Assembly (NCBI RefSeq): GCF_037126175.1
Contig: NZ_CP146986.1
Span: 1,454,501 to 1,518,500, forward strand
Source: Pseudomonas sp. RSB 5.4
GTDB taxonomy: Bacteria; Pseudomonadota; Gammaproteobacteria; Pseudomonadales; Pseudomonadaceae
Length of the DNA stretch: 64,000 nt
Direction of reading: 5' to 3'
The position numbers and the translations under genes are program-made. Position 1 is the stretch's first letter, and the number at the start of each line of letters is the position of its first letter. A model generated the notes under the pieces. That model was not told where the DNA came from, searched no databases, and saw only the letters and a list, made by a program, of their open reading frames with translations. Below are positions 1 through 64,000 of the stretch, in pieces.

Positions 1-6
1 TGAAGA

Positions 7-675
7 ATGTCAGGCTACTTCGTCATGGGGAAAGCGCAGCCAATGCCGGTGCAGCCACTTGATCACGCAAGTATTCCGCTCACCGACAAGGGCATCGAGC
101 ACGCTAAACGAGTGGCGCAATCCGTGGGCGGTGCACCTGAGTTAATCGTTGCCTCCCCTTTCTCTCGGGCTCGAACGACCGCGGATGCGACCCTATCCAT
201 ATTCCCTGAAGCACCATTCGAAACATGGCCAATCGAGGAATTCACCTACCTTGATCCGACCAGGTGTGTGAACACCACCGTAGGGCAACGGAAGGCATGG
301 GTCGACCAGTATTGGGCGAACGCAGATCCGTCCTATATTGAAGGAGAAGGTGCTGAGTCGTTTCTGGAGTTTGTTGGCCGCGCACGATCGTTCCTAGGTC
401 GCCTCGCCGCACACCCGGCGCAAGACATCCTAGTCTTTTCGCACGGACAATTTCTCAATGCTGTAGTTTGGCTCATCGAGCGCAAGCCACTCCAGATTGA
501 TGCCCAAGCGATGATCGAGTGGCGCGGGTACGAGATCGATAATCACGTTCCTAATGGTTGTGGTTATGTAGTGTCCCGCGCTTTCAGCGATTCGTTGTGG
601 ACAGTGAGCGATTCAATCGACCTAGATGGGGCGGTTGATCTCAACAAGCTCCAAGCAAGGTCTCCCATGCCATGA
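7..675 (+). CDS. Histidine phosphatase-like protein with damaged catalytic motif
   Basis: This 222-aa protein resembles the phosphoglycerate mutase-like (histidine phosphatase) superfamily. It has the family's PLTDKG segment near residue 25, SPFSRARTTA near residue 50 and FSHGQFLN near residue 144, which carries the second catalytic His. The expected N-terminal RHGE motif is missing: the protein reads YFVMGKAQ. The bases CAT GGG GAA (HGE) are present at 24-32, but in the +2 frame relative to the gene. That suggests a compensating deletion and insertion around the active site. Its stop overlaps the start of the exonuclease gene by 4 bp (ATGA), so the two are probably co-transcribed. It may be an inactive protein, or the change may be a sequencing error. 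The ATG at 7 follows an in-frame stop at 1-3. Confidence 0.75.
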   Translation: MSGYFVMGKAQPMPVQPLDHASIPLTDKGIEHAKRVAQSVGGAPELIVASPFSRARTTADATLSIFPEAPFETWPIEEFTYLDPTRCVNTTVGQRKAWVDQYWANADPSYIEGEGAESFLEFVGRARSFLGRLAAHPAQDILVFSHGQFLNAVVWLIERKPLQIDAQAMIEWRGYEIDNHVPNGCGYVVSRAFSDSLWTVSDSIDLDGAVDLNKLQARSPMP

Positions 676-1289
676 GCATCGAAGCAAAGTTCCTCCACCT
701 CCAAGCAATCCATAACCTCCTCGCGCCATACCGCTACCTCTATTGCGTAGACCTTGAAGCAACCTGCGATGAGGTCGAAGAGTGGGAATCACCAAGGCCG
801 CTTAAAGTCGTCCCTGATGAGATGGAAACAATTGAAATTGGCCTGGTTGTGATCGACCTAGAAACGCTTGAGGTTGTCGATGAGTTCCAGCGTTTTGTTC
901 GACCACAGATCAATCCTACTCTCACCGACTTCTGCAAAAGGCTCACATCCATTCAACAGATGGACGTGGACGGTTCCCTCACCTATCGGGAGGTTGGAGA
1001 AGAGCTACGAACGTTTGCTGCGGTCTATCCGGATGCGGCTTGGGCTTCCTGGGGTGACTATGATGCGCGACAGCTTCAGCGCGATGCAGGCTTTGCTGCC
1101 TGCCCTTCCCCGCTTGAAGGCTTGCCGCATTTCAATGCCAGGAAATGGCATGCGGGCTTATACGACGATCGACCCAAATCACTTAAGCAAGCAGCTGAGT
1201 CGCTGGGCTTGGTTTGGATGGGTACCTATCATCGAGGGATCGACGATGCCAAGAACGTTGCATCCATCATTAAGGAGATGCTCGGCTAA
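672..1289 (+). CDS. DEDDh-type 3'-5' exonuclease
   Basis: A 205-aa exonuclease of the DnaQ/ERI-1-like DEDDh superfamily, which removes nucleotides from 3' ends of RNA or DNA with two metal ions. Visible motifs are Exo I (VDLEATCDE, D27 and E29), Exo II (ASWGDYDARQL, D129) and Exo III (YHRGIDDAKNVA, H187 and D192). The length fits a stand-alone KapD/ERI-1-like enzyme. The start codon overlaps the upstream phosphatase-like gene by 4 bp, so the two are translationally coupled. The substrate cannot be told from sequence. Confidence 0.85.
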   Translation: MSIEAKFLHLQAIHNLLAPYRYLYCVDLEATCDEVEEWESPRPLKVVPDEMETIEIGLVVIDLETLEVVDEFQRFVRPQINPTLTDFCKRLTSIQQMDVDGSLTYREVGEELRTFAAVYPDAAWASWGDYDARQLQRDAGFAACPSPLEGLPHFNARKWHAGLYDDRPKSLKQAAESLGLVWMGTYHRGIDDAKNVASIIKEMLG

Positions 1290-1408
1290 TTTGGTGAGCC
1301 GGGCCTATTGGCCCGAAGAGTCGACCTCGCCCTTGGCGCCACTTCATACCAGGGCCTGATTGGGAAGACTCACTCATCGCGTAATCAGGTTCAAAGTAGC
1401 CAAATAGA

Positions 1409-3997
1409 CTATCGACCAAGAAGATAGGGATCGTCTTCGACGCTGTAATTTTCGAGTGTTAGTAACTCGAATTGAATGCCATCCACCCTCAGGGCAGTCT
1501 CAGCCGTGCGCATTTCCTCTTCGAGCCGAACGCCTATTTCCATGACCGCCAAAATAGCCCGATCCGGCCTAAGTCGCTTCGCAAGGTGAACGAAGTCCTC
1601 GATGTGAGCGGCCCGCAGACTGCGCCACGCCGACTTCACCTCGCAGAGAATGGATTCGCCATCAACGACAGCAAGCAGATCCGCTTCCACATCGGGATTT
1701 CTGGAGTCGGGCGAATAGCCAAAACAAGTCGGCCCAAGATACATGAACGACGAATTCGCTCGATCACAAAGAGCTGACAGGAGCCAAACGAGTGACAAAA
1801 CACTACGAGAGCGAAGGCTTTCAATGAGAAATTCGTTCGGTCGAAAATACCAAGGTATACCGACGGGCAGCTCCTTTTCAGTTCGACACACATCGCACAC
1901 AAGAGCAGGCGACAACGCCTGATAGTCAGTCCAATTCCGATGCCGGCAGGTGTCGCAGCTCCATGGGTATCCTTGAAAGAGCATTAGACGCGACCTCATT
2001 TCAGCGAGTCGATCATCAATAGCCTGCTGCTCCATACCATCCCAATCTACCTCGTCCTGTTCAACGTCCAATCTAGGTAATGGGTGCTCCGCCCAATACC
2101 TCTCTCTGTGAGCCTTCCAACAATCTCGTAAATAGTCGAGTGATACGTGCATTCGAGGGGCTTTGATTGACTGCGCGGCTTTCACAATCAGCGCGGCGAG
2201 GGTTTCACGTTCACCTTCCTGCTGCAGATCGAATATCGGGCGTCCTTTCGCACGCTTTGCGAGCGCGTTCGCGGTGGCCTTGACGTCTGCATCCGCGAGG
2301 TTGGGGGCTCCACCTAAACTAGCAAAAACATCCTGCAGGAACGGATGCAAGAGCAAGCTTTTAGCGCCTGCCAATCCTCCTGTCATTCCAAGAATGCCAA
2401 TTAGATGGGGACTTTCGTTTGAGGCTTTCATCCATGCAGCTTTCTTTTGCGGCCAAGGTGGATCGCCAGGGCCGACACGCCTCGCCGCAGAATCGAGGCA
2501 CATCGCGCTCCTGAAAGCCTGATCAATAGTAGGAACGGTTACTGACTCAAGCTCTCGGTTGAAGCCAGCAAATAGGGTCAGGTTACCGTTTCTACTTGTA
2601 CGACACATAGGTGAAGGATTGTTCTGTGCGAAGCCTTTGGTTATGAATTTCGTGACAAAGGCACCCGCCATGCGCCACCTCTTCGGCAGCATCCATACGT
2701 TATCTTGGGCGAGCCTCGGCTTATCCCGCTCATACTCAAAGCTCAAATCGAGCGCCCAGAGGCCTAGCGTGAATACTTGGCCCGTTGGCGCATCCCTAAG
2801 ATGCTCCGGTTCCTTTGCCGGCGGGTAAGCAACCGGTGACTTCCAGCGAAATGCGTGCCGCTCTCCAGATCTAAATCCGTCTGAGAACTCGGCCACCTCA
2901 CGAGCTCGTTTTAGCGAATCTTCGCTCGGAATGACATGCCCACCGACAATTACCGCAGCTGGCCCATGAGCGCTCCATGCTTTTGCTGCTCGGAGCCGTT
3001 CAAGTACTTCGTTAAGCTCATCGATAGTATGGGACGCCGAGCGTATTCTAAGCTGCGACTGTCCACCTCCCCCGCCGTTTACATGATTGCGCGTGTTAAG
3101 CAATTGAACGAGCAGGTTGAGCATATCCTCATCTTTCAGCTGATCGAGCGTCATCCGGAAACAACATAAGTCGTTGTCGAGCCATGCAGGGATCAGCAGC
3201 CTCGCATTCCAGAACATAAGCCTGTCCTCGAAAGAGTCACCGATCACCAAGTTGAATGCATCACTCCATCGATAGTCACGTATTTCAAGGCGTGTCGCGT
3301 ACAACGACGACAACATACTTAGGCTCGTGACGCGCTTACCCACAAACTCAAGAAAAGCCATTTCTTCTGATGCCACGCGGTCAAGGTCACGGGGTACGCC
3401 GAATTCACGCTTTTCATAGTGATCGTCAGAGACGATGGTCATCAGACCAGCTGCTACCCGAGCGTCGTTAGGGTACATGCCCGTAGCCGCGCTCCCCTGG
3501 TAGGTTCCGAAGTTGTCTGTCAAAAATCGACTCGGCTTTTCCGTATACCAACTGTCGATAATTTTGATTTTTGGCCCGCCTGCCAATGGACTGTGCCGAG
3601 CCAGACGAAACACGGTTGAGAGTGATGAGAGTGCGGGAGGATACTGTGGCCGAAATCCATTCAGATTTAGCCTCGGTTCGTTATCTAAGCGGTGAAGGAT
3701 GTAGTCACTTGGGACTAAGCGCTCATGAATTTCAAGAACTCGTTCTGCGGCTAAATTGGCATACGCGTAAACAATGTCGGGATCAAAAGCCTCCAACCAT
3801 TGCCAATACTCAGCGACAATTTGACCATCCGCACAAGGAGCGATGAGACTGAATCGCCCACCCCACCGCGAATAGCAGTCAGCAAATATTCCATCGAGCA
3901 CTAAGCCTGCGTGCTCTGTTGACTCGACGAGAAAGGCTATTCTTAGAGGCCGGGATCTCACTCGTCCCGCTAGTTCTGCGCGAAGCTCATCTGACAT
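1409..3997 (-). CDS. Large protein of unknown function with zinc ribbon and PD-(D/E)XK-like C-terminus
   Basis: An 862-aa protein whose N-terminal 650 residues I do not recognise. The C-terminus has a CxxC-CxxC zinc ribbon (C681, C684, C701, C704). After it comes a segment with the spacing of a PD-(D/E)XK nuclease core: D773 in the VEADLL strand, then E786 and K788 in the CEVKSAW strand. The core suggests a metal-dependent nuclease, but the rest gives no substrate clue. The ATG at 3997 has a strong GAGGAGAGGGGA ribosome-binding site. The gene converges on the exonuclease gene and lies beside a transposase remnant, so it may be island cargo such as an anti-phage effector (inference). Confidence 0.7.
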   Translation of the reverse strand: MSDELRAELAGRVRSRPLRIAFLVESTEHAGLVLDGIFADCYSRWGGRFSLIAPCADGQIVAEYWQWLEAFDPDIVYAYANLAAERVLEIHERLVPSDYILHRLDNEPRLNLNGFRPQYPPALSSLSTVFRLARHSPLAGGPKIKIIDSWYTEKPSRFLTDNFGTYQGSAATGMYPNDARVAAGLMTIVSDDHYEKREFGVPRDLDRVASEEMAFLEFVGKRVTSLSMLSSLYATRLEIRDYRWSDAFNLVIGDSFEDRLMFWNARLLIPAWLDNDLCCFRMTLDQLKDEDMLNLLVQLLNTRNHVNGGGGGQSQLRIRSASHTIDELNEVLERLRAAKAWSAHGPAAVIVGGHVIPSEDSLKRAREVAEFSDGFRSGERHAFRWKSPVAYPPAKEPEHLRDAPTGQVFTLGLWALDLSFEYERDKPRLAQDNVWMLPKRWRMAGAFVTKFITKGFAQNNPSPMCRTSRNGNLTLFAGFNRELESVTVPTIDQAFRSAMCLDSAARRVGPGDPPWPQKKAAWMKASNESPHLIGILGMTGGLAGAKSLLLHPFLQDVFASLGGAPNLADADVKATANALAKRAKGRPIFDLQQEGERETLAALIVKAAQSIKAPRMHVSLDYLRDCWKAHRERYWAEHPLPRLDVEQDEVDWDGMEQQAIDDRLAEMRSRLMLFQGYPWSCDTCRHRNWTDYQALSPALVCDVCRTEKELPVGIPWYFRPNEFLIESLRSRSVLSLVWLLSALCDRANSSFMYLGPTCFGYSPDSRNPDVEADLLAVVDGESILCEVKSAWRSLRAAHIEDFVHLAKRLRPDRAILAVMEIGVRLEEEMRTAETALRVDGIQFELLTLENYSVEDDPYLLGR

Positions 3998-4151
3998 TCC
4001 CCTCTCCTCGTTTACGCATCAATATGACCCAGAGCGTAGTTCCACACGCCAGTCTATGCGACCGCGCTATAACAAGTATGTTGGTTGAATGAAACCGACA
4101 CCCATTTAGGCGATGATGCTCGTCAGAAAAAAGTGCCTGGTGATCAAGCAA

Positions 4152-4284
4152 TGTCGCTCCCTTCACGCTGAATTCAAACGCGAGGCTGCTGCTCTCGTGC
4201 TCCATCAAAGCTAGAGCCATTATCGAGACCCGCCACTCGCTCGGGGCGGTCGAAGGCGCTTGCTTCGAGCTAATAGCCGCATAA
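4152..4284 (+). pseudogene. IS3-family orfA remnant
   Basis: The + strand encodes CRSLHAEFKREAAALVLHQ, then a stop. In the next frame it continues IIETRHSLGAVEGACFEL. Together these resemble the N-terminus of IS3-family OrfA proteins (a FSxEFKREAAxLVLDQGYS type sequence, then a helix-turn-helix). About 45 codons survive with a frameshift and a stop, so it is a dead fragment. No flanking inverted repeats were found. Confidence 0.5.
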
Positions 4285-4329
4285 TCTCACCCACTACTAT
4301 TCTGTCGTTTCCCAACATGGAGTTGAAAA

Positions 4330-4539
4330 ATGCACGGTGAATATTCGTTATCAGATGTGCTGGAAAGGATGTATCAAAATCAGCTCGCTCTCGAGGCCGC
4401 TCTCATGGAGCTAACCCTGCAAGTGGAGGCACAAGGGTTAGCGGATGTGGGGGACAACATCCGTGGTGCGCTTTACACAATTGGTGAGAACGCTGGTTAT
4501 ATCAAACAGGGTCTAGCCCGGCTCAAAAAGCGCCCATGA
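4330..4539 (+). CDS. Small hypothetical protein
   Basis: A 69-aa, probably helical protein, rich in Leu and Glu in its first half and basic at the end (LARLKKRP). I do not recognise a family. The ATG at 4330 is preceded by GGAGTTGAAAA, a usable ribosome-binding site. It lies between a transposase remnant and the convergent alkylation-repair island. Size, start signal and amino-acid composition support a real gene. Confidence 0.55.
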   Translation: MHGEYSLSDVLERMYQNQLALEAALMELTLQVEAQGLADVGDNIRGALYTIGENAGYIKQGLARLKKRP

Positions 4540-4607
4540 GTCAGCCTCTCTTTATTTTGACCTCAAGCGCGTGTCACGCGAGCTGCATTACCGGTAATAT
4601 CAGCAAG

Positions 4608-5366
4608 TTACTTAGCATCGTGAAAGATGATACCCAGGGTATGACGTTGCCCCCAAATCAGCTGGCTGACTCCATGGCGCAGACTCACGCGGTAGTAGCC
4701 ACGCGTAGAGCGAACGGGACGATTGTTGACCGCAAGCACCAAAGCGTCCCCTTGGTACAGAGGGACTACCTCTGCTCGCCCGGGTTTCTTCGGATCACTC
4801 TCTGTCAGCAGAAGCTCTCCGCCCCCAAACTCCCGCCCTGGCTCATTGAGCAGGAAGATGACTTGGAATGGGAATACGTGATCTCCGTAGAGGTCTTGGT
4901 GCAGACAGCAGTAATCGTTCGCCTGATACCGTAGCAGCAGTGGTGTCGGCCGATGCTGGCCAGCGGCATGACAGACTTCCCGAAATTCGTCATGGGTGGC
5001 AGGAAAGCGCTCTTCAATCCGCATTGCGGCATGCCATCGATTTGCAATAGGCGCAAGGTGAGGATAAAGCGACTGGCGTAGGCGTCCGACTGCATCGGGC
5101 AACGGATAGCTGAAATATTTATACTCGCCCCGGCCAAATGCGTAGCGCTCCATCACGATGCGACTGCGAAAGCGGGCCTCTTCGAAGAAGTAGCCTGCGA
5201 GTTCTTCACATTGGGCAGTTGTCAGTAGCGAGGGCAGCACCGCAAAGCCATCGCGCCCCAGACTGTCTTCGACAACATTCCAGTTCGTTGCTTGAATCCG
5301 GGTCTCGGGTCGTTCGTGCGACATGTGGTTTTCCGCGTCGGCGGACATGGACAGTAGTGCGCTCAT
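4608..5366 (-). CDS. 2OG-Fe(II) oxygenase (paralogue 1, HxD intact)
   Basis: A 252-aa 2-oxoglutarate/Fe(II)-dependent oxygenase. The iron ligands are visible as H156-Q-D158 (CLHQDLYGDHVFPFQV) and H231 (LRHGVS). The 2OG-binding Arg is probably R241 (GQRHTLG). It shares its whole layout with the proteins at 9710-10432 and 5687-6391, so the three are paralogues. It is the last gene of the ada operon, and its ATG overlaps the upstream Ada-like metal-binding gene by 4 bp. The repair context suggests an alkylation-related substrate, but the family also hydroxylates proteins and small molecules, so the substrate is unknown. Confidence 0.8.
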   Translation of the reverse strand: MSALLSMSADAENHMSHERPETRIQATNWNVVEDSLGRDGFAVLPSLLTTAQCEELAGYFFEEARFRSRIVMERYAFGRGEYKYFSYPLPDAVGRLRQSLYPHLAPIANRWHAAMRIEERFPATHDEFREVCHAAGQHRPTPLLLRYQANDYCCLHQDLYGDHVFPFQVIFLLNEPGREFGGGELLLTESDPKKPGRAEVVPLYQGDALVLAVNNRPVRSTRGYYRVSLRHGVSQLIWGQRHTLGIIFHDAK

Positions 5367-5668
5367 GAGTGTGTCTCTTTACGGGTACCGCTCAGATGGG
5401 CGGGCTGGTTCTTCTTCCAAATCGCGTATTCCTGAGGCATGCAAACGGCGCACGGCCGGTAGCCGGCGGCAATTGCGATGGTCTCGTCGGCAAAGAAAAC
5501 GCGATATTTCACATAACTACCGCGAGCAATCGCCTGCCTCGCAGCGCGGCAATCAAGGCGGCCGTACAGCCTGCCACCACGATGTCCTCCGATGGAGCCA
5601 GGCAGGAGACTGGAGTAAGTCTTACCGTCGGGCCCAACAAGGGTGAACGTCTTATTCGATGTCAGCAT
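5363..5668 (-). CDS. Ada-type metal-binding domain protein
   Basis: A 101-aa protein made almost only of a domain like the N-terminal zinc domain of Ada. It has LDC (C40) and GYRPCAVCMP (C73, C76), matching three of the four Ada zinc cysteines. The position of the second Ada cysteine is Ala. Stand-alone proteins of this type are common, and their role is unclear. The ATG at 5668 has GGGAG upstream. It is the third gene of the ada operon, 18 bp after the oxygenase gene ending at 5687, and overlaps the next one by 4 bp. Confidence 0.75.
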   Translation of the reverse strand: MLTSNKTFTLVGPDGKTYSSLLPGSIGGHRGGRLYGRLDCRAARQAIARGSYVKYRVFFADETIAIAAGYRPCAVCMPQEYAIWKKNQPAHLSGTRKETHS

Positions 5669-5686
5669 TCACGGCTCCCACCGGTA

Positions 5687-6391
5687 TCAATTTGCATCGT
5701 GGAATGACAATTCCAATCCAATGCGCTCCCCCATGCGCACCCGGCTGATGGCGTGTTTTAGGTTGACGCGGTAATAGCCTTTGGTGCCCTTGAAGGGACG
5801 CTCTGCCGTGGTGATGATGGCTACGTCACCGAGCTTGAGTGGTACCACCATTGGGCGCGACTGCATGCGCGGACGTTGTTCTGTCATCACGAATTCGCCT
5901 CCCTTAAAGTCCGAACCAGGCTCTGACACCAGCGCCACGATCTGCATGGGAAAAAGAAGCTCACTATCATTTCGCTGATGCAGTGATACATGGTCTTCCA
6001 CACCAAGCCTGTTCAGATGGGACTGTCCCCGTGTCTGACCAGACTCCCGGTTGTGCCGCAAAAAATCATCCAGCTCGTCCGGGTAGCGATAATCGACGCC
6101 CAAGGTTTCGTTCCAGCGATTGGCGATGACGACCAGGCGGCGATACAGAGTTGTGCGCCACGTGTCCAGCGGCGCCGGCAAGCCTGTGTCGAAGTACAGC
6201 AATTCACCGCGTCCCAAATCACTGGACTCCAAAGTGACTCGACGGATACCCGACGTTGTGACTTGCTGCGCCAGACTGCCCGCCATTTCTACGCCCAACA
6301 AATCGGGCAACACAGCATAGCCTTCGACATCGAGTTGCATGCTGATGTCCATCCAGTCCAGACGATCAAGTGTTTTATTGAATTCAGACAT
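5687..6391 (-). CDS. 2OG-Fe(II) oxygenase paralogue with altered iron-binding motif
   Basis: A paralogue of the oxygenases at 4608 and 9710 that keeps the second His (LKHAIS) and the FHDAN C-terminus. The HxD iron motif reads H-Q-R (LHQRNDSELLFP), so the Asp ligand is replaced by Arg, with an Asp two residues further on. It may be catalytically dead or use a shifted ligand. The start was placed at 6391, where AAGGGA precedes ATG by 6 bp. An ATG at 6406 would overlap the ada stop as TGATG. It is the second gene of the ada operon. Confidence 0.75.
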   Translation of the reverse strand: MSEFNKTLDRLDWMDISMQLDVEGYAVLPDLLGVEMAGSLAQQVTTSGIRRVTLESSDLGRGELLYFDTGLPAPLDTWRTTLYRRLVVIANRWNETLGVDYRYPDELDDFLRHNRESGQTRGQSHLNRLGVEDHVSLHQRNDSELLFPMQIVALVSEPGSDFKGGEFVMTEQRPRMQSRPMVVPLKLGDVAIITTAERPFKGTKGYYRVNLKHAISRVRMGERIGLELSFHDAN

Positions 6392-6405
6392 GGGACATCC
6401 CTTCA

Positions 6406-7470
6406 TCAAACCGAGGCTTCGCGATGCAAAAGCTCGCGCTTGCGATCAACACCCCACCGGTAGCCAGCCAGATCGCCATCACGTCGCACGACGCGGTGGC
6501 AGGGAATGGCAACGGCGATGTGATTTGTAGCGCAGGCTTGAGCCACGGCGCGTACAGCTTTGGGTGAGCCGATGCGCTCGGCGATCTCCGTGTAGCTCAC
6601 GGTCGTACCCGGCGGGATCTCACGCAGTGCGCGCCAGACACGCTCCTGAAAGGCCGTACCCTGTACGTCCAACGGCAGGTGTAGCCCGATCGAAGGCGTT
6701 TCGATGAAACCAACTACTTGGGCGATCAATTGCTCGAACTCACTATCGCAACCGATGATCTCTGCCTTGGGGAACTGATCTTGCAGGTCACGCACCAACT
6801 GATCAGGATCGTCGCCCAACAAAATGGCACAGATACCGCGCTGACTCTGGGCTACCAGGATGGCACCCAGTGAGCACTGGCCCACCGCGAAGCGAATGAC
6901 CGTTCCAGCACCACCCGCCCGATAGTCACGCGCACGCATGCCCAGCAACTGATCTGAGGCCTCATAGAACCTGCTATTGGAATTGAAGCCCGCGCCATAG
7001 ATAGCATCAGTGATGGATGCCTCCGGACAGCTCAGCTCCTCACGCAGCTTTCGAGCTCGATAAGCCGAGCTGTAGGCTTTGGGCGTTAGTCCGGTTTCGG
7101 CTTTGAACAGGCGATGAAAGTGGAACGGGCTCATGCCCACATCAGCTGCCAGACTGTCCAATGAGGGCGGTGTCTCCGATGCCTCAATCAAGCGGCAGGC
7201 GCGTTCAACCAACTCGGCGCGAATGGCGGCAGCACTCGTCTGGTCGCCACGGGCGCGACGGCTGCATCGGTAGCCTGCCGCCTCGGCGGCTTTGGCCGAA
7301 TCAAAGAATTTCACATTCTCGCGCTTGGGTAGCCGTGCCGTCGAGCTCGGCTGACAGTACACGCCTGTTGTGCGCACGGCGTAGACGAAATGCCCGTCAG
7401 CGGCGGCATCTCGCGCCTGCACGGCGTTCCAGCGGTCGTCTTCGGTCGCATACGCAATGGTCGTAATCAT
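6406..7470 (-). CDS. ada: Ada: alkylation-response regulator and O6-methylguanine-DNA methyltransferase
   Basis: A 354-aa Ada protein with its three modules in order: the N-terminal methylphosphotriester domain (residues 10-78), an AraC-type HTH (about 85-185), and the C-terminal O6-alkylguanine transferase with PCHR (C324). In E. coli, methylation of the N-terminal Cys (C38) turns Ada into an activator of repair genes. The equivalent C39 is present here (GVYC). Of the other three zinc cysteines only C69 remains: the C42 position is Ser (PSS) and the C72 position is Arg. The gene heads an operon with two 2OG oxygenases and an Ada-like metal-binding protein, behind the conserved box at 7530-7544. 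Confidence 0.93.
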   Translation of the reverse strand: MITTIAYATEDDRWNAVQARDAAADGHFVYAVRTTGVYCQPSSTARLPKRENVKFFDSAKAAEAAGYRCSRRARGDQTSAAAIRAELVERACRLIEASETPPSLDSLAADVGMSPFHFHRLFKAETGLTPKAYSSAYRARKLREELSCPEASITDAIYGAGFNSNSRFYEASDQLLGMRARDYRAGGAGTVIRFAVGQCSLGAILVAQSQRGICAILLGDDPDQLVRDLQDQFPKAEIIGCDSEFEQLIAQVVGFIETPSIGLHLPLDVQGTAFQERVWRALREIPPGTTVSYTEIAERIGSPKAVRAVAQACATNHIAVAIPCHRVVRRDGDLAGYRWGVDRKRELLHREASV

Positions 7471-7503
7471 GGCAAAAATCCTGTCTTCAACAATCTTAGG
7501 GTC

Positions 7504-7544
7504 AGGATATGAGGGGACTCAGCCGCAAGAACTCCGATTCTTGC
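7504..7544 (-). promoter_or_regulatory. Putative Ada-box promoter A (ada operon)
   Basis: On the minus strand the box GCAAGAATCGGAGTT (7544-7530) is followed, after exactly 20 bp, by TATCCT (7509-7504), a plausible -10 hexamer. The ada ATG lies 33 bp further on. The same box and spacing recur at four more places in this island. E. coli Ada sites also contain a GCAA core just upstream of the promoter. Assignment to Ada is inference. Confidence 0.7.
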
Positions 7545-7553
7545 GACCAATGT

Positions 7554-8204
7554 TTACCGACTGGGCAGACGCCACAGATACCAAGCAGCCACCGTCCGAA
7601 AAGGACTCCAAGCCTCGCCAATCTCACGCATCTGGCGCGGTGTGGGTGCCTTTTCCAGGCGTTTCAGGCGACCGTAACCTTCCCGTACACCGAAGTCGTC
7701 CACCGGGAGAATGTCGGAACGCTCCAGCGAATAAATCAGGAACATTTCGACAGTCCACCGTCCCACACCACGCAAGGAAGTCAGGCGCTCGACCAGTGCC
7801 GAATCAGACAGATGTCGGGCCTCTTCGAGGTTAGGTACAACGCCTTCAACGGCTGCTTGAGCAATGGCGCGGATGGTTGCCAACTTTGCGGTCGAGAAGC
7901 CACAGGCGCGCTGAACTTCTGGCTCGCTCGCCAGCAATTGTTCCGGTGTAGGAAAGGACGTAGCCGGATATAGCGCCAACAGGCGCCCCAAAATCGCATC
8001 ACCTGCCTTGGCGTGCAGTTGCTGGTAGGCGATGGCCCTTATCAATGCTTCATAGGGCTCGCGAGCAGGCTTGGCCTCATGCCGACAGGGGCCAATAACG
8101 GCGATATGACGAGCCCAGTCCTCGTCCATCTCGGACAAGAACAGAGCAGCTTCCTGGAATGCGCGCGGTGACAGATCGTCCGCTATGGTCTTGCTCAAAA
8201 TCAA
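7554..8204 (-). CDS. alkA: DNA-3-methyladenine glycosylase II (AlkA-like)
   Basis: A 216-aa HhH-GPD base-excision glycosylase that removes alkylated purines. The helix-hairpin-helix reads LRGVGRWTVEMFLIY. The catalytic Asp is in LPVDDFGVREG. It lacks the N-terminal TBP-like domain of E. coli AlkA, so it belongs to the shorter AlkA-like group. The start is TTG at 8204, overlapping the ogt stop, so translation is coupled. It is the last gene of the 8982-7554 operon behind promoter B. Confidence 0.88.
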   Translation of the reverse strand: MILSKTIADDLSPRAFQEAALFLSEMDEDWARHIAVIGPCRHEAKPAREPYEALIRAIAYQQLHAKAGDAILGRLLALYPATSFPTPEQLLASEPEVQRACGFSTAKLATIRAIAQAAVEGVVPNLEEARHLSDSALVERLTSLRGVGRWTVEMFLIYSLERSDILPVDDFGVREGYGRLKRLEKAPTPRQMREIGEAWSPFRTVAAWYLWRLPSR

Positions 8205-8749
8205 AACCCCGGCAACATGGCGGTATGCGGTTCTTCTTTCTGCGCAATAGCCTTTTCATGCCCCAGCAGCCAACGCTTGCGATGAAGGCCCCAGGCATAA
8301 CCCTTAAGGTCTCCATTGCTGGCAATGACCCGATGGCACGGCACGATGATGGCTATCGGATTGGCGCCATTTGCCGCTCCTACGTCGATGGCAGCACGCG
8401 GATCATCAAATCCCAACTCCTTGGCAATCTTTCCATACGTCGTAGTCTGGCCCGCCGGGATTCGGCGAAGTGCAGCCCAGACGCCACGTTGCAGTTCCGA
8501 ACCGGCAGTTGCAGTTCGCAGCGAATTTAACGCCTCCCATTCACCCTGGAAGTAGCGAGCCAGTGCATCTGCGATCTCTGTTGGAGCTTGCTTTTCAGTC
8601 AGTTCCACCTCGTCATAGTGCTGGCGTAAAACGCGCTGTAATCTTGACTGGTGGTCAACGAAATCGAGTGCACGCAAAGTATCATTTGCATCGGTGACGA
8701 GCAGTATGGCGCCCAATGGCGAATCCAAATGGCTCAGGAACAGGTTCAT
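8201..8749 (-). CDS. ogt: Methylated-DNA--protein-cysteine methyltransferase (Ogt type)
   Basis: About 182 aa. A suicide enzyme that transfers the O6-alkyl group from guanine to its own Cys in the PCHRVIASNGDLKGYAWG motif. It has the N-terminal ribonuclease-H-like domain (SPLGAILLVTD) and the C-terminal active-site domain. The start at 8749 was chosen because AAGGAG stands 6 bp before it. A longer reading from 8782 lacks such a site. It is the second gene of the promoter B operon, after a 63-aa ORF and before alkA. Confidence 0.9.
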   Translation of the reverse strand: MNLFLSHLDSPLGAILLVTDANDTLRALDFVDHQSRLQRVLRQHYDEVELTEKQAPTEIADALARYFQGEWEALNSLRTATAGSELQRGVWAALRRIPAGQTTTYGKIAKELGFDDPRAAIDVGAANGANPIAIIVPCHRVIASNGDLKGYAWGLHRKRWLLGHEKAIAQKEEPHTAMLPGF

Positions 8750-8790
8750 GATGCACTCCTTATTTAATCGGCTTGGTGGCATCTGATTGC

Positions 8791-8982
8791 CTACTTCAAA
8801 CGGGTCACACCCACGTTGCCGAAAAGAAAGGCTTCGCCGCTTTCCAGATGCAACTCGGGATCACCGTTCTCGTTGATCCGCCATTGCGCCGCCCCGGCAC
8901 TCACCAGCGATTGGCAATAGGTTTCGACCTGGCGGCGCTCCTCGGAGAGCCATTCCATCTTGTCTGTGGATGTCGTGTTCAT
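8791..8982 (-). CDS. Small hypothetical protein in alkylation-repair operon
   Basis: A 63-aa protein with no recognised family. It is predicted mixed helix and strand, with the segment NENGDPELHLESGEAFLFGNVGVTRL near the C-terminus (read in parts). The ATG at 8982 has GAGG 6 bp upstream. It is the first gene after promoter B, followed 41 bp later by ogt and alkA, so it is likely induced with them. Confidence 0.6.
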   Translation of the reverse strand: MNTTSTDKMEWLSEERRQVETYCQSLVSAGAAQWRINENGDPELHLESGEAFLFGNVGVTRLK

Positions 8983-9005
8983 TTGTAACCTCGCCTGCTG
9001 CGATC

Positions 9006-9046
9006 ACTCTAGTGACTTCGCAGCTAGTAGAAACTCCGAACCTTGC
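9006..9046 (-). promoter_or_regulatory. Putative Ada-box promoter B (small ORF-ogt-alkA)
   Basis: Minus-strand box GCAAGGTTCGGAGTT (9046-9032), then 20 bp, then TAGAGT (9011-9006). The ATG at 8982 follows. Identical geometry to promoters A, C, D and E. Confidence 0.68.
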
Positions 9047-9062
9047 TTTTGAACTCTCAAAA

Positions 9063-9707
9063 TCATCCCGCTTTGCGGAAAGTGAAATTGATGCGCTGGC
9101 TGCCAAGCAGCGGATGAGGGTCGTCTTGGAGCGGCATCACACCGTGGTAGCGAAGGCGATCCGTTCCGCCCCACACCACAACGTCCCCGTGGTGCAACGG
9201 CACCTTTACCGTAGGGTCGGTGCGTGCATGGCCGCCGAACTGGAATTTGGCTCGCATGCCCAGGGAAACTGAAACGATGGGATGCTCATAGTCCCGCTCA
9301 TTTTTGTCCTGGTGCAACGAAAGCCTGCTACCGGGTAAGTAGCGGTTGACTAAGCAGGCGTCCGGCTCGAAGTTGTCATATCCCGCATTCGTCGCGGCAT
9401 CGCTCGCCAGCCGGGTAAATACCTCCGGCATGACTGGCCAAGGTTTGCCGGTGTCGGGATCGTGGGAGATATAGCGATAACCACGTCGATCGGTCGTCCA
9501 ACCCAGCGAGCCGCAGTTCGTCAGCGCGACTGACATGGTAAACCCACCCGGGGTCACCATGTACCGGAAGGGCGACACGGCAGTGATGGCTTCAATGGCA
9601 GTCATCAACTCGGACATGTAAGGCAATGCGAATTCGCGCAATACGATAGCGGAAGGCCCCAGACGCAGGTTTTGCGCTGGTGTCTCGAAAAGTTCAAGTG
9701 TTCTCAT
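9063..9707 (-). CDS. alkB: AlkB: 2OG/Fe(II) DNA repair dioxygenase
   Basis: About 214 aa. AlkB oxidatively removes methyl groups from 1-methyladenine and 3-methylcytosine in DNA and RNA. The ligands H132-Q-D134 (SLHQDKNERDY) and H188 (RLRYHGV) are present, as is the C-terminal R-x5-R signature (SQRINFTFRKAG). The GYRYI segment matches the substrate lid of E. coli AlkB. The ATG at 9707 has GAGG 5 bp before it. A GTG at 9713 would overlap the upstream stop. It is the last gene of the promoter C operon. Confidence 0.92.
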   Translation of the reverse strand: MRTLELFETPAQNLRLGPSAIVLREFALPYMSELMTAIEAITAVSPFRYMVTPGGFTMSVALTNCGSLGWTTDRRGYRYISHDPDTGKPWPVMPEVFTRLASDAATNAGYDNFEPDACLVNRYLPGSRLSLHQDKNERDYEHPIVSVSLGMRAKFQFGGHARTDPTVKVPLHHGDVVVWGGTDRLRYHGVMPLQDDPHPLLGSQRINFTFRKAG

Positions 9708-9709
9708 GT

Positions 9710-10432
9710 TCACCTCGCGTCGTGAAAAATGAGGCCCACGGTATGGCGCTGGCCGCTACGGATGCGGCTAACGCCGTGTCGCATCGCGACCTTGCGGGCA
9801 CCTCGCAGGCCCGTCGCCGGCCGTTGATTGACAGTGAACACAACGGCATCCCCTTGGTGCAGTGAGACAACTTCCGCACGCTGGCCCTTGGTTGAAAGCT
9901 CCGTCATCACGAACTCACCACCGGCGAAATCCTTGCCGGGTTCCGATAGCAGGATGGCCACCTGGAGCGGAAAGACATGCTCACCGTAGAGGTCTTGATG
10001 GAGGCAGTTGTAGTCACCTTCGCCATATTTAAGGATCAGTGGCGTTGGCCGCGTTTGGCCAGCCTCGTGACATCGCTTCAGAAAGACGGCCAGATCGCGG
10101 GGGTACTGCACGTCGATCCCTAATTTCAAGTTCCAACGATTGGCAATCGGCGCGAGCCTGGAATAAATCGCGTGACGGAGTTGGTCGAGCAGCGGCGGCA
10201 GCGGGTACGCGAAATATTTGTATTCGCCACGCCCGAATCCGTGCCGAGCCATTACGATACGCGAGCGATAACCCTCTTCCAGTGGATAGAGCGCGGCGAG
10301 TGTCGCGCACTGTCCCGCAGTCAAAAGGCCGGGCAGCAGCACGTTTCCGTGAGCCTCAAGCGAACGCTCGATACTCGCCCAGTCGCAGGAATTGAGTGTC
10401 GTGACATTGTCGAGACTCGCCGCAGCGTTCAC
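9710..10432 (-). CDS. 2OG-Fe(II) oxygenase (paralogue 3)
   Basis: A 240-aa 2-oxoglutarate oxygenase closely related to the protein at 4608-5366. It shares GFGRGEYKYFAYPLP, the H145-Q-D147 iron motif, a second His in MRHGVS, and the GQRHTVGLIFHDA end. It lies between ogt-like and alkB genes with a 4-bp overlap upstream and direct contact downstream, so it is an integral operon member. Three paralogues in one repair island point to a repair or detoxification task, but the substrate is not deducible. Confidence 0.82.
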   Translation of the reverse strand: MNAAASLDNVTTLNSCDWASIERSLEAHGNVLLPGLLTAGQCATLAALYPLEEGYRSRIVMARHGFGRGEYKYFAYPLPPLLDQLRHAIYSRLAPIANRWNLKLGIDVQYPRDLAVFLKRCHEAGQTRPTPLILKYGEGDYNCLHQDLYGEHVFPLQVAILLSEPGKDFAGGEFVMTELSTKGQRAEVVSLHQGDAVVFTVNQRPATGLRGARKVAMRHGVSRIRSGQRHTVGLIFHDAR

Positions 10433-11010
10433 TCCGAAAACTCCATGCTTCGCTTGGTGGACTCATCTTTGAGCAATGAACGTTTGCGTTCGATACCCCA
10501 GCGGTAGCCGGAGATCGAACCGTCACGACGCACCACGCGATGGCAAGGAATGGCAATGGCCAGCACGTTGGCTGCACAGGCTCCCGCTACGGCGCGAACT
10601 GCCTCTGGCACACCGAGGCCCCGTGCCACATCGCTGTAGCTACAGGTCTTGCCTGCCGGGATGTCGCAAAGCGCCTGCCAAACTTTCTGCTGAAAAACGG
10701 TGCCGCCAATATCGAGGTGGATAACACCTGCGAACATCTGATTGTCGATGAAACCGATGACCCGATTGAGTTCGTGTTCTAGAGAGGCTTGATCAGCTTG
10801 CAGTTCAACATTCGCAAATTCGGCCGCGAGCTGCTCACGCAGTTCTTGCGCGTCGTCGCCGAGAAAGATGGTGCAGATGCCACGCTGACTACGGCCGATA
10901 AGAACCTTACCCATCGCTGATTGGCTGACGGCGAATTGAATGGGGCCTTCCACTTTGCTGCCCGGAATGCGGAAGTTGTACTTGAAAGGAGAACGGGAGG
11001 GAGTGTTCAT
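10429..11010 (-). CDS. Ada C-terminal-like O6-alkylguanine-DNA methyltransferase
   Basis: A 193-aa methyltransferase with PCHRVVRRDGSISGYRWG around the acceptor Cys. Its first 100 residues (SQRGICTIFLGDD and neighbours) match the corresponding part of the Ada protein in this island better than the Ogt at 8201. It therefore looks like a duplicated Ada C-terminal half. It is the first gene after promoter C and is followed by an oxygenase and alkB. The ribosome-binding site before ATG 11010 is weak. Confidence 0.88.
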   Translation of the reverse strand: MNTPSRSPFKYNFRIPGSKVEGPIQFAVSQSAMGKVLIGRSQRGICTIFLGDDAQELREQLAAEFANVELQADQASLEHELNRVIGFIDNQMFAGVIHLDIGGTVFQQKVWQALCDIPAGKTCSYSDVARGLGVPEAVRAVAGACAANVLAIAIPCHRVVRRDGSISGYRWGIERKRSLLKDESTKRSMEFSE

Positions 11011-11043
11011 GACCTTGGCTCTTATCGGTTGGCGAGTGAGTTC

Positions 11044-11084
11044 AGTCTAGGGGTCGCTCTCTTCCTTGAAACTCCGCTCCTTGC
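11044..11084 (-). promoter_or_regulatory. Putative Ada-box promoter C (methyltransferase-oxygenase-alkB)
   Basis: Minus-strand box GCAAGGAGCGGAGTT (11084-11070), 20 bp, then TAGACT (11049-11044). The ATG at 11010 follows. Confidence 0.68.
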
Positions 11085-11103
11085 GGTCAAACTCTTTGGC
11101 TAG

Positions 11104-11676
11104 CTACCAGCCTGGGTATCTGGCGACGAGTTGCAGCCACAACGAGAGACACCCCGCGTCGTGCATGTAGTGCAGCGCTTCAGAGGCCTTCCACGTACAG
11201 GGGACTCGCCGCAGCCAGATCGAATCAGGGCCTGAGCGATACATCCAGACAATGGTGGTAACTACCATTTGTTGTTCTGGCGACATGGCCCGAAAATCGG
11301 CGCGCCATCGCGCCATTTCTTCCGGATAGTTTTCGCCAGTGCACGCGTTGTAGGCAGAGGGGTAAACGCTTCGGTGATATTCGCCGTCGCCTGTTTTCGC
11401 AAACAGATTGAATAGTTTCAATTGTCGTATGGTTTGTTGCAGAGCTTCATGGAAGCGTTCCGGAGATCGCTCAAATGGGTAGACGGAATTCGACAGGGCG
11501 TCGATCTGTGCAGCCTCTTCGAGATCGAGATCCAGAAGCCACAATACAAGGTGTTCAAGTCGCATCTCATCCAGGCGCGAACTGGTAGCAGCCGGAGAGA
11601 GCGAGTCCTGTTTTACTGCCTTAACCCAAGCAATGAGTGATTGCGTCAAAGAGTCGGTCTGTGCAGTTTCGGTCAT
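11104..11676 (-). CDS. Hypothetical protein in repair island
   Basis: About 190 aa, soluble, with no recognised family. Features are a helical N-terminal half and a C-terminal region rich in Trp and Tyr (IVWMYRSGPDSIWLRR). The length is typical of a DUF3775-like small helical protein, but I cannot confirm any family. The start at 11676 (MTETAQ) is preferred over an upstream GTG at 11748. It sits between promoter C and the cytidylyltransferase gene and has no Ada-type box of its own. Confidence 0.6.
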   Translation of the reverse strand: MTETAQTDSLTQSLIAWVKAVKQDSLSPAATSSRLDEMRLEHLVLWLLDLDLEEAAQIDALSNSVYPFERSPERFHEALQQTIRQLKLFNLFAKTGDGEYHRSVYPSAYNACTGENYPEEMARWRADFRAMSPEQQMVVTTIVWMYRSGPDSIWLRRVPCTWKASEALHYMHDAGCLSLWLQLVARYPGW

Positions 11677-11763
11677 AGTGCTGGTTTCATTTAAAAAGGG
11701 ATGCAGCAGAGCAGATACAGGTGCCAGCGGTGAGGAGTTGGCACCCACCCGATGCTGCGTTGG

Positions 11764-12237
11764 TCAGAAGGTAAAAGCGGTGTCCACAACGCGGTGGTGT
11801 CGGCGCAATCGACTGGCTATTTCATCGATGTTTTTTAGTGTGCGTCGCAGCGTGCTGCTTGATGTTATTTGTCCGTATGGTAGATAAACAATCTCCACAC
11901 CAAGCACGTCGAAGCGTCGTTCGAGTTGGTTACCTTTCTCCGTGCCTTTCCAGTCATCACCCTTGAATATCACGTTGAATCGGAGGTCTTTCCAGATCGC
12001 CACTTTGTCGTTGGTGAATGCCGGATAGGCCGCATCGACGTGACGGACGTTGCGTACGATCTCCAACCGCTCGACAAGCGGAATAACAGGCTTCACCCCC
12101 TTGTACTCAATCAGAACGTCGTCAGCCACAACACCGGCGATGAGGAAGTCGCATCTCTCTTTGGCTTGCCTCAAAAGATTGAGGTGTCCGATGTGAAACA
12201 GGTCGTAGGCGCCAGGTGCGTAGCCGATTCGAATCAT
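11764..12237 (-). CDS. Glycerol-3-phosphate cytidylyltransferase-like (TagD family)
   Basis: A 157-aa nucleotidyltransferase. HIGHLNLL (near residue 16) is the CTP-binding HxGH motif, and TSSSTLRR near residue 125 matches the ISSSxLR motif of TagD. Enzymes of this family make CDP-glycerol or related CDP-alcohols from CTP. The C-terminal extension of about 25 residues is basic. No polymerase or wall-teichoic-like genes are nearby, so the pathway is unknown. It is separated by 87 bp from the hypothetical gene downstream. Confidence 0.85.
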   Translation of the reverse strand: MIRIGYAPGAYDLFHIGHLNLLRQAKERCDFLIAGVVADDVLIEYKGVKPVIPLVERLEIVRNVRHVDAAYPAFTNDKVAIWKDLRFNVIFKGDDWKGTEKGNQLERRFDVLGVEIVYLPYGQITSSSTLRRTLKNIDEIASRLRRHHRVVDTAFTF

Positions 12238-12462
12238 GGCGGTGGTGTCTTTTCCCGGGGGTTGAGAGTTAGACAGTGGAGATCTATCGCTGCAACGGGT
12301 TAGGGGCGCTCCGTTTCCTGCTCAGAAACTCAGAAAATGTGGAGAGCAAAGTAGAACGCTCAATGCGAAGAAGGCCGGCAAAAATGCGGGCCTCCTTGCG
12401 CAGGTCAGGAGCAGTGTTCCACGCTTAACAAGAATGGAATGACTTTCCTTGTTTTGTGAATA

Positions 12463-12930
12463 TCAAGCATCACCGTTAGTGGTTGTCGCTTTGATCAGAC
12501 CCAGTTGAGTCAGGGCTGCGACGCCATCATCGAGACCGCGCTCTTCCACGATCTTGCCGTCAATCACCTTCAACACCGTGGTGCCGGTGAAGTGCATTTT
12601 GCGACCCGTTGCGGCAGGCAGACCACCGATGAGAAAGTCGTCGTGAGCCGGGCCGGTGTGAGTACCACCACCTTCCCACTGACCCACTACGTAATCCCCT
12701 TCGGCGATCAGGTCGGCTGTGCCCCAGAAATTGAGATCAGGGAATGCCCTACGGAAATCGGTCATGAACGCCTTGATGTCATCGCGGCCACGGCGAGGTT
12801 CGTGCAGAGAGTAGTGAAGCAGCATGTCGGGAGCGGCGATTTCGTCAATGACCGCCAGGTTTGGATTCTTGCCCCAGAACTCGGTGAACCAGCGGCCGAC
12901 GACGGCCTTGTTTTGTTCTTCGTTGCTCAT
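12463..12930 (-). CDS. SnoaL-like / ester cyclase family protein
   Basis: A 155-aa NTF2-fold protein of the SnoaL-like polyketide cyclase or 'ester cyclase' group. It shows typical segments FRRAFPDLNFWGTADLIAEGDYV and TGRKMHFTGTTVLKVIDGKI (read in parts). Members are small alpha+beta barrels with diverse roles. The start at 12930 (MSNEEQNK) has GAGGA 8 bp upstream. It stands alone behind promoter D, so it is a likely new member of the Ada regulon. Confidence 0.8.
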   Translation of the reverse strand: MSNEEQNKAVVGRWFTEFWGKNPNLAVIDEIAAPDMLLHYSLHEPRRGRDDIKAFMTDFRRAFPDLNFWGTADLIAEGDYVVGQWEGGGTHTGPAHDDFLIGGLPAATGRKMHFTGTTVLKVIDGKIVEERGLDDGVAALTQLGLIKATTTNGDA

Positions 12931-12991
12931 TTCGACAATCCTCGTAAGTAGTCTCGAAAAGGGCATCGACACATTCGATGACCTTGGTGCA

Positions 12992-13032
12992 ACGATAAGC
13001 ACCAGGTCGGGATTCGAAACTCCGATTCTTGC
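12992..13032 (-). promoter_or_regulatory. Putative Ada-box promoter D (SnoaL-like gene)
   Basis: Minus-strand box GCAAGAATCGGAGTT (13032-13018), identical to that of ada, then 20 bp, then TATCGT (12997-12992). The gene start at 12930 follows. Confidence 0.68.
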
Positions 13033-13176
13033 TGCACAAACTAGGTTGAAGGTTTGGTCGATGCGATGGAGCCCACCACTCCTCAGAGGGCACCTGATCA
13101 CCTTGGAGACATGCTCATTGCATTCGAACACCCTGACGCGTCGAGGCCAGTTGCACCATCCCGATCTATTTATTGT

Positions 13177-13923
13177 TTAAGCCCTTAGCAGGCGAGGATC
13201 CTGGATATAGAAATCTTTCACCAGCGAGGCCAACCGCTCCAACTTAGTGTCACGAATACCGTTCGCGTGCAGGCTGTCACAGGTTCGAAACAGGTAATCA
13301 GCTGAGCTTCCAAGTCCTCCAGATGCAGTTGCCAGTCTATACACCACCGTATCTTCATCAAGATCGCCAGCGTACTGGGGAGCATCGGCATCAATGATGA
13401 ATGTAATTGCCCACCCTAAATTCTCCCCATCAATGCTTTTTAACTCGATCCAGTGGGGAACATAAGCACCACATACCATTTCTCTTCGCCAGAGCAAAAG
13501 CAATTCGTGCTCGAGGTGAGCCTCCGCTAATTTGTAGGCCGCTCCGTAGCAGGAGCCCCCCCGATCCAATGCAAGCATCAATCCTGGGCGATCGGCTGTT
13601 GCACGAAGCGCTGTGATTGATAGACAGAACGATCGGTGCCAACCGTCGATTCTGGCAATACGTCTTTCCACGGAATCAATCGCCGGATTCCAGATCAACG
13701 ATCCGTAGCCGAAGACCCAAACATCACCGCGTGGCCGTAACGACAACATCTTACTCAGCGATGCTTTTCGGTCGGCGTCTGTGAGGAGCTTCAAGTTTGG
13801 AGAATCAATGGCAGCAAGCACCTCGATGCGCCCTCCTTCAACCAAATCACGAGTCAGCAAAGGTGACGGATTTTGTTTTTCTCTTCTTGCTGATTGCTGC
13901 GCAGAAGAAATGCTGGCGGTCAT
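13177..13923 (-). CDS. Gamma-glutamylcyclotransferase (ChaC-like)
   Basis: About 248 aa. The VFGYGSLIWNP motif is the signature of the ChaC/GGCT family, which cleaves glutathione to 5-oxoproline and Cys-Gly. A Glu in the LWRREM segment fits the catalytic acid. The start at 13923 (MTASIS) has GAGG 5 bp before it. An upstream ATG at 13941 is less good. It is preceded by promoter E, which links glutathione turnover to the alkylation response. That is chemically sensible because glutathione traps alkylators (inference). Confidence 0.87.
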   Translation of the reverse strand: MTASISSAQQSARREKQNPSPLLTRDLVEGGRIEVLAAIDSPNLKLLTDADRKASLSKMLSLRPRGDVWVFGYGSLIWNPAIDSVERRIARIDGWHRSFCLSITALRATADRPGLMLALDRGGSCYGAAYKLAEAHLEHELLLLWRREMVCGAYVPHWIELKSIDGENLGWAITFIIDADAPQYAGDLDEDTVVYRLATASGGLGSSADYLFRTCDSLHANGIRDTKLERLASLVKDFYIQDPRLLRA

Positions 13924-13982
13924 ATTTACCTCGTGGGGCATTTGTGGCGATGCGCTAGGATTACACCTGCGCTTTAAGAGCC

Positions 13983-14023
13983 ACTTTGCCTACGAGGTGA
14001 ATTGGGGTAACTCCGATTCTTGC
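13983..14023 (-). promoter_or_regulatory. Putative Ada-box promoter E (chaC-like gene)
   Basis: Minus-strand box GCAAGAATCGGAGTT (14023-14009), identical to boxes A and D. After 20 bp comes CAAAGT (13988-13983), a poorer -10 than in the other four copies. Confidence 0.6.
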
Positions 14024-14162
14024 GCGTGGAAGAGGGTGTTTCTCACGACTCGAGTCGCATGCCTCTCGTGACTGCGGCTCGAACTGGTCAAGTCGAACGC
14101 AGATGACTCGTCAAGTACATACATTTACGTATCTGAGGAATGTCCGCTTCACGGGCCGTCTT

Positions 14163-14289
14163 ATTCACCCCTTTCTCAACCCATCAAATACCTTCGCCGA
14201 GCATAGAGTCGCCGACGCCGAGAAAGCGGGTTGTGTCAGTAGTAGCCCAAGGACGCCTGCAGCCAGCCATTTTTTACTGAACGAGCCAT
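14163..14289 (-). pseudogene. Small secreted protein gene, frameshifted
   Basis: On the minus strand an ATG at 14289 with GGAGG upstream opens a 17-codon frame (MARSVKNGW). A neighbouring frame continues as a clear Sec signal peptide, KKWLAAGVLGLLLTQPAFSA, followed by about 17 residues and a stop. One missing base after the third codon would join them. Upstream, 14349-14370 carries a weaker copy of the Ada-type box (CGGAGTT present, GCAAG absent). Probably a decayed periplasmic protein gene. Confidence 0.35.
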
Positions 14290-14370
14290 GCCGGTTTCCT
14301 CCGGAACTCGATGACTAAGTCTGCATCAAGCACTGTCAAGAACCCGTTAACTCCGTTTCTGAAAGTCCTT

Positions 14371-14819
14371 CATTTACGACGACAGTTTGTTCAGGGCTAT
14401 GCGAGGTTAACCCGACTCTCGGAGCTAATAGCAAATCAAAAGGCTATTACCTGAATACGATTGCAGTATACGAATGCTAAAGAAGAACGTTCGTAAGCGT
14501 CTGCCGATCACCCCTTACTACGTTGGGCTTTTAGCTGGCGCTACTCCCAGGATCAAAATCGGTTGGTGATCATTGCCACTGCCTCCGCAGGAGACGTCAG
14601 GGCTGTGTCTATATCAAACGGAGCGTTATCCCACGGCTATTCATAATCCAATACAGACTGCCAGGTTGGCGGCGTCGCCAAGGAATATCAATCTTCCTGG
14701 TTTCTAAGCGATTGTCGGGGGCAGTACATTCTCGACCAGGTCAGCGCGTCTTCGATTTGGTATCGAACCCCTCCGAACGAGAGGGGTCTGCCTTTGTACT
14801 ACTCTCGGGAATAGATCCG
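14371..14819. other. Non-coding stretch
   Basis: About 450 bp with no convincing reading frame on either strand. I see no strong terminator or repeat. The promoter of the DUF1206 gene should lie in its right part. Confidence 0.4.
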
Positions 14820-15632
14820 ATGTCCGCGCAACATAGCCTTGTAATACTCGCTCGGGGAGGATACGCCGCTCGAGGAGTGCTTTATTTGATCATCGGTATC
14901 TTCGCGCTGCTGGCAGCACTTGATTCGACAAAACCAAAGGACAGCCACAAGAGCCTGGAAGCTTTACTAAACCAGCCATTCGGATATTTTCTAGTTGGTC
15001 TTGTGGTGGCAGGTCTGCTCGCATTTTCGGCTTGGCGTGTCTTGCAAGCTACGCGAGATGTCGATCATCACGGCAAAGAACTCAAAGGAGTGGTGATTCG
15101 CACTGGTCTGTTTGCCGGAGGTTTGGTCAACGCTGCTCTGGCGTTTTTTGCAATCGGTCTACTCGTTAGCGGTATCAGAAGCTCCGGGGATTCAGGAGGG
15201 CAGACTAAAGACTGGCTAGTGCATCTTCTGTCTTGGGAACACTCGAATTTGTTGGTGTACCTGATCGCTGTCATCCCGCTTGGGGTTGGAATTGCTCACA
15301 TCATCAAAGGATGGAAGGCGTCGTTTGCGAAATATTTTGAAGCCGACGAGGACGTCATGCGGTACGTCCGGCCAGTGTCTCGGTTCGGCCTAATAGCCCG
15401 TGGAGTGGTGTTCATAGAAATTGCCTTCCTGCTGGCAATTAGCGGTTCCACTTATCAAGCCATGGATCCACCTGGTATGAAAGAAGCCCTCGACGCTCTT
15501 CAGAATCTCCCCGCTGGATGGCTGATTTTGATGGTGATGGCTTCGGGGCTGATTGCCTTCTCTGTTTATAGTTTCTCTGAAGCTTTCTGGCGCAAGATCA
15601 ATATGGACGTGCCTGGAGTACCGAGACCTTAG
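14820..15632 (+). CDS. DUF1206 membrane protein
   Basis: About 270 aa with six hydrophobic segments in three pairs. Each pair starts with an ARGGYAARGVLYLIIG-like unit, repeated around residues 15, 100 and 190 (RTGLFAGG, SRFGLIARGVVFIE). This triplicated layout is that of DUF1206, an inner-membrane family of unknown function. The start at 14820 (MSAQHS) is favoured over 14712 because the extra 36 residues look non-native. No partner gene is apparent. Confidence 0.8.
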   Translation: MSAQHSLVILARGGYAARGVLYLIIGIFALLAALDSTKPKDSHKSLEALLNQPFGYFLVGLVVAGLLAFSAWRVLQATRDVDHHGKELKGVVIRTGLFAGGLVNAALAFFAIGLLVSGIRSSGDSGGQTKDWLVHLLSWEHSNLLVYLIAVIPLGVGIAHIIKGWKASFAKYFEADEDVMRYVRPVSRFGLIARGVVFIEIAFLLAISGSTYQAMDPPGMKEALDALQNLPAGWLILMVMASGLIAFSVYSFSEAFWRKINMDVPGVPRP

Positions 15633-15665
15633 GTTGCCGCATTTAACGGTGGTCTGCCTTTCGGG

Positions 15666-16493
15666 TTAGCGCAGGCATGGCCTCAACCTGTCGTTTGCGA
15701 TGAGCGATACCTCCTGTTCTTCATCATGGTGCTGCTGACAGAGAAATTCGCGCATTAGTGCGGCAGTTCGTCTAGCGCTGGTCACCACAAAGAAGTGCCC
15801 CTCCCCCTTCAGAATGCGAAGTTCTGAACGTCGAATTGTGCGGCGCAGGATATGGGCGTTGTACGCCTGTATTAGCGGATCGCGGTCGCCCGTAATAACC
15901 AGCGTGCGTTGAGGCAGTCGGGGCAACCGAAGCAGGCTTGTCCATCCTATCAACGCTGCGAGCTGAAGATAGTAGGTTCGAGGATTAACAGAGAGCATGC
16001 CTTTCATCACACCGAACCGCAGCAGCGTGTGAATTGAATTGCGGGAGCTATCTTGCTTGGGCATTTTGGCGTTTTTACTCCTGCGGAAAAAATCCATAAC
16101 GTCAGCAGGCTTCATCAACAGCACTGGGCCGGGAGAGGTCGCCGCGAGGATCAGCCTGCGTACCATGCTCGGGTAACGAAGAGCGAATTCTTGAGCCAAT
16201 GCACCTCCCCAACTCACCCCGAACACATCGACCTGGTCGATTCCCAATTGCTGGAGCATCTCTGCAATCACGTCGGCATGGCGTGGCAGGCGAAGGGGCC
16301 AACGGGGCATTTGCGACCTGCCGACCCCTGGCACGTCCAGCGTGATGGTCGTGAAGTCGTCCAGTTCTTCGCGCAACGAATTGAAGGTACGAATCAAACC
16401 ACCCAAACCATTGAGTAAAAGCAGCGGCGATCCTTGACCGCAGATCGAGACATTCAACCGTAAGCCCTGCGTGGTTAGCCTGTGTGTTGTCAT
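15666..16493 (-). CDS. Alpha/beta hydrolase, PhaZ-like
   Basis: About 275 aa. It has a nucleophile elbow GVSWGG (S94), an oxyanion-region NGLGG, an acid Asp in TGDRDPLI and the His in GEGHFFV. The sequence DVPGVGRSQMPRWPLRLP and the GWTSL segment closely resemble intracellular medium-chain polyhydroxyalkanoate depolymerase PhaZ of pseudomonads. No pha genes flank it, so it is probably a paralogue with a different or accessory substrate. The ATG at 16493 has AAGGAG 5 bp upstream. A longer frame begins at 16511. Confidence 0.8.
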   Translation of the reverse strand: MTTHRLTTQGLRLNVSICGQGSPLLLLNGLGGLIRTFNSLREELDDFTTITLDVPGVGRSQMPRWPLRLPRHADVIAEMLQQLGIDQVDVFGVSWGGALAQEFALRYPSMVRRLILAATSPGPVLLMKPADVMDFFRRSKNAKMPKQDSSRNSIHTLLRFGVMKGMLSVNPRTYYLQLAALIGWTSLLRLPRLPQRTLVITGDRDPLIQAYNAHILRRTIRRSELRILKGEGHFFVVTSARRTAALMREFLCQQHHDEEQEVSLIANDRLRPCLR

Positions 16494-16538
16494 GATTTCT
16501 CCTTGCTTCACGCAATTGGGACGCCGTATTGGTCAGAA

Positions 16539-17075
16539 TTAGGGGGAAGTTCCGAAGAGCACCGCAGCCGCTTCCCTCATAAAAATCTCGATGGTTTTCG
16601 GCCCTATCCCTTCAAAGTCAGATAGCCGTTTTTCGAAGGCCTTACGATCTGCGCTTGCTGCGACGATGTTGCTGACCTTCCCGTGATATTCAGCATTCAT
16701 CTTGTTAGCCAATGCCAACAACCGCGACGCGGTGGTCTCGTCGTAACGCACGTAGTGAGCCTCACCAAGCATCATGACCAACTGGCGGTGAGTGCAGCTC
16801 GCCAATTTGTGCGGCGTATCCCGATGATGTTTATCGACGATCACTTGATAGGCGTTGGCAGCAATTGGCCCCTGGATTCTCTTGCCCATCAGGAAACTGG
16901 CAAGCAGCCATTTGAATAACCCGGCTTCGTTCGCACCTTGAAGGTCGATTTGTAAGTCATGTGCGCAGATGATTTTGCTCACTGGTTCACCCTCAAGCGA
17001 TGGTCTCAATGTAGACCAGGCGCTATCGCGAATGATCCAGCTGTGCGACGCCGTGATAAAGGAACCCTTATTCAT
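16539..17075 (-). CDS. Helix-hairpin-helix (endonuclease III-like) protein
   Basis: A 178-aa protein with FEGIGPKTIEIFMREA near the C-terminus, the helix-hairpin-helix of the endonuclease III superfamily. Its N-terminal part (NEAGLFKWLLASFLMGKRIQGP) resembles the helical start of HhH-GPD glycosylases. The catalytic Lys/Asp and FeS cysteines of Nth are not evident, so glycosylase activity is doubtful. An alternative GTG start 30 codons in, after GAGGG, is possible. It is divergent from the small ORF at 17120. Confidence 0.65.
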   Translation of the reverse strand: MNKGSFITASHSWIIRDSAWSTLRPSLEGEPVSKIICAHDLQIDLQGANEAGLFKWLLASFLMGKRIQGPIAANAYQVIVDKHHRDTPHKLASCTHRQLVMMLGEAHYVRYDETTASRLLALANKMNAEYHGKVSNIVAASADRKAFEKRLSDFEGIGPKTIEIFMREAAAVLFGTSP

Positions 17076-17119
17076 GCTCGACGCCTAATGGTTGAACCTT
17101 ACGATTTGAGAAAGTCGAA

Positions 17120-17302
17120 ATGCATATTTCCGACACAATCCAAGTCATGGAATCGCTATCAGCCAACGAAGCAAACCTAAAGCTTCACGAGGGCTGGTCA
17201 TTGATATCTGTGGTCGTCACAACCCATCCCAATGGTCAGCTTCATCCTTGCTACATTCTCGGCAAATCGAAAACCCCATCCAACCATCAAAAGCCCGATT
17301 GA
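17120..17302 (+). CDS. Small hypothetical protein
   Basis: A 60-aa protein with the segment LKLHEGWSLISVVVTTHPNG followed by HPCYILGK. This resembles small conserved proteins that carry a 'GW-x-hydrophobic ... PCYVLG' pattern. No function can be named. The ribosome-binding site before ATG 17120 is weak (GAGAAAG). Confidence 0.5.
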   Translation: MHISDTIQVMESLSANEANLKLHEGWSLISVVVTTHPNGQLHPCYILGKSKTPSNHQKPD

Positions 17303-17356
17303 TTAGGGTTATATCGATAAGAGATTTGTTGCGCTGAACTGTAACGGGGGGATGAT

Positions 17357-17620
17357 TTGGCTTATCTGGATTGGATTCAATGGCCAGCGATGGTTGTTAC
17401 CGTTCTCGCCGCATGGCTAATCGGATCGCAGCGGCCAAGGCGGTGGATGATCGGATTTGTATGCTTCAGTGTGAGCAACGTTTTGTGGGTGATTTGGGGA
17501 TTTTACGCAGGCGCGTATGCATTGATCGTATTACAGGTTTGTCTTTTCCTGATGAACCTTCGAGGACTCAAGAAAAATTCGAAGGGTAAAGAAAACGAGC
17601 ATTCTCAGGACGGACGTTGA
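17357..17620 (+). CDS. Small membrane protein (convergent paralogue 1)
   Basis: An 87-aa protein with three hydrophobic segments and conserved IQWPAMVVT, IGSQRPRRWMI, SNVLWVIWG and ALIVLQ elements. The start is TTG at 17357 behind a GGGGGG tract; no ATG fits the frame. It faces, and overlaps by 16 bp, a close paralogue on the other strand. Family and role are unknown. Confidence 0.7.
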   Translation: MAYLDWIQWPAMVVTVLAAWLIGSQRPRRWMIGFVCFSVSNVLWVIWGFYAGAYALIVLQVCLFLMNLRGLKKNSKGKENEHSQDGR

Positions 17621-17850
17621 CCATCGAAATTCTTCTTGAAGCCACGCGCATTCATCCCCAAAAGGATGCACTCAAGGAGGATCAGAGCGTAGGCATCAGC
17701 GTGAAGCCCCCAAATCACCCAAAGCGCATTACTGGTGATAAATCCCCAAAAGGCGATCATGCGCCTATACGCTCGTTGCGAACCGATGAACCAGGCAGAG
17801 GCTGCCGTCACCACCATGGCTGGCCATTGCAGGTAATCGATGTACTCCAA
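17605..17850 (-). CDS. Small membrane protein (convergent paralogue 2)
   Basis: An 81-aa protein closely similar to the one at 17357-17620: LQWPAMVVT, IGSQRAYRRMI, SNALWVIWG, YALILLE and GFKKN. The start is read as TTG at 17850 with GGAGGG 6 bp upstream, the same unusual start as its paralogue. The frame stays open to 17937, into the end of the glycosyltransferase gene, but that part is not homologous. Confidence 0.7.
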   Translation of the reverse strand: MEYIDYLQWPAMVVTAASAWFIGSQRAYRRMIAFWGFITSNALWVIWGLHADAYALILLECILLGMNARGFKKNFDGQRPS

Positions 17851-17878
17851 CTTGTTCCCTCCTGCAGACGGCGCTTTT

Positions 17879-18589
17879 TTAAAGAGAGAGGCCGGCGCTA
17901 ACCTGTGGATCAAGCGCAGGCAATCCCAGTGAGGCACCTAGATTGACTAGATACTCCCCAAACCCTCCGCGACATTTGTAATCCTTGCGGGCGCTGGTGA
18001 TGACCGGATTCGTTGCTGTCCAAACGATATGAGCACCGATCCTCTTAAGGTCAGCGACCAAATGGACATCTTCGTGTGCGGTGAGAGGCTGGAACCCACC
18101 TGCGTTCCGATAGGCATCGGCACTCAAGCCAAGATTAGCTCCGTGGATGTGCCGGTGATTCTCGATGAACTGGTAAAGCTCCATGTACTTTGAGCGAACC
18201 AGGTCTCCATGGAAATTCCAGCTATCCACTTCGACTGTTCCACAAACTGCATCAGCCTTGAACCCAATCTGACGCGCCAGCCAATCATGTGGCACGACGG
18301 TGTCGGCATCGGTGAAGGCAAGCCGCATCGCGCCAGCGGCCAGAAGATGGTCTGCACCGGTTGCTCTCGCCTTACCCACGTTCTGAAACGAAACTTCGAT
18401 CCGTCCTACACCGTGTGCTGAAACAATCTGTCCGGTCTGATCAGAGCAAGCATCTAAAACGACGACTACGGAGACTGGCTGACCTGCCAACACAGGATGC
18501 TCAGCCGCGAACAGAACAGATTCTAGGCACGCAGCGATGTGGTGCTCTTCATTTTGGGCAGGTATGACAACTCCGATCATAAACGGCAC
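17879..18589 (-). CDS. Glycosyltransferase family 2 protein
   Basis: A 236-aa GT-A-fold glycosyltransferase. VVIPAQNEEHHIAACLESVL is the nucleotide-binding start, FTDADTVVPHDW contains the metal-binding DxD, and LTAHEDVHL holds the putative catalytic ED. There are no membrane spans, so it is cytoplasmic. The small membrane protein gene follows 28 bp downstream and may be in the same transcript. Donor and acceptor are unknown. Confidence 0.85.
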   Translation of the reverse strand: MPFMIGVVIPAQNEEHHIAACLESVLFAAEHPVLAGQPVSVVVVLDACSDQTGQIVSAHGVGRIEVSFQNVGKARATGADHLLAAGAMRLAFTDADTVVPHDWLARQIGFKADAVCGTVEVDSWNFHGDLVRSKYMELYQFIENHRHIHGANLGLSADAYRNAGGFQPLTAHEDVHLVADLKRIGAHIVWTATNPVITSARKDYKCRGGFGEYLVNLGASLGLPALDPQVSAGLSL

Positions 18590-18766
18590 CCTCGATTACC
18601 TGAGTTAAGACTCCAGCAGTCGACCCACTTCCGCTCAATTAGGTTTAAAAAATTACGAGCATGTCTACTTAGGCGACCGCTAGTCATCTGCGTATCTATC
18701 ACTCTGAACTTAATTTCTCCGATCCTCCTCTCCCACTTACCATCCAGCTAAAGTAGGTAGGACGTT

Positions 18767-19990
18767 ATGAGAGCACTCACCTATCACGGCGCGCACAGCG
18801 TCAAGGTCGACACGGTTCCTGATCCGGTTATCCAGGAAAGTGATGACATCATTCTTCGGGTTACCGCGACGGCGATATGCGGATCTGACCTCCATCTCTA
18901 TCGGGGCAAGATTCCGACTGTCGAGCATGGCGATATCTTCGGGCATGAGTTCATGGGGATCGTTGAAGAGGCAGGCTCAGCGGTTACCGCAGTGCAACCC
19001 GGCGACCGCGTGGTAATTCCCTTTGTAATCGCCTGCGGCAGCTGTTTCTTCTGCGCAATGGATCTGTTCGCGGCCTGCGAAACAACAAATACAGGGCGCG
19101 GAGCGATCATGAATAAAAAGGCGATACCACCAGGAGCCGCGCTGTTCGGCTTCAGTCATATGTACGGCGGCGTTCCTGGCGGGCAAGCCGAATACGTGCG
19201 CGTGCCGAAAGCCAACACCGGGCCGTTTAAGGTGCCGGGGACACTGTCGGATGAAAAGGTTCTTTTCCTTTCAGACATCCTTCCCACGGCGTATCAGGCT
19301 GTATCTAACGCGGGGATTGGTAATGGTTCCAGCATCGCAATTTATGGTGCAGGGCCCGTCGGTTTGTTGAGCGCGGCCTGTGCAAGGATGCTCGGTGCCG
19401 ACCAAATTTTCATGGTCGATCACCATCCTTACCGCTTGGCTTACGCGCAGAAAACGTATGGTGTAATTCCGATCAACTTCGATGAAGACGACGATCCTGC
19501 AGATACGATCATTCGGCAAACCAAAGGAATGCGAGGAGTTGATGGCGTCGTAGATGCGGTAGGGTTTGAAGCAAAAGGTAGTACGACGGAAACAGTTCTC
19601 GCGACACTCAAGCTTGAGGGCAGCAGCGGCAAGGCTTTACGTCAGTGCATCGCCGCCGTTCGACGCGGCGGCATCGTCAGTGTCCCTGGCGTTTATTCAG
19701 GGTTCATCCATGGCTTCCTGTTCGGAGATGCATTCGACAAGGGGCTGACCTTCAAAATGGGGCAGACCCATGTGCACCGTTTCCTACCCGAGCTCCTGGA
19801 TCACATTGAGACAGGTCGTCTCGCACCAGAAGTCATCATCAGCCATCGCATGTCACTGGAACAGGCCGCTGAGGGATATAAAATCTTTGATAAAAAAGAA
19901 CAGGACTGCCGAAAAGTCATCCTGACACCTGGCGATAACCACATCGCTTTGCCGGAAACCGACGGAAGCGCGACGGTGCTGACTACCTAA
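18767..19990 (+). CDS. Zinc-dependent alcohol dehydrogenase, formaldehyde-dehydrogenase-like
   Basis: A 407-aa medium-chain dehydrogenase. It has the catalytic zinc ligands C38 and H60/E61 (ICGSD, GHEFMG), the structural zinc cysteines C90, C93, C96 and C104, and a Rossmann GAGPVG near residue 197. The insertion [10 protein letters not shown] and the length place it with glutathione-independent formaldehyde dehydrogenase-like enzymes. The true substrate is uncertain. It stands alone and is followed by a terminator hairpin at 20009. Confidence 0.85.
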
Positions 19991-20008
19991 ATCTGTCGAT
20001 AAGTGGAG

Positions 20009-20056
20009 AGGACGAGAAGGCTCGGTGCCTCACCGAAAACTCTCGTCCTTCTTCAT
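20009..20056 (+). terminator. Rho-independent terminator-like hairpin
   Basis: The 9-bp stem AGGACGAGA / TCTCGTCCT (20009-20017 with 20041-20049) encloses a smaller GGTG/CACC stem and is followed by TCTTCAT. It lies 19 bp after the dehydrogenase stop. Confidence 0.6.
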
Positions 20057-20279
20057 ATGAGGTCGATATGAAAGTGGCAACCGTAAGCCTGCCTCGGTCG
20101 ATTCTGAAACCTCAGGTCGTTACGTGCTGAAGTCTATCTGTGACCTGGGTCATCAAAAGCATTGCAAGGAGAGCCACAAAATACTGAAACACGCATACAC
20201 TCAGGCACTGACTCATTAGACGCCGGCCACGTGTGCCCAGCTAAGGAATCTTTGATTGATCGTCCAATGGGAAGGTTTT

Positions 20280-20666
20280 TTGCCAATAGAGGGAACGGTG
20301 ATCGTCATCGAGGACGACCCTACATTGCGAGAGTTGATGGAAGAAATCGTATCGGAAGTCGGAGGGAAGGCAATCTCGTTCCAGACTGCAGATGACGCCT
20401 TAACCTATCTGCTCCAAACTCATGAACAATGCCGTCTAGTGATCGCAGACCACGGCGTACCTGGCCAGATACAGGGTATCGAATTTATCGAAATGGTAGG
20501 TAGTCGATGGCCATCAATTGCGGCAATCCTGACCTCTGGATACCTGATAGACCCTGAGGCTATCCCAGCTTCTACCATTTATCTGCACAAACCATGGTCA
20601 CTGGATGATTTCGTTATCGCTATGGCGGCGCTATTGCAGCCTGGCATCGCGATTCACAAAGCCTAA
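20280..20666 (+). CDS. Single-domain response regulator (CheY-like)
   Basis: About 128 aa, a receiver domain only. It has the acidic pair ED(D) at 11-13, the phosphoacceptor D57 (IADHGVPG), Ser/Thr in LTSGY and the conserved Lys in LHKPWS. No output domain is present, so it likely relays phosphate or acts by protein contact. A histidine kinase is not nearby. Start codons are all non-ATG: TTG at 20280 after GGGAAGG was chosen. TTG 20256 and GTG 20298 are alternatives. Confidence 0.8.
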   Translation: MPIEGTVIVIEDDPTLRELMEEIVSEVGGKAISFQTADDALTYLLQTHEQCRLVIADHGVPGQIQGIEFIEMVGSRWPSIAAILTSGYLIDPEAIPASTIYLHKPWSLDDFVIAMAALLQPGIAIHKA

Positions 20667-20922
20667 TTTTAAGACATTGTAGATGCAAGGTAGACCGGGG
20701 TCGACTTGGTTGCCCCCTCATCAGATGCTTGGTTAAAGCTTCCTCTATCTCATCAGCGGCGCCGTGTTCGTGCTCTGTGAGTAACCACCGCCAGTAACGA
20801 TCTGCCATCAGGCCGCCAACCGCTTCTGCGCACAAAGCTTCCCGGCTGACTCCCATCTTTGACGCCGATGCGATGACCGCTAAAAGTGCTTGCTCAAGTT
20901 GCTGTGTTCTTTCGGAGGACAC
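20620..20922 (-). CDS. Small hypothetical protein
   Basis: A possible 100-aa protein. The first 65 residues look native (helical, SSERTQQLEQALLAVIASAS and DRYWRWLLTEHEHG), while the last third, which overlaps the end of the response regulator gene, looks random. The GTG start at 20922 lacks a good ribosome-binding site. The frame may have lost its original stop. Confidence 0.4.
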   Translation of the reverse strand: MSSERTQQLEQALLAVIASASKMGVSREALCAEAVGGLMADRYWRWLLTEHEHGAADEIEEALTKHLMRGQPSRPRSTLHLQCLKIRLCESRCQAAIAPP

Positions 20923-21018
20923 GAGATCGGCTCAATGGAAATGAAACCATATTATGTTCCGATATCAGTTTGACATCAAAGATCGCGTTTTTTGGCCCCT
21001 ACTCCCGCATCTATTCTC

Positions 21019-21285
21019 TCAATTCCCTTGAGCTCTGCACTCACTCGATCCAAAACTGACTTTGCGTGCAGACATCTCACTGCGAAGCTCACCTATCAGA
21101 TTGGCAATTGAGCGACTTGTAGTCAGCGGTGCCGCCGACACCCCTGTCACCAACAGTTCAACACTGCCAGAAGATGGCTCTATAACCTTGATCATTAGCG
21201 AACCATCCACATTCAACGTGCATGAGCACGACAGTGGTAGGAAGCCGCACTCAATAATATGTCGGAGCTCAAGAGCGGAGATCAT
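21019..21285 (-). CDS. DUF1652 protein
   Basis: About 88 aa. MISALELRHIIECGFLPL, CSCTLNVDGSLMIKV and LTTSRSIANLIGELRSE are the hallmarks of DUF1652, a small family largely confined to pseudomonads and without known function. The start at 21285 has AGGA upstream. The frame extends to 21342, but the extra residues are not family-like. Confidence 0.8.
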   Translation of the reverse strand: MISALELRHIIECGFLPLSCSCTLNVDGSLMIKVIEPSSGSVELLVTGVSAAPLTTSRSIANLIGELRSEMSARKVSFGSSECRAQGN

Positions 21286-21611
21286 GGTGTTCGTCCTAGG
21301 AGCAGTGTTCATTGATTGTTGTCCAAATGGGGCAGTAGTCAAAGATTCGCAAAAGCATTATTCGATAAGGCATTTCAGCTCCAGGCGCTGAAACGTTACA
21401 CCGGCACGCCGAACCTTAAAAATCTTCTTGATAAAGACTTGTGCATCGTTCTGACCGCTCTAGAGCGCCCCTGTTCAGGGGAACGCCACCAAAAAACGAG
21501 CAATTTCGAGCGTTGAGATCCAGGCAAAGAAACCCCTCAAAAGCGATCAAAAAACGTTGGAATTTTTTCTGTGAGCATCACTCTTTTGCCTACGAGCGTA
21601 AGGAGGAGTTC

Positions 21612-21860
21612 ATGAGCCAGACAGATATATTCGTTATCGAGTACAAACTACACGGGAAACCAATGTCATTCGTCATCCGCGTTAAGACAATGCGCAATGT
21701 TGATGCGTGGCACTGGGCGAGTTGCGACGCCGGTCTGGTACCGATCCCCAAACCTGGAAAACCGCCGTTGAAGGTCATGTCGAAACCTCAGGCGGAACGG
21801 TTCGGAGTGACAGAAGTGAAATGGCGTGAGACTGCAGCATTAGTCTGGACGGAAGCGTAG
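21612..21860 (+). CDS. Small conserved Pseudomonas-type protein
   Basis: An 82-aa protein with FVIEYKLHGKPMSFVIRV, NVDAWHWASCDAGLVPIP and VTEVKWRET, resembling short uncharacterised proteins common in pseudomonads. The ATG at 21612 has a near-perfect AGGAGGAG site. No membrane segment is present. Confidence 0.7.
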   Translation: MSQTDIFVIEYKLHGKPMSFVIRVKTMRNVDAWHWASCDAGLVPIPKPGKPPLKVMSKPQAERFGVTEVKWRETAALVWTEA

Positions 21861-22007
21861 GGCTGACAGCCTCATTGAGTCACCTGTAGCACATTGGACG
21901 GGCACGGACTCGCCATTCAAATGCGTAGTAGAGGTCTCGAATTGAATGAGGCTCGGTGGCGGAGCTCCCACCGTCACCGAGTGATCGATTACTCAGAAGT
22001 CGCTTAT

Positions 22008-22511
22008 TTAACGTTTCTTTTCCAAGGTCGCAGCTTGATTACCGCCCTGCTCTGCGATCTTGCTCAGCTTCTCGTCGGCGCCTTTCTCTTCAACAAGCGT
22101 TGCGGCCAACAGGGCTGCAGCGTCATCTAGCTTGAGATGCTTGGCCATCGCTATCAAGGTGCCGTAGGCAGCAATTTCATAGTGCTCCACTTTTTGAGCC
22201 GCACCGATTAGTGCGGCGTCGAGCACAGCTCCTTTGTCGATTTCTTCCAGCAGCTCTTTCGACTCTTCGACAAGTCCCTCCATGGCCACGCACTTCATAC
22301 GCTTGAGCTTTATACCGGTCAGCTCGACCAGCTGATCAATGCGCTCAATCTGCCCATGGGTCTCCTCCAAGTGGGACGTAAACGCGTCCGCCAACAGTGG
22401 ATTAGTCGCTGCTTTCGCCAAGCGCGGCAATGCTTTGGTAATTTGTTTTTCCGCACTGTAAACGTCAGAGAGTTCATGGATAAACAAGTCTTCGACAGTT
22501 TTTCTAGCCAT
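22008..22511 (-). CDS. DUF892 ferritin-like protein (YciE/YciF family)
   Basis: About 167 aa. TVEDLFIHELSDVYSAEKQI, HLEETHGQIERI and KVEHYEIAAYGTL are the conserved helices of the YciE/YciF (DUF892) ferritin-like family, whose His/Glu residues (HLEETH, EHYE) bind two metals. Members belong to general-stress regulons. The ATG at 22511 has GGAAG upstream. It lies near a manganese catalase and a ZIP transporter, which suits a metal or oxidative-stress role. Confidence 0.87.
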   Translation of the reverse strand: MARKTVEDLFIHELSDVYSAEKQITKALPRLAKAATNPLLADAFTSHLEETHGQIERIDQLVELTGIKLKRMKCVAMEGLVEESKELLEEIDKGAVLDAALIGAAQKVEHYEIAAYGTLIAMAKHLKLDDAAALLAATLVEEKGADEKLSKIAEQGGNQAATLEKKR

Positions 22512-22663
22512 TTCCAATCTTCCTTCTGGTCAGTATTGGCGTCGCCTGATGGGCGTTCGCATGGGATCAACATGCATGCAAAACTTGCCGTGCATGAAGA
22601 CTGACCAACCTCATTTGAGACGTGTTCCGAATATTTTAAGGGGGGCGGACAAAAGGCCCGTTG

Positions 22664-23593
22664 CTAACCCAAAGCAGTATCGAGAAACATCATCACTCCG
22701 AAGCCAAGCATCAGTCCCAAGGTCGCGGGTGTCTCATGACCATTGCGATGAGTCTCGGGAATGACCTCATGGGACACCACAAAAATCATCGCACCAGCCG
22801 CTAAACCGAGAGCTATGGGATATCCCAATGCGAAGCTGTTGGAAATCCCCAAGCCGACGATAGCGCCTATGGGTTCCATCAACCCTGAGCCTCCTGCAAT
22901 GAGCGCTGCACGAAGCGCTGAGATGCCTGTCACACGTAACGCTAGGGCGACGGCCAAACCTTCGGGTATGTCTTGGATGGCGATGGCAGTGGTCAGCGGC
23001 AGTCCGACCTTCATATCTCCATTGGCGAAGCTCACTCCAATAGCCATGCCTTCCGGTAGGTTATGCAGAGTGATTGCAAGGACGAACAACCAAACACGAT
23101 TGATACGTTGCGCGTCCGGCCCTCGTCGTCCGCTTTTCTCGTGTTCGTGAGGGACGAAACGATCAAGGCCAACCATCAACGCTACGCCCAGTCCTAATCC
23201 CGCAACAACTACACATGCTGCGAGTAACTGGTTTCTGCAAAGGGTCTGGGCCGCTTCGATCCCAGGGAGAATGAGCGAGAACGAACTGGCGGCCAGCATC
23301 ATACCGGCGGCGAAGCCCAGCATGATGTCTTGTGTGCGGGCCGCGATGTCTCGTAACGCAATCGCTACGACAGCTCCTATGGCCGTCGCAGCGAAACCTG
23401 CCATGCCACCGAGAAATGCGAAGTGCAGATTTTCTTTATTGGCACCGACGAAGGCGCCGTACCCGCTGATGAGCAAGAACACTGTCACGCCAATCAGAAT
23501 TGACCAGAAGGCGCGTCCGCCCCATCCAGATCCTGAGAACCGCGCAAACCAGGAGCGAAGTGGTGCGCCGGATGAGGTCAACGGCTCGGGCAT
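22664..23593 (-). CDS. ZIP-family divalent metal transporter
   Basis: A 309-aa inner-membrane protein with about eight spans. TLHNLPEGMAIG (TM4) and IAIQDIPEGLAVAL (TM5) are the metal-binding HNxPEG motifs of GufA/ZIP transporters, and the cytoplasmic loop has HEHEK. Zinc, iron or manganese import is likely. AGGAGG precedes the start, 9 bp after a 50-aa ORF and downstream of manganese catalase, so supplying that enzyme is possible (inference). Confidence 0.88.
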   Translation of the reverse strand: MPEPLTSSGAPLRSWFARFSGSGWGGRAFWSILIGVTVFLLISGYGAFVGANKENLHFAFLGGMAGFAATAIGAVVAIALRDIAARTQDIMLGFAAGMMLAASSFSLILPGIEAAQTLCRNQLLAACVVVAGLGLGVALMVGLDRFVPHEHEKSGRRGPDAQRINRVWLFVLAITLHNLPEGMAIGVSFANGDMKVGLPLTTAIAIQDIPEGLAVALALRVTGISALRAALIAGGSGLMEPIGAIVGLGISNSFALGYPIALGLAAGAMIFVVSHEVIPETHRNGHETPATLGLMLGFGVMMFLDTALG

Positions 23594-23602
23594 GGGAACC
23601 TC

Positions 23603-23755
23603 CTATTTTCTTAAGTCGTGCTTTTCAGCAAATCCGGAAAGCGACCGGCGGAACTGCCGGGATACGCGCTGTGCGTCACGTTCAAAAGCGACACTGGTGG
23701 CAAAGAGCATCTCAGGGCCAGTTAAATTCCGACGCGCTGATTTTTTGTTAACCAT
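23603..23755 (-). CDS. 50-aa basic protein between catalase and ZIP transporter
   Basis: A short, very basic and Arg-rich frame (MVNKKSARRNLTGPEMLF to HDLRK). The ATG at 23755 has GAGAGGA 8 bp upstream. It ends 9 bp before the ZIP start, which is strong operon-like packing. No family is recognised. Confidence 0.6.
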   Translation of the reverse strand: MVNKKSARRNLTGPEMLFATSVAFERDAQRVSRQFRRSLSGFAEKHDLRK

Positions 23756-23786
23756 GCTGTGATTCCTCTCTGAATGAGATGAAAGA

Positions 23787-23808
23787 CCGCACGCCGGAGG
23801 GCGTGCGG
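23787..23808 (-). terminator. Hairpin after catalase gene
   Basis: A perfect 9-bp stem CCGCACGCC / GGCGTGCGG with a 4-base loop lies 8 bp after the catalase stop. On the minus strand it is followed by TCTTTC. It could be a terminator or an attenuator before the small ORF and ZIP gene. Confidence 0.6.
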
Positions 23809-23815
23809 CTGCTCT

Positions 23816-24700
23816 TCAAGGTTGAGGTTCGCCTTGTACCCCCGCCCCTAAGTCCGCCCCTGTGATCGGATTGCTGTCTGGGTCGGACATCGTCCTGGCT
23901 TTCATATCCATGAGCAGCGCCTCGTCCTCAGCGCTCAATTGCACAGAGGCGGTGCCGTCCCCACCATCCACTGCAGGCGCCGGATCTTCCACAAAGTCCC
24001 AATCGTCCCCTTCGTTCCAAGGGCCGCGAGTGCTGCCTTCGCCCTGTGACATGTTGAAGTAGACGTTGGTGAACTCCGGCATGCCCGGCAGTTTGCCCTG
24101 AGGGAAATTTGGCTGGATGGCGTGCAGCGCTTTTTCGAAAGATAGCTGGTGGGCGATTTCACGCGTCATCAGAAATCCTAGGGCCTCTTTCACACCCGGA
24201 TCATCGGTAACATTCATCAACCGTTCATAGACAATTTTCGCTCTCGCCTCAGCGGCGATATTTGAGCGCATGTCTGCTGTCGGTTCGCCGATGGTGTCGA
24301 CGTAAGCCGCTGACCAAGGTACGCCTGCCGAATTAGTCAACGGAGCACCGGCGCCATACAACAGACTGGTGATGTGGGAATCATTGCCGGCGCCGTTGAT
24401 GGCGCGATAAAGCTCGCCTTCCTCTTCGACACCTTCGGCCATTCGTCCTTTGGCACCCTTGTTTAACATCACGATGATCGACCCGACGATCTCAAGGTGA
24501 CTGAGTTCTTCGGTGGCGATGTCCATCAGCAGATCCTTTCTGCCTGGATCATCTTCTGCCAACGCTTGGGTGAAGTAGCGGGAGGCCGCTGCAAGCTCGC
24601 CCTGAGCTCCCCCAAACTGTTCCAGTAATAAATTTGCTAACCCAGGATTTGGCTGGGCAACTCGCACGGTGTATTGAAGTCGTTTGTTATGTAGGAACAT
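23816..24700 (-). CDS. Manganese catalase
   Basis: About 294 aa. A non-haem dimanganese catalase that converts hydrogen peroxide to water and oxygen. Candidate ligands are E35 (GAQGELAAASRYF), E65 and H68 (ATEELSHLE), a Glu in ARAKIVYERL and a His in TREIAHQLSFEKAL. The C-terminus is acidic. The ATG at 24700 (MFLHNKR) has GAGGAG 6 bp before it. Upstream residues of the longer frame are not native. Confidence 0.92.
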   Translation of the reverse strand: MFLHNKRLQYTVRVAQPNPGLANLLLEQFGGAQGELAAASRYFTQALAEDDPGRKDLLMDIATEELSHLEIVGSIIVMLNKGAKGRMAEGVEEEGELYRAINGAGNDSHITSLLYGAGAPLTNSAGVPWSAAYVDTIGEPTADMRSNIAAEARAKIVYERLMNVTDDPGVKEALGFLMTREIAHQLSFEKALHAIQPNFPQGKLPGMPEFTNVYFNMSQGEGSTRGPWNEGDDWDFVEDPAPAVDGGDGTASVQLSAEDEALLMDMKARTMSDPDSNPITGADLGAGVQGEPQP

Positions 24701-24833
24701 GACATTCTCCTCAGGCGAATCAGGGCTGCAGTTCACTCGGCAAAAGACCGAATGCCAACCCACATTCATCTGAAGCAAATGCGTCTGGGTTAATTTCAAA
24801 AACCTTCTGCACTAGCGACCAACGGATGCTGAA

Positions 24834-25061
24834 TTACCCTTTGCTGTGTTCAGGCGACGATGGGCCTTCTTTGATTCCGCGCGGCCCTGCAACACCCCAA
24901 ACGATTAAACCAATGACTGGGAAAATGATGAGCCCAATAGCCCAACCGGCTTTGACTCCCACCGTCTTGTCGCTGCGAAACACGCTTACGATGGCCCACA
25001 GATCAACGAGCAGAACAATCACCGCGACAGCAATTGCGAAATAGCTGGTAGCTTCCGACAT
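24834..25061 (-). CDS. PLDc_N-type small membrane protein
   Basis: A 75-aa protein with two hydrophobic helices separated by FRSDKTVGVKAGWAIG, and a WGVAGPRG motif after the second. This matches the phospholipase D N-terminal-like (PLDc_N) membrane domain found as a stand-alone protein. The ATG at 25061 has GAGGAG upstream. Confidence 0.72.
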   Translation of the reverse strand: MSEATSYFAIAVAVIVLLVDLWAIVSVFRSDKTVGVKAGWAIGLIIFPVIGLIVWGVAGPRGIKEGPSSPEHSKG

Positions 25062-25276
25062 GGCTAGCACTCCTCAGGTTGATAATGCTTAGGCCCAATG
25101 CATCCAGGGGTGTTCAAGTAATCTCGACAACATATATCGAATCATGCGAGTCAGTCGCCCTAGGCAAAAATACGTTCGCAGCTCCTTAGAGCTACCCTAT
25201 CGGAGTTTCCGCTCATCAGCCTTCACCCTTCTCGCTCTGACCAACCCACTTGATGATTGCGGAAGGTGTCCGAGGG

Positions 25277-25516
25277 TTAACGCGGATCCTGCTGATTGTC
25301 CATCACCGCATTATCCGTCTCCTCCCGCACACGCTCAGGGTCTAACCCGCCGTCGTCCTCATCAAGCGGACGCTCACCTTCGTTATCTGGCAATTCGTCA
25401 ATCCCTTCCTCTTTCATTGGATCGACGTCGGTGCGACCTGGACTCAACGGATCGGGTGATGTGGGCATTGGGTCGTCCTCACCCATACCGCCTTGAAGCT
25501 TGGTATCGTGATTCAT
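25277..25516 (-). CDS. Small acidic protein, probably disordered
   Basis: A 79-aa protein very rich in Asp, Glu, Pro and Gly (DPMPTSPDPLSPGRTDVDP; RPLDEDDGGLDPE). Composition predicts disorder. The ATG at 25516 has GAGAGG. Similar short acidic proteins occur in stress clusters of pseudomonads. No function can be assigned. Confidence 0.6.
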   Translation of the reverse strand: MNHDTKLQGGMGEDDPMPTSPDPLSPGRTDVDPMKEEGIDELPDNEGERPLDEDDGGLDPERVREETDNAVMDNQQDPR

Positions 25517-25700
25517 ACACACCTCTCAGTACCCTCAATGGTGAGGGCATGTAGCTTGGAGAGGGTTCGCTCTTCGAGTGTTCGATTAATTGGCTTACCG
25601 ACCGTCGCCATCCTTCCATTCACCCTTTCAGTCATCTCGATGGAACGTTGCTCCAGACCCCGTCCTCTATCGAAAGACGAGCAAATCTGAGGACATCATC

Positions 25701-26198
25701 ATGATTGACCCAGCAACCGGTATGAAGGCGGGTGAGCGTTACATCGTAGAAAGTCTGGAACGCACACGACATTTCCCAGGATTCTTCCTCGACGGGAAAT
25801 ATTACCTTGGCCCCGAATTGATGACGGCCATAGGTTGGTTGGAAGGTCAGCAGTTTTATTACGATGAGCTTGACCCCATTGGTGAGCCAGTATTCCCCAA
25901 TCGACTCGCCGGCACTGTAGAAGACCTAACCCTCATTCTTGCAGACGGTGCGCGTTTACCTTTAAACGAAATGCCCTACGAAGCAGAGATCGATCCCTCT
26001 GACATTCCGATCAGTCGTAATCCATCGACATCGGGGCATCGCCCTACTTCACCAAGCGATAAGCACGGAGTAGAGGGCGTATGGATGTCAGGTAAACATC
26101 CCTATCCCATACTCCTTGCGGCGGGCGCAGCGCTATTACTGGGAATACTGTTTGGGGTCAAACAAGCTAAACGCCTTCCTATCCGAAAGCTGAGGTAG
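25701..26198 (+). CDS. Hypothetical protein with C-terminal membrane anchor
   Basis: About 165 aa. A soluble N-terminal region (GERYIVESLERTRHFPGFFL; GWLEGQQFYYDELDPIG) is followed by a Pro/Ser-rich linker and one C-terminal hydrophobic helix (PILLAAGAALLLGILFGV) with a basic tail. The ATG at 25701 has GAGGA upstream. Family not recognised. Confidence 0.6.
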   Translation: MIDPATGMKAGERYIVESLERTRHFPGFFLDGKYYLGPELMTAIGWLEGQQFYYDELDPIGEPVFPNRLAGTVEDLTLILADGARLPLNEMPYEAEIDPSDIPISRNPSTSGHRPTSPSDKHGVEGVWMSGKHPYPILLAAGAALLLGILFGVKQAKRLPIRKLR

Positions 26199-26249
26199 TC
26201 GTCCTTCGTGAATTCTGGAGAAGCGCCCTTTGAAAGATCGGAGTGAGAA

Positions 26250-26570
26250 ATGCATCCAGTGACCCCTGACGGTCGTTACTTCGTTGTCAAAGGGCAGCTG
26301 TGGCGCTGTTCAAACCCATCATTAGAAGAAGACGTGCGCCAGCGTCTTGTCGATGCCCTCATGGCAGCGCGACGCGAGGTGAAGAAAGCAAAAGATTCGG
26401 AAGACGCATCGCAGCTAAAGCGCGCTCGGGAAAAGGTACAAGTGGCCAAAGTAGCGCTTGGTGAGCGGGGCCCTGTTTGGTGGACAGATGGAAGCCCGGA
26501 CTTCAACCGGCGGCTAGTCATCAATTCCCCGTATGCCGAATGGTTCAGCTCGCTTTATGAGTCTGATTAA
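26250..26570 (+). CDS. Conserved hypothetical protein
   Basis: A 106-aa protein. It begins DGRYFVVKGQLWRCSNPSL, has a charged helical middle (ARREVKKAKDSEDASQLKRA) and ends GPVWWTDGSPDFNRRLVIN. This pattern recurs in short uncharacterised bacterial proteins. GGAGTGAG precedes the ATG. No function known to me. Confidence 0.7.
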   Translation: MHPVTPDGRYFVVKGQLWRCSNPSLEEDVRQRLVDALMAARREVKKAKDSEDASQLKRAREKVQVAKVALGERGPVWWTDGSPDFNRRLVINSPYAEWFSSLYESD

Positions 26571-26828
26571 CCCTTGGCTCAAGGTGCATATTCAATATGC
26601 CTTGCCGGCTAATAAAAAAGACCTTCAAGGGCCCTTTTTGCACTTAAACCACAACCTGTACGTGTTGAACAACCTCGATGAAAAAGCGGAATTAATGCGA
26701 TGGAAACCGCAGTGGCACTCATGCGCTGCGGTTTATCCGCTTCGATATCTGGAAAAGACGGAACGACTCAGACCATGTGCTTTCGAAAAATTGAGCGCTT
26801 CAAATTTCGAGGGTCGAGGAGAAATCTC

Positions 26829-27011
26829 ATGACTGAAAAAAGCTCCACTTCATTAAAAAAAAGCAAAGCACTGGAGGATTCTGTTCTTGTCTCAGACGTG
26901 TCTGAAACAGGGTTAACAGATGACGAACGAGTTGTTAGGGAAGATGGGTTCCTTGGCGACGAACCACGTGTAGAACCTGGCCCAGCAGACTTGGAAAGAC
27001 TTAAGGATTAA
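26829..27011 (+). CDS. Small acidic protein
   Basis: A 60-aa acidic, Ser- and Asp-rich protein without a recognised domain. The ATG at 26829 has GAGGAG 7 bp upstream. It precedes the HAD phosphatase gene by 87 bp. Confidence 0.55.
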   Translation: MTEKSSTSLKKSKALEDSVLVSDVSETGLTDDERVVREDGFLGDEPRVEPGPADLERLKD

Positions 27012-27098
27012 AGCCAGCTCCACTTCGTTTTCGATGCGACCAATATTTTCAATACGCGACGTCTACTACTTGAAATTTGCTTAATGGAGGTGTCACGT

Positions 27099-27773
27099 AT
27101 GCGCCAGCAAACCTCATTCATATTTGATCTGGATGGCACGTTGACTGATAGCGTTTACCAGAATGTTTTCGCGTGGAAAACCGCGCTCGATTCTGAAGAC
27201 ATACCGTTGGCCATGTGGCGAATTCACAGAAAAATCGGTATGAGCGGCGGGCTGATGCTCAAGATGTTAGCCCGTGAGACCGGCTTGGAAATCAAACCAG
27301 ACCAGGCTAAAAGACTCAGCAATAAACATGATAAAGCCTACAAGGATCTGCAAGGCCAGATAACCGCTCTCCCTGGCGCTGTAGAGCTTCTCGATACTCT
27401 CAACCGTGATCAGCTCAAGTGGTGTATTGCGACCAGCGGTGGCATGGACACTGCGGCGATAAATCTGAAGGCTTTGGGCTTGGATATCGCGGAGGTCAAT
27501 CTCATCACCCGTGATGACGTCAAGTATGGCAAGCCCGATCCCGACCTTTTCCTCGCCGCTGCAAGCAAACTCAATGTACCCATCGAAGATTGCCTGGTGA
27601 TCGGCGATGCCATCTGGGACATGCTTGCCGCACACCGCTGTAAGGCAACCGGTATAGGGCTGCTTTCAGGTGGTTACGACACAGGAGAGCTTGAACGAGC
27701 TGGTGCACTCCGCGTCTATGAGGATCCTCTGGCACTGCTGCGGCACTTGGACGAGGTTGCTTCCCGTCCGTGA
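27099..27773 (+). CDS. HAD-superfamily phosphatase
   Basis: About 224 aa. It shows HAD motif I FDLDGTLTDS (nucleophile D10, acid D12), motif II IATSGGM, motif III K in YGKPDP, and motif IV VIGDAIWDMLAA. The layout is that of phosphoglycolate phosphatase or beta-phosphoglucomutase-like enzymes with a helical cap. The ATG at 27099 has GGAGG upstream. An in-frame ATG at 27084 is less likely. Substrate unknown. Confidence 0.88.
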   Translation: MRQQTSFIFDLDGTLTDSVYQNVFAWKTALDSEDIPLAMWRIHRKIGMSGGLMLKMLARETGLEIKPDQAKRLSNKHDKAYKDLQGQITALPGAVELLDTLNRDQLKWCIATSGGMDTAAINLKALGLDIAEVNLITRDDVKYGKPDPDLFLAAASKLNVPIEDCLVIGDAIWDMLAAHRCKATGIGLLSGGYDTGELERAGALRVYEDPLALLRHLDEVASRP

Positions 27774-27985
27774 ACCATTTGTAGGCACGCGGATTGAGTT
27801 GGTGTGCTCCCCGCTCGCGGCGTCGTTCACGCATCCAGCCGTGCCAAACGATTGATCGGGTGATGTTCCAGTGCTCCTCAGAATCGACGATCCGAGGCAT
27901 TGGACGCACCCCATAAAACTGCGCGCCCCACAAGGCTCTCGTATAATTTCGACAAGTTTTAAGCTGCGATAGACAGGCGAAGCGC

Positions 27986-29259
27986 TTACAAGGTCAGCTC
28001 GGCTCCACTGGCGCCGGCAGTGCCACTCTTGCATGTTTCCAAACTTTGCTGACTGAGCAGTACCAGGCACGAGACGATAGCAAGTACCGGAACCCACGTC
28101 GGCACCCGAAAGTGATTTTCCGCAACCACGTCACGGCGCAGGATTAACACGGACAAATTAGTGCTGAGAAATACAAACAGTAAGAGCAGGACGACGGTTT
28201 CGGCCAATGTAGCTAGGGTTCCCGTCAGCGTGAGTGCGATTGCTACCAAAGTGGTAGCGATGACCGCGATCAAGGGGTGCGTCGCCGAGGCAGCACTTTA
28301 CTCAAGTCGGCCGGCAACAGTCCTATACAGGCCATGCCATAAGCAAGGCGACTCGCCATTATCATGGTTAACAGCGCACCGTTGGCTACTGCGATCAGTG
28401 CAATGAAGGCAAAGACGCGAGGCGGAATGTTTAACCCTGACGCCCGAACCACCTCAAGAAGAGAAGCCGAGGTGGCCACAAGTTTTTCCATGGGCAGTAC
28501 GGAAGATGCCGCGACGCCGACAGCCATATAGACGACTCCGGCGGTTAGCAATGCGGCAAATAATGCGCGCGGGTAAACTTTTCGAACATCTCGGATTTCT
28601 TCCGCGAGATTGGCGGATGTTTCGAATCCTACAAAAGAATAGAAGGCGATTAATGCCGCGCTCAAAACGGCTAACATCGGGCTGATCCCCGGTTTGAACT
28701 CAAGGCTGCGACCCAAGTCAGCTTCGCCTGTACGGAGATACCAAGCAGCGGCTACGACGACCAAAAGAAGACCTGACAGCTCAATGACTGTCATCACAAG
28801 GTTGGCTCCCAAAGACTCTTTAATTCCCCTCGCATTGAGTAGCGCGATAACGAGAAGGAAAAGTAATGCTGCGATGTGAGGCGGGACATGAATGAACGCC
28901 GCTAGGTAATCACCGGCAAACGCTAGAGATAAACCCGCCGCGCTCGTGACAGCTGCCGATAGCATGCAAAAGCCAACAAGAAAAGAAATGAGCGGAGACC
29001 GGAACGCCTTCTCTGCGAAAACCGAAGCCGCGCCCGCATGAGGATATTTTGTCACCAACTCTGCGTAGGAACCTGCAGTAAGCATCGCAAAAAACAGAGC
29101 GATGAGCAGGGGCACCCATATTGCGCCACCTACCTCCCCCGCAATTGTCCCGGCGAGCGCATAAACGCCCGCCCCGAGAACATCGCCGAGAATAAACAGA
29201 AAAAGCATCGGGCCGGTAACGGCGCGGCGCAGCGAGTTCTTCCGGGGTGAGGTCTTCAC
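27986..29259 (-). pseudogene. APC-family amino acid permease, frameshifted
   Basis: Two consecutive frames together form one APC-type amino acid/cation permease. The first (to 28270) gives about 330 aa with the typical GDVLGAGVYALAGTIAGEVGG start and some ten membrane spans, ending after LPRRRTP. The second (28273-27986) continues with spans 11-12 and the C-terminus. The break is at a GGGG run at 28274-28277 (CCCC on the coding strand): one more C would restore T-P-L-I-A-V-I-A. The start is taken as GTG 29259 with AGGAAG upstream. It may be a true pseudogene, slippage-regulated, or a sequencing error. Confidence 0.8.
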
Positions 29260-29447
29260 GTTCAACTTCCTGGCTTGGGGGTTCAATAGCACATTCCCGG
29301 CTAGTAGCTGGTTGGCTTTGCTATGAAACAATGGAAATTTGCGTGTGTCTAAAGTTCACATATCTTGGCTGACTGTCGGGAAGAAAACGCCGTTCCTATA
29401 ACGTGAATAGAGCGATGAAATGCCCCTGAAGATAAAAAAAACGATAA

Positions 29448-29478
29448 GAAAAAAGGGCCCTACTAGGCCCTTTTTTTA
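29448..29478. terminator. Bidirectional rho-independent terminator
   Basis: AAAAAAGGGCC / GGCCCTTTTTT (29449-29459 with 29466-29476) around a 6-base loop gives a GC stem with U-tracts in both directions. It ends mvaT on the minus strand, 12 bp past its stop. Confidence 0.75.
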
Positions 29479-29489
29479 TTCAAACCAAA

Positions 29490-29855
29490 TCACTTGGTCA
29501 GCCAAGACTCAACGGTCGCGGAGCCGTGTTCAGCTTTCCAATCTTTCAACGTCTTGTGATTACCACCCTTGGTTTCTACGACCTCGCCGGTATGAGGATT
29601 TTTATAAACCTTCAACTGGCGAGGCTTGCGGCTGCCTGCTTTGGACTCGACAGCTGGAGCGCGACGACCGCCTTGTGGATCTAACAGGTTGATCACGTCC
29701 TTGAGGCTATAGCCGTATTTTGCGAGCAAATCGCGCAGCTTCGTTTCGAACTCGATTTCTTTCTTGAGGCCAGCATCGCCCTTGAGGGCTTCGAGAGCCT
29801 GGAGCTGTTCGGCGAGGTGTTTTTCAAGCTGGCGGAATTCGGCAAGTTTGGACAT
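29490..29855 (-). CDS. MvaT/MvaU-type H-NS-like nucleoid protein
   Basis: A 121-aa xenogeneic silencer of the Pseudomonas MvaT family. It has an N-terminal coiled-coil dimerisation helix (LAEFRQLEKHLAEQLQALEAL) and a C-terminal DNA-binding part with the diagnostic RQLKVYKNPHTGEVVETKGG and NHKTLKDWK. It binds AT-rich DNA such as horizontally acquired islands. A terminator follows directly. Confidence 0.92.
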   Translation of the reverse strand: MSKLAEFRQLEKHLAEQLQALEALKGDAGLKKEIEFETKLRDLLAKYGYSLKDVINLLDPQGGRRAPAVESKAGSRKPRQLKVYKNPHTGEVVETKGGNHKTLKDWKAEHGSATVESWLTK

Positions 29856-30023
29856 GGAAATTCTCGATGTGAGTAATAGCTAGAGGTTACACCATAAATC
29901 ACGGGGCGCACTTACAAGGAGTGGCGCCTGAGGCCTTACACCCGTCCAGCCCATATTAATATCTGCTTCCAAGCGACAGTAGGTCTTGGATTGATTCCTT
30001 GGGAATGGCCGATACCACTTTTC

Positions 30024-30323
30024 TTATAGATGAGTATCCGCCTCCTCAGCCGGATAAAACTCCCCCTCCTTCTCCATCCTTTTTAGCTGTTCGCGCACGA
30101 TCAACTCAACGCTAGCAACGGCGGCTTGATCTTCAGGGTTGACCAATTGCAAGCACAACCGTTGGACATTCTGATCGTGGGTGCCCTCGCTCATCATCTC
30201 GTGGGTGAAGACTTGTTCGCCACGCCAAAGGCATAGCTGGGTATGAGTTTCGCCGAGCCATATCTCGTTGATTGATCTTAGGTCGGTGGTAGCCAGTTGA
30301 TCGACGGTGATGGTCTTATCCAT
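30024..30323 (-). CDS. Hypothetical protein
   Basis: A 99-aa soluble protein without a recognised family: IWLGETHTQLCLWRGEQVF, then a helical RLCLQLVNPEDQAAVASVEL segment and an acidic C-terminus. The start at 30323 (MDKTIT) has AAGG upstream. The frame extends to 30530, but that part looks random. Confidence 0.6.
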   Translation of the reverse strand: MDKTITVDQLATTDLRSINEIWLGETHTQLCLWRGEQVFTHEMMSEGTHDQNVQRLCLQLVNPEDQAAVASVELIVREQLKRMEKEGEFYPAEEADTHL

Positions 30324-30618
30324 TGCTCTGTACCTTACCAATAAGCAGTTACAGGTAGACTTCCGGCCACAGGGGGTCGTTCCAACTGCTGACAGTTTAC
30401 CCAGCCCGATGGTGGTGAAATACCTCCCGGATTGAGGTCGGACAATCAACGATTGAAGCCGGCAAATACGAATAGACGACGGGAATTCCATGACTAATCC
30501 GACTGCTTTTACATGCAGATGGCCGCGCATGGAAAAGCCTTACTTCCCTCCTCATGCCAATACTTCTGTTCGCTGGCGTGCAGTTGCCGATACGCCGACT
30601 CTCAGACTGCGGCTGAAG

Positions 30619-31329
30619 TCAGTCATCCACGTCTTCGACCAGTGAGAGGGGCTGAATCAGATGCGGGCCTTGATTACGAACGTTACCCACATCCTTGCGA
30701 ACCTTGTACCAATGAAAATCGGTAACTGGTCGGCAATGTTCCATCGCGATTTCTGTCGCTCGTTCAACTGAAGTCTCAGGATCAATCCATTCGCGGGCGT
30801 GCTCAGGTGCAAGAACCAGAGGTTTGCGGTCATGGATATCGACCATACCTTGGTCACTCGCAGCGGTGATGATGACGAAACCGTCGCGATCATCTGGTTC
30901 CAAACCTTCGTGCACCTCAGCCAAACCGGCAAAGAACATCGGAATCTGCTTTTTCAGTGTTATGAAATAGGGCTGTTTTTTCTTTGGATCATCTTCGTCC
31001 TTGACCCACTCGAACCACCCGTTCGCCGGCGCGATTACGCGACCATTTGGCCAGAGCTGATTGAAAAATTTCCCGGTCATGACGGTCTCGACTCTCGCGT
31101 TTATCGGGTCAGGGCGTTTTCCCTTCGCCCAGAACGGCGCCCATCCCCATTTAACCTTATCGACACTCAAGCCCTCTCCTACTGGCCGGAAGATTTCCAC
31201 TCGCGTGGACGGCGCAACGTTGTACCGCTCGACAGGCCAAAGGTCATAGCCATTGATCACCAGCTGATTTGGCGCAAGCTCCTTCGGGTAGTGATCCATC
31301 GATTCGTAGATCGAGTAGCGTCCGCACAT
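30619..31329 (-). CDS. yedK: SOS response-associated peptidase (YedK/HMCES)
   Basis: A 236-aa SRAP protein that covalently caps abasic sites in single-stranded DNA through Cys2 (MCGRYS). The other active-site elements are present: NARVE, NGWFEW and the His in VDIHDRKP. It is divergent from umuD with a LexA box between them, 61 bp from its start, so it is probably LexA-controlled too. Confidence 0.93.
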   Translation of the reverse strand: MCGRYSIYESMDHYPKELAPNQLVINGYDLWPVERYNVAPSTRVEIFRPVGEGLSVDKVKWGWAPFWAKGKRPDPINARVETVMTGKFFNQLWPNGRVIAPANGWFEWVKDEDDPKKKQPYFITLKKQIPMFFAGLAEVHEGLEPDDRDGFVIITAASDQGMVDIHDRKPLVLAPEHAREWIDPETSVERATEIAMEHCRPVTDFHWYKVRKDVGNVRNQGPHLIQPLSLVEDVDD

Positions 31330-31389
31330 GGTGTCACCCGTCGAATTGGCGTACCTATGAGATTGACCGCAAGCGAACCAAATCGTTAA

Positions 31390-31405
31390 CTGTATGTATA
31401 TACAG
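31390..31405. promoter_or_regulatory. LexA (SOS) box
   Basis: CTGTATGTATATACAG is a perfect CTG-N10-CAG LexA box. It lies 22 bp before the umuD ATG and 60 bp upstream of the divergent yedK start, and could control both. Confidence 0.93.
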
Positions 31406-31427
31406 TCAACTTCCTAAGGCTTGCATC

Positions 31428-31859
31428 ATGAGCATCACCATCCTCGGCCCTCTAGCTTCTGGCGGTAGGAAGCTGCCTCTCTATTCATCCAGGGTGCCGG
31501 CAGGCTTCCCCTCCCCTGCGGCTGATCACATCGAAAAACACATTTCCTTAGATGAGCTGTTCGATATCCGCGCGCCGCATGTGTACCTGGTGAGAATCGA
31601 TGGGGACAGCATGCAGGGCGCCGGAATTTATTCGGGGGATCTGGTGGTGGTTGATCGGAGCATCGATGCGGTCAGCGGCGACATAGTCATCGCAGCGCTG
31701 AACTCGGAGCCATTCTGCAAGCGCCTGCTTCTGCGTGAGAACGCCGTGATGCTTGTATCGGAGAACCCAAGATATCCGGCAAGGCATGTCATGGAAGGCG
31801 ATGAGCTGGTGATCTGGGGTGTGGTGAAATACAGCGTGCGCGATCATGACAATACGTGA
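31428..31859 (+). CDS. umuD: UmuD/RulA: translesion polymerase autoproteolytic subunit
   Basis: A 143-aa LexA/UmuD-fold serine peptidase. The self-cleavage site PAG (A25-G26), catalytic Ser61 (DGDSMQGAGI) and Lys98 (EPFCKRLL) are all intact. RecA-stimulated cleavage activates polymerase V. It is preceded by a LexA box and overlaps umuC by 14 bp. It could equally be named rulA, as in Pseudomonas plasmid and chromosomal copies. Confidence 0.93.
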   Translation: MSITILGPLASGGRKLPLYSSRVPAGFPSPAADHIEKHISLDELFDIRAPHVYLVRIDGDSMQGAGIYSGDLVVVDRSIDAVSGDIVIAALNSEPFCKRLLLRENAVMLVSENPRYPARHVMEGDELVIWGVVKYSVRDHDNT

Positions 31860-33126
31860 GCCCGTCTTTGCCCTGATTGACTGCAACAGCTTCTACGCGA
31901 GCTGCGAGCGAGTGTTCAGACCCGACTTGGCAAAGACGCCCATTGTGGTTTTGTCCAACAACGACGGCTGTGTGATTGCGCGCAGCTACGACGCCAAGCC
32001 TTTCGTGAAAATGGGCCAGCCGTACTTCCAGATCAAAGACCATCTACGCCGGCATGGGGTTGTGGCATTCAGCAGTAATTACGCTTTATACGGCGACATG
32101 AGCGAACGTGTCATGACGATCATTGAATCGTTGGTGCCAGCGCTAGAGGTCTACAGCATCGATGAGGCGTTCGCCGATCTCACTGGTCTCCCTGGAGATC
32201 TTTCTGCGTTTGGTCGGCAAATGCGCTCTACCCTTCTCAAACGTACGGGCATCCCTGTCGGGGTGGGTATTGCACGCACTAAGACACTGGCCAAACTTGC
32301 CAACCACACCGCCAAACGTCTGCTGGACATTACCGGCGGCGTGGTCGATCTCTGCGATCCGTTCAAACGTGACTGGACACTGCGCAATACCGATGTCGGC
32401 GAAGTCTGGGGCATTGGCAAACGCATGAAGACTCACCTCGAAGTCATGGGCATCAAGACCGCAATGGACTTGGCAAAAGCCGATCCGTGGTTGCTCCGCC
32501 AGAAATTCAGTGTGGTGATCGAGAAGACTGCTCGCGAGCTGGCCGGCACCTCATGTCTGGAATTGGGCGAGGCTGACCCACCCAAACAAGAGATTTGCTG
32601 TAGCAGAATGTTCGGCACCCGGCTCGCGCAGATCGAACCGATCAAGGAGGCCGTCGCCACCTACACCCAACGCGCGGCGGAAAAACTCAGAGCGCAAAAC
32701 TCACTGTGCAAGAAGATCCGCGTGAGTATCAGGACAGGGATGTTCAATCCCGAAGAAGCGAAGTACGCGAACGGCGCACTCGTCGAACTACCCTACCCGA
32801 CAAACGACGTTCGACTCATGACCAAGGCTGCGACCGAAGCCGTCAATCGTCTGTATCGACCGGGCTTCAAGTACAGCAAAGCGGAGGTTCTGTTGATGGA
32901 TCTCCGACAACCTGGCGAGTTCACCGACGATTTATTCGCACATTCACAGCCCGTGATGGCCAACAAGGTGATGAGCGTTCTGGATGAAATCAATGGCCGT
33001 TGGGGAAAGGGAGTCGTCCGGTTGGCTAGCGTGCCTGCAGCGCCTAGATGGGCGATGCGTCGAGATTTGATGAGCCAAAGTTACACGACCAAGCTAGATC
33101 AACTGTGGACGGTGAAGGCCAGGTAG
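31846..33126 (+). CDS. umuC: UmuC/RulB: Y-family DNA polymerase V catalytic subunit
   Basis: A 426-aa Y-family translesion polymerase. The N-terminal FALIDCNSFYASCERVF holds the first catalytic Asp (D12), and YSIDEAFADL holds the D-E pair. Full length, including the little-finger domain and C-terminal UmuC extension. It acts with cleaved UmuD at stalled forks. Confidence 0.95.
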   Translation: MTIREPVFALIDCNSFYASCERVFRPDLAKTPIVVLSNNDGCVIARSYDAKPFVKMGQPYFQIKDHLRRHGVVAFSSNYALYGDMSERVMTIIESLVPALEVYSIDEAFADLTGLPGDLSAFGRQMRSTLLKRTGIPVGVGIARTKTLAKLANHTAKRLLDITGGVVDLCDPFKRDWTLRNTDVGEVWGIGKRMKTHLEVMGIKTAMDLAKADPWLLRQKFSVVIEKTARELAGTSCLELGEADPPKQEICCSRMFGTRLAQIEPIKEAVATYTQRAAEKLRAQNSLCKKIRVSIRTGMFNPEEAKYANGALVELPYPTNDVRLMTKAATEAVNRLYRPGFKYSKAEVLLMDLRQPGEFTDDLFAHSQPVMANKVMSVLDEINGRWGKGVVRLASVPAAPRWAMRRDLMSQSYTTKLDQLWTVKAR

Positions 33127-33156
33127 CAGGCCAGCCCTCTCCATAAGCAGGATATC

Positions 33157-33194
33157 TTGACCGGCTGCTAATGGCTGCGGATTCAACCGGTCAA
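33157..33194. repeat. Inverted repeat after umuC
   Basis: TTGACCGG (33157-33164) and CCGGTCAA (33187-33194) form an 8-bp perfect inverted repeat around 22 bp. No U-tract follows in either direction, so it is a weak terminator candidate for umuC or the convergent gene. Confidence 0.45.
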
Positions 33195-33686
33195 TCAACG
33201 ACGGTTTCCGGTCAAATCTTCGCACAAGGCGGTCTGTTCCCCAGCTTGATGAGCGGCAAATTCCTCAGTTCCAAACCTCTGTAGCTCCATGCCGATATTA
33301 CTCAGTCTCTCCAAGCGGGCGCTTTCGCCCAACACATAAGGCTCCTGGTCTTTGCGCGGAAGAAACCCCTGATGCATTCGTACCTCAAAAATTGTCCGTG
33401 AAACCCCGTTAATACTTTCTACAAAGGATGTCGAAACCGGTGAGCGCTGAACGTTTGCCTGATGTACCACGGCCCCCGCTTCCGCTCCTCGAATCCTGAG
33501 CAATGCCCATTCTTTTCCAGGTGACCCAGACATGACCAGTTCAACGGTGACGCCTCCATTCCCTTCATAACCTCGTACGATTGGACTTTCCAGGCACGAG
33601 GCGGCATAACAATTATTGCCCGCCCCAAGCCCTGCGACTTGAGCGCTGAACACCAATGGCGAAATGAGCGCTTTCAAAAACGACAT
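33195..33686 (-). CDS. Hypothetical exported protein
   Basis: A 163-aa protein with a Sec-like signal (FLKALISPLVFSAQVAGLGA) and four Cys in total, probably periplasmic. The middle (GGVTVELVMSGSPGKEWALL) suggests beta structure. No family recognised. It is convergent with umuC and divergent from a LysR gene. Confidence 0.6.
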   Translation of the reverse strand: MSFLKALISPLVFSAQVAGLGAGNNCYAASCLESPIVRGYEGNGGVTVELVMSGSPGKEWALLRIRGAEAGAVVHQANVQRSPVSTSFVESINGVSRTIFEVRMHQGFLPRKDQEPYVLGESARLERLSNIGMELQRFGTEEFAAHQAGEQTALCEDLTGNRR

Positions 33687-33771
33687 GCTGCTATCTCAAT
33701 GAATAAGGCAGCGCAGCATAAAAACTTCCGGGCTGTTGACCTATAGCACTGCTCATCCATAAGCTGTGCAT

Positions 33772-34671
33772 ATGACGTACAGCTCAGACGATATTTTACC
33801 TCCCTTCGAAGCCCTGCAAGCTGCCCTTGCCGCCGCGAGCACAGGTTCCTTCACTGCTGCAGCAGCGGAACTGGAAGTTACACATGCGACCATCAGCCGA
33901 CGTGTGGAAATGGCTGAAAAATGGTTTCAATGCCCCCTGTTCGACCGCCATGCGCGCGGTGTCGCCGTGACGGCCACCGGGCAAATAGCGCTGGCCAAAG
34001 TCGCTCATGCCTTTGACCAACTCAAACAATCGCGACAGCCCCGGCCCGTCGGCCATACTTTGCCCATCGTCAGATTGGCCACTACGCCGTCCTTCGCGCG
34101 TTTCTGGTTGATCCCGCGCCTGACCGAACTCGAAGGTACGACTCAGGATTTACGTCTAGAGCTGCTCACCTCTGCTTTGAATGCCAGCCTTTCCTCAGGG
34201 GAGGTCGATCTGGCCATCAGATACGGGCGCGGACAATGGAATGACGGAGATGAGGAGCCACTATTCGAGGAGTCGCTTTGCCCCGTGGTGTCACCCGAAG
34301 TTCTCGCCATGAACGAACAAACGTTGTCTTTAATACAGGATGCTGCGCTGCTACACACCGGCGACACGACACTGTGGCGAGCGTGGATGAGCCATCATGG
34401 CAAACGCCTGACTTCGAAGCCCATCGACAGGGTGATGGGAGACTACGCCCAGGCAATCGAAGCCGCCCGTTCAGGATTGGGCATCGCACTTTGGAATCCG
34501 GCGATTCACTCTCTTGATGTATTCAACGGACAATTGGTCGCGTTGAATGAATTGAGCTGCCCAAGCCCGCTGAGATTCTTCCTGCTGTCGAAGCCTGGCC
34601 CGGCTCATACACCGCCAATGAGGGTTCGGTCGAGGCTGCTCCGGTTATTGAGTAAAGGTTTCCCTTTTTAA
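33772..34671 (+). CDS. LysR-family transcriptional regulator
   Basis: About 299 aa. The N-terminal winged HTH (residues 12-70: FTAAAAELEVTHATISRRV) is followed by a substrate-binding domain of the GcvA/AmpR-like group (RLATTPSFARFWLIPRL). No signal-peptide or extra domains. The ATG at 33772 is used. GTG 33766 is in frame. The adjacent exported protein on the opposite strand may be a target. Confidence 0.88.
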   Translation: MTYSSDDILPPFEALQAALAAASTGSFTAAAAELEVTHATISRRVEMAEKWFQCPLFDRHARGVAVTATGQIALAKVAHAFDQLKQSRQPRPVGHTLPIVRLATTPSFARFWLIPRLTELEGTTQDLRLELLTSALNASLSSGEVDLAIRYGRGQWNDGDEEPLFEESLCPVVSPEVLAMNEQTLSLIQDAALLHTGDTTLWRAWMSHHGKRLTSKPIDRVMGDYAQAIEAARSGLGIALWNPAIHSLDVFNGQLVALNELSCPSPLRFFLLSKPGPAHTPPMRVRSRLLRLLSKGFPF

Positions 34672-34859
34672 AACCAAGGGACGCAGACGTCCCTTTCGTA
34701 CTTATTCAGGTTCTCCAATGAAGGGCAGCAATGGGTCGACTCAAGCCCTTCACGACAGGCAGAAACCGGCCAATAGCTGCCTGTCGGATCCGACTGAAAT
34801 CGCCCCTTAGCTGCCGGTGAGCAACTAAAGAGTTCGGCCATTGAGGACGTGTGCGCTTC

Positions 34860-35792
34860 TCAAACGAAATCACACAAATCCACTTTGACCTTTGCCGAAT
34901 TCTGTTCGCGTGCTAAAAGCCGTGTTGCCCGCAGATAGCGCCCTCCGTCTAAAACAAGCAATCCAACCGCAGTCCAGATTGGCATATATGTCAGCCACTG
35001 CTCAGCCTTGATCTGCTCGCCCAGGATCAATGCCACTGCGACCATCAGTATCGGCTCAACGTAACCCAGTAAGCCGAACAGGCTGAATGGTAGATGCTTC
35101 CCTGCAACGGTGTAGGACATGAATGCCGCCGAACTGATGACTGCCAACAGTGCAAGCAACAAATACAGATTTGGTACCTGAGTGAACACACCCGGCGTCG
35201 ACCTATCCCCCAATGCAAAATAGGCGGCAACCGGTAGCGTGAGCAAAATGTCAAACCAGAGGCCGCCGAGACTCGCCGTAGAGAGCTTACGCCGCAACAT
35301 GAAATACAGAGGAAAACCGAAGGCAACCAACAGCGTTGACCATGAGATTTTCCCCACTTGATAAAGCTCATTGAGCGCGCCTAGTCCAGCGCAAAGGGCG
35401 GCAATTTTTTGGATTGATGTTAGCTGGTCACCGTAGACAACCTTGCCGAGCATCAGCATTACAAGAGGCAGTAGGAAATAGCCAAGTGAAACATCAAGGC
35501 CATGCCCGTTGAGCGGTGCCCACATGAATAGCCATTGCTGTGTACCCAGCAGAGCGCTGCTCAAGCAAAGTCCGATGAGTAACTGCGGCTTCTGACTAAG
35601 GCGTTGCCAAACGGCCTTTACTTGGCACCATTCTCCGCTAATTATTAAAAAAGCGGTGATACAAGGCAGCATCAGCAGCATGCGCCAGCCAAAAATTTCC
35701 TCTCCATTGAGTGGGGAAAGCAAGGTTGCGTAGTAGTAAAGGGTGGCAAAAAGGCATGATGAAGTAATAGACAGAGCGACACCTTTGAACAA
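34860..35792 (-). CDS. rarD: RarD/EamA-type permease
   Basis: A 310-aa drug/metabolite-transporter protein with ten predicted spans. KGVALSITSSCLFATLYYYATLL and the GEEIFGWRMLLMLPC motif are typical of RarD. The start is TTG at 35792 with TGGAGG 4 bp upstream. Substrate unknown. Confidence 0.85.
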   Translation of the reverse strand: MFKGVALSITSSCLFATLYYYATLLSPLNGEEIFGWRMLLMLPCITAFLIISGEWCQVKAVWQRLSQKPQLLIGLCLSSALLGTQQWLFMWAPLNGHGLDVSLGYFLLPLVMLMLGKVVYGDQLTSIQKIAALCAGLGALNELYQVGKISWSTLLVAFGFPLYFMLRRKLSTASLGGLWFDILLTLPVAAYFALGDRSTPGVFTQVPNLYLLLALLAVISSAAFMSYTVAGKHLPFSLFGLLGYVEPILMVAVALILGEQIKAEQWLTYMPIWTAVGLLVLDGGRYLRATRLLAREQNSAKVKVDLCDFV

Positions 35793-35831
35793 GGGGCCTC
35801 CATTTGTTTGAAGTGGGAATTAATCAGACGG

Positions 35832-36758
35832 TCAAATAGCCCATGGGGGCGCGGGGATAAATTTTGACTCGATCCATTGTTTGAAGGCTATTACTACGGC
35901 GCTGGGAAACTTAGCTGACGGCCTAACCAGGTAAACCCCTCCGGCGGTGTCCAGCTGCCAGTCCGGGAGAACATGAAGCAACTTTCCGGCCGCAATGTCA
36001 TGACGCATCAACCATTCGCCAGCACCCAGTATTCCTGAATCAGCGCAAGCCGCGGCAAGTAATGATTCGCTGTCGTTGGCCGTCAGGTTTCCTTTTGGCG
36101 AGACGGTCTGAAATTTGCTGCCGCGATAAAGTCTCCACTGCGGAAAAGACGCAAGACCACTGAAGCGAAGGCAATTGTGCTCGATTAGATCGTGTGGGTT
36201 TTCGGGCATGCCGTGCTTTTCGATGTAAGCCGGCGAAGCACACAGAATCCGGCGATGCTCACTTAGTTGCGTGGCTATTAGTCGGTTGTCTTCCAATTCT
36301 CCGATTCGGATCGCAACGTCAAATCCTTCGTCAATGATGTCGACCAGACGTTCGCTATAGTCTGCGAGAATCGAAACGTGCGGATGATCCCTGAGAAACT
36401 CCGGCAACATCGGGCCAAGCCAACGCCGTCCCATAGCTGCCGGCAGTGCGAGTCGCAATGTACCTCGAACTTCGCTGGCACCTTCCGCCGCCTGCTGCTG
36501 CGCTTCATCCATCAGGCCTATGGCCGCGCGCAGACGTTCCTCAAGCTTGGCGCCTACTTGCGTAATTCGAACCTGCCGGGTTGAGCGCTCGACGAGACGG
36601 ACACCGAGGCGCTTTTCCATCGCGGCCAGTCGTTTCGAGACGATGGTAGGATGTCGCTGCAGAAGCCGGCCTGCAGCGACAAAGGAGCCTTGCGAGGCAA
36701 CTGCAAGAAACGCAGCGATTTCGTCACTGTGCTGATTATTCAGAACGTCAAGATTCAT
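35832..36758 (-). CDS. LysR-family transcriptional regulator
   Basis: A 308-aa regulator. The HTH is at residues 15-70 (QGSFVAAGRLLQRHPTIVSKRLAAMEKRLG, in parts) and the effector domain is of the CrgA/DmlR type. Its ATG overlaps the stop of the quinone oxidoreductase gene by 4 bp, so the two share a transcript. Many LysR genes instead diverge from their target. Confidence 0.9.
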   Translation of the reverse strand: MNLDVLNNQHSDEIAAFLAVASQGSFVAAGRLLQRHPTIVSKRLAAMEKRLGVRLVERSTRQVRITQVGAKLEERLRAAIGLMDEAQQQAAEGASEVRGTLRLALPAAMGRRWLGPMLPEFLRDHPHVSILADYSERLVDIIDEGFDVAIRIGELEDNRLIATQLSEHRRILCASPAYIEKHGMPENPHDLIEHNCLRFSGLASFPQWRLYRGSKFQTVSPKGNLTANDSESLLAAACADSGILGAGEWLMRHDIAAGKLLHVLPDWQLDTAGGVYLVRPSAKFPSAVVIAFKQWIESKFIPAPPWAI

Positions 36759-37729
36759 GGTTTTAGAATGATAGCCCCTGATGACTGCCCCGACTCCAAC
36801 GCTGTATGCGCCTGCGATGCATCTTTCAGAGCGTAGCTGGCCCAGATCCGGGGCTTGATAATACCCGCCCCTACAGCTGCCACCACATCCTGTGCCCGCT
36901 CTTGGTACTCAGAGGCGCTGGCGGTGTGCGCTGCCAGCGATGGGCGTGTCAGGAACAGCGAACCTTTAGCGTTGAGCGTTGACAACTCCACAGCCGAGGG
37001 CGCACCTGACGAAGCCCCGAACGAGACCATCAGCCCGCGTGGCCGGAGGCTATCCAAAGACGCCTCGAAAGAAGCACGTCCGATTGGGTCGTAGACAACA
37101 TCGACCTTTCTGCCTTGGGTAATACGACTGACCTCGGATGCCAGGCTGTTGGCGTCGAACACCAGAACTTCATCACAACCCGATGTCTGTGCTTTTTCGA
37201 CACTGGCCTGTTTTGAAACCACACCGATCACTGTCGCCCCGAGGTGCTTGGCCCATGGCACCATGATCTCCCCCAATCCTCCCGCCACACCATAAATCAG
37301 GACAGTTGTGCCCTGAGCGACAGGATAGGTGGTTTTTAACAGGTACTGCGCTGTGATGCCCTTGAACATGACAGCGGCGGCATCATCGAACGACAAGGCG
37401 TCTGGTATCTTCACCAGCCGTTCGGCCGGATAAAGTCGGGCCGACGCATATGAGCCAATTGGGCCGGTGGCATAAGCGACACGATCGCCAACGTGCACGT
37501 TGCTGACACCTTCACCAATGATGACGACCCGTCCGGCTCCCTCCAATCCGAGTCCGGATGGCAGCGCAACAGGCACTAGGCCCTTGCGTTGAGTCACGTC
37601 GAGGAAGTTGACCCCAACGGCCTCCTGTTCAATCCAAACCTCGCCTGGCCCTGGCAATTGTTCACTCAGCGGTTCCAGGTTCAACACCTCAGGCGCGCCG
37701 AACTGGTTAAAGCGGATAGCGGATACCAT
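36755..37729 (-). CDS. NADPH:quinone oxidoreductase-like protein
   Basis: About 324 aa. A zinc-free medium-chain reductase of the QOR family, with GVNFLDVTQRKGL, the NADPH site YGVAGGLGEI (an AxxGxxG variant) and VFDANSLASEVS. The start at 37729 (MVSAIRF) has GGAGGAAACGACC upstream. It is followed in the same operon by a LysR regulator. Confidence 0.88.
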   Translation of the reverse strand: MVSAIRFNQFGAPEVLNLEPLSEQLPGPGEVWIEQEAVGVNFLDVTQRKGLVPVALPSGLGLEGAGRVVIIGEGVSNVHVGDRVAYATGPIGSYASARLYPAERLVKIPDALSFDDAAAVMFKGITAQYLLKTTYPVAQGTTVLIYGVAGGLGEIMVPWAKHLGATVIGVVSKQASVEKAQTSGCDEVLVFDANSLASEVSRITQGRKVDVVYDPIGRASFEASLDSLRPRGLMVSFGASSGAPSAVELSTLNAKGSLFLTRPSLAAHTASASEYQERAQDVVAAVGAGIIKPRIWASYALKDASQAHTALESGQSSGAIILKP

Positions 37730-37966
37730 GGTCGTTTCCTCCAGAGTCAGAAGCTGTTTCCAAACAGATGCCGCTAGTGTGAGAACTGATCCTCTAATGA
37801 ACAAGATGGGCTGATTGCAGAACATTAATGCATAGATTGCAGCAATAACATCCTTGAATTAGGTACTGCGTATAGCGATGAGGGACGAAGCAAAGCTGAA
37901 GGTACCGAGGTAGTCACTACGTGTCCGCAACGAGTCGAAGCAATCGTTCACGAATGGCTGGTATTG

Positions 37967-37980
37967 GCCAAAAGCGGACA
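37967..37980 (-). repeat. Dispersed repeat element, copy 1
   Basis: GTCCGCTTTTGGCC on the minus strand, an exact 14-bp match to 45917-45930. Related, less exact forms occur near 39363-39413 and 41909-41925. It lies in an intergenic region. Confidence 0.5.
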
Positions 37981-38012
37981 CTTGATTCCGGGGTCGCTCA
38001 GCGATCCATCGG

Positions 38013-38528
38013 TCATTCAGAAATGGATATACCGGCATGAAGTAGCGCCGCGATAATAAACGGAGACTTTTTCTCCAGATACTCAGCCATCCCACCAGTG
38101 TTGCTCGACTCCAACTGAAACTTCAGCGCTTCATACTGCTGGCGGATCGAGGCATCGCGCCTAAGCAAATCTCTGAACCCAAGCATCTGGGTGATCGTAA
38201 GGTGGCCACGGGTACAAGCGTGGAGCTTGTGCGTGCGAACCCCATCCACATTACGCCGATAGAAATGATGCCCTTGCGATAGATCACTTCCTCGTACATA
38301 TCCCAAACCCATCAACACCTCGTCCCGCGCCGAGGCATTGCGATGATCGTGAACCTCGATGAGCACATCGATCTCCGGCTTCGCCGCGAGTTTTGGAACA
38401 GAGGTGCTTCCAACGTGGTGGATGGCAAGCAGTTCATCGCCAAAGGCCGAAGCGATGAGTGATTTGTCTGCCAGAAAACGAGCGGGCCAAGTGGGATTGT
38501 AGGGAGTGATCTTGCTGGTCAACGCCAT
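38013..38528 (-). CDS. GrpB family protein (UPF0157)
   Basis: A 171-aa protein of the GrpB/UPF0157 nucleotidyltransferase-like group: IHHVGSTSVPKLAAKPEIDVLIEV (in parts) holds the GSTSVP and D-x-D-like positions, and HKLHAC the conserved His. Function unproven, sometimes CoaE-linked. Stands alone. Confidence 0.87.
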   Translation of the reverse strand: MALTSKITPYNPTWPARFLADKSLIASAFGDELLAIHHVGSTSVPKLAAKPEIDVLIEVHDHRNASARDEVLMGLGYVRGSDLSQGHHFYRRNVDGVRTHKLHACTRGHLTITQMLGFRDLLRRDASIRQQYEALKFQLESSNTGGMAEYLEKKSPFIIAALLHAGISISE

Positions 38529-38808
38529 GTCCGTTCCTTGGCGACTAATATCTAAAGCACCGAATTTTCCGTCAAAACATCTGCATCCGCCAGCGACTGA
38601 TAACGAAACCTCGGCATTACGGCGATTTAGTAGATCGAATTAGCATCTGGTCGAGGTTGGGTAGCTGTCCTGTCCAGCGTCTGCGTCTGGCCGGTTGCCG
38701 TCCTTTTCAAGACAGATAAAAAGCCAAAAGCGACTTTTCGATATGCCTTAGAAATACAGGAAGATTCAGGTCAGTTTGAATTATCCGTTACAGCAAACCG
38801 GATCTAGA

Positions 38809-39120
38809 TTATTTTTTATTTAGCGTTTTTAACCAAGTTGTCACTAGGGCCGCTCCGGCCAGTACGACTGCCGTGCCGAATTGCTCTGCTGATTTTTTTC
38901 CAAACTCCGCAATTTTATCCGAGCACGCAAGACAGAATTCGTCATCGTACATGTCGCCTCCTCTTGCATAGTCTCTACATGCTGGAGCGCGACAAATGTA
39001 AATGTCTTTACGGCAGTTACTGCATGCGCACTTATCTCTTCGAACGCTATTTATTTCAGTAACTTCCGGAGTCATAACTTCTTCACAGAAAGGACATTTT
39101 CCTTTGTCTTTAAAGCTCAT
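38809..39120 (-). CDS. Cys-rich zinc-ribbon protein with C-terminal membrane helix
   Basis: A 103-aa protein with CPFC, CACSNC, CRAPAC and CLAC, giving about ten cysteines, enough for two zinc sites. A hydrophobic helix near the C-terminus (FGTAVVLAGAALVTTWL) is followed by Lys. The gene and its flanks are clearly more AT-rich than their neighbours, suggesting transfer. GGAGGCG precedes the ATG. No family recognised. Confidence 0.7.
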   Translation of the reverse strand: MSFKDKGKCPFCEEVMTPEVTEINSVRRDKCACSNCRKDIYICRAPACRDYARGGDMYDDEFCLACSDKIAEFGKKSAEQFGTAVVLAGAALVTTWLKTLNKK

Positions 39121-39640
39121 AATACTAACGCCTCCTATTTTTATATTAGGCCTCGACGAAATTACCAGATTGAGGCTTGGCGAACATCACCCTTTAGAAA
39201 CGTGCAATTTTAACTCATGGATTGCCGGCCGCACCAGTTGTCTGGTATCAGTTGAACCGCGCCCCCCATAAACCGTAAGGATGTTAAGACAGCACTTCTT
39301 GGTGATGCAACTCCGCTCTGGCAGTGAGTCGCCCCTAATATCCTAGACATCTTCGACCGACTGCTTTTGGCCGTTAGCGGACTTTTGCGAACGTCCGTTT
39401 TTAGCCGAAAGCAACCAGTTGAGGCTATGTCTAGTCGCTGCCAAGGGGAGCCCGTTCATAGGCTAACTCACTCAACCATGAGCCGCGCAGGCCATATCGG
39501 TAGGTGACCCAAACATCGATTGACGACCCTTTTTTCGCGAACATTTAGACTGAGGCACTAACAGCCCTTTGCCGCTTATTATTGGAATCCCATTTGTCGG
39601 GGGCTGATTGAGCCCTGCTGATGAGTTCTGAAAGCCCCTC
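39121..39640. other. Non-coding stretch with dispersed-repeat relics
   Basis: About 520 bp with no supported gene. It holds a diverged form of the Pseudomonas GCTTTTGGCC element, arranged as an inverted pair (around 39363-39378 and 39399-39413). Confidence 0.4.
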
Positions 39641-39988
39641 CTACAGCCCCAGATCTCGATCAAGCTGATCAGCTTTCATCTCATCAGAGGCAAAACCGTT
39701 CTTCATCACGTGCAATTGCAGATGGTCGCGCAAATGCATTCTCAGGCGAGATCGAAGCTCGACGTAACTTTCAGTTGGGCCAGCGTCGATATGATGACGT
39801 TTCAGAGCATCACGTAGCACTCTGATGCTCTCAGCGCCGATCACTGACGCGTGCAGCCGCACGATAGGATCAAGGCCAGGGATTCTCTTGAAACTGGCGA
39901 CCGCCTCTTCAAGCAGTCACGCAAACGACACCTTGCTACATGCCTGCTGCGCCGAGCGCCAAACCTTAAACTCAATCTCATCGTCCAT
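39641..39988 (-). pseudogene. Hypothetical gene with in-frame TGA
   Basis: A 116-codon frame starting at ATG 39988, with GGAG 7 bp upstream, reads MDDEIEFKVWRSAQQACSKV, then SFA, then TGA at 39919-39917. It stays open in the same frame with protein-like sequence (LLEEAVASFKRIPGLDPIV) to 39641. A CGA-to-TGA change of an Arg codon would explain it. A restart at GTG 39862 could still give a 73-aa protein. Family not recognised. Confidence 0.55.
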
Positions 39989-40390
39989 CTGCTCTCTCCA
40001 GTTGATCTGCGGACTGACTCGCACGAATTTGTCCGACACGGGAATTTTTTCAAAAAAAAGACCATGAATTTGAAATCAAACGGGTTAGCAGCGGCTTTCA
40101 GCCGCTAAAGGACGATTTTGCTGTACACATGAGGCCGCCATACACCGGCGTCAGCCAAGATAAGTCGCAAGGAAAAGCCAGAAGCAAGAGCACAGCAACA
40201 GCGAAAAACCACATAGGTTGTCCAGGAAGACCGGTGAACGGAGAGGCGCCAAGATCGCTGCTTTTCTGTTGTCCTCAAATATAAAGATCCGTCGCACAAA
40301 AAATTTTTCAAGGGGCGAAAAAAAATAAATTTTCATCAAGCATGAAAAAAGGAAGGCGATATAGCTGCGGACACGCTTGCGACCACGCCT

Positions 40391-41611
40391 TTGAGGACTC
40401 CCAAGAACGAGATCGCTCGCTATCCATTGTTGTTCAGCCTTTACGGAATCGATTACGTGACTGAAGTGAAACCTCTCACCTTCAAGCAAGCATTGAAAAA
40501 AAATCTAAAACGCATCCTCTCCCACTGGCCTCAGTTGACCGTCTTTCTGGGTGGACTTGGCACGCTGCTGGGGATTTACACGATATCGACCTACACGACA
40601 GCCATCGGTCGTCCTGACCTGATGGCGGCAGCGCTTGCCGCGAAATCAGATCTGGTTACGTGGCTAGCTATTGTGGCTCTCGTGGTAACCGCTTACTTCG
40701 TGGTACTCATGACCACCGGCATTCTGTTTGGCCTCTCGGTGTCATTGTTCAACGATAGCCCTAACCTTCAACCCGAGATTGTGAAGGTGTTTTTCTGGCC
40801 GGTGTTGCTTGGCATAGCCACACTAATGGCCTTGATATTCGAAGCCCAAAATTTAAACGACTGGGATCGGTTGGCCTTCTTGGTAGCGTTTGTCGTTATC
40901 ACGATTCCAGCGTTGCATCTCAGTCCAAAATTCAGACTCGCTTTGGACTTGTGCGCAACCTCCGCAGCGCCCGGAAAACCGAATAGCAGAGCATCCCGCA
41001 TTTTCCTGCTAGCCATGCTGGCCTTTGTACTTGTTGCTGCCGTTGTATCGGCTGTGCTCCCTGTTAGCCTCATCCTTAGAGCCTACACCGGTGAGGACTC
41101 CCCTGAAGCGCTAATCAAACTCATGCTGATATCGATATTTTCCGCCGGTCTGACACTAATGCCTGCGATGGTTTTTTATGTCAGTAAGGCCGATCTATTC
41201 AAACGGATCTCACAGTGCATTGCTCTGGCCTTAGCGATCCTCGTAATTGTCATCGGCGTATCGCCTGGAGGCACTCAGACCATCGTTTACTCGTCAGCAT
41301 CCCTCATGAAGGTTCGTGACCAATCGGAAGCCAAATTTTTGCTGACCGAAAACTATGCTGCAGAGGATTTCGCCTCAGAAACCTGGGGCCATGTAGAAAC
41401 CTTGCGTAATCAGCCTCTCGTATCAGCATTCCCGCTTTTTTCATTTGGAGAGGTGTTGTTGCTGTGTCCGGTCAAATTGATCAAGACTGAACTCAAGAAC
41501 TGGCCTACAGAATCGGCGTCTTGCGTCGCTACAAAAAATAGCAAAGCTATCCGAATGCCAGGCAATATAAAAGTGTCGCAGGAGTCATCAAAACCAGTGT
41601 CGGCGACCTGA
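40391..41611 (+). CDS. Hypothetical multi-spanning membrane protein
   Basis: A 406-aa protein with about seven hydrophobic segments between residues 45 and 290 and a soluble C-terminal domain of about 110 residues containing CPVKLIK and CVATKN. I do not recognise a family. The upstream DNA (40290-40340) is AT-rich. A terminator follows at 41727. Confidence 0.65.
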   Translation: MRTPKNEIARYPLLFSLYGIDYVTEVKPLTFKQALKKNLKRILSHWPQLTVFLGGLGTLLGIYTISTYTTAIGRPDLMAAALAAKSDLVTWLAIVALVVTAYFVVLMTTGILFGLSVSLFNDSPNLQPEIVKVFFWPVLLGIATLMALIFEAQNLNDWDRLAFLVAFVVITIPALHLSPKFRLALDLCATSAAPGKPNSRASRIFLLAMLAFVLVAAVVSAVLPVSLILRAYTGEDSPEALIKLMLISIFSAGLTLMPAMVFYVSKADLFKRISQCIALALAILVIVIGVSPGGTQTIVYSSASLMKVRDQSEAKFLLTENYAAEDFASETWGHVETLRNQPLVSAFPLFSFGEVLLLCPVKLIKTELKNWPTESASCVATKNSKAIRMPGNIKVSQESSKPVSAT

Positions 41612-41726
41612 GAACGCTAGACAACAAAAGAGAAATGGCCCTATCCATATGTTGAATGATGGATAGCCGCCTGCTCTTTCAGAGACGCGTGCGCAACCCT
41701 GAGTTTTTGTCCAGCTCATGAACATG

Positions 41727-41767
41727 AAAAGTCCTGAAGGTCAGAACTGCAGGACTTTTCTTTCTTT
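41727..41767 (+). terminator. Rho-independent terminator
   Basis: The perfect 10-bp stem AAAAGTCCTG / CAGGACTTTT (41727-41736 with 41750-41759), with a TTTTCTTTCTTT tail, lies 116 bp downstream of the membrane-protein gene. Confidence 0.75.
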
Positions 41768-42052
41768 ACGACAGTTGGAAAGGTCTGGGGATTTATGCTG
41801 CACGCTGACCTGGAGTGCGATCTGAACCATCAGTGGCAAGGGCCTGCCTCTGCGGGGCACGGCTGACACCATCATATTCCAGCTCTTTTTTCCAAGACAG
41901 TCACGACCGTTTTCGGCCATAAGCGGTCGCTCACGGAAGCCCGTGGCACTCCCAAACGGCCCGTGATTTCGAGAATGAACTGCACATTCACATGTGCACA
42001 TTTCGGGTAACGGACTACTCTTTTCAGATTTGAATGAAATGGAGAGTCATGG
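41768..42052. other. Upstream region of sulfatase gene
   Basis: No ORF is supported. It contains a dispersed-repeat-like sequence (TTTTCGGCCATAAGCGGTC near 41911) and the palindrome described separately. Confidence 0.4.
41981..41998. promoter_or_regulatory. Palindromic operator candidate upstream of sulfatase
   Basis: TGCACAT-TCAC-ATGTGCA is a perfect 7-bp dyad with a 4-base centre, 54 bp before the sulfatase ATG. Its position suits a repressor or activator site for the sulfatase-maturase pair. The binding protein is unknown. Confidence 0.5.
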
Positions 42053-44491
42053 ATGAACCCCATGAAGCGCAGTTCCAACGCCCCGTTCACCTCCCGTTAC
42101 TTGATGACAGCGCCGGCCTTGCTGATGTTGGCCGGTGTAGTACAAGGTGACCAGTCTCTGCCGATGCAGCCTGTACCGTTTGACGGCAAGCTCGGATTGA
42201 CCACCAAAGACTCGGCAAAGCCGCACTTTTCCGCTTCACCTATCGCTCCCAAAGACGCGCCCAACGTATTGATTGTTTTGCTGGACGATGTCGGATTTTC
42301 TGCCTCGAGCACGTTCGGCGGGCCGGTGAATACGCCTACCCTTGAAGGACTGGCTGACAAAGGTTTGCGGTATACCCAGTTTCATACCACCGCCATGTGT
42401 TCCCCGACCCGTGCAGCGCTATTATCCGGGCGTAACCATCACTCAGTGCATACCGGCCAAATCATGGAAATGGCCACGGGATATCCGGGCTACGACTCGA
42501 TGGTCGGCAAAGACACCACCGGCATTGGCACCATCCTGCGCGACAACGGCTGGAATACCGCCTGGATCGGCAAGGATCACAACGTACCGGATTGGGAAAC
42601 CAGTCAGGCTGGCCCCTTCGACCGCTGGCCAACCGGACTGGGTTTCGAGAAGTTTTATGGGTTCATCGGCGGGGACATGAACCAATGGCGAGCCTTGGTG
42701 TTTGATGGCACTCAACCCATCGAGCCTTACATCGGCAAGCCTGATTACAACCTGGACTACGATCTCGCCGACCAGGCGATCAAATATCTGCATATGCAAC
42801 ATGCTGTAGCGCCGGACAAACCGTTCTTTCTGTATTACGCGCCGGGTGCCACCCATGCGCCGCACCATCCGCGCAAGGAATGGGTGGAGAAGTACAAAGG
42901 TCAGTTCGACATGGGCTGGGACAAGTTGCGCGAGCAGACCTTTGCGCGTCAGAAACAGCTTGGAATCATTCCCCCAGAGACCCAACTCACCGCCAGACCC
43001 GACAGCATTCCGGCGTGGGATTCCCTGAATCCCGATCAGAAAAAACTCTATGCGCGCATGATGGAAATTTACGCGGGCTATCTCGAACAGACTGACTACA
43101 ACGTCGGTCGCGTAGAGAAAGCCATCGATGACATGGGGCTGCGCGACAACACACTGGTCATTTATATCGTCGGAGATAACGGCGCCAGCGCCGAGGCGGG
43201 CTTGAGTGGCGCGACCAACCTGGAAGCCGCGATGAATGGCGTGGTGCCGACGACCGAGCAAATGCTCTCGCAATTCGACGACCTGGGTACGTGGAAAACC
43301 TACAACCACTACCCGGTGGGCTGGGCACATGCAATGGACACACCGTTCCAGTGGACAAAGCAGATCGCCTCACACTACGGCGGCACACGAAACGGCATGG
43401 TCATCTCGTGGCCCGGGCATATCAAGGACGAAGGCAGTATCCGTACACAGTGGCACCATGTGATCGACATTCTGCCCACCGTGCTCGATGTCGCTCATGT
43501 GCCGGCTCCCACTTCGGTTGAAGGCATCAAGCAACGTCCGATCGAAGGTGTGAGCATGGCTTACACCTTCGATCAGCCGAAGACCGCGTCCACACGCAAG
43601 ACGCAATATTTCGAGTTGTTCGGCAATCGGGCGATTTACCACGACGGCTGGGTAGCGGCCACCACCCCCGTGGCGGCACCTTGGTCAACCAGCGTGCCAA
43701 ACGTTGATGTCATCACTGGCTATAACTGGGAGCTTTATCACGTCGAGAAGGACTTCAGCGAAGCCAATGACGTGGCCAAGGAAATGCCTGACAAACTCAA
43801 GGAAATGCAGAAACTGTTCTACGCCGAAGCGGCCAAATACAACGTATTGCCGCTGGACAATGATCGGGTGATGCGACTCAACCCGATCAACCGGCCGAGC
43901 CTGTCTCCGGGGCGCACTTCATTCACCTATTACGCAGGCAGCAAGCGTATTCCGGAGGGCGTAGCGCCAGACATCAAAAACAAATCCTGGAGTCTGACCG
44001 CCAATCTGGAGATTCCGGCCAACGGCGCCGAAGGCATGATTGCAACGCTGGGCGGGTTGTTTGATGGCTGGGCTCTGTATCTGGACAAGGGCAAGCCAGT
44101 ATTTCATTACAACTTCGGCAATATCGGACACACCAGCATCACCGCCCCGGCGGCTCTCAGCCCCGGGAAACATAAAGTGGTGATGGACTTCAAATATGAT
44201 GGCGGTGGTATGGGTAAAGGCGGCGCGGCGACCCTGTACGTTGATGATCAACAGGTCGCTCAGGGGCGTATCGAACACACGGTGGCTGTGCGCTTTACCA
44301 TGAGCGTGGAAACTTTCGATATTGGCGAAGACACCGGCACTCCGGTAAACCTCAGTTATGACGTGCCATTCACCTTCACCGGGCAGATCGACGACGTGAC
44401 AATCGATCTCAAGCCGCAATCTCCGGAAATGGCCAAGGCCCAACAACTGATCGAGCAGAAAGCAGCGCAGTTGGCTGAAGAGAGGAAATAG
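42053..44491 (+). CDS. Arylsulfatase, Cys-type, exported
   Basis: An 812-aa type I sulfatase hydrolysing sulfate esters. An N-terminal Sec-type signal (LMTAPALLMLAGVVQG) is followed by metal-binding DD78-79 (IVLLDDVGF) and the formylglycine signature C116-S-P-T-R120 with LSGRN. Its Cys must be oxidised to formylglycine, and the maturase lies directly downstream. GGAGAG precedes the ATG by 6 bp. The C-terminal 250 residues include a beta-rich region. Likely periplasmic; the substrate is not predictable. Confidence 0.93.
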   Translation: MNPMKRSSNAPFTSRYLMTAPALLMLAGVVQGDQSLPMQPVPFDGKLGLTTKDSAKPHFSASPIAPKDAPNVLIVLLDDVGFSASSTFGGPVNTPTLEGLADKGLRYTQFHTTAMCSPTRAALLSGRNHHSVHTGQIMEMATGYPGYDSMVGKDTTGIGTILRDNGWNTAWIGKDHNVPDWETSQAGPFDRWPTGLGFEKFYGFIGGDMNQWRALVFDGTQPIEPYIGKPDYNLDYDLADQAIKYLHMQHAVAPDKPFFLYYAPGATHAPHHPRKEWVEKYKGQFDMGWDKLREQTFARQKQLGIIPPETQLTARPDSIPAWDSLNPDQKKLYARMMEIYAGYLEQTDYNVGRVEKAIDDMGLRDNTLVIYIVGDNGASAEAGLSGATNLEAAMNGVVPTTEQMLSQFDDLGTWKTYNHYPVGWAHAMDTPFQWTKQIASHYGGTRNGMVISWPGHIKDEGSIRTQWHHVIDILPTVLDVAHVPAPTSVEGIKQRPIEGVSMAYTFDQPKTASTRKTQYFELFGNRAIYHDGWVAATTPVAAPWSTSVPNVDVITGYNWELYHVEKDFSEANDVAKEMPDKLKEMQKLFYAEAAKYNVLPLDNDRVMRLNPINRPSLSPGRTSFTYYAGSKRIPEGVAPDIKNKSWSLTANLEIPANGAEGMIATLGGLFDGWALYLDKGKPVFHYNFGNIGHTSITAPAALSPGKHKVVMDFKYDGGGMGKGGAATLYVDDQQVAQGRIEHTVAVRFTMSVETFDIGEDTGTPVNLSYDVPFTFTGQIDDVTIDLKPQSPEMAKAQQLIEQKAAQLAEERK

Positions 44492-44585
44492 CCTTGTACG
44501 GCGCCCTTACGGGGCACCACTGGGTTGACAGTCTTTCCATTACTCCATGTGCCCCAGGGTGCATCTGTTCGCAAGGGGCTTATAG

Positions 44586-45875
44586 ATGGCTGCTACAAGC
44601 GAAGCTCAAGTCCGCGTTCCGGCCTTCTCCTTTCACGCCATGGCCAAGCCTAGCGGCGCCGACTGCAATCTGGACTGCGATTATTGTTTTTATCTGGAAA
44701 AGGCCACGCTTTACCGAGAGCAGCGTCGCCATCGCATGGGTCAGGATGTGCTGGAAACCTATGTACGCAACTACATTGAATCGCATCCTGCGCATTCGGA
44801 AGTGGCATTCACCTGGCAGGGTGGCGAGCCTACGCTGATGGGGCTGGATTTCTACAGGGAAGCAGTCCAGCTACAGGCTCGATATGGCGAAGGTCGAAAG
44901 ATCAGCAACAGCTTTCAAACGAACGGCTTGCTGATTGATGACGAGTGGAGCCGATTCTTTGTCGAGCATGACTTTCTGATTGGTCTTTCTCTGGATGGGC
45001 CAGCGGATATTCATGACGAATACCGGGTCACGGTTGGCGGCCATCCGAGCCACGCACTGGTGCTGCGCGCCCTACATTTATTCAAGGCTCACGGCGTCAG
45101 ATTCAATATTCTGGCTTGCGTCAATCGCCGCAGCAGTCAGGAACCACTGCGCATTTACAACTACTTTCGCGAACTCGGCATCGAATACATCCAGTTCATC
45201 CCGATTGTGGAGCGCGCGCCCGATGCCGCCGATGAAGCCATGGGTTTTACCCTGCACAGCCCGGGTGGCGGAGTCATCATGAGCGCGAGTCACCAGCGTG
45301 CCGAGCAGATCACGCGCTGGTCAGTGCTAGCCGACGACTACGGCAAATTTCTCAACACGATCTTCGACCTGTGGCTGGCCAAGGATGTGGGTAGCGTTTA
45401 CGTGATGAATTTCGAGTGGGCGCTTGCCAATTACATGGGGGAACCGGGAGCGGCTTGCCACCATCAGCCCACCTGCGGAAGGGGGATTGTCGTCGAACAT
45501 AATGGCGATGTGTATGCCTGCGACCATTACGTTTATCCCGAATATCATCTGGGCAACATCCAGCACGAGATATTGGCCACGATGCTGCAGACGCCAGAGC
45601 AACTAAAGTTCGGCCAGGACAAATTGACTTCACTGCCCAGACAGTGCCGGGAATGCAAAATGCTCAAAGGGTGTTGGGGTGGCTGTCCGAAGCATCGGTT
45701 TATCAAGGCCGAGGATGGCGAGGCTGGATTGAATTACCTGTGCAAGGGCTACTACCAATTCTTCGCACACACCGCACCCTATCTACGCACCATTTCCGGG
45801 CTGATTGCTCAAGGCCGCTCACCCAGTGAAATCGTTGGAGCCACGCTGATGGTGACTCGACTTGAGAATGACTGA
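44586..45875 (+). CDS. Anaerobic sulfatase maturase (radical SAM/SPASM)
   Basis: A 429-aa radical SAM enzyme. C27-x3-C31-x2-C34 (CNLDCDYC) binds the SAM cluster, TWQGGEPTLMG is the GGE motif, and the Cys-rich C-terminus (CHHQPTCGRG, CDHYVYPEYHLGN, CRECKMLKGCWGGCP) binds two auxiliary clusters. It converts the active-site Cys or Ser of sulfatases to formylglycine. AAGGGG precedes the start, 94 bp after the sulfatase, so the two form one unit. Confidence 0.93.
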   Translation: MAATSEAQVRVPAFSFHAMAKPSGADCNLDCDYCFYLEKATLYREQRRHRMGQDVLETYVRNYIESHPAHSEVAFTWQGGEPTLMGLDFYREAVQLQARYGEGRKISNSFQTNGLLIDDEWSRFFVEHDFLIGLSLDGPADIHDEYRVTVGGHPSHALVLRALHLFKAHGVRFNILACVNRRSSQEPLRIYNYFRELGIEYIQFIPIVERAPDAADEAMGFTLHSPGGGVIMSASHQRAEQITRWSVLADDYGKFLNTIFDLWLAKDVGSVYVMNFEWALANYMGEPGAACHHQPTCGRGIVVEHNGDVYACDHYVYPEYHLGNIQHEILATMLQTPEQLKFGQDKLTSLPRQCRECKMLKGCWGGCPKHRFIKAEDGEAGLNYLCKGYYQFFAHTAPYLRTISGLIAQGRSPSEIVGATLMVTRLEND

Positions 45876-46190
45876 TTCAATACCCAAGGATATCTTGGAA
45901 TAGAACCGCGAGAAGCGTCCGCTTTTGGCCGATCTCTGCCAGTGTCGATGCGCAGCAATGAATCGCTACGCCCCGGTCATGGATGCTAAGCGCGTTGTTC
46001 AAGTCCAATGCAAATGGCAGTTCAGAACAGATAGAAAGGGTGATCAAGTGCAGTGCGATTTGGCAACGCGGACGTAGTCGCCAGCCAGCCTAAGCGCCCA
46101 ACGTTTGTTTCCACTGACTACAGTATCGATAGGTCGATGAGGCGCGGTATATGACGAGCCGCTGCATTCGTGACTGGACGCAGGGAGCTG
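45876..46190. other. Non-coding stretch
   Basis: About 315 bp with no supported gene. It carries copy 2 of the dispersed GTCCGCTTTTGGCC element. Confidence 0.4.
45917..45930 (+). repeat. Dispersed repeat element, copy 2
   Basis: GTCCGCTTTTGGCC, an exact match to the minus strand of 37967-37980, in the intergenic region after the maturase. Confidence 0.5.
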
Positions 46191-46490
46191 TCAGTCGTCT
46201 CTCCAAGGATCGAATTTGTTCCCATACATAGCCCGTAAGGCGCGATTGCGTTCGATGCGCCTGATCCACGGATCGTACTCTTCGGCCAACGCGGCAAGCT
46301 TAGCGCTGATGATCATTTGCACCGCCTCGTCACGCAGTAACCTGCTGGTCAGCTCGCGGTAATCGCCACGTGTAACCACGCCATAAACGGCGTGATTGTC
46401 TTTTACGTAGAGATCGGTCATTCCTACCCGCATATGTCCATATTTTTCTACGTCATCGGGGTAAATGTCCTCAAGGCTGAGGTGTCCCAT
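46191..46490 (-). CDS. Hypothetical protein
   Basis: A 99-aa soluble protein, charged and Arg/Tyr-rich at the end (WIRRIERNRALRAMYGNKF). GGAG stands 6 bp before the ATG at 46490. No family recognised. Confidence 0.6.
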   Translation of the reverse strand: MGHLSLEDIYPDDVEKYGHMRVGMTDLYVKDNHAVYGVVTRGDYRELTSRLLRDEAVQMIISAKLAALAEEYDPWIRRIERNRALRAMYGNKFDPWRDD

Positions 46491-46642
46491 ATCCAACTCC
46501 AGGCTTCAAAGGTGCTATCGAAAACCTGCGCCATCATTGAAGTCGTACCTTCGCGCCAGCGCCTACAAATCCAGCCAACAGCAAGCCATTAAATGTGCGC
46601 ATGATAGCCTCGGCACAGCCATAACTGCTCTGAGAATCCGCT

Positions 46643-46942
46643 ATGAACACACCCGACGCACGTGCTGATTTCAACACCCTGATCAACGCACCAAAATTTT
46701 CGGACGACCCAATCGGGCAGCAGCAGAAGAAACGGTGGCGAATGCTGGCTGAAGACATTTACCAAAGCACAACAGTAGAGGCACTGCTCGAAGCGAGAGG
46801 CAAAGCAGAAGGCTACATCCATGGCCTTTTGGATGCCGGACACCTCTCGACCAAGGACTACGAGCGTGATTACCTAATTCTGTGCATCGCTCAAAGGCGG
46901 CGTGAATTTCTGCGCAAATTGCTTAACGAATACGGTTACTGA
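46643..46942 (+). CDS. Hypothetical protein
   Basis: A 99-aa helical, soluble protein (MLAEDIYQSTTVEALLEARG; GLLDAGHLSTKDYERDYLIL). No domain recognised. The ribosome-binding site is modest (GAGAA). Confidence 0.6.
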   Translation: MNTPDARADFNTLINAPKFSDDPIGQQQKKRWRMLAEDIYQSTTVEALLEARGKAEGYIHGLLDAGHLSTKDYERDYLILCIAQRRREFLRKLLNEYGY

Positions 46943-46994
46943 AGCAATAAACTCGTGCTTTAGCAGCAATTCCAAAGCGTCTCGGGGAATGTCT

Positions 46995-47528
46995 TTACGT
47001 CCCCATCGAGGCTCTCAGCTTGAACCGTAGCTCCTCCTGAGTCGGCGCTGAGCTAAGGCCCAGGTTGGAATCAGTGCGAATCAACCGTCGATCGTGATCT
47101 GGCCAGCTTTCAAAAGGATCATCATCCAGGGCGATCCAATTCGTCAGGCCCGCCCTGGTTACTGCAGTACGGATCTGCTGATAGCGGCTGTACATGTCAT
47201 ATCCCTCAAGAGGCGCCTTGGGCATTCTTGAGTGCCATGTACTGCTCACGGTGAGAGCCTGCAACTCTAGCGGTAAGGCAGCGCGTGCACGGCGGTAACC
47301 GAGGATGCGCACCCAGCTTGTCGATAAGCTGATTTTGACTTGAGGAAAGTCCTCCAGTATCTCTACCAGGATTCCGGCATGCATCATGAGTTGCCCGGGT
47401 GCACGCAACACCAAACCACTCCGAGTACGGTAAACGTCGTCCGGGTGCAGCACCCCATCAAAATCGAGAAATAGAACTCGATCATTCGGCGTCAGCCGGC
47501 TGCTTGTCGGGCAGTTCGAATTAAGCAT
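46995..47528 (-). CDS. HAD-like hydrolase domain protein
   Basis: A 177-aa protein with HAD motif I (VLFLDFDGVLHPDD), motif II (SLSTSWVRILG) and a late acidic motif (WIALDDDPFESWP). This short-form pattern is seen in the HAD domain of RNA-repair-associated and related single-domain phosphatases. It follows the VbhA-like gene by 42 bp on the same strand. Confidence 0.82.
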   Translation of the reverse strand: MLNSNCPTSSRLTPNDRVLFLDFDGVLHPDDVYRTRSGLVLRAPGQLMMHAGILVEILEDFPQVKISLSTSWVRILGYRRARAALPLELQALTVSSTWHSRMPKAPLEGYDMYSRYQQIRTAVTRAGLTNWIALDDDPFESWPDHDRRLIRTDSNLGLSSAPTQEELRFKLRASMGT

Positions 47529-47570
47529 GGTTAAGTACTCTCAAAGCCGGCCCTCCTATCAGCTATCTAC

Positions 47571-47765
47571 CTACCTTGGAGAGCCCTGCCGTATGCACTC
47601 AATCAACTCCATCAAAAGTTCGTCAAGACTCACCAGGCCATCCGCATATCGCTGCATCTCAGCAAGGTGCGTAGAGGAAGGCCTCACACCTTCGAGTGCC
47701 TGACAGCCAAGAACCTCCGCCACCGCTTTGCGACGTCGCTCACGCTCAAGCTCATCGGTCTGCAC
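47571..47765 (-). CDS. VbhA-like antitoxin domain protein (no Fic partner seen)
   Basis: A 64-aa protein. RRKAVAEVLGCQALEGVRPS followed by LAEMQRYADGLVSLDELL matches the layout of VbhA antitoxins, whose first helix (ending LEG) inhibits Fic AMP-transferase toxins. No Fic gene with HPFxxGNG is found in this window. The GTG start at 47765 has AGGAGAGG upstream. Confidence 0.65.
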   Translation of the reverse strand: MQTDELERERRRKAVAEVLGCQALEGVRPSSTHLAEMQRYADGLVSLDELLMELIECIRQGSPR

Positions 47766-47825
47766 GAGCCACCTCTCCTTCGCTTAGAAAGCCTTCACCA
47801 AAGGGAAAGCCAGGCTATCTAGCGT

Positions 47826-48389
47826 TTACTTAAACGCCTTACTGAAGCGCTGGGAAAGCGTCACAGCATCGATCACTGCCCAGCTCTCCGGGTCATTGCT
47901 TTTCATGATCCAATTGATCGCAATCCCCACCATGACCAGCCCTGCCAAGATCCCCTCCCAGAACGCCCAAACAAAGGTTGTCCGAACCAGGTAATCAGGG
48001 TCAACGCTTCCGGAAAGTAGGTGAATCGGATAGGGAGAAAGGAAGCACCCTGCAATGAACGCCAAGATCATCAAGGGCACTGCGTAGACCATCAACATCA
48101 CCGGCACCTTGATCTGGTACTGCCTCGCTGCTACAAGCTTGCCGTTCGCGCCCTTCATGGCGTAGATGGTGGCTTTGTTTTCAGTCTTGTCTTTTTTCTT
48201 CGTGAAGATGCCGTACAGGGTCACTTGCTCCCCCGCCTCAATCTCTTCAAAAATTTTTCCTGGCAGCAAAACATTCGGCAATACCTGCCCATCGATAACG
48301 ATACGCGCGGTCACAGTCCCCTGCTCAGTAGCAATCACTCGTGGCTTCTCGATCACTCCAGTGACCTGCCGACAATCAAATCGAATCAA
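47826..48389 (-). CDS. Hypothetical membrane protein
   Basis: About 187 aa. An N-terminal soluble beta-rich part (residues 1-90; OB-like, GEQVTLYGIFTKKKDKTENK) is followed by two membrane helices at about 95-120 and 140-165. TTG at 48389 with GGAG 6 bp upstream is the best start. TTG 48404 is also in frame. Family unknown. Confidence 0.6.
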   Translation of the reverse strand: MIRFDCRQVTGVIEKPRVIATEQGTVTARIVIDGQVLPNVLLPGKIFEEIEAGEQVTLYGIFTKKKDKTENKATIYAMKGANGKLVAARQYQIKVPVMLMVYAVPLMILAFIAGCFLSPYPIHLLSGSVDPDYLVRTTFVWAFWEGILAGLVMVGIAINWIMKSNDPESWAVIDAVTLSQRFSKAFK

Positions 48390-48464
48390 AACGTGCTCCT
48401 GCAATTTTTAAAGGCGTAGCCAATCGCACCGCGTGAATGGCGGCGTGGGTGAAAGTTGTGTCAT

Positions 48465-48863
48465 TTACGCGCGAAACGAAAAAACGGTACTAAGTGCTGC
48501 TGGCTTCCGTGAACCATCACCAAGCAATAGGTAGACCGTGCTTTTTGTTTCAAACATGTAGTCAGTCGAGGAAACACCAAAATTACTTCTCACCCACATC
48601 GAGGGCTGGAAGCGCCCTTTACTGTCCAGGACTACCTCGTGGGCGTACAAAGTTGCTGGCAGCAACCCAAAATTTTTCAGTTTTTCGACCTCATCACATG
48701 TCACAGTGAGGTCGATCAGAATCCATTGCCGTACTACGCAGAAAGCCTTGCCAGGGAATGTCATTGCTGCCAAAGCGATCAGGTCTTCCTGAGTGCCTTG
48801 CCAACCAGAAATTTGTTCCCCTGCTCCGTAGAAGAGCTGCGAGATTTCCTCCAACGTCACCAT
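48465..48863 (-). CDS. Hypothetical protein (possibly DUF6957-like)
   Basis: A 132-aa protein with GWQGTQEDLIALAAMTFPGK, WILIDLTV and TKSTVYLLLGDGSRK. The pattern resembles short uncharacterised Pseudomonas proteins, and the family name is from memory only. GGAG precedes ATG 48863 by 8 bp. Confidence 0.6.
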   Translation of the reverse strand: MVTLEEISQLFYGAGEQISGWQGTQEDLIALAAMTFPGKAFCVVRQWILIDLTVTCDEVEKLKNFGLLPATLYAHEVVLDSKGRFQPSMWVRSNFGVSSTDYMFETKSTVYLLLGDGSRKPAALSTVFSFRA

Positions 48864-49034
48864 TAATAATTCTCCTTCATGTCGAGTTCACTCACTGCAA
48901 GCATCGCGATTTCAGATCGATGTCGCCGGCGAAGATGACCACGTCCGCATAGCGCAGAGCGGGATCGAAGCGAGCAAATTCACACTGGAAATCTGAACAG
49001 ATTTGAAGCTTTATCGGAGTTGCCGTATTTAGTC

Positions 49035-49406
49035 CTAAGGAAATTCCGAAACTGCTGGAGACGCAGCTTTTGAACCTTCGTAGATAGTCCGAATGCCGGT
49101 GAGTGAATCTGCGTCTTGGCAATCTCGAGCACTGCTATAAACAGCACCGCTGGCAACCTTGTGAAGCAAGACGCACTCGCCTGCTTGATCGTATCCGATG
49201 ACCAAGCTGACCAGCGCTTCCATGCGCTCTGAAGCACTTCCGTTCACCGATGGTGCAGTCACTACCTGAACATCCTCAACCAAGAAAGTTGGGCTATGCA
49301 GCGCCAGTAATTCGGAAAGTAAGGTGGCGTCTGTTGGCATCAATTTTTTGGTGCGACGTGTGTTTCCCTCTGTTAACCGAATTGTGACGTGATACCAAGG
49401 ATGCAT
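49035..49406 (-). CDS. Hypothetical protein
   Basis: About 123 aa, mostly predicted beta (WYHVTIRLTEGNTRRTKKL; FLVEDVQVVTAPS). Start at 49406 with GGAG 9 bp upstream. The open frame runs to 49496 without better signals. No family recognised. Confidence 0.5.
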   Translation of the reverse strand: MHPWYHVTIRLTEGNTRRTKKLMPTDATLLSELLALHSPTFLVEDVQVVTAPSVNGSASERMEALVSLVIGYDQAGECVLLHKVASGAVYSSARDCQDADSLTGIRTIYEGSKAASPAVSEFP

Positions 49407-49496
49407 TGTTTCAAGCTCCACCATTCGCCATGCGGATCGCCCTAGCCCAGGGAAGCCAGGTAGGCCTACCAAGCATGATTCGTGTGAAATAAACAT

Positions 49497-49810
49497 TTTT
49501 CGTTACCCACCTGTAGTACGCATGTGCGGTACCCCTCTTAAATTAGCGCGGCCTTGCCTATGGAAAATCCGTGCGCCATAGCCGTAGAAAATCCCCTCCC
49601 TCTCTGGATCCCATCGAGTCAATACATCCAATATGTTCACGGCTCTCGCGGTCTCGAATTCGTGTTGTCGAGCTCTGCGAGATACCTGGAAGCAGGTAGA
49701 ACGACCAATTTGCGCGAGCCTTCGTCTCTACTATTCCAGAATAATAACATTAATCGACGTTTATCTAAACACTTCGAATGTGGCCCTATCCTCGCTTTTT
49801 AGGGACGATC
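49497..49810. other. Non-coding stretch before regulator
   Basis: About 310 bp without a convincing gene. The segment just before the regulator (49735-49775) is AT-rich and probably its promoter. Confidence 0.4.
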
Positions 49811-50278
49811 ATGTCGCTCAAGAAAGAGATTGCCGCAACGATCCGGGTAGTCCGGTCGGTGCGCGGGCTAGCATACGAAGACTTAGCGCCTGTCACCGCA
49901 CGCACGAACATCAGTGCGCTCGAACGTGGGAAGATCAACATCACCGTTGATAAATTGATCGAGCTATCCACACCTCTGAAGCTTGACCCTGTGGCTCTTC
50001 TTGCGATCAGCATCTCCATGAGCAATGGCGAGCCCCCCGAAGCGGCCCTGGAACGAGCCCGTATCGAGCTCGAGAGTTTCCGATCAGAAGGAGGCTTAGA
50101 TCTTCTTGCAACGCAGATTGTTGACGACACGCTCGTTCAGCGCCCCCGAGGGAAACCGGAGGGCTCCAAAAATGCTCAGGCTATTAGGGAGCTCAAGGAG
50201 GCAGGATTTAGCCGAAAAGACGTTATGGAAAAGCTCGGGCTATCCAGGTCTACGGTCTATGGGCATTGGAAGGCTTAA
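49811..50278 (+). CDS. XRE-type regulator with second C-terminal HTH
   Basis: A 155-aa protein. The N-terminal Cro/CI-type HTH covers residues 5-60 (VRGLAYEDLAPVTARTNIS then ALERGKINITVDKLIEL). The C-terminal 35 residues (AIRELKEAGFSRKDVMEKLG then LSRSTVYGHWK) look like a resolvase/Hin-type HTH. AGGGA precedes the ATG at 49811. It lies 360 bp from tniQ and is convergent with it, so it may be transposon cargo or a regulator of the element. Confidence 0.75.
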   Translation: MSLKKEIAATIRVVRSVRGLAYEDLAPVTARTNISALERGKINITVDKLIELSTPLKLDPVALLAISISMSNGEPPEAALERARIELESFRSEGGLDLLATQIVDDTLVQRPRGKPEGSKNAQAIRELKEAGFSRKDVMEKLGLSRSTVYGHWKA

Positions 50279-50639
50279 GAAGGAAATTAAACCCACCCAC
50301 TCCATACCTCCAGGAGGCTTGGTCGGTGCGCTTTAAATCCAACAGCATTGTCTACATTGGCCAGCTTGCTAAACACCAACACTGCGCACTTTCAGCTTGT
50401 CACTAGCATAGTAAAGGTGTGCAGAGCTTTCTCAGGTAACCACTGCAGGCTGAACCTTCGAAAGCCGCACCTCCACAACTAGGCATCACGCGCTCGACTA
50501 GATTTCTCAATAAATCTTGGGAAACAAAAAACCAGCCTTCCTGCTGACGAACGTCTACTGGAGGCCAGGTCAAGCGCTCTGACTCAAACCTGATTAGCTT
50601 AGCAAGGAGACTGTGGGGAGACTCTGATGAGTGCTAGGG
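50279..50639. other. Stretch between regulator and tniQ
   Basis: About 360 bp with no supported gene. A transposon left end might lie here, but I could not find a convincing terminal inverted repeat or a match to the right flank. Confidence 0.4.
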
Positions 50640-51677
50640 TCAATTAGGGCTTCCGATCGCCCAAGCGATTTGTTCAAGCTCAACCGCGGAGAGCTGCTCA
50701 CTAGCCTCCTTTCTCGCGACCTTGACGGCTTCGTTGCCCAACGCTACTCGCCCACATTCTGCAATTTCCGCACGATCAACAGGAAAAAACCAAGTGGTCG
50801 AGCGAGTCATCGCTCGTATCAACTCAGCCTCATGCTTTGAAATCACCCCATAGGCAATACCGAGTAGCCAGTACGCTACACATAGGTGAATGGGTTCTGC
50901 CTCATCGAACAAAGCATCAATCCCAAGAACTTGGCTCAGAGAATTCGTATACCTCTGTCGGGATAAGGGGCGGAAATACTGGCTGGCGAATCCGGAAACC
51001 ACCTCCCCGCTGGCATCGCGCCAAAGCCATAGATACATCAAGAATCTCGCAGAACTGAAGCTCAGTTCAGGTATGTTCCCGCATCTCACCTGAACATTGA
51101 GCCATTGCTGCGACCGTGCAATCAAGCGCAGCAGAAAACGATTTTCTGCGAGAGCGACATGGGAACTCAGCCTAGACAATGCGAAGTTGACCTGTAACCT
51201 CATAGCGGGACTACCGATATATTCTTCAAATGCAACCCATGCTTTGTTTACGTAATTCAAGCGGGTCTCCTGCACCCTTCTCAGCAACACCGGCGATTCA
51301 TGCAGGAAGCAAACGGCAGCACCTTGGACGCGCCAAGAGCGACGCCACGCAGGTGCGTGATTGGTTGCCACGTCGTCGCAGAGACACTCGGGACAATAAA
51401 CTGTACTTGAATCAAACATCAGTAACGGTCTTTCTGGCAGGCGGAAAACAGAAGCACTACTGACGTTAAAAAATGCATCAAACTGTTGAGTAAAACTCTC
51501 GTTTTCTACTAAAGCATCAATGTCACCAGACATTCCAAGGAGGTGAGCTTTGATATGCGCCTGGATAGCGGCTCGGTCGACGAAGCTGCCCAGAACCAAT
51601 CGTGCTAGCCAAGACGAGAGCGTTTCATCGTAGATCGGGCTGATCAGTCGCGAGCATACTGGCATGTCATTCACCAT
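50640..51677 (-). CDS. tniQ: TniQ-family target-selection protein
   Basis: About 345 aa. It starts with the TniQ hallmark DETLSSWLARL and has the zinc finger YCPECLCDD...VCFLHESPVL (CxxC with CxxH). TniQ/TnsD proteins choose the target site in Tn5053- and Tn7-like transposons. The start is ATG 51677 without a clear ribosome-binding site, suggesting coupling to the gene ending at 51703. Last gene of the transposition operon. Confidence 0.85.
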   Translation of the reverse strand: MVNDMPVCSRLISPIYDETLSSWLARLVLGSFVDRAAIQAHIKAHLLGMSGDIDALVENESFTQQFDAFFNVSSASVFRLPERPLLMFDSSTVYCPECLCDDVATNHAPAWRRSWRVQGAAVCFLHESPVLLRRVQETRLNYVNKAWVAFEEYIGSPAMRLQVNFALSRLSSHVALAENRFLLRLIARSQQWLNVQVRCGNIPELSFSSARFLMYLWLWRDASGEVVSGFASQYFRPLSRQRYTNSLSQVLGIDALFDEAEPIHLCVAYWLLGIAYGVISKHEAELIRAMTRSTTWFFPVDRAEIAECGRVALGNEAVKVARKEASEQLSAVELEQIAWAIGSPN

Positions 51678-51702
51678 AATTAACAAGATAAACTACACGA
51701 CC

Positions 51703-52464
51703 TCAAGCGCACGCTTGGCATTGCTGAAATACCTCGACTGCCGTCTCGCCTACTAGCCCTCGGGTCTTGTGATGAATCGCATTAACATCAGGGGCAAAGG
51801 TGCTCCGGGCTGAAATATTTTGTTGTACGAGACTCTGCACGAAATCAGCGTAACGTTTGTCATTAGTCATTGGAGTTAATCTCAGGCATTCAGGGTTCAA
51901 TGCTTCCAAAAGCTGGAGATATTTATTAGCATCGTTATGTGTCGCGGCAATCACGAGCTTCGCACGCATAGGTAACGACAAGAGGTATGTCAGCGAAGCG
52001 CGTGTACCCCGAGTGATATGGGGGGTGAACATCAGAAATCGACCAGCATCATGAATCAAGAAATACCTATAACCGCGTAAGGCTAGTACGCTCTCAAAAA
52101 CTGCAGGCATCTTCTGATTGGCGTCTTTGCGGATCGTGTTGGGCATCTGCAGCGCTTCGACGACACTTTGCAAAACGAAGCGCGGATCACTGTCGTCATC
52201 TTCATAAAGGGCAAGTGCCCGGCCTTTGCTTCGGCTCAATCTACGCTCAATCTCATAGACGACTGAACTCAATCCCGAGCTATGTTCGCCAGCGATCAGG
52301 ATTACCCTTGGCTCGCATTCTGACAACAACATCTCCAAGCATTTAGTGACAGCACGTTCATTTCCGCTATTCGTGAGCCAACGTTCATGGGCAGCCTGCA
52401 GAAAAGCAGGTGTACAAGAGAAATCAACTGAAGGCGATTCATCAATAATAGCCATGGCTGACAC
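51703..52464 (-). CDS. TniB/TnsC-like protein with degenerate ATPase motifs
   Basis: A 253-aa protein in the position of a second AAA+ ATPase. The P-loop region reads GEHSSGLSS at 59-67, without the Walker A Lys. The Walker B-like strand YFLIHDAGRF has Ala in place of the catalytic Glu (D139-A140). Overall length and context recall TniB. It is therefore probably a non-hydrolysing paralogue acting with the intact ATPase upstream. Homology to TniB is inferred from pattern and position, not from an alignment. Confidence 0.6.
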   Translation of the reverse strand: MSAMAIIDESPSVDFSCTPAFLQAAHERWLTNSGNERAVTKCLEMLLSECEPRVILIAGEHSSGLSSVVYEIERRLSRSKGRALALYEDDDSDPRFVLQSVVEALQMPNTIRKDANQKMPAVFESVLALRGYRYFLIHDAGRFLMFTPHITRGTRASLTYLLSLPMRAKLVIAATHNDANKYLQLLEALNPECLRLTPMTNDKRYADFVQSLVQQNISARSTFAPDVNAIHHKTRGLVGETAVEVFQQCQACA

Positions 52465-52524
52465 CTTGCCCGTACGTTATGGTTCATTGCTCCGCTCACT
52501 CAGTGCGCTTATGCATCTTCGGCC

Positions 52525-53457
52525 TCACTCGCTATCGACCAGAACCTTGAGCGATCCCCACTCAACTGTTGGCATCGAATTGCTCATATAGGAATGGGTG
52601 TCACGCAGAGTATTTTCGTCCACGTACTCCTGACCATGCAGCAACGCATACCGGTGAGCCTCAGCGAACAAATCGATAATAAGGCGCAACGAAGCGACTG
52701 CCGCATCACTACCTTCAGGTGGTGCGAGGCTGTGCTGAAGCAGCGTGCTAAGGAACGAATCTGTGGTGACCGCTGAGTACTGCTTCATGGGCATGCACGA
52801 CTCATACGCAGCGATGAAGCCCGCGAGATCCGCATTGAACCACCAAGATTTCATCGTTTGCCTACGGTTGGCGAAACGCGATCTGAGATGTTCATTTCCC
52901 ATAACAGTGTTAGAAAAATCGTGTGTTCCAACAAGGATAAGGTTCACAAGCCACCGTCGCCCAGCCAAACCACGCGCTGACAGTAAGTTCTTCTTCCAGA
53001 TCCGAGCGATACTTGTTTCCTCTGTTTCGCCAAACTCATCGACGGCCAACGCGCCGATATTAAAGTCTTTGATTGCACGCCAGGCTTCTCTGGCGGTACG
53101 GATATAGGGACGATCACACCGGATACCTATTTCTTCGATAACCCGTTTCTGCACGTTAAGCTCATTGGTATTCTCAGACATGTCGACATAAACGATTTTC
53201 CGTTTCCATGCACTGTTTGGTGCCCAGCTCTGGTCAGCCCATCGCTGCACCATCGTCGACTTACCGGCGCCAATTGCGCCTGTGATCAGCATTCCAGGGT
53301 TGTAGGTGCGGCGTGGAAGGTTTACGAGCTCCATAGCCAGATCCATAGCTCTGGTCGCCGCCGGATAATCAATCCAGATCTCGCGCATGCATGCCAACGC
53401 ACGCTCCTCAGCAGGCAGATGCAAGAGCACGAGAGCTTCAGGCGTGAGCTCGATCAT
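52525..53457 (-). CDS. tniB: TniB/TnsC-like AAA+ transposition ATPase
   Basis: A 310-aa AAA+ protein with Walker A GAIGAGKST (60-68) and Walker B ALAVDEFGE (D140-E141). The segment LVNLPRRTYNPGMLITG is typical of TniB. It links TniQ-marked target DNA to the transposase. Its start overlaps the transposase stop by 4 bp. Confidence 0.9.
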   Translation of the reverse strand: MIELTPEALVLLHLPAEERALACMREIWIDYPAATRAMDLAMELVNLPRRTYNPGMLITGAIGAGKSTMVQRWADQSWAPNSAWKRKIVYVDMSENTNELNVQKRVIEEIGIRCDRPYIRTAREAWRAIKDFNIGALAVDEFGETEETSIARIWKKNLLSARGLAGRRWLVNLILVGTHDFSNTVMGNEHLRSRFANRRQTMKSWWFNADLAGFIAAYESCMPMKQYSAVTTDSFLSTLLQHSLAPPEGSDAAVASLRLIIDLFAEAHRYALLHGQEYVDENTLRDTHSYMSNSMPTVEWGSLKVLVDSE

Positions 53458-55493
53458 GACCGTTCCTCCGCTTTGAAGGGGATAACGTTGGCAAACTGAT
53501 TGGTCTCTACCGGTTTGGCAGCAGGTTCATGTACGTCAGCCGGGATAAGCCCCATCCTCTGGGCTTGCTCCACTGAGGCTTTCGCCCGCAAACACTTCTT
53601 CCCCTCTTTCTTGCTAGTGACAATTAGCTTCCGGACTAATTGATGGGCTTCCACGCCATGAGGAGTCATGCTGCCAGTCAGCATTCTAGAGCGTCGCATT
53701 GCCTGCTGTTCGATATGGGTATGGGGTACCCTACCGGACTTGAGGGCTCTAACGATGTGCCAGAGTCCGTTATACAATACATACAGCTGGTGCAGGTTCA
53801 ATGGACTGCGACGCACCGAAACGCTCTTGTGTCGATTTATGAGCGCCCGTGTTGGCCCGTGGTCATAAACGACCCCTTTATATTTAATGCCCTCTGGCCT
53901 CACCTGTACTCGACCGCCTGGGAGCATGTTGATCATAAATGCTTCAGCTTTCTTGGCGCTCAATGCAGGCGGACGCATTATGCCGAGACGTTTCAAGCCA
54001 CTTTCCCATCGCTGGATGGGGGTCAGTCGATCAACCTCTCGCACAGTATTGTTCAGACGAATAACTTCACCGTACAACATCTGACTGAACCGTCTAAGGT
54101 TGTATACCGCTTTCGCCTCTGGATTGAAGTCCGCGTCTCCTCTTGGGCGCGCCCCTGTGCTTCCGTCCAACCTTTCCACAAAAAAGGTCTCCAGCAGCTT
54201 CACTCCATCTTCTGCTCCGCCTCCTTGCTGAACCCTATTACGATACTCATATAAGATCCCAAACTTGTCACAGGTGGCCCGAAAATGATGGTTATCGAAT
54301 TCAGATCCTTTGTCGACCAAAACGCCACTTGGCCAACCGTATATTGGCCATGCTTCTTCGTTCATACCTAGCGCAGAAAGCAAACTTCGTTTATTCATCA
54401 GCGCTTGATACATGGCAGCCGCGGTCGTCGCTCGGGACGGTGGGCAGAAGGAGATGTCAACAGCCAGAAATGCACCACTGTAGTCATCGATCACCACATT
54501 CAGGTAAGGACGTCCCAATAGCGTTCCCGTTTCGTCGTCGATGAGCATGATGCCTGCTGTCGTGCCATCAATCTGCACACGTGAGAGCGGCCCGTTAAGC
54601 TCGAAATCACTGGGGTAAGCGCCATATTTTTTTGAGACGTAGTCACTGCCCCATTTCCTCAGATCGCGCAACCTTGGATCGATCTCATTGAAAACCCGTA
54701 CAGCGGTGGATCTGGAGAAGGGTTGCTTACCGGCATCCCGGCAAAGCTCCTCAAATACAGGGTAGATAGCCACTGCAGTTGCGCCATCGTTCCTATATGT
54801 CAGATCAAACGCCCTCATGTAGAGATCAACGACCTCTGGATCACGATCATTCTCGCCCACGTCCCTACCTGGCTGTTTGGGCACGAGAGATTGCCACCTC
54901 GGATCTTTCGCATAAGCGCGTTTCACATCGCCAAAGGCAGTGGATTTCAACCCCATCTTTTCCATTGCAGCTTCTTTGGTCTTAATCACCTTGGATTCGA
55001 AGTTCAGCAGTATTTCCTCACGGCGCCGCGCTTCCTTCTGCTGCTCCCAGGTATAGGTTTCGGCACACACAACGCTCTCTGGCAAGGGTTGAACCTCAGC
55101 CTTCAGCTTTTTCACGGAGAGCTTCTCGTGCAACGCGCGGATATCATCGGGAGTGAAGCCAAACAGTTCTTCCTTGCGGACGCTACTGAGCGTGTGGTCA
55201 TCGGATTCCACCACGTATTCATCAGCGTCGCTCCCAAGGCCGACAACTCTGTAGCTGTGATCCGGATCGTCCTTCAACAGCACGAAGTCATCAACTTCGA
55301 ATCGATCTTCCACGAATATGGCCAGCTCTTTTTTGTGCTGATCACACAATCCAGGCGGCGGGCTCTTTGAGCTTGGCTGGGATATCTCACCATTTGAATT
55401 AGGTTCAGCCCTGTCATCCTCTGGACTCGACTGGGCGAACTCATTCTTTGCATTCTTCTGGCTCACTCCTTTTTTTTCATTATCCTGGCTCAT
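53454..55493 (-). CDS. tniA: DDE transposase (TniA/TnsB-like, rve domain)
   Basis: A 679-aa transposase. The retroviral-integrase fold holds D309 (VQIDGTT), D394 (VLVDKGSEF) and E435 (KLLETFF), so the DDE triad looks intact. An acidic, Ser/Pro-rich N-terminal 50 residues and a HTH region precede it. A Mu-C-like beta domain follows (VQVRPEGIKYKGVVYDHG). It is longer than the 559-aa TniA of Tn5053. Second gene of the operon, 4-bp overlap with tniB. Confidence 0.92.
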   Translation of the reverse strand: MSQDNEKKGVSQKNAKNEFAQSSPEDDRAEPNSNGEISQPSSKSPPPGLCDQHKKELAIFVEDRFEVDDFVLLKDDPDHSYRVVGLGSDADEYVVESDDHTLSSVRKEELFGFTPDDIRALHEKLSVKKLKAEVQPLPESVVCAETYTWEQQKEARRREEILLNFESKVIKTKEAAMEKMGLKSTAFGDVKRAYAKDPRWQSLVPKQPGRDVGENDRDPEVVDLYMRAFDLTYRNDGATAVAIYPVFEELCRDAGKQPFSRSTAVRVFNEIDPRLRDLRKWGSDYVSKKYGAYPSDFELNGPLSRVQIDGTTAGIMLIDDETGTLLGRPYLNVVIDDYSGAFLAVDISFCPPSRATTAAAMYQALMNKRSLLSALGMNEEAWPIYGWPSGVLVDKGSEFDNHHFRATCDKFGILYEYRNRVQQGGGAEDGVKLLETFFVERLDGSTGARPRGDADFNPEAKAVYNLRRFSQMLYGEVIRLNNTVREVDRLTPIQRWESGLKRLGIMRPPALSAKKAEAFMINMLPGGRVQVRPEGIKYKGVVYDHGPTRALINRHKSVSVRRSPLNLHQLYVLYNGLWHIVRALKSGRVPHTHIEQQAMRRSRMLTGSMTPHGVEAHQLVRKLIVTSKKEGKKCLRAKASVEQAQRMGLIPADVHEPAAKPVETNQFANVIPFKAEERS

Positions 55494-55497
55494 CTCA

Positions 55498-56127
55498 TCA
55501 CCTCCTAGCTTTACGGTTGTTGTTCAACTTCTCTAACTGGCACAACCGCCTCCTCACAAGCGTCCAACCTGGAGCCGCAACATTGATCATGCCGCAGTAA
55601 ATTCGGATATTCGTATAGACGAAGTGCCGTTCAATGTAAGCTTCTTGATGGGTGTGCCACCAAGATGCCAAAATTACGAATTCACGAATGAATTGTTCTC
55701 GGTGAGAAAATGCCTGATGGTGATGATTACTGTTCAATACGAACAACTTGAGCTCATCTAAAAAGTTGCTGATACGCGGATTCGGATAACCGCTGCGTAA
55801 GGCAAATCGGCGGTTCTCATGACGTACTGTTTCCCAGAACCCCACCACGGCGGCGCTAGGCGACAGCACGGTCACATCCTTCCGATAAGCAGTTCTAGTT
55901 GCACCATCACTCCAACGCTGGATCCTGATGCGGGCCTCGGAATCGAGACCGCCCCGGATCAGATGAAGTTCGGAATCACGGGTGTACCTTGCCAACCCTC
56001 CTACAACCCATAGGCCGGGTAACGGCTTGACTGAGTCCTTTGAAGCTTCAGGGCTTGCAGCTGCAGCTGGCGCGTCGTTCGGATGCGTTGGGGATGGTCT
56101 GGAGGGGCGGGCTTTGGTTGCGCACAT
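55498..56127 (-). CDS. Unknown first gene of transposition operon
   Basis: A 209-aa protein ending 4 bp before the transposase start. The N-terminal 35 residues are Pro/Ala/Ser-rich, and the rest is mixed, with WSDGATRTAYRKDVTV and aromatic/His-rich helices (FVLNSNHHHQAFSHREQF). It does not show the TnsA-type E/D/QxK nuclease pattern, and I do not recognise a family. Its position suggests a transposition subunit. Confidence 0.65.
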   Translation of the reverse strand: MCATKARPSRPSPTHPNDAPAAAASPEASKDSVKPLPGLWVVGGLARYTRDSELHLIRGGLDSEARIRIQRWSDGATRTAYRKDVTVLSPSAAVVGFWETVRHENRRFALRSGYPNPRISNFLDELKLFVLNSNHHHQAFSHREQFIREFVILASWWHTHQEAYIERHFVYTNIRIYCGMINVAAPGWTLVRRRLCQLEKLNNNRKARR

Positions 56128-56360
56128 GGTAGCTACCTGATGTAGCGACTCGATATACCTGTTATACCACCGCTAGGACATAGCTTAGTTATCAGCGACG
56201 AACGGCGCTAAATATGTCAAATATCGCCGATTTTGTTGCATCACTTTGCCGGAGATTGTTGGCATCGGAATTTGAAGTCTCCTGCATTCAATTGGTTAGA
56301 GGAAGAACGGTGATCGGAGAAAATGTCTACCTGCACCAACGCCCGTCTCCGCTCCAACAA

Positions 56361-56972
56361 TCACCCCAGCACCCTATGGATCTCAGAAACAATCTGCATC
56401 GTAGCGTGTTCGATTGGTCCCTCATTACGGCACAGAACCCAACCGTGCTCCTTAACCGCTTGCTCGAACATCTCCGTACATGCCACATGCTCTGCGTGCT
56501 TCTGGATCACAGTGCCGCCCAATCCTCGCGCGCGTGTCGCAGCCCTTGTCCATGAAGTATCCGGATCGGTGACAACGCCGACATGCAGGTCCGGCACTCG
56601 CACGTCTCGATCCAGGTTCAATTGGAGAATGTCGGCAAACGGGATGGTTAGGCGAAACGCTGCATCAGACGGATACCAGCGATCGATCAGGATAATGCTG
56701 TCCAGCGGCTGCTCCGTCAGCACGTTTCGGGAAATCCAGCGTCGACTATCAGCCAGGCGCTGGCACACAGCCCATTCCAGATCCTGGGAAGGATTTCTGG
56801 CAAGCGTGTTAATCAGGGCCATGGTTTCACCCCTGAAAGGATCGCTTTTTCTCTCGCAAAGCCGGATGATTTTCTTGTTGCTGGCCCTCAGTTCCTTCGT
56901 AACGGCCTCCAACAGCGTGGTTTTGCCGGTGCCCTTGGGCCCATCCAGAGAAACAAACAGCGGACGATTCAT
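56361..56972 (-). CDS. P-loop nucleotide kinase (thymidylate kinase-like)
   Basis: A 203-aa kinase with Walker A LDGPKGTGKTTLLEAV, a DRWYPSD motif typical of thymidylate/deoxynucleoside kinases, and a lid-like TRARGLGG region. It phosphorylates a nucleotide or nucleoside. The DR(W/Y) motif is shared with viral and plasmid dTMP kinases. It lies just outside the transposition operon on the same strand, 233 bp upstream of its first gene. Confidence 0.78.
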   Translation of the reverse strand: MNRPLFVSLDGPKGTGKTTLLEAVTKELRASNKKIIRLCERKSDPFRGETMALINTLARNPSQDLEWAVCQRLADSRRWISRNVLTEQPLDSIILIDRWYPSDAAFRLTIPFADILQLNLDRDVRVPDLHVGVVTDPDTSWTRAATRARGLGGTVIQKHAEHVACTEMFEQAVKEHGWVLCRNEGPIEHATMQIVSEIHRVLG

Positions 56973-57361
56973 AGTTCACATAACGATGGTTTCGCGGTTT
57001 TCTGCCTCTGTACAGTCGCTTGAACCGCTTGGTGCAAGTGCGCGAAAACAGACAAAAACAGACATGGACTACCACTCTAACCGCATTTTGGGCATTCCAA
57101 TGGCTGAATCCCCATTTCCAATGACATGACCCCGCCTGACCCGACCACCCTCTTCTGCTTACCTCTGCGAGTTTTGGCTTAGTTTATAGGTGATCAGGTA
57201 TCAGCTCCTCGCGGCTTCGGCGTCAACATCACTTGGCTTGTAGTACATCGTTGTACGAGTACTGCCAACACGTGCGACGTCTGCGATAATGCCGACCACA
57301 GCGGCGCGAAGGCATATCGAGTACTCGTGCCCACATCCGCTATTCAGGTTCGGAGGACTTC
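56973..57361. other. Non-coding stretch before carbonic anhydrase
   Basis: About 390 bp with no supported gene. It holds the palindrome GTACA-TCGT-TGTAC at 57243-57256, followed by AGTACT, a possible operator about 105 bp before the carbonic anhydrase. Confidence 0.45.
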
Positions 57362-58021
57362 ATGCAGGACATTATTGACGGCTTTCTGCGCTTCCAGCGC
57401 GAGGTTTATCCGCAACGCGTCGAGCTGTTTAAGCAGCTCGCGACAGAACAAAATCCAAAGGCGTTGTTCGTCACCTGCTCGGACAGTCGTGTTGTGCCGG
57501 AACTCCTTACGCAGCGCGAACCCGGTGAACTGTTCGTGATTCGCAACGCCGGCAACATTGTGCCGTCTTACGGCCCTGAACCGGGCGGTGTGTCGGCTAC
57601 CGTCGAATATGCGGTCGCCGTGCTTGGCGTACAGGATATTGTGATCTGCGGCCATTCGGACTGCGGGGCGATGGGCGCGATTTCACGCTGCACGTGCCTG
57701 GATCACCTTCCAGCAGTTGCTAATTGGTTACGTCACGCGGACGCCGCGAAAGCGATTAACGCGGCGCACGAGTTCGACACGCCCCGCGCAAAGCTCGACG
57801 GCCTCGTGCGCGAAAACGTGATCGCGCAACTGGCGAACCTGCGCACACATCCATCCGTGGCCCTCGCGCTCGAGCAAGGGCGCATGAATCTGCACGGCTG
57901 GGTTTACGACATCGAGGCGGGATGCATCGATGCACTTGATGGCGCGACACGACAATTCGTTCCACTTGCTGATTCGCCGACCACCGTTGCGATTGCAGCG
58001 CGTAACGGCAGACAGATGTGA
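57362..58021 (+). CDS. can: Beta-class carbonic anhydrase
   Basis: A 219-aa enzyme interconverting CO2 and bicarbonate. The zinc ligands C39, H98 and C101 and the D41-R43 dyad ([16 protein letters not shown]) are intact. GGAGG stands before the ATG. Third positions are strongly G/C (GCGCACGAGTTCGAC style), unlike most neighbours and closer to Burkholderia-like usage, suggesting transfer. A terminator hairpin follows at 58041. Confidence 0.92.
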
Positions 58022-58040
58022 TAGCGAAAGAAAGATGAGG

Positions 58041-58066
58041 AAGAAGCCGCCTGTAGCGGCTTCTTG
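58041..58066. terminator. Terminator hairpin after carbonic anhydrase
   Basis: The perfect 10-bp stem AAGAAGCCGC / GCGGCTTCTT with a CTGTA loop lies 19 bp after the stop and is shared with the convergent CsbD gene. It has only a weak T-tract. Confidence 0.65.
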
Positions 58067-58103
58067 CCAACACCTTGCTTCACATTGTCGATCGCCTCGT
58101 TGT
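58064..58103 (-). pseudogene. CsbD gene fragment
   Basis: The minus strand encodes NEAIDNVKQGVGK, nearly identical in DNA to 58561-58600 inside the CsbD gene at 58456. It has no start and runs straight into the terminator stem. A short duplicated piece left by recombination between CsbD copies is the simplest reading. Confidence 0.5.
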
Positions 58104-58119
58104 TAACATGGAAACGTCT

Positions 58120-58368
58120 TCAGCGACGAAAAATTCGGTTGATCAGGATCAGCGCCGCAGCACCTATCGCGATTGCAGCTATCGGTTTTTCTTTGACGAA
58201 AGTCGAAACGTTATCCAGCGCATCGCCGTAGGATTTAGTCAGCTGTCCAGCCGCTTGATGTCCGGCACCTTCAGCTTCCATCTTCGAATCACCAATCAGT
58301 TTCCCGACCGCGCTCTGCGCCTTGCCGGCCAACTTTTCTGCTACGCCTTCTACCTGTTCACTCTTCAT
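58120..58368 (-). CDS. CsbD-like protein with C-terminal membrane helix
   Basis: An 82-aa protein of the CsbD/YqjD-like stress group: VEGVAEKLAGKAQSAVGKL and a C-terminal hydrophobic helix (PIAAIAIGAAALILINRIF) ending in Arg. YqjD-like proteins tether ribosomes or stress complexes to the membrane; the role here is unproven. Sits between two other CsbD sequences. Confidence 0.8.
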   Translation of the reverse strand: MKSEQVEGVAEKLAGKAQSAVGKLIGDSKMEAEGAGHQAAGQLTKSYGDALDNVSTFVKEKPIAAIAIGAAALILINRIFRR

Positions 58369-58455
58369 GATTCATAAACCTTCGTGTAAGTGGGAAGCTC
58401 TGAATAAGCCGACTGCGATGGCAGCCATCGTAGGGAAAGGAATTGCCGCCTGGAG

Positions 58456-58635
58456 TTACTTTTTGTCTACGGCATCTTTTACTTTGCCAACCACCTGTTG
58501 GGCCTCGCCTTTCTTTTCCTGGATCTTCCCTTCGACCTGCAGTTTTTCGCTGCCTGTGACCTTGCCAACACCTTGCTTCACATTACCGATCGCTTCGTTG
58601 GCCAAACCTTTGATTTTGTCTGATGTGCCACTCAT
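58456..58635 (-). CDS. CsbD family stress protein
   Basis: A 59-aa hydrophilic protein: DKIKGLANEAIGNVKQGVGK then KVEGKIQEKKGE-like repeats, the CsbD pattern. Such proteins are induced by general stress. The ATG at 58635 has GGGAGAAAATC upstream. Upstream in-frame residues (to 58710) are not family-like. Confidence 0.85.
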   Translation of the reverse strand: MSGTSDKIKGLANEAIGNVKQGVGKVTGSEKLQVEGKIQEKKGEAQQVVGKVKDAVDKK

Positions 58636-58772
58636 GATTTTCTCCCGGTTAGGAATAGGCGCCCTGTCTGGACAAAAAAATTGACTGGTGTTTGTCAGTA
58701 GGAGTTCCACTTTTTATGCTGTGGGTGCTGGAAAGAAACGTATTGGCGTCCTCTCAAGGTCGCAACAGCCCA

Positions 58773-59900
58773 TCAATCCGCGACAGCAACTTGATTTCGT
58801 CCATACGACTTGGCTTTGTACAGCGCTCTGTCTGCATTGTTCATCAAGCTAGAAAGACTTTCTTCGTTAAAGTCCGATGACGCTACGCCAAGGCTGGCGG
58901 TTATGCGATCAGCTGGCTCAGCCTTGAGTCTGGAGATGGCCTGGATCAGTTCCTGGGCAATGCTCATGGCGACGTCCAGTGTGGTGTCAGGAAGCAAAAT
59001 AGCGAACTCCTCGCCTCCTAGTCGGCCATGAACATCGGTTTCACGGATAGATGCAGTGATCACCGCCCCCACCTGCCGCAGCACTTGATCCCCAACCTGG
59101 TGACCGTAAGAGTCATTGATGTGCTTGAAGTGATCCATATCGAGCATGACTGCGCACAGCGCGGAACCCTTGCTTTTGCATTCACGGTAAAGCTGATCAG
59201 CATCATCGAAAAACGCACGGCGATTCTTCAGGCCGGTCAGCTCATCTGTTCTGGCGGCTCTGACAGAAAGCCGGTTTTCCCGCTCCAACTCTCGGGTCAA
59301 GCGAAATGCAGTTTCCAGCGCATCGGACATCTTGCGCGTGGCGCTGGCTACAAACGATGCGAACACAAAAACCGCGAGCGCCATGCCGACCTGCAACGTT
59401 GACGGTTGAAACAGCAGCCATATTGAGCACGGCAACAAAACCAGTCCGATGGAGACCATCGTCATGTTCCTGTAAGCCGAGTAACACGACACCGCACTGA
59501 CAGACATGCCGACAGTGAAGAGCATGACCATCGCCTGAGCCAACAGGTCGTCGACCGGTATGACCGCGAGTGCGCCCGCGCCCCATATCCCTGCAGACAA
59601 CATAAGCGTGCACCAGTATCTGCGTTCCCAGCGCTGTGGCGTGCGTTCACTGACGTGGCTATGAAAATAGCCAATGAACATGGAGATACGCAGCAACGTC
59701 GACAGCGTTAATACCGCTATCCAACCGATAACCACACCGTGATCAAACCGATCCCAACACAGCCAGCAAAGAAGGATTGCCGCCATATAACTGCCGAAAA
59801 CGGCAGCGCCGGATTGCCGAAATAACTGCTGCAAGCGATCGGTTCGAACCTGTTCGGCTATTTCCGAGCCCTGGTCACTTCTTAGCTCAAGATCATCCAT
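58773..59900 (-). CDS. GGDEF diguanylate cyclase, membrane-bound
   Basis: About 375 aa. Five to six N-terminal membrane spans form a sensor region (residues 25-190). A catalytic GGDEF domain follows, with RTDELTGLKNRRAFFDD, LDMDHFKHINDSYGH and the active-site GRLGGEEFAILL. It makes cyclic di-GMP. An RxxD inhibitory site may be present just before GGEEF (RETDVHGRLGGEEF). The start at 59900 is preferred over 59945. Confidence 0.9.
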   Translation of the reverse strand: MDDLELRSDQGSEIAEQVRTDRLQQLFRQSGAAVFGSYMAAILLCWLCWDRFDHGVVIGWIAVLTLSTLLRISMFIGYFHSHVSERTPQRWERRYWCTLMLSAGIWGAGALAVIPVDDLLAQAMVMLFTVGMSVSAVSCYSAYRNMTMVSIGLVLLPCSIWLLFQPSTLQVGMALAVFVFASFVASATRKMSDALETAFRLTRELERENRLSVRAARTDELTGLKNRRAFFDDADQLYRECKSKGSALCAVMLDMDHFKHINDSYGHQVGDQVLRQVGAVITASIRETDVHGRLGGEEFAILLPDTTLDVAMSIAQELIQAISRLKAEPADRITASLGVASSDFNEESLSSLMNNADRALYKAKSYGRNQVAVAD

Positions 59901-60082
59901 TGAGTCCGCCTGAACATGATGAATCGACAGGACAAATTGTGGCACCTCGCCGCCAGCGCAAACAATCGAGAACGAGCAAGGCGAATAACGCTTTTTATAA
60001 GATCTTTATACCCCTGCCTCCAATCCTTTTAACAACTTTCCAGGCGCGCGCTTAGGCTTTCCTCAACACGGGAGGAAACACC

Positions 60083-60178
60083 ATGGACTTCGTCTATTTG
60101 ATACTCGGTGCAGTGTTTTTCATCAGCTTGATTGGGCTGGCACGCGGTTGTGCGGCGCTCAACAGGAGGCGGTCATGA
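60083..60178 (+). CDS. 31-aa membrane peptide upstream of kdpF
   Basis: [20 protein letters not shown] plus a basic tail, one hydrophobic helix. GGAGG stands 7 bp before the ATG, and its stop overlaps the kdpF ATG (ATGA). It resembles kdpF in size and topology, and it may be an extra small Kdp subunit or a leader peptide. Confidence 0.65.
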
Positions 60179-60267
60179 CAGGGTTCTATGTGTTTGGCGG
60201 CATCATCGCCGCCGGTTTGCTGGTGTATCTGGTTGCCGCGCTTCTGCTCCCGGAGGACTTCCTATGA
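60175..60267 (+). CDS. kdpF: KdpF, small subunit of the K+-transporting ATPase
   Basis: A 30-aa single-span peptide ([20 protein letters not shown]) that stabilises the KdpFABC complex. AGGAGG precedes it, and it overlaps both neighbours by 4 bp. Confidence 0.9.
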
Positions 60268-62036
60268 CCACTCAAGCCTGGACTCTGCTCGGAGTCTTTC
60301 TGCTGGTGCTGGCGGTTCTGGCCTGGCCACTCGGGCGCTGGTTGACCGCAGTGATGGAGGGCCGGTTTCGCCTCGGCTCACGCATCGAGTCGCCGCTGTA
60401 TCGACTGGCCGGCGTCAGTGCTGAAGCACAAATGAGCTGGCTGCAATACGCCCTCGCGCTGATCGTCTTCAACGCGCTGGGCATGCTCGCGGTTTATGCG
60501 CTGCAACGACTGCAGGGTGTGCTGCCGTTCAATCCCCAGGGATTTGGCGCGGTGACGCCCGACTCTTCGTTCAACACCGCCGCCAGTTTCGTCACCAACA
60601 CCGACTGGCAAGGCTATAGCGGCGAGGCGACGCTGAGTTACCTGACGCAAATGCTCGGCTTGACCGTGCAAAACTTCTTGTCGGCGGCCACCGGCATCGT
60701 GGTGGCGGTCGCGCTGATTCGCGGATTCGCCCGTCACAGCGCCGCCAGCATCGGCAACGCCTGGGTCGACTTGACCCGTGTCACCTTGTGGGTGTTGCTG
60801 CCGCTGTCGCTGATTTTCGCGCTGTTCTTCGTCAACCAGGGCGCGATCCAGAATCTTCAACCTTACAAACAAGTCACGACGATGGAGGTCATGCAATACC
60901 AGGCGCCGGTGCTCAATGATGCCGGGCAGCCAAGCCTCGACGCCAAAGGCAATCCTCTGACCACAGCGGCCAGCACCGACAAGCAGACCATTGCAATGGG
61001 CCCTGTCGCTTCGCAGGAAGCCATCAAGATGCTCGGCACCAACGGCGGCGGGTTCTTCAACGCCAACTCGGCCCACCCTTTCGAGAACCCGACAGCCCTG
61101 AGCAACTTATTTCAGATGCTCGCCATCTTCCTGATCCCGACGGCGCTGTGCTTTGTCTTCGGCCACATCGTCGGTGACATCCGGCAAGGCTGGGCGTTGC
61201 TCGCGACGATGACGATCATCTTCGTGATCGCGGTGGTAGCGGTCACGCATTACGAGCAACTGGGCAACCCACAATTCTCGGGCCTGGGAATCGACACGGC
61301 GGCGGGCAACATGGAAGGCAAGGAACTGCGCTTCGGCATCAGCGCCTCGAGCCTGTTCACTGCGATCACCACCGCAGCATCCTGTGGCGCCGTGGTCACC
61401 ATGCACGACTCGTTGACGCCACTGGGCGGCGCAGTGCCGCTGATCCTGATGCAACTGGGTGAGGTGGTGTTTGGCGGTACCGGATCGGGCCTCTACGGCA
61501 TGCTGGTGTTCGCCATTCTCGCGGTGTTCATCGCCGGGCTGATGATTGGCCGGACGCCCGAGTACCTGGGCAAAAAGATCGAAGCCTACGAAATGAAGAT
61601 GGTCGCCATCGCGATCCTCGCAACGCCGTTGCTGGTGTTGTTCGGCACCGCGATCGCGGTCATGGCCGAGGCCGGGCAACTCGGCGTTGCCAACCCCGGC
61701 GCCCATGGCTTCTCGGAAATCCTCTACGCCTTCACTTCGGCGGCCAACAACAACGGCAGCGCCTTCGCCGGCCTGTCGGCCAACACCCCGTTCTACAACG
61801 TGATGCTGGCGATCGCTGTCTGGTTCGGGCGCTTTGGGGTGATCGTGCCGGTACTGGCGGTGGCCGGCAGCCTGGCGGCGAAGAAACGTCTGGCCGTGAC
61901 CGGCGGCACCATGCCCACGCATGGACTGCTGTTCGTGGTGCTGCTGATCGGCACGGTGCTGCTGGTCGGTTTGTTGAACTACGTGCCGGCCCTGGCGTTG
62001 GGGCCAGTCGTCGAACACTTCATGATGATCAAGTGA
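60264..62036 (+). CDS. kdpA: KdpA, potassium-binding channel subunit
   Basis: About 590 aa with ten membrane spans. It is the ion-selecting subunit of the high-affinity K+ pump KdpFABC, related to the Trk/Ktr superfamily with four pore loops: [50 protein letters not shown] and [18 protein letters not shown] is embedded in the end of kdpF just before the ATG at 60264. Operon usually KdpDE-induced at low K+. Confidence 0.96.
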
Positions 62037-62046
62037 GACCACGGCC

Positions 62047-64000
62047 ATGACTCGCAAATCGTTCTCCTTGTTCGACCCGACACTGCTGGCCCCGGCCATG
62101 GTCGAGTCCCTGCGTAAACTCAGTCCGAAAATCCAGTGGCGCAACCCGGTGATGTTCGTCGTCTACATCGGCGCGATTATCACCACTGCCCTGTGGGTTC
62201 AGGCTCTGCGCGGCCACGGTGAGGCCGGCAGCGGTTTCATCCTCGCCATCGCCCTGTGGCTGTGGTTCACCGTATTGTTCGCCAACTTCGCTGAAGCCCT
62301 GGCCGAAGGCCGCAGCAAGGCGCAAGCGGCGTCCCTGCGTAACCTGAAAAAGGAAACCTGGGCGAAGAAACTGCGCGAACCGCGCTACGGTTCCGAATGG
62401 CAATTGGCGCAATCAAGCGATCTGCGCAAAGGCGATATGGTGCTGGTGGAGGCCGGCGATCTGGCCGACTCGATGATCCCCGCCGACGGTGAGGTGATCG
62501 AAGGCGCAGCCTCGGTGGATGAGTCAGCCATTACGGGTGAGTCGGCCCCGGTGATCCGCGAATGTGGCGGCGACTTCTCCGCTGTCACCGGCGGCACCCG
62601 GGTGCTCTCGGACTGGATCGTCGTACGCGTGACCGCCGACCCCGGCGAAACCTTTGTTGATCGCATGATCGCCATGGTCGAAAACGCCAAGCGACAAAAG
62701 ACCCCCAATGAAATCGCCCTGTCGATCCTGCTGGTGGCGCTGACCATCGTGTTCCTCGGCGTGACGGTAACGCTGCTGCCCTTCTCGCTGTACAGCGTTG
62801 CGGTGGCGAAGTCCGGCGTGCCAGTGTCGATAACGGTGCTGATCTCGCTGCTGGTCTGCCTGATTCCCACCACCATTGCCGGACTACTGTCGGCCGTGGG
62901 CGTGGCGGGCATGAGCCGCATGATGGAGGCCAACGTGATTGCCACCTCCGGGCGCGCCGTGGAAGCCGCCGGTGATGTCGATGTATTGATGCTCGATAAA
63001 ACTGGCACCATCACCCTGGGCAACCGCCATGCCTCGGCGTTCCTGCCGGCGCCGGGCGTCAAGGAAGCGGATCTGGTCGATGTGGCCCAGTTGGCTTCGC
63101 TGGCCGATGAAACCCCGGAAGGACGCAGCATCGTGGTGCTGGCCAAACAGCGCTTCAACCTGCGTGAACGGGACATCGCCGCCCTCGACGCGCACTTCGT
63201 ACACTTTTCTGCACAGACCTGCATGAGCGGCGTCGACCTCGGCGAGCGGCAACTGCGCAAAGGCGCTGGCGAAGCAGTCCTGCGCCATGTGCAGAGCCTG
63301 GGGGGACACTTTCCCGAAGCGGTGCAATCGATCGTTGAAGAAGTGTCCCGTCGCGGCAGCACACCCTTGGTGGTGGCCGACGGCGCGAAAGTGATGGGCG
63401 TGATCGAACTCAAGGACATCGTCAAGGGCGGCATCAAGGAGCGCTTTGTCGAACTGCGGCGCATGGGCATCAAGACTGTGATGGTCACCGGCGACAACCG
63501 CGTTACCGCAGCAGCCATTGCCGCCGAAGCCGGGGTCGATGACTTTCTTGCCGAAGCCACGCCCGAGCAGAAACTCGAACTGATCCGCCGCTATCAGGCT
63601 GAAGGCCGGTTGGTGGCCATGACCGGCGACGGCACCAACGACGCGCCGGCACTGGCGCAGGCCGACGTTGCCGTGGCGATGAACTCCGGAACACAAGCGG
63701 CGAAGGAAGCCGGGAACATGGTCGATCTGGACAGTAACCCGACCAAATTGATTGAGGTGGTGGAAACCGGCAAGCAGATGCTGATGACACGGGGTTCGCT
63801 GACGACCTTCTCGATTGCCAACGACATCGCCAAGTATTTCGCTATCGTCCCCGCCGCGTTTGTCACCACCTACCCGCAGCTCGCCGCGCTGAACATCATG
63901 GGGCTGACCAGCCCGAATTCGGCGGTGCTGTCGGCGGTGATCTTCAACGCGCTGATCATCATTTTCCTGATTCCGCTGGCCCTCAAAGGCGTGAAGTACC
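62047..64000 (+). CDS. kdpB: KdpB, P-type ATPase subunit (partial, runs off window)
   Basis: The first 651 codons of the catalytic subunit are present and the frame is still open at the window edge. Visible motifs are the TGES actuator loop (164-167), CLIPTTIAG in TM4, the phosphorylation motif D317-[14 protein letters not shown], and the Mg2+-binding [11 protein letters not shown]. It starts 10 bp after kdpA. kdpC and kdpDE should follow outside. Confidence 0.97.

Follow-up and report, generated by a model that had tools for sequence, protein, structure and literature searches.

The analyzed window is a stretch of 64,000 nucleotides from Pseudomonas sp. RSB 5.4, and it includes an island of alkylation-repair genes. 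All genes, boxes, and hexamers of the window described here are on the minus strand. A 15-mer was found at positions 7530-7544, 9032-9046, 11070-11084, 13018-13032, and 14009-14023 with 0 mismatches in all five copies, exactly where the first-pass annotation had placed it. Boxes 1, 4, and 5 are GCAAGAATCGGAGTT, box 2 is GCAAGGTTCGGAGTT, and box 3 is GCAAGGAGCGGAGTT. Based on the 12 fixed bases and the base composition, ~0.009 exact matches are expected in 64 kb, where five were found, all on one strand; the 6.24-Mb genome includes six, against 0.84 expected. The sixth match (1858343) is inside a long ORF and was taken as chance. The five exact boxes are confirmed; their number in the window far exceeds the chance expectation, and a chance origin was rejected.

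Each of the five boxes precedes a leftward transcription unit, and the ada unit is behind box 1, in agreement with the earlier reading that the boxes head the repair units. The ada operon consists of ada (6406-7470), a gene for a PF09859 oxygenase (5687-6394), a gene for a 101-aa standalone Ada_Zn_binding-like protein with a Pfam score just above the cut-off (5363-5668), and a gene for a second PF09859 oxygenase (4608-5366). Behind box 2 are orf63 (8791-8982), whose homologues are also behind a box at two other loci (L040 and L051), an ogt-type O6-methylguanine methyltransferase gene (8201-8749), and a gene for an AlkA-like HhH-GPD glycosylase (7554-8204). Box 3 heads a unit of a second ogt-type methyltransferase gene (10429-11010), a third PF09859 oxygenase gene (9710-10432), and alkB with the 2OG-FeII_Oxy_2 domain (9063-9713). 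Box 4 is followed by a gene for a SnoaL-like protein (12463-12930), and the box precedes its homologues in other genera, too. The next two genes, encoding a cytidylyltransferase-like protein (11764-12237) and orf214 (11104-11748; no Pfam match), are included in this unit provisionally; the L065 homologue of the former is behind its own matrix hit, and the L051 homologue of the latter is behind a box with one mismatch. Behind box 5 is a gene for a ChaC-like gamma-glutamylcyclotransferase (13177-13941).

A -10-type hexamer had been proposed exactly 20 bp from every copy. This holds for four of the five, with TATCCT (7504-7509), TAGAGT (9006-9011), TAGACT (11044-11049), and TATCGT (12992-12997) for boxes 1 to 4; the hexamer at box 5, CAAAGT (13983-13988), does not fit TAnnnT and is not a good -10. 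Across the loci, TAnnnT is at exactly 20 bp in 136 of 161 distinct boxes (at most one mismatch, before a recognized ORF) and at 21 bp in 2, and any other spacing from 5 to 39 was never seen in more than 4 of the 161. With 20 bp to the -10, the 15-mer runs from about -47 to -33. It therefore reaches into the -35 region at its upstream edge; the box had been described as ending at the -35 position.

The E. coli Ada box consists of the A box AAT, a spacer N6, and the B box GCAA (He et al. 2005, as cited in PMC4437013 and PMC6505713). GCAA is present in all five window sites, and box 1 is followed by CTTGCG, an inverted B box. Unlike the E. coli box, none of the five has the exact AAT six bp upstream of GCAA (ACA, AGT, AGT, GTT, and CTT). 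The window boxes were classified as a variant, not as E. coli-type, because the exact A box is absent here, common at other ada promoters, and, as stated for the P. putida alkA promoter where the B box is essential, dispensable (PMC3788762). The family consensus resembles the E. coli box in that an A/T-rich element precedes GCAA by 6 bp. The two differ downstream: the remark that CGGAGTT is outside the E. coli site was borne out, and E. coli ada, alkA, and aidB have GTTGGT, CAGCGT, and TTTCTG in place of CGGAGT(G/T). The -10-like hexamer is 20 bp from the position of the 15-mer in E. coli ada (CAGCCT) and aidB (CATACT), as in the island, but at 11 bp in alkA.

The common layout is an A/T-rich element, N6, GCAAG, N3, CGGAGT(G/T), N20, and TAnnnT. 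Among the loci compared, it precedes ada in many beta- and gammaproteobacteria and some alphaproteobacteria, and box-type sites are ~40-105 bp upstream of many ada genes. The second ada of the same genome has this layout upstream, too, with TAACCT at 20 bp. The box recurs before ada, ogt, PF09859, alkA, alkB, SnoaL, and, less strongly, ChaC genes, and outside the window its last base is more commonly G than T. The proposed "Pseudomonas Ada box" is supported by its position upstream of ada at many loci and of alkA in the P. putida group, but it is not confined to Pseudomonas. The exact form ending in GTT is not general to the relatives: it matched 40 of 95 genomes, with 68 matches (six of them in this genome itself) versus 39 for a reversed-pattern control in a hand count, and was rejected as their general box. 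Of 59 genomes in the genus, 48 have the form ending in GTG, with 85 matches in total; since the control gives 40, this count includes chance matches as well. In 40 regions chosen around GTG-form matches, an Ada match was absent from the stretch in eight cases and partial in one. A matrix of 51 columns, trained on 89 ada sites, gave 130 matches in 1.68 Mb and none in the reversed control. Sixty of the 130 are not at ada, and in 49 of these cases the gene that follows is TMEM175-like or homologous to an island gene. Distant Ada-like proteins, ~30-35% identical (L137, L141, L142, L149, and L152 from this genome), had no convincing box.

The 15-mers are nearly the same in all five places within 6.5 kb, and two gene types recur (ogt twice, PF09859 three times); a recent duplication of one promoter inside the island could be the only reason for the likeness of the copies. 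This is hardly credible: no shared sequence was recognized by eye in the flanks and spacers outside the box and the -10, and in other genera the same kinds of gene are preceded by boxes that differ in N3 and in the last base. Box 5 is the weakest of the five. It may be a chance or decayed site, with ChaC outside the regulon; it has no A box, CAAAGT at 20 bp, and a matrix score under 14. The parallels for ChaC are also imperfect, as TAnnnT is missing and one base is mismatched at the Serratia site, and the Teredinibacter match is a 79-aa ORF of 30% identity whose site is also assignable to a PF09859 gene. All 12 fixed bases match in box 5, however, the Serratia ChaC gene behind a box is 49% identical, and on a Pseudosulfitobacter plasmid a ChaC-type gene is divergent from and adjoins ada. 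A spurious box 5 is therefore rather unlikely, though a real chance of it should be kept in mind.

In MarA/SoxS/Rob and AraC, two HTHs bind two half-sites about one turn apart, and the second half-site adjoins the -35. A similar arrangement of two HTHs on two half-sites is proposed for Ada, and HTH2 of the island Ada (codons 153-178; 6937-7014) aligns with HTH2 of MarA (structure 1bl0). Ada differs in having an extra N-terminal domain, which reads the A box, and in being switched through covalent methylation. The proposed reader of CGG is Arg167 (6970-6972). Where HTH2 has Arg167, the site mostly has CGG, and where HTH2 is changed, as in E. coli and its relatives, this half is changed; outside Enterobacteria, the CGGAGT half is common.

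Co-variation was analyzed with sites picked by the A-to-B part only. The first set comprised 147 Adas, 157 sequences minus 10 without a full-length N-terminal Ada match; partial or distant Ada-like matches were kept outside the sets, including two partial ones (G635 and G317) outside the second draw. No clear site was found for 39 of the 147 Adas and for 35 of 68 in the second draw, and those with an A-to-B score under 12 or without GCAAG/GCAA were left out of the counts (38-39 and 35, respectively). The 108 sites kept in the first set form 32 clusters. The mean match to CGGAGT was 5.4 of 6 with Arg167 (28 clusters) and 2.7 without it (4 clusters; Fisher p = 4e-4), and R167, F168, and E246 shared the first rank among 342 Ada columns. 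The second draw, with 33 of 68 kept, agrees with the first, although it is not fully independent because the genera overlap: CGG was found in 24 of 25 sites with Arg167 versus 1 of 8 without it (p = 1.4e-5), and R167 and G112 shared the first rank. There are exceptions: CGG is missing from 16 of the 103 Arg167 sites of the first set and from 1 of the 25 of the second, and L322 keeps CGG although its Ada has no Arg167. In the second draw, 5 of 10 loci from other members of this genus, each with Ala at 167, had no clear site. Part of the co-variation reflects phylogeny, because the sequences without Arg167 are few and mostly from one clade, Enterobacteria. The observation behind a possible HTH2 contact with the -35-proximal half-site is this Ada-site co-variation; the solved Ada chains found correspond to residues 8-147 and 178-352 of the window Ada and only these, leaving HTH2 outside, and the AlphaFold model of Ada, which served well for the N-terminal domains, is too weak in HTH2 (mean pLDDT 47 at residues 161-170).

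These patterns suggest that CGGAGT is a third element beside the A and B boxes, and HTH2 of Ada is most likely what it is a target of. No description of such an element was recognized in searches of open-licence literature. CGGAGT adjoins the -35 position at a fixed spacing to the -10, and might instead be a promoter element of an Ada site, an unusual -35 or a contact for sigma or alpha. We consider this unlikely: C9, G10, G11, and A12 of the 15-mer occupy positions around -39 to -36, on the upstream side of the -35 hexamer, CGGAGT varies with the residues of HTH2, and in the four Enterobacteria examined it is changed while the -10-like hexamer at 20 bp is retained. A two-part motif of fixed spacing could also be a sigma promoter, and the box might be read by another regulator or an extracytoplasmic sigma factor rather than Ada. 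That is very improbable, since the box has the A/B layout of Ada sites, precedes ada in many genera, and co-varies with Ada residues, and since the P. putida alkA promoter is described as Ada-dependent, its induction being lost in an ada mutant (PMC3788762). The five boxes are very likely Ada binding sites.

Ada of the island has the Ada_Zn_binding, AraC-type HTH, and O6-MeG methyltransferase domains. The double HTH is complete (HTH_18 matched at 1-79 of 80), its fold matches AraC-type domains, and the methyltransferase active site PCHR is present as P323-C324-H325-R326. The zinc of E. coli Ada is held by C38, C42, C69, and C72. In the island Ada these positions are C, S, S, and A; three of the four ligands are missing, and therefore the switch may differ. 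The island Ada may work like Ada, but the N-terminal switch cannot be assumed, and a zinc switch of the plain kind known from E. coli is excluded. By alignment, it has the equivalents of R45 and R71 for the A box and of F114, H115, and R118 for the B box (contact residues as listed in PMC3788762). The 101-aa protein has three Cys and a conserved GGHR of its own. Such a small protein is encoded in 21 of the 157 sequences, and Ada has a complete zinc site in none of them. A zinc site split between Ada (Cys39 only) and the small protein (three Cys) is attractive but not supported in general: most sequences with a zinc-poor Ada have no small protein, which is weak evidence because many of them have short flanks. 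The zinc-poor Adas raise the question of how damage is sensed without the zinc site.

In the P. putida-group loci (KT2440 itself is outside the set), Ada has all four zinc Cys, unlike the island Ada, and alkA is preceded by GCAAGA(A/T)CCGGCGTT with TAAGCT at 20 bp, much like the island promoters. The published account of this promoter names an A and a B box (PMC3788762). It reports no induction of the P. putida alkA promoter in E. coli cells and, in P. putida cells, induction of the E. coli ada promoter to roughly a third of what E. coli itself reaches; the E. coli and P. putida result is termed surprising (PMC3788762). The third element offers an explanation for the former; because of the latter, it would not be absolute. 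Spacing as the cause of the incompatibility was weakened by the -10-like hexamers at 20 bp in E. coli ada and aidB.

The five boxes are proposed to be activator sites of the island Ada, bound in three contacts including HTH2 on CGGAGT(G/T), with a probability of roughly 0.8; the second Ada of the genome probably acts on them as well. The N-terminal domain would touch the A/T-rich A box, HTH1 would read GCAA, and HTH2 would directly contact CGGAGT(G/T) about one helical turn beyond. Ada would thus sit directly upstream of the -35 region and touch it, at promoters without a good -35, and transcription is therefore proposed to need Ada. Activated Ada would turn on the five units jointly, with repair proteins and two non-repair proteins, SnoaL-like and ChaC. 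We infer both activation in this strain and the sensing of methylation by a zinc-poor Ada.

A wider scenario is put forward tentatively, at slightly less than even odds. The Ada box would be three-part in much of Proteobacteria, with E. coli as the exception, where HTH2 drifted and the third element decayed. In the beta/gamma branch to which the island belongs, Ada would also have lost the zinc site, and the classic zinc/charge switch would have given way to another trigger, such as a methylated C-terminal cysteine or a Cys39 without zinc. The regulon would extend beyond repair to ChaC, which would lower glutathione, and a TMEM175-like ion channel. Glutathione activates nitrosoguanidine-type methylators. 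The SnoaL-like and ChaC genes here, and the TMEM175-like channel elsewhere, are likely new regulon members marked by the box.

The Ada response is a textbook example of a response to DNA damage, but its DNA code is based on three E. coli promoters and on structures found without HTH2. A third element read by HTH2, if true, would bear on this code and on the puzzle of E. coli and P. putida. The matrix, with no match in the reversed control, makes Ada regulons predictable beyond E. coli, and points to a possible part of SnoaL-like proteins, ChaC, and a potassium-channel family in the response to alkylation.

Motif search of the window recovered five exact copies of the 15-mer GCAAG(A/G)(A/T)(T/G)CGGAGTT on the minus strand, at 7530-7544, 9032-9046, 11070-11084, 13018-13032 and 14009-14023 (boxes 1 to 5), as the first-pass annotation had claimed. 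The gap of 20 bp to a -10-type hexamer, also claimed there, was found at boxes 1 to 4, with TATCCT, TAGAGT, TAGACT and TATCGT, respectively; box 5 has CAAAGT at this distance, which is not a good -10. With the 12 fixed bases required exactly, base composition predicts 0.009 copies per 64 kb and 0.84 per 6.24-Mb genome; the whole genome contains six copies, five inside the window, and the sixth sits within an ORF. Compared by eye, flanks and spacers share no sequence common to all five beyond the box and the -10 hexamer, and one duplicated promoter as their source was therefore dismissed.

Leftward transcription units sit behind all five boxes. Box 1 is followed by ada (6406-7470, minus strand), a PF09859 oxygenase gene, a gene for a small Ada_Zn-like protein and another PF09859 oxygenase gene; box 2 by orf63, ogt and an HhH-GPD glycosylase gene; and box 3 by a second ogt, a third PF09859 gene and alkB. 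Box 4 precedes genes for a SnoaL-like protein and a cytidylyltransferase-like protein and then orf214, and box 5 a ChaC-like gene. The window also encodes a UmuC/ImpB-type translesion polymerase (31846-33126), an 862-aa protein that matches nothing in Pfam or NCBIfam (1409-3997) and a 178-aa protein with a weak, sub-cut-off match to HhH-GPD repair proteins (16539-17075).

The motif recurs upstream of ada in most of 80 comparison loci, and in many of them AAT lies six bp upstream of GCAA. The second ada of the same genome (at 1783694; product 67% identical to the island Ada) has the site GCAAGGCCCGGAGTG with TAACCT at 20 bp. Among eight named alphaproteobacterial plasmid loci, GCAAGNNNCGGAGTG precedes ada in four, and the other four have a changed site or no clear one. 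A GCAA-anchored scan allowing at most one mismatch covered 122 sequences (the first 20 kb of the window, the 80 loci, one Cupriavidus megaplasmid locus and 40 genus regions) and yielded 205 sites. The ORF that follows resembles an island protein at 163 sites, a few of which are likely chance matches within genes, and is unrecognised at 39; three sites have none. The Ada label was given to 102 sites, counting five short ORFs (156-168 aa) with a partial Ada match. TAnnnT lay at exactly 20 bp in 136 of 161 distinct boxes and at 21 bp in two, and every other spacing from 5 to 39 occurred zero to four times.

A 51-column position matrix trained on 89 ada sites matched 130 times over 82 sequences (1.68 Mb), and the reversed-sequence control gave no match. 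Seventy matches are labelled Ada and are therefore close to the training set. The remaining 60 precede genes for ogt (17), PF09859 proteins (11), alkA-like proteins (7), SnoaL-like proteins (5), TMEM175-like proteins (4), alkB (3), the cytidylyltransferase (1) and orf63 (1), or unrecognised ORFs (11). Of the window boxes, all but box 5 pass the matrix. No convincing box was found at genes for distant Ada-like proteins (~30-35% identical; four from other genomes and one from this genome), which is evidence against universality of the box. That the box is an Ada site is nearly certain: the first-pass reading as a Pseudomonas Ada box agrees with its recurrence before the majority of ada genes in the comparison loci and before alkA of the Pseudomonas putida group.

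The known Ada site consists of AAT (A box), N6 and GCAA (B box) (PMC4437013; spacer, PMC6505713). The conserved CGGAGT is located 3' of it. E. coli has GTTGGT (ada), CAGCGT (alkA) and TTTCTG (aidB) at these positions, which bears out the earlier remark that this half is foreign to the E. coli site. No description of a three-part Ada box was found in the open-licence papers searched. The second helix-turn-helix (HTH2, about residues 153-177) is absent from every solved Ada chain found, as these span window residues 8-147 and 178-352.

In AraC-family regulators, the second HTH contacts a half-site one turn from that of the first. Sites were therefore picked by the A-to-B part alone, and Ada residues were tested against the 3' half. 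Of the 147 Adas in the first set, 39 lacked a clear site and the other 108 were grouped into 32 clusters (75% identity). Sites of the 28 clusters with Arg167, located within HTH2, agreed with CGGAGT at 5.4/6 positions on average, and those of the four without it at 2.7 (Fisher p = 4e-4), the proteins lacking Arg167 being mostly from Enterobacteria and relatedness being handled by clustering only. R167, F168 and E246 tied at the top of 342 ranked columns; 16 of 103 Arg167 sites lacked CGG, ten of them reading CAG. In a second, phylum-wide draw of 68 Adas, 33 had a clear site, and CGG was kept in 24 of 25 with Arg167 vs one of eight without (p = 1.4e-5), with R167 and G112 tied at the top over 26 clusters. 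One locus (L322) has CGG despite lacking Arg167, and the 35 second-draw Adas without a clear site include five from members of the genus, in which residue 167 is Ala. Several second-draw Arg167 Adas, mostly outside this class, have CGGGATG or CGGGACG instead, possibly a second layer of specificity. This co-variation makes it likely, with a probability of about three in four, that HTH2 contacts the CGGAGT half, and the site comparisons indicate that the three-part Ada box is widespread.

A published promoter exchange can be reconsidered in this light. Nine P. putida-group loci have GCAAGA(A/T)CCGGCGTT, 20 bp and TAAGCT before alkA, and seven pass the matrix. The published study reports that the alkA promoter of P. 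putida is induced by MMS and MNNG only with Ada, requires the B box, tolerates loss of the A box and fails to respond in E. coli; the E. coli ada promoter does respond in P. putida, reaching about one third of its E. coli level. The failure was termed surprising, and spacing or small box differences were proposed (PMC3788762). A -10-like hexamer lies at 20 bp in E. coli ada (CAGCCT) and aidB (CATACT) and in the ada promoters of Citrobacter, Salmonella and Klebsiella records, so spacing is the less likely cause; in E. coli alkA the distance is 11 bp, with no such hexamer at 20 bp. Incompatibility of E. coli HTH2 with CGG would fit the failure better than spacing. An E. coli array study likewise concluded that A and B boxes are perhaps insufficient (PMC6505713).

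Directly 3' of the box, the B box recurs in inverted form (CTTGCG, 5/6 or better) at 38 of 102 Ada-labelled boxes vs one of 61 others; this near confinement to ada promoters may reflect a role in ada autoregulation. Box 1 of the window has such an inverted copy (CGCAAG...CTTGCG, 7524-7544), overlapping the -35 region.

The island Ada keeps the methyl-acceptor Cys39 (7354-7356), but the remaining zinc positions (codons 43, 70 and 73) are occupied by Ser, Ser and Ala. Across 157 sequences, only the first Cys is kept in 94, among them the second Ada of this genome, all four in 42, and 21 have another or no readable site. Seven comparison loci whose site is similar in other respects (L053, L054, L061, L076, L077, L078 and L104) have lost the methyl-acceptor Cys as well. 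By alignment, the residues corresponding to Arg45, Arg71 and those for the B box are conserved in the island Ada. The classic zinc/charge switch (PMC10779285) cannot simply be assumed for it. The standalone 101-aa Ada_Zn-like protein (5363-5668) has three Cys and a conserved GGHR; it was found in 21 of the 157 sequences, and in none of these is the Ada zinc site complete.

The regulon may extend beyond repair. In five sequences, SnoaL-like genes sit downstream of a box that passes the matrix (the window, Variovorax, a proteobacterial MAG, Serratia grimesii and a Ramlibacter MAG), and in Dyella the box before such a gene carries one mismatch and is spaced by 21 bp. A ChaC gene follows a box in the window and in S. 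grimesii (one mismatch, no TAnnnT), and a weak 79-aa ChaC-like ORF does so in Teredinibacter; on a Pseudosulfitobacter plasmid ChaC adjoins ada divergently. TMEM175-like potassium channel genes have a matrix-level box in four genomes (L048:7244, L050:5507, L051:14001 and L065:1191), three with the Pfam domain and the L048 piece by BLAST similarity only. Glutathione activates MNNG, and potassium efflux guards E. coli against electrophiles; ChaC and the channel would therefore be sensible regulon partners. Boxes also precede genes for an SDR dehydrogenase (L043:11107, the gene covered by the domain scan, and L047:11109), alpha/beta hydrolases (L045:5022 and 6888), LysR regulators (L071:7001 and L072:5797, no TAnnnT at 20 bp) and a transporter-like protein (L235:1881, below cut-off), all possible lineage-specific members.

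G+C content is 50-58% across most of the first 60 kb vs 61-62% in the last 4 kb, and a TniB gene lies at 52525-55493 together with an rve-type transposase gene whose match is weak; on these grounds, most of the window probably belongs to a single island. Adas of Variovorax, Cupriavidus, Alcaligenes, Cellvibrio, Dyella and S. grimesii share 80-90% identity with the island Ada vs 66-70% for most listed Pseudomonas loci (73-76% for four), so the cassette has probably been transferred between genera. The island, which is probably mobile, carries a real, functional-looking Ada regulon.
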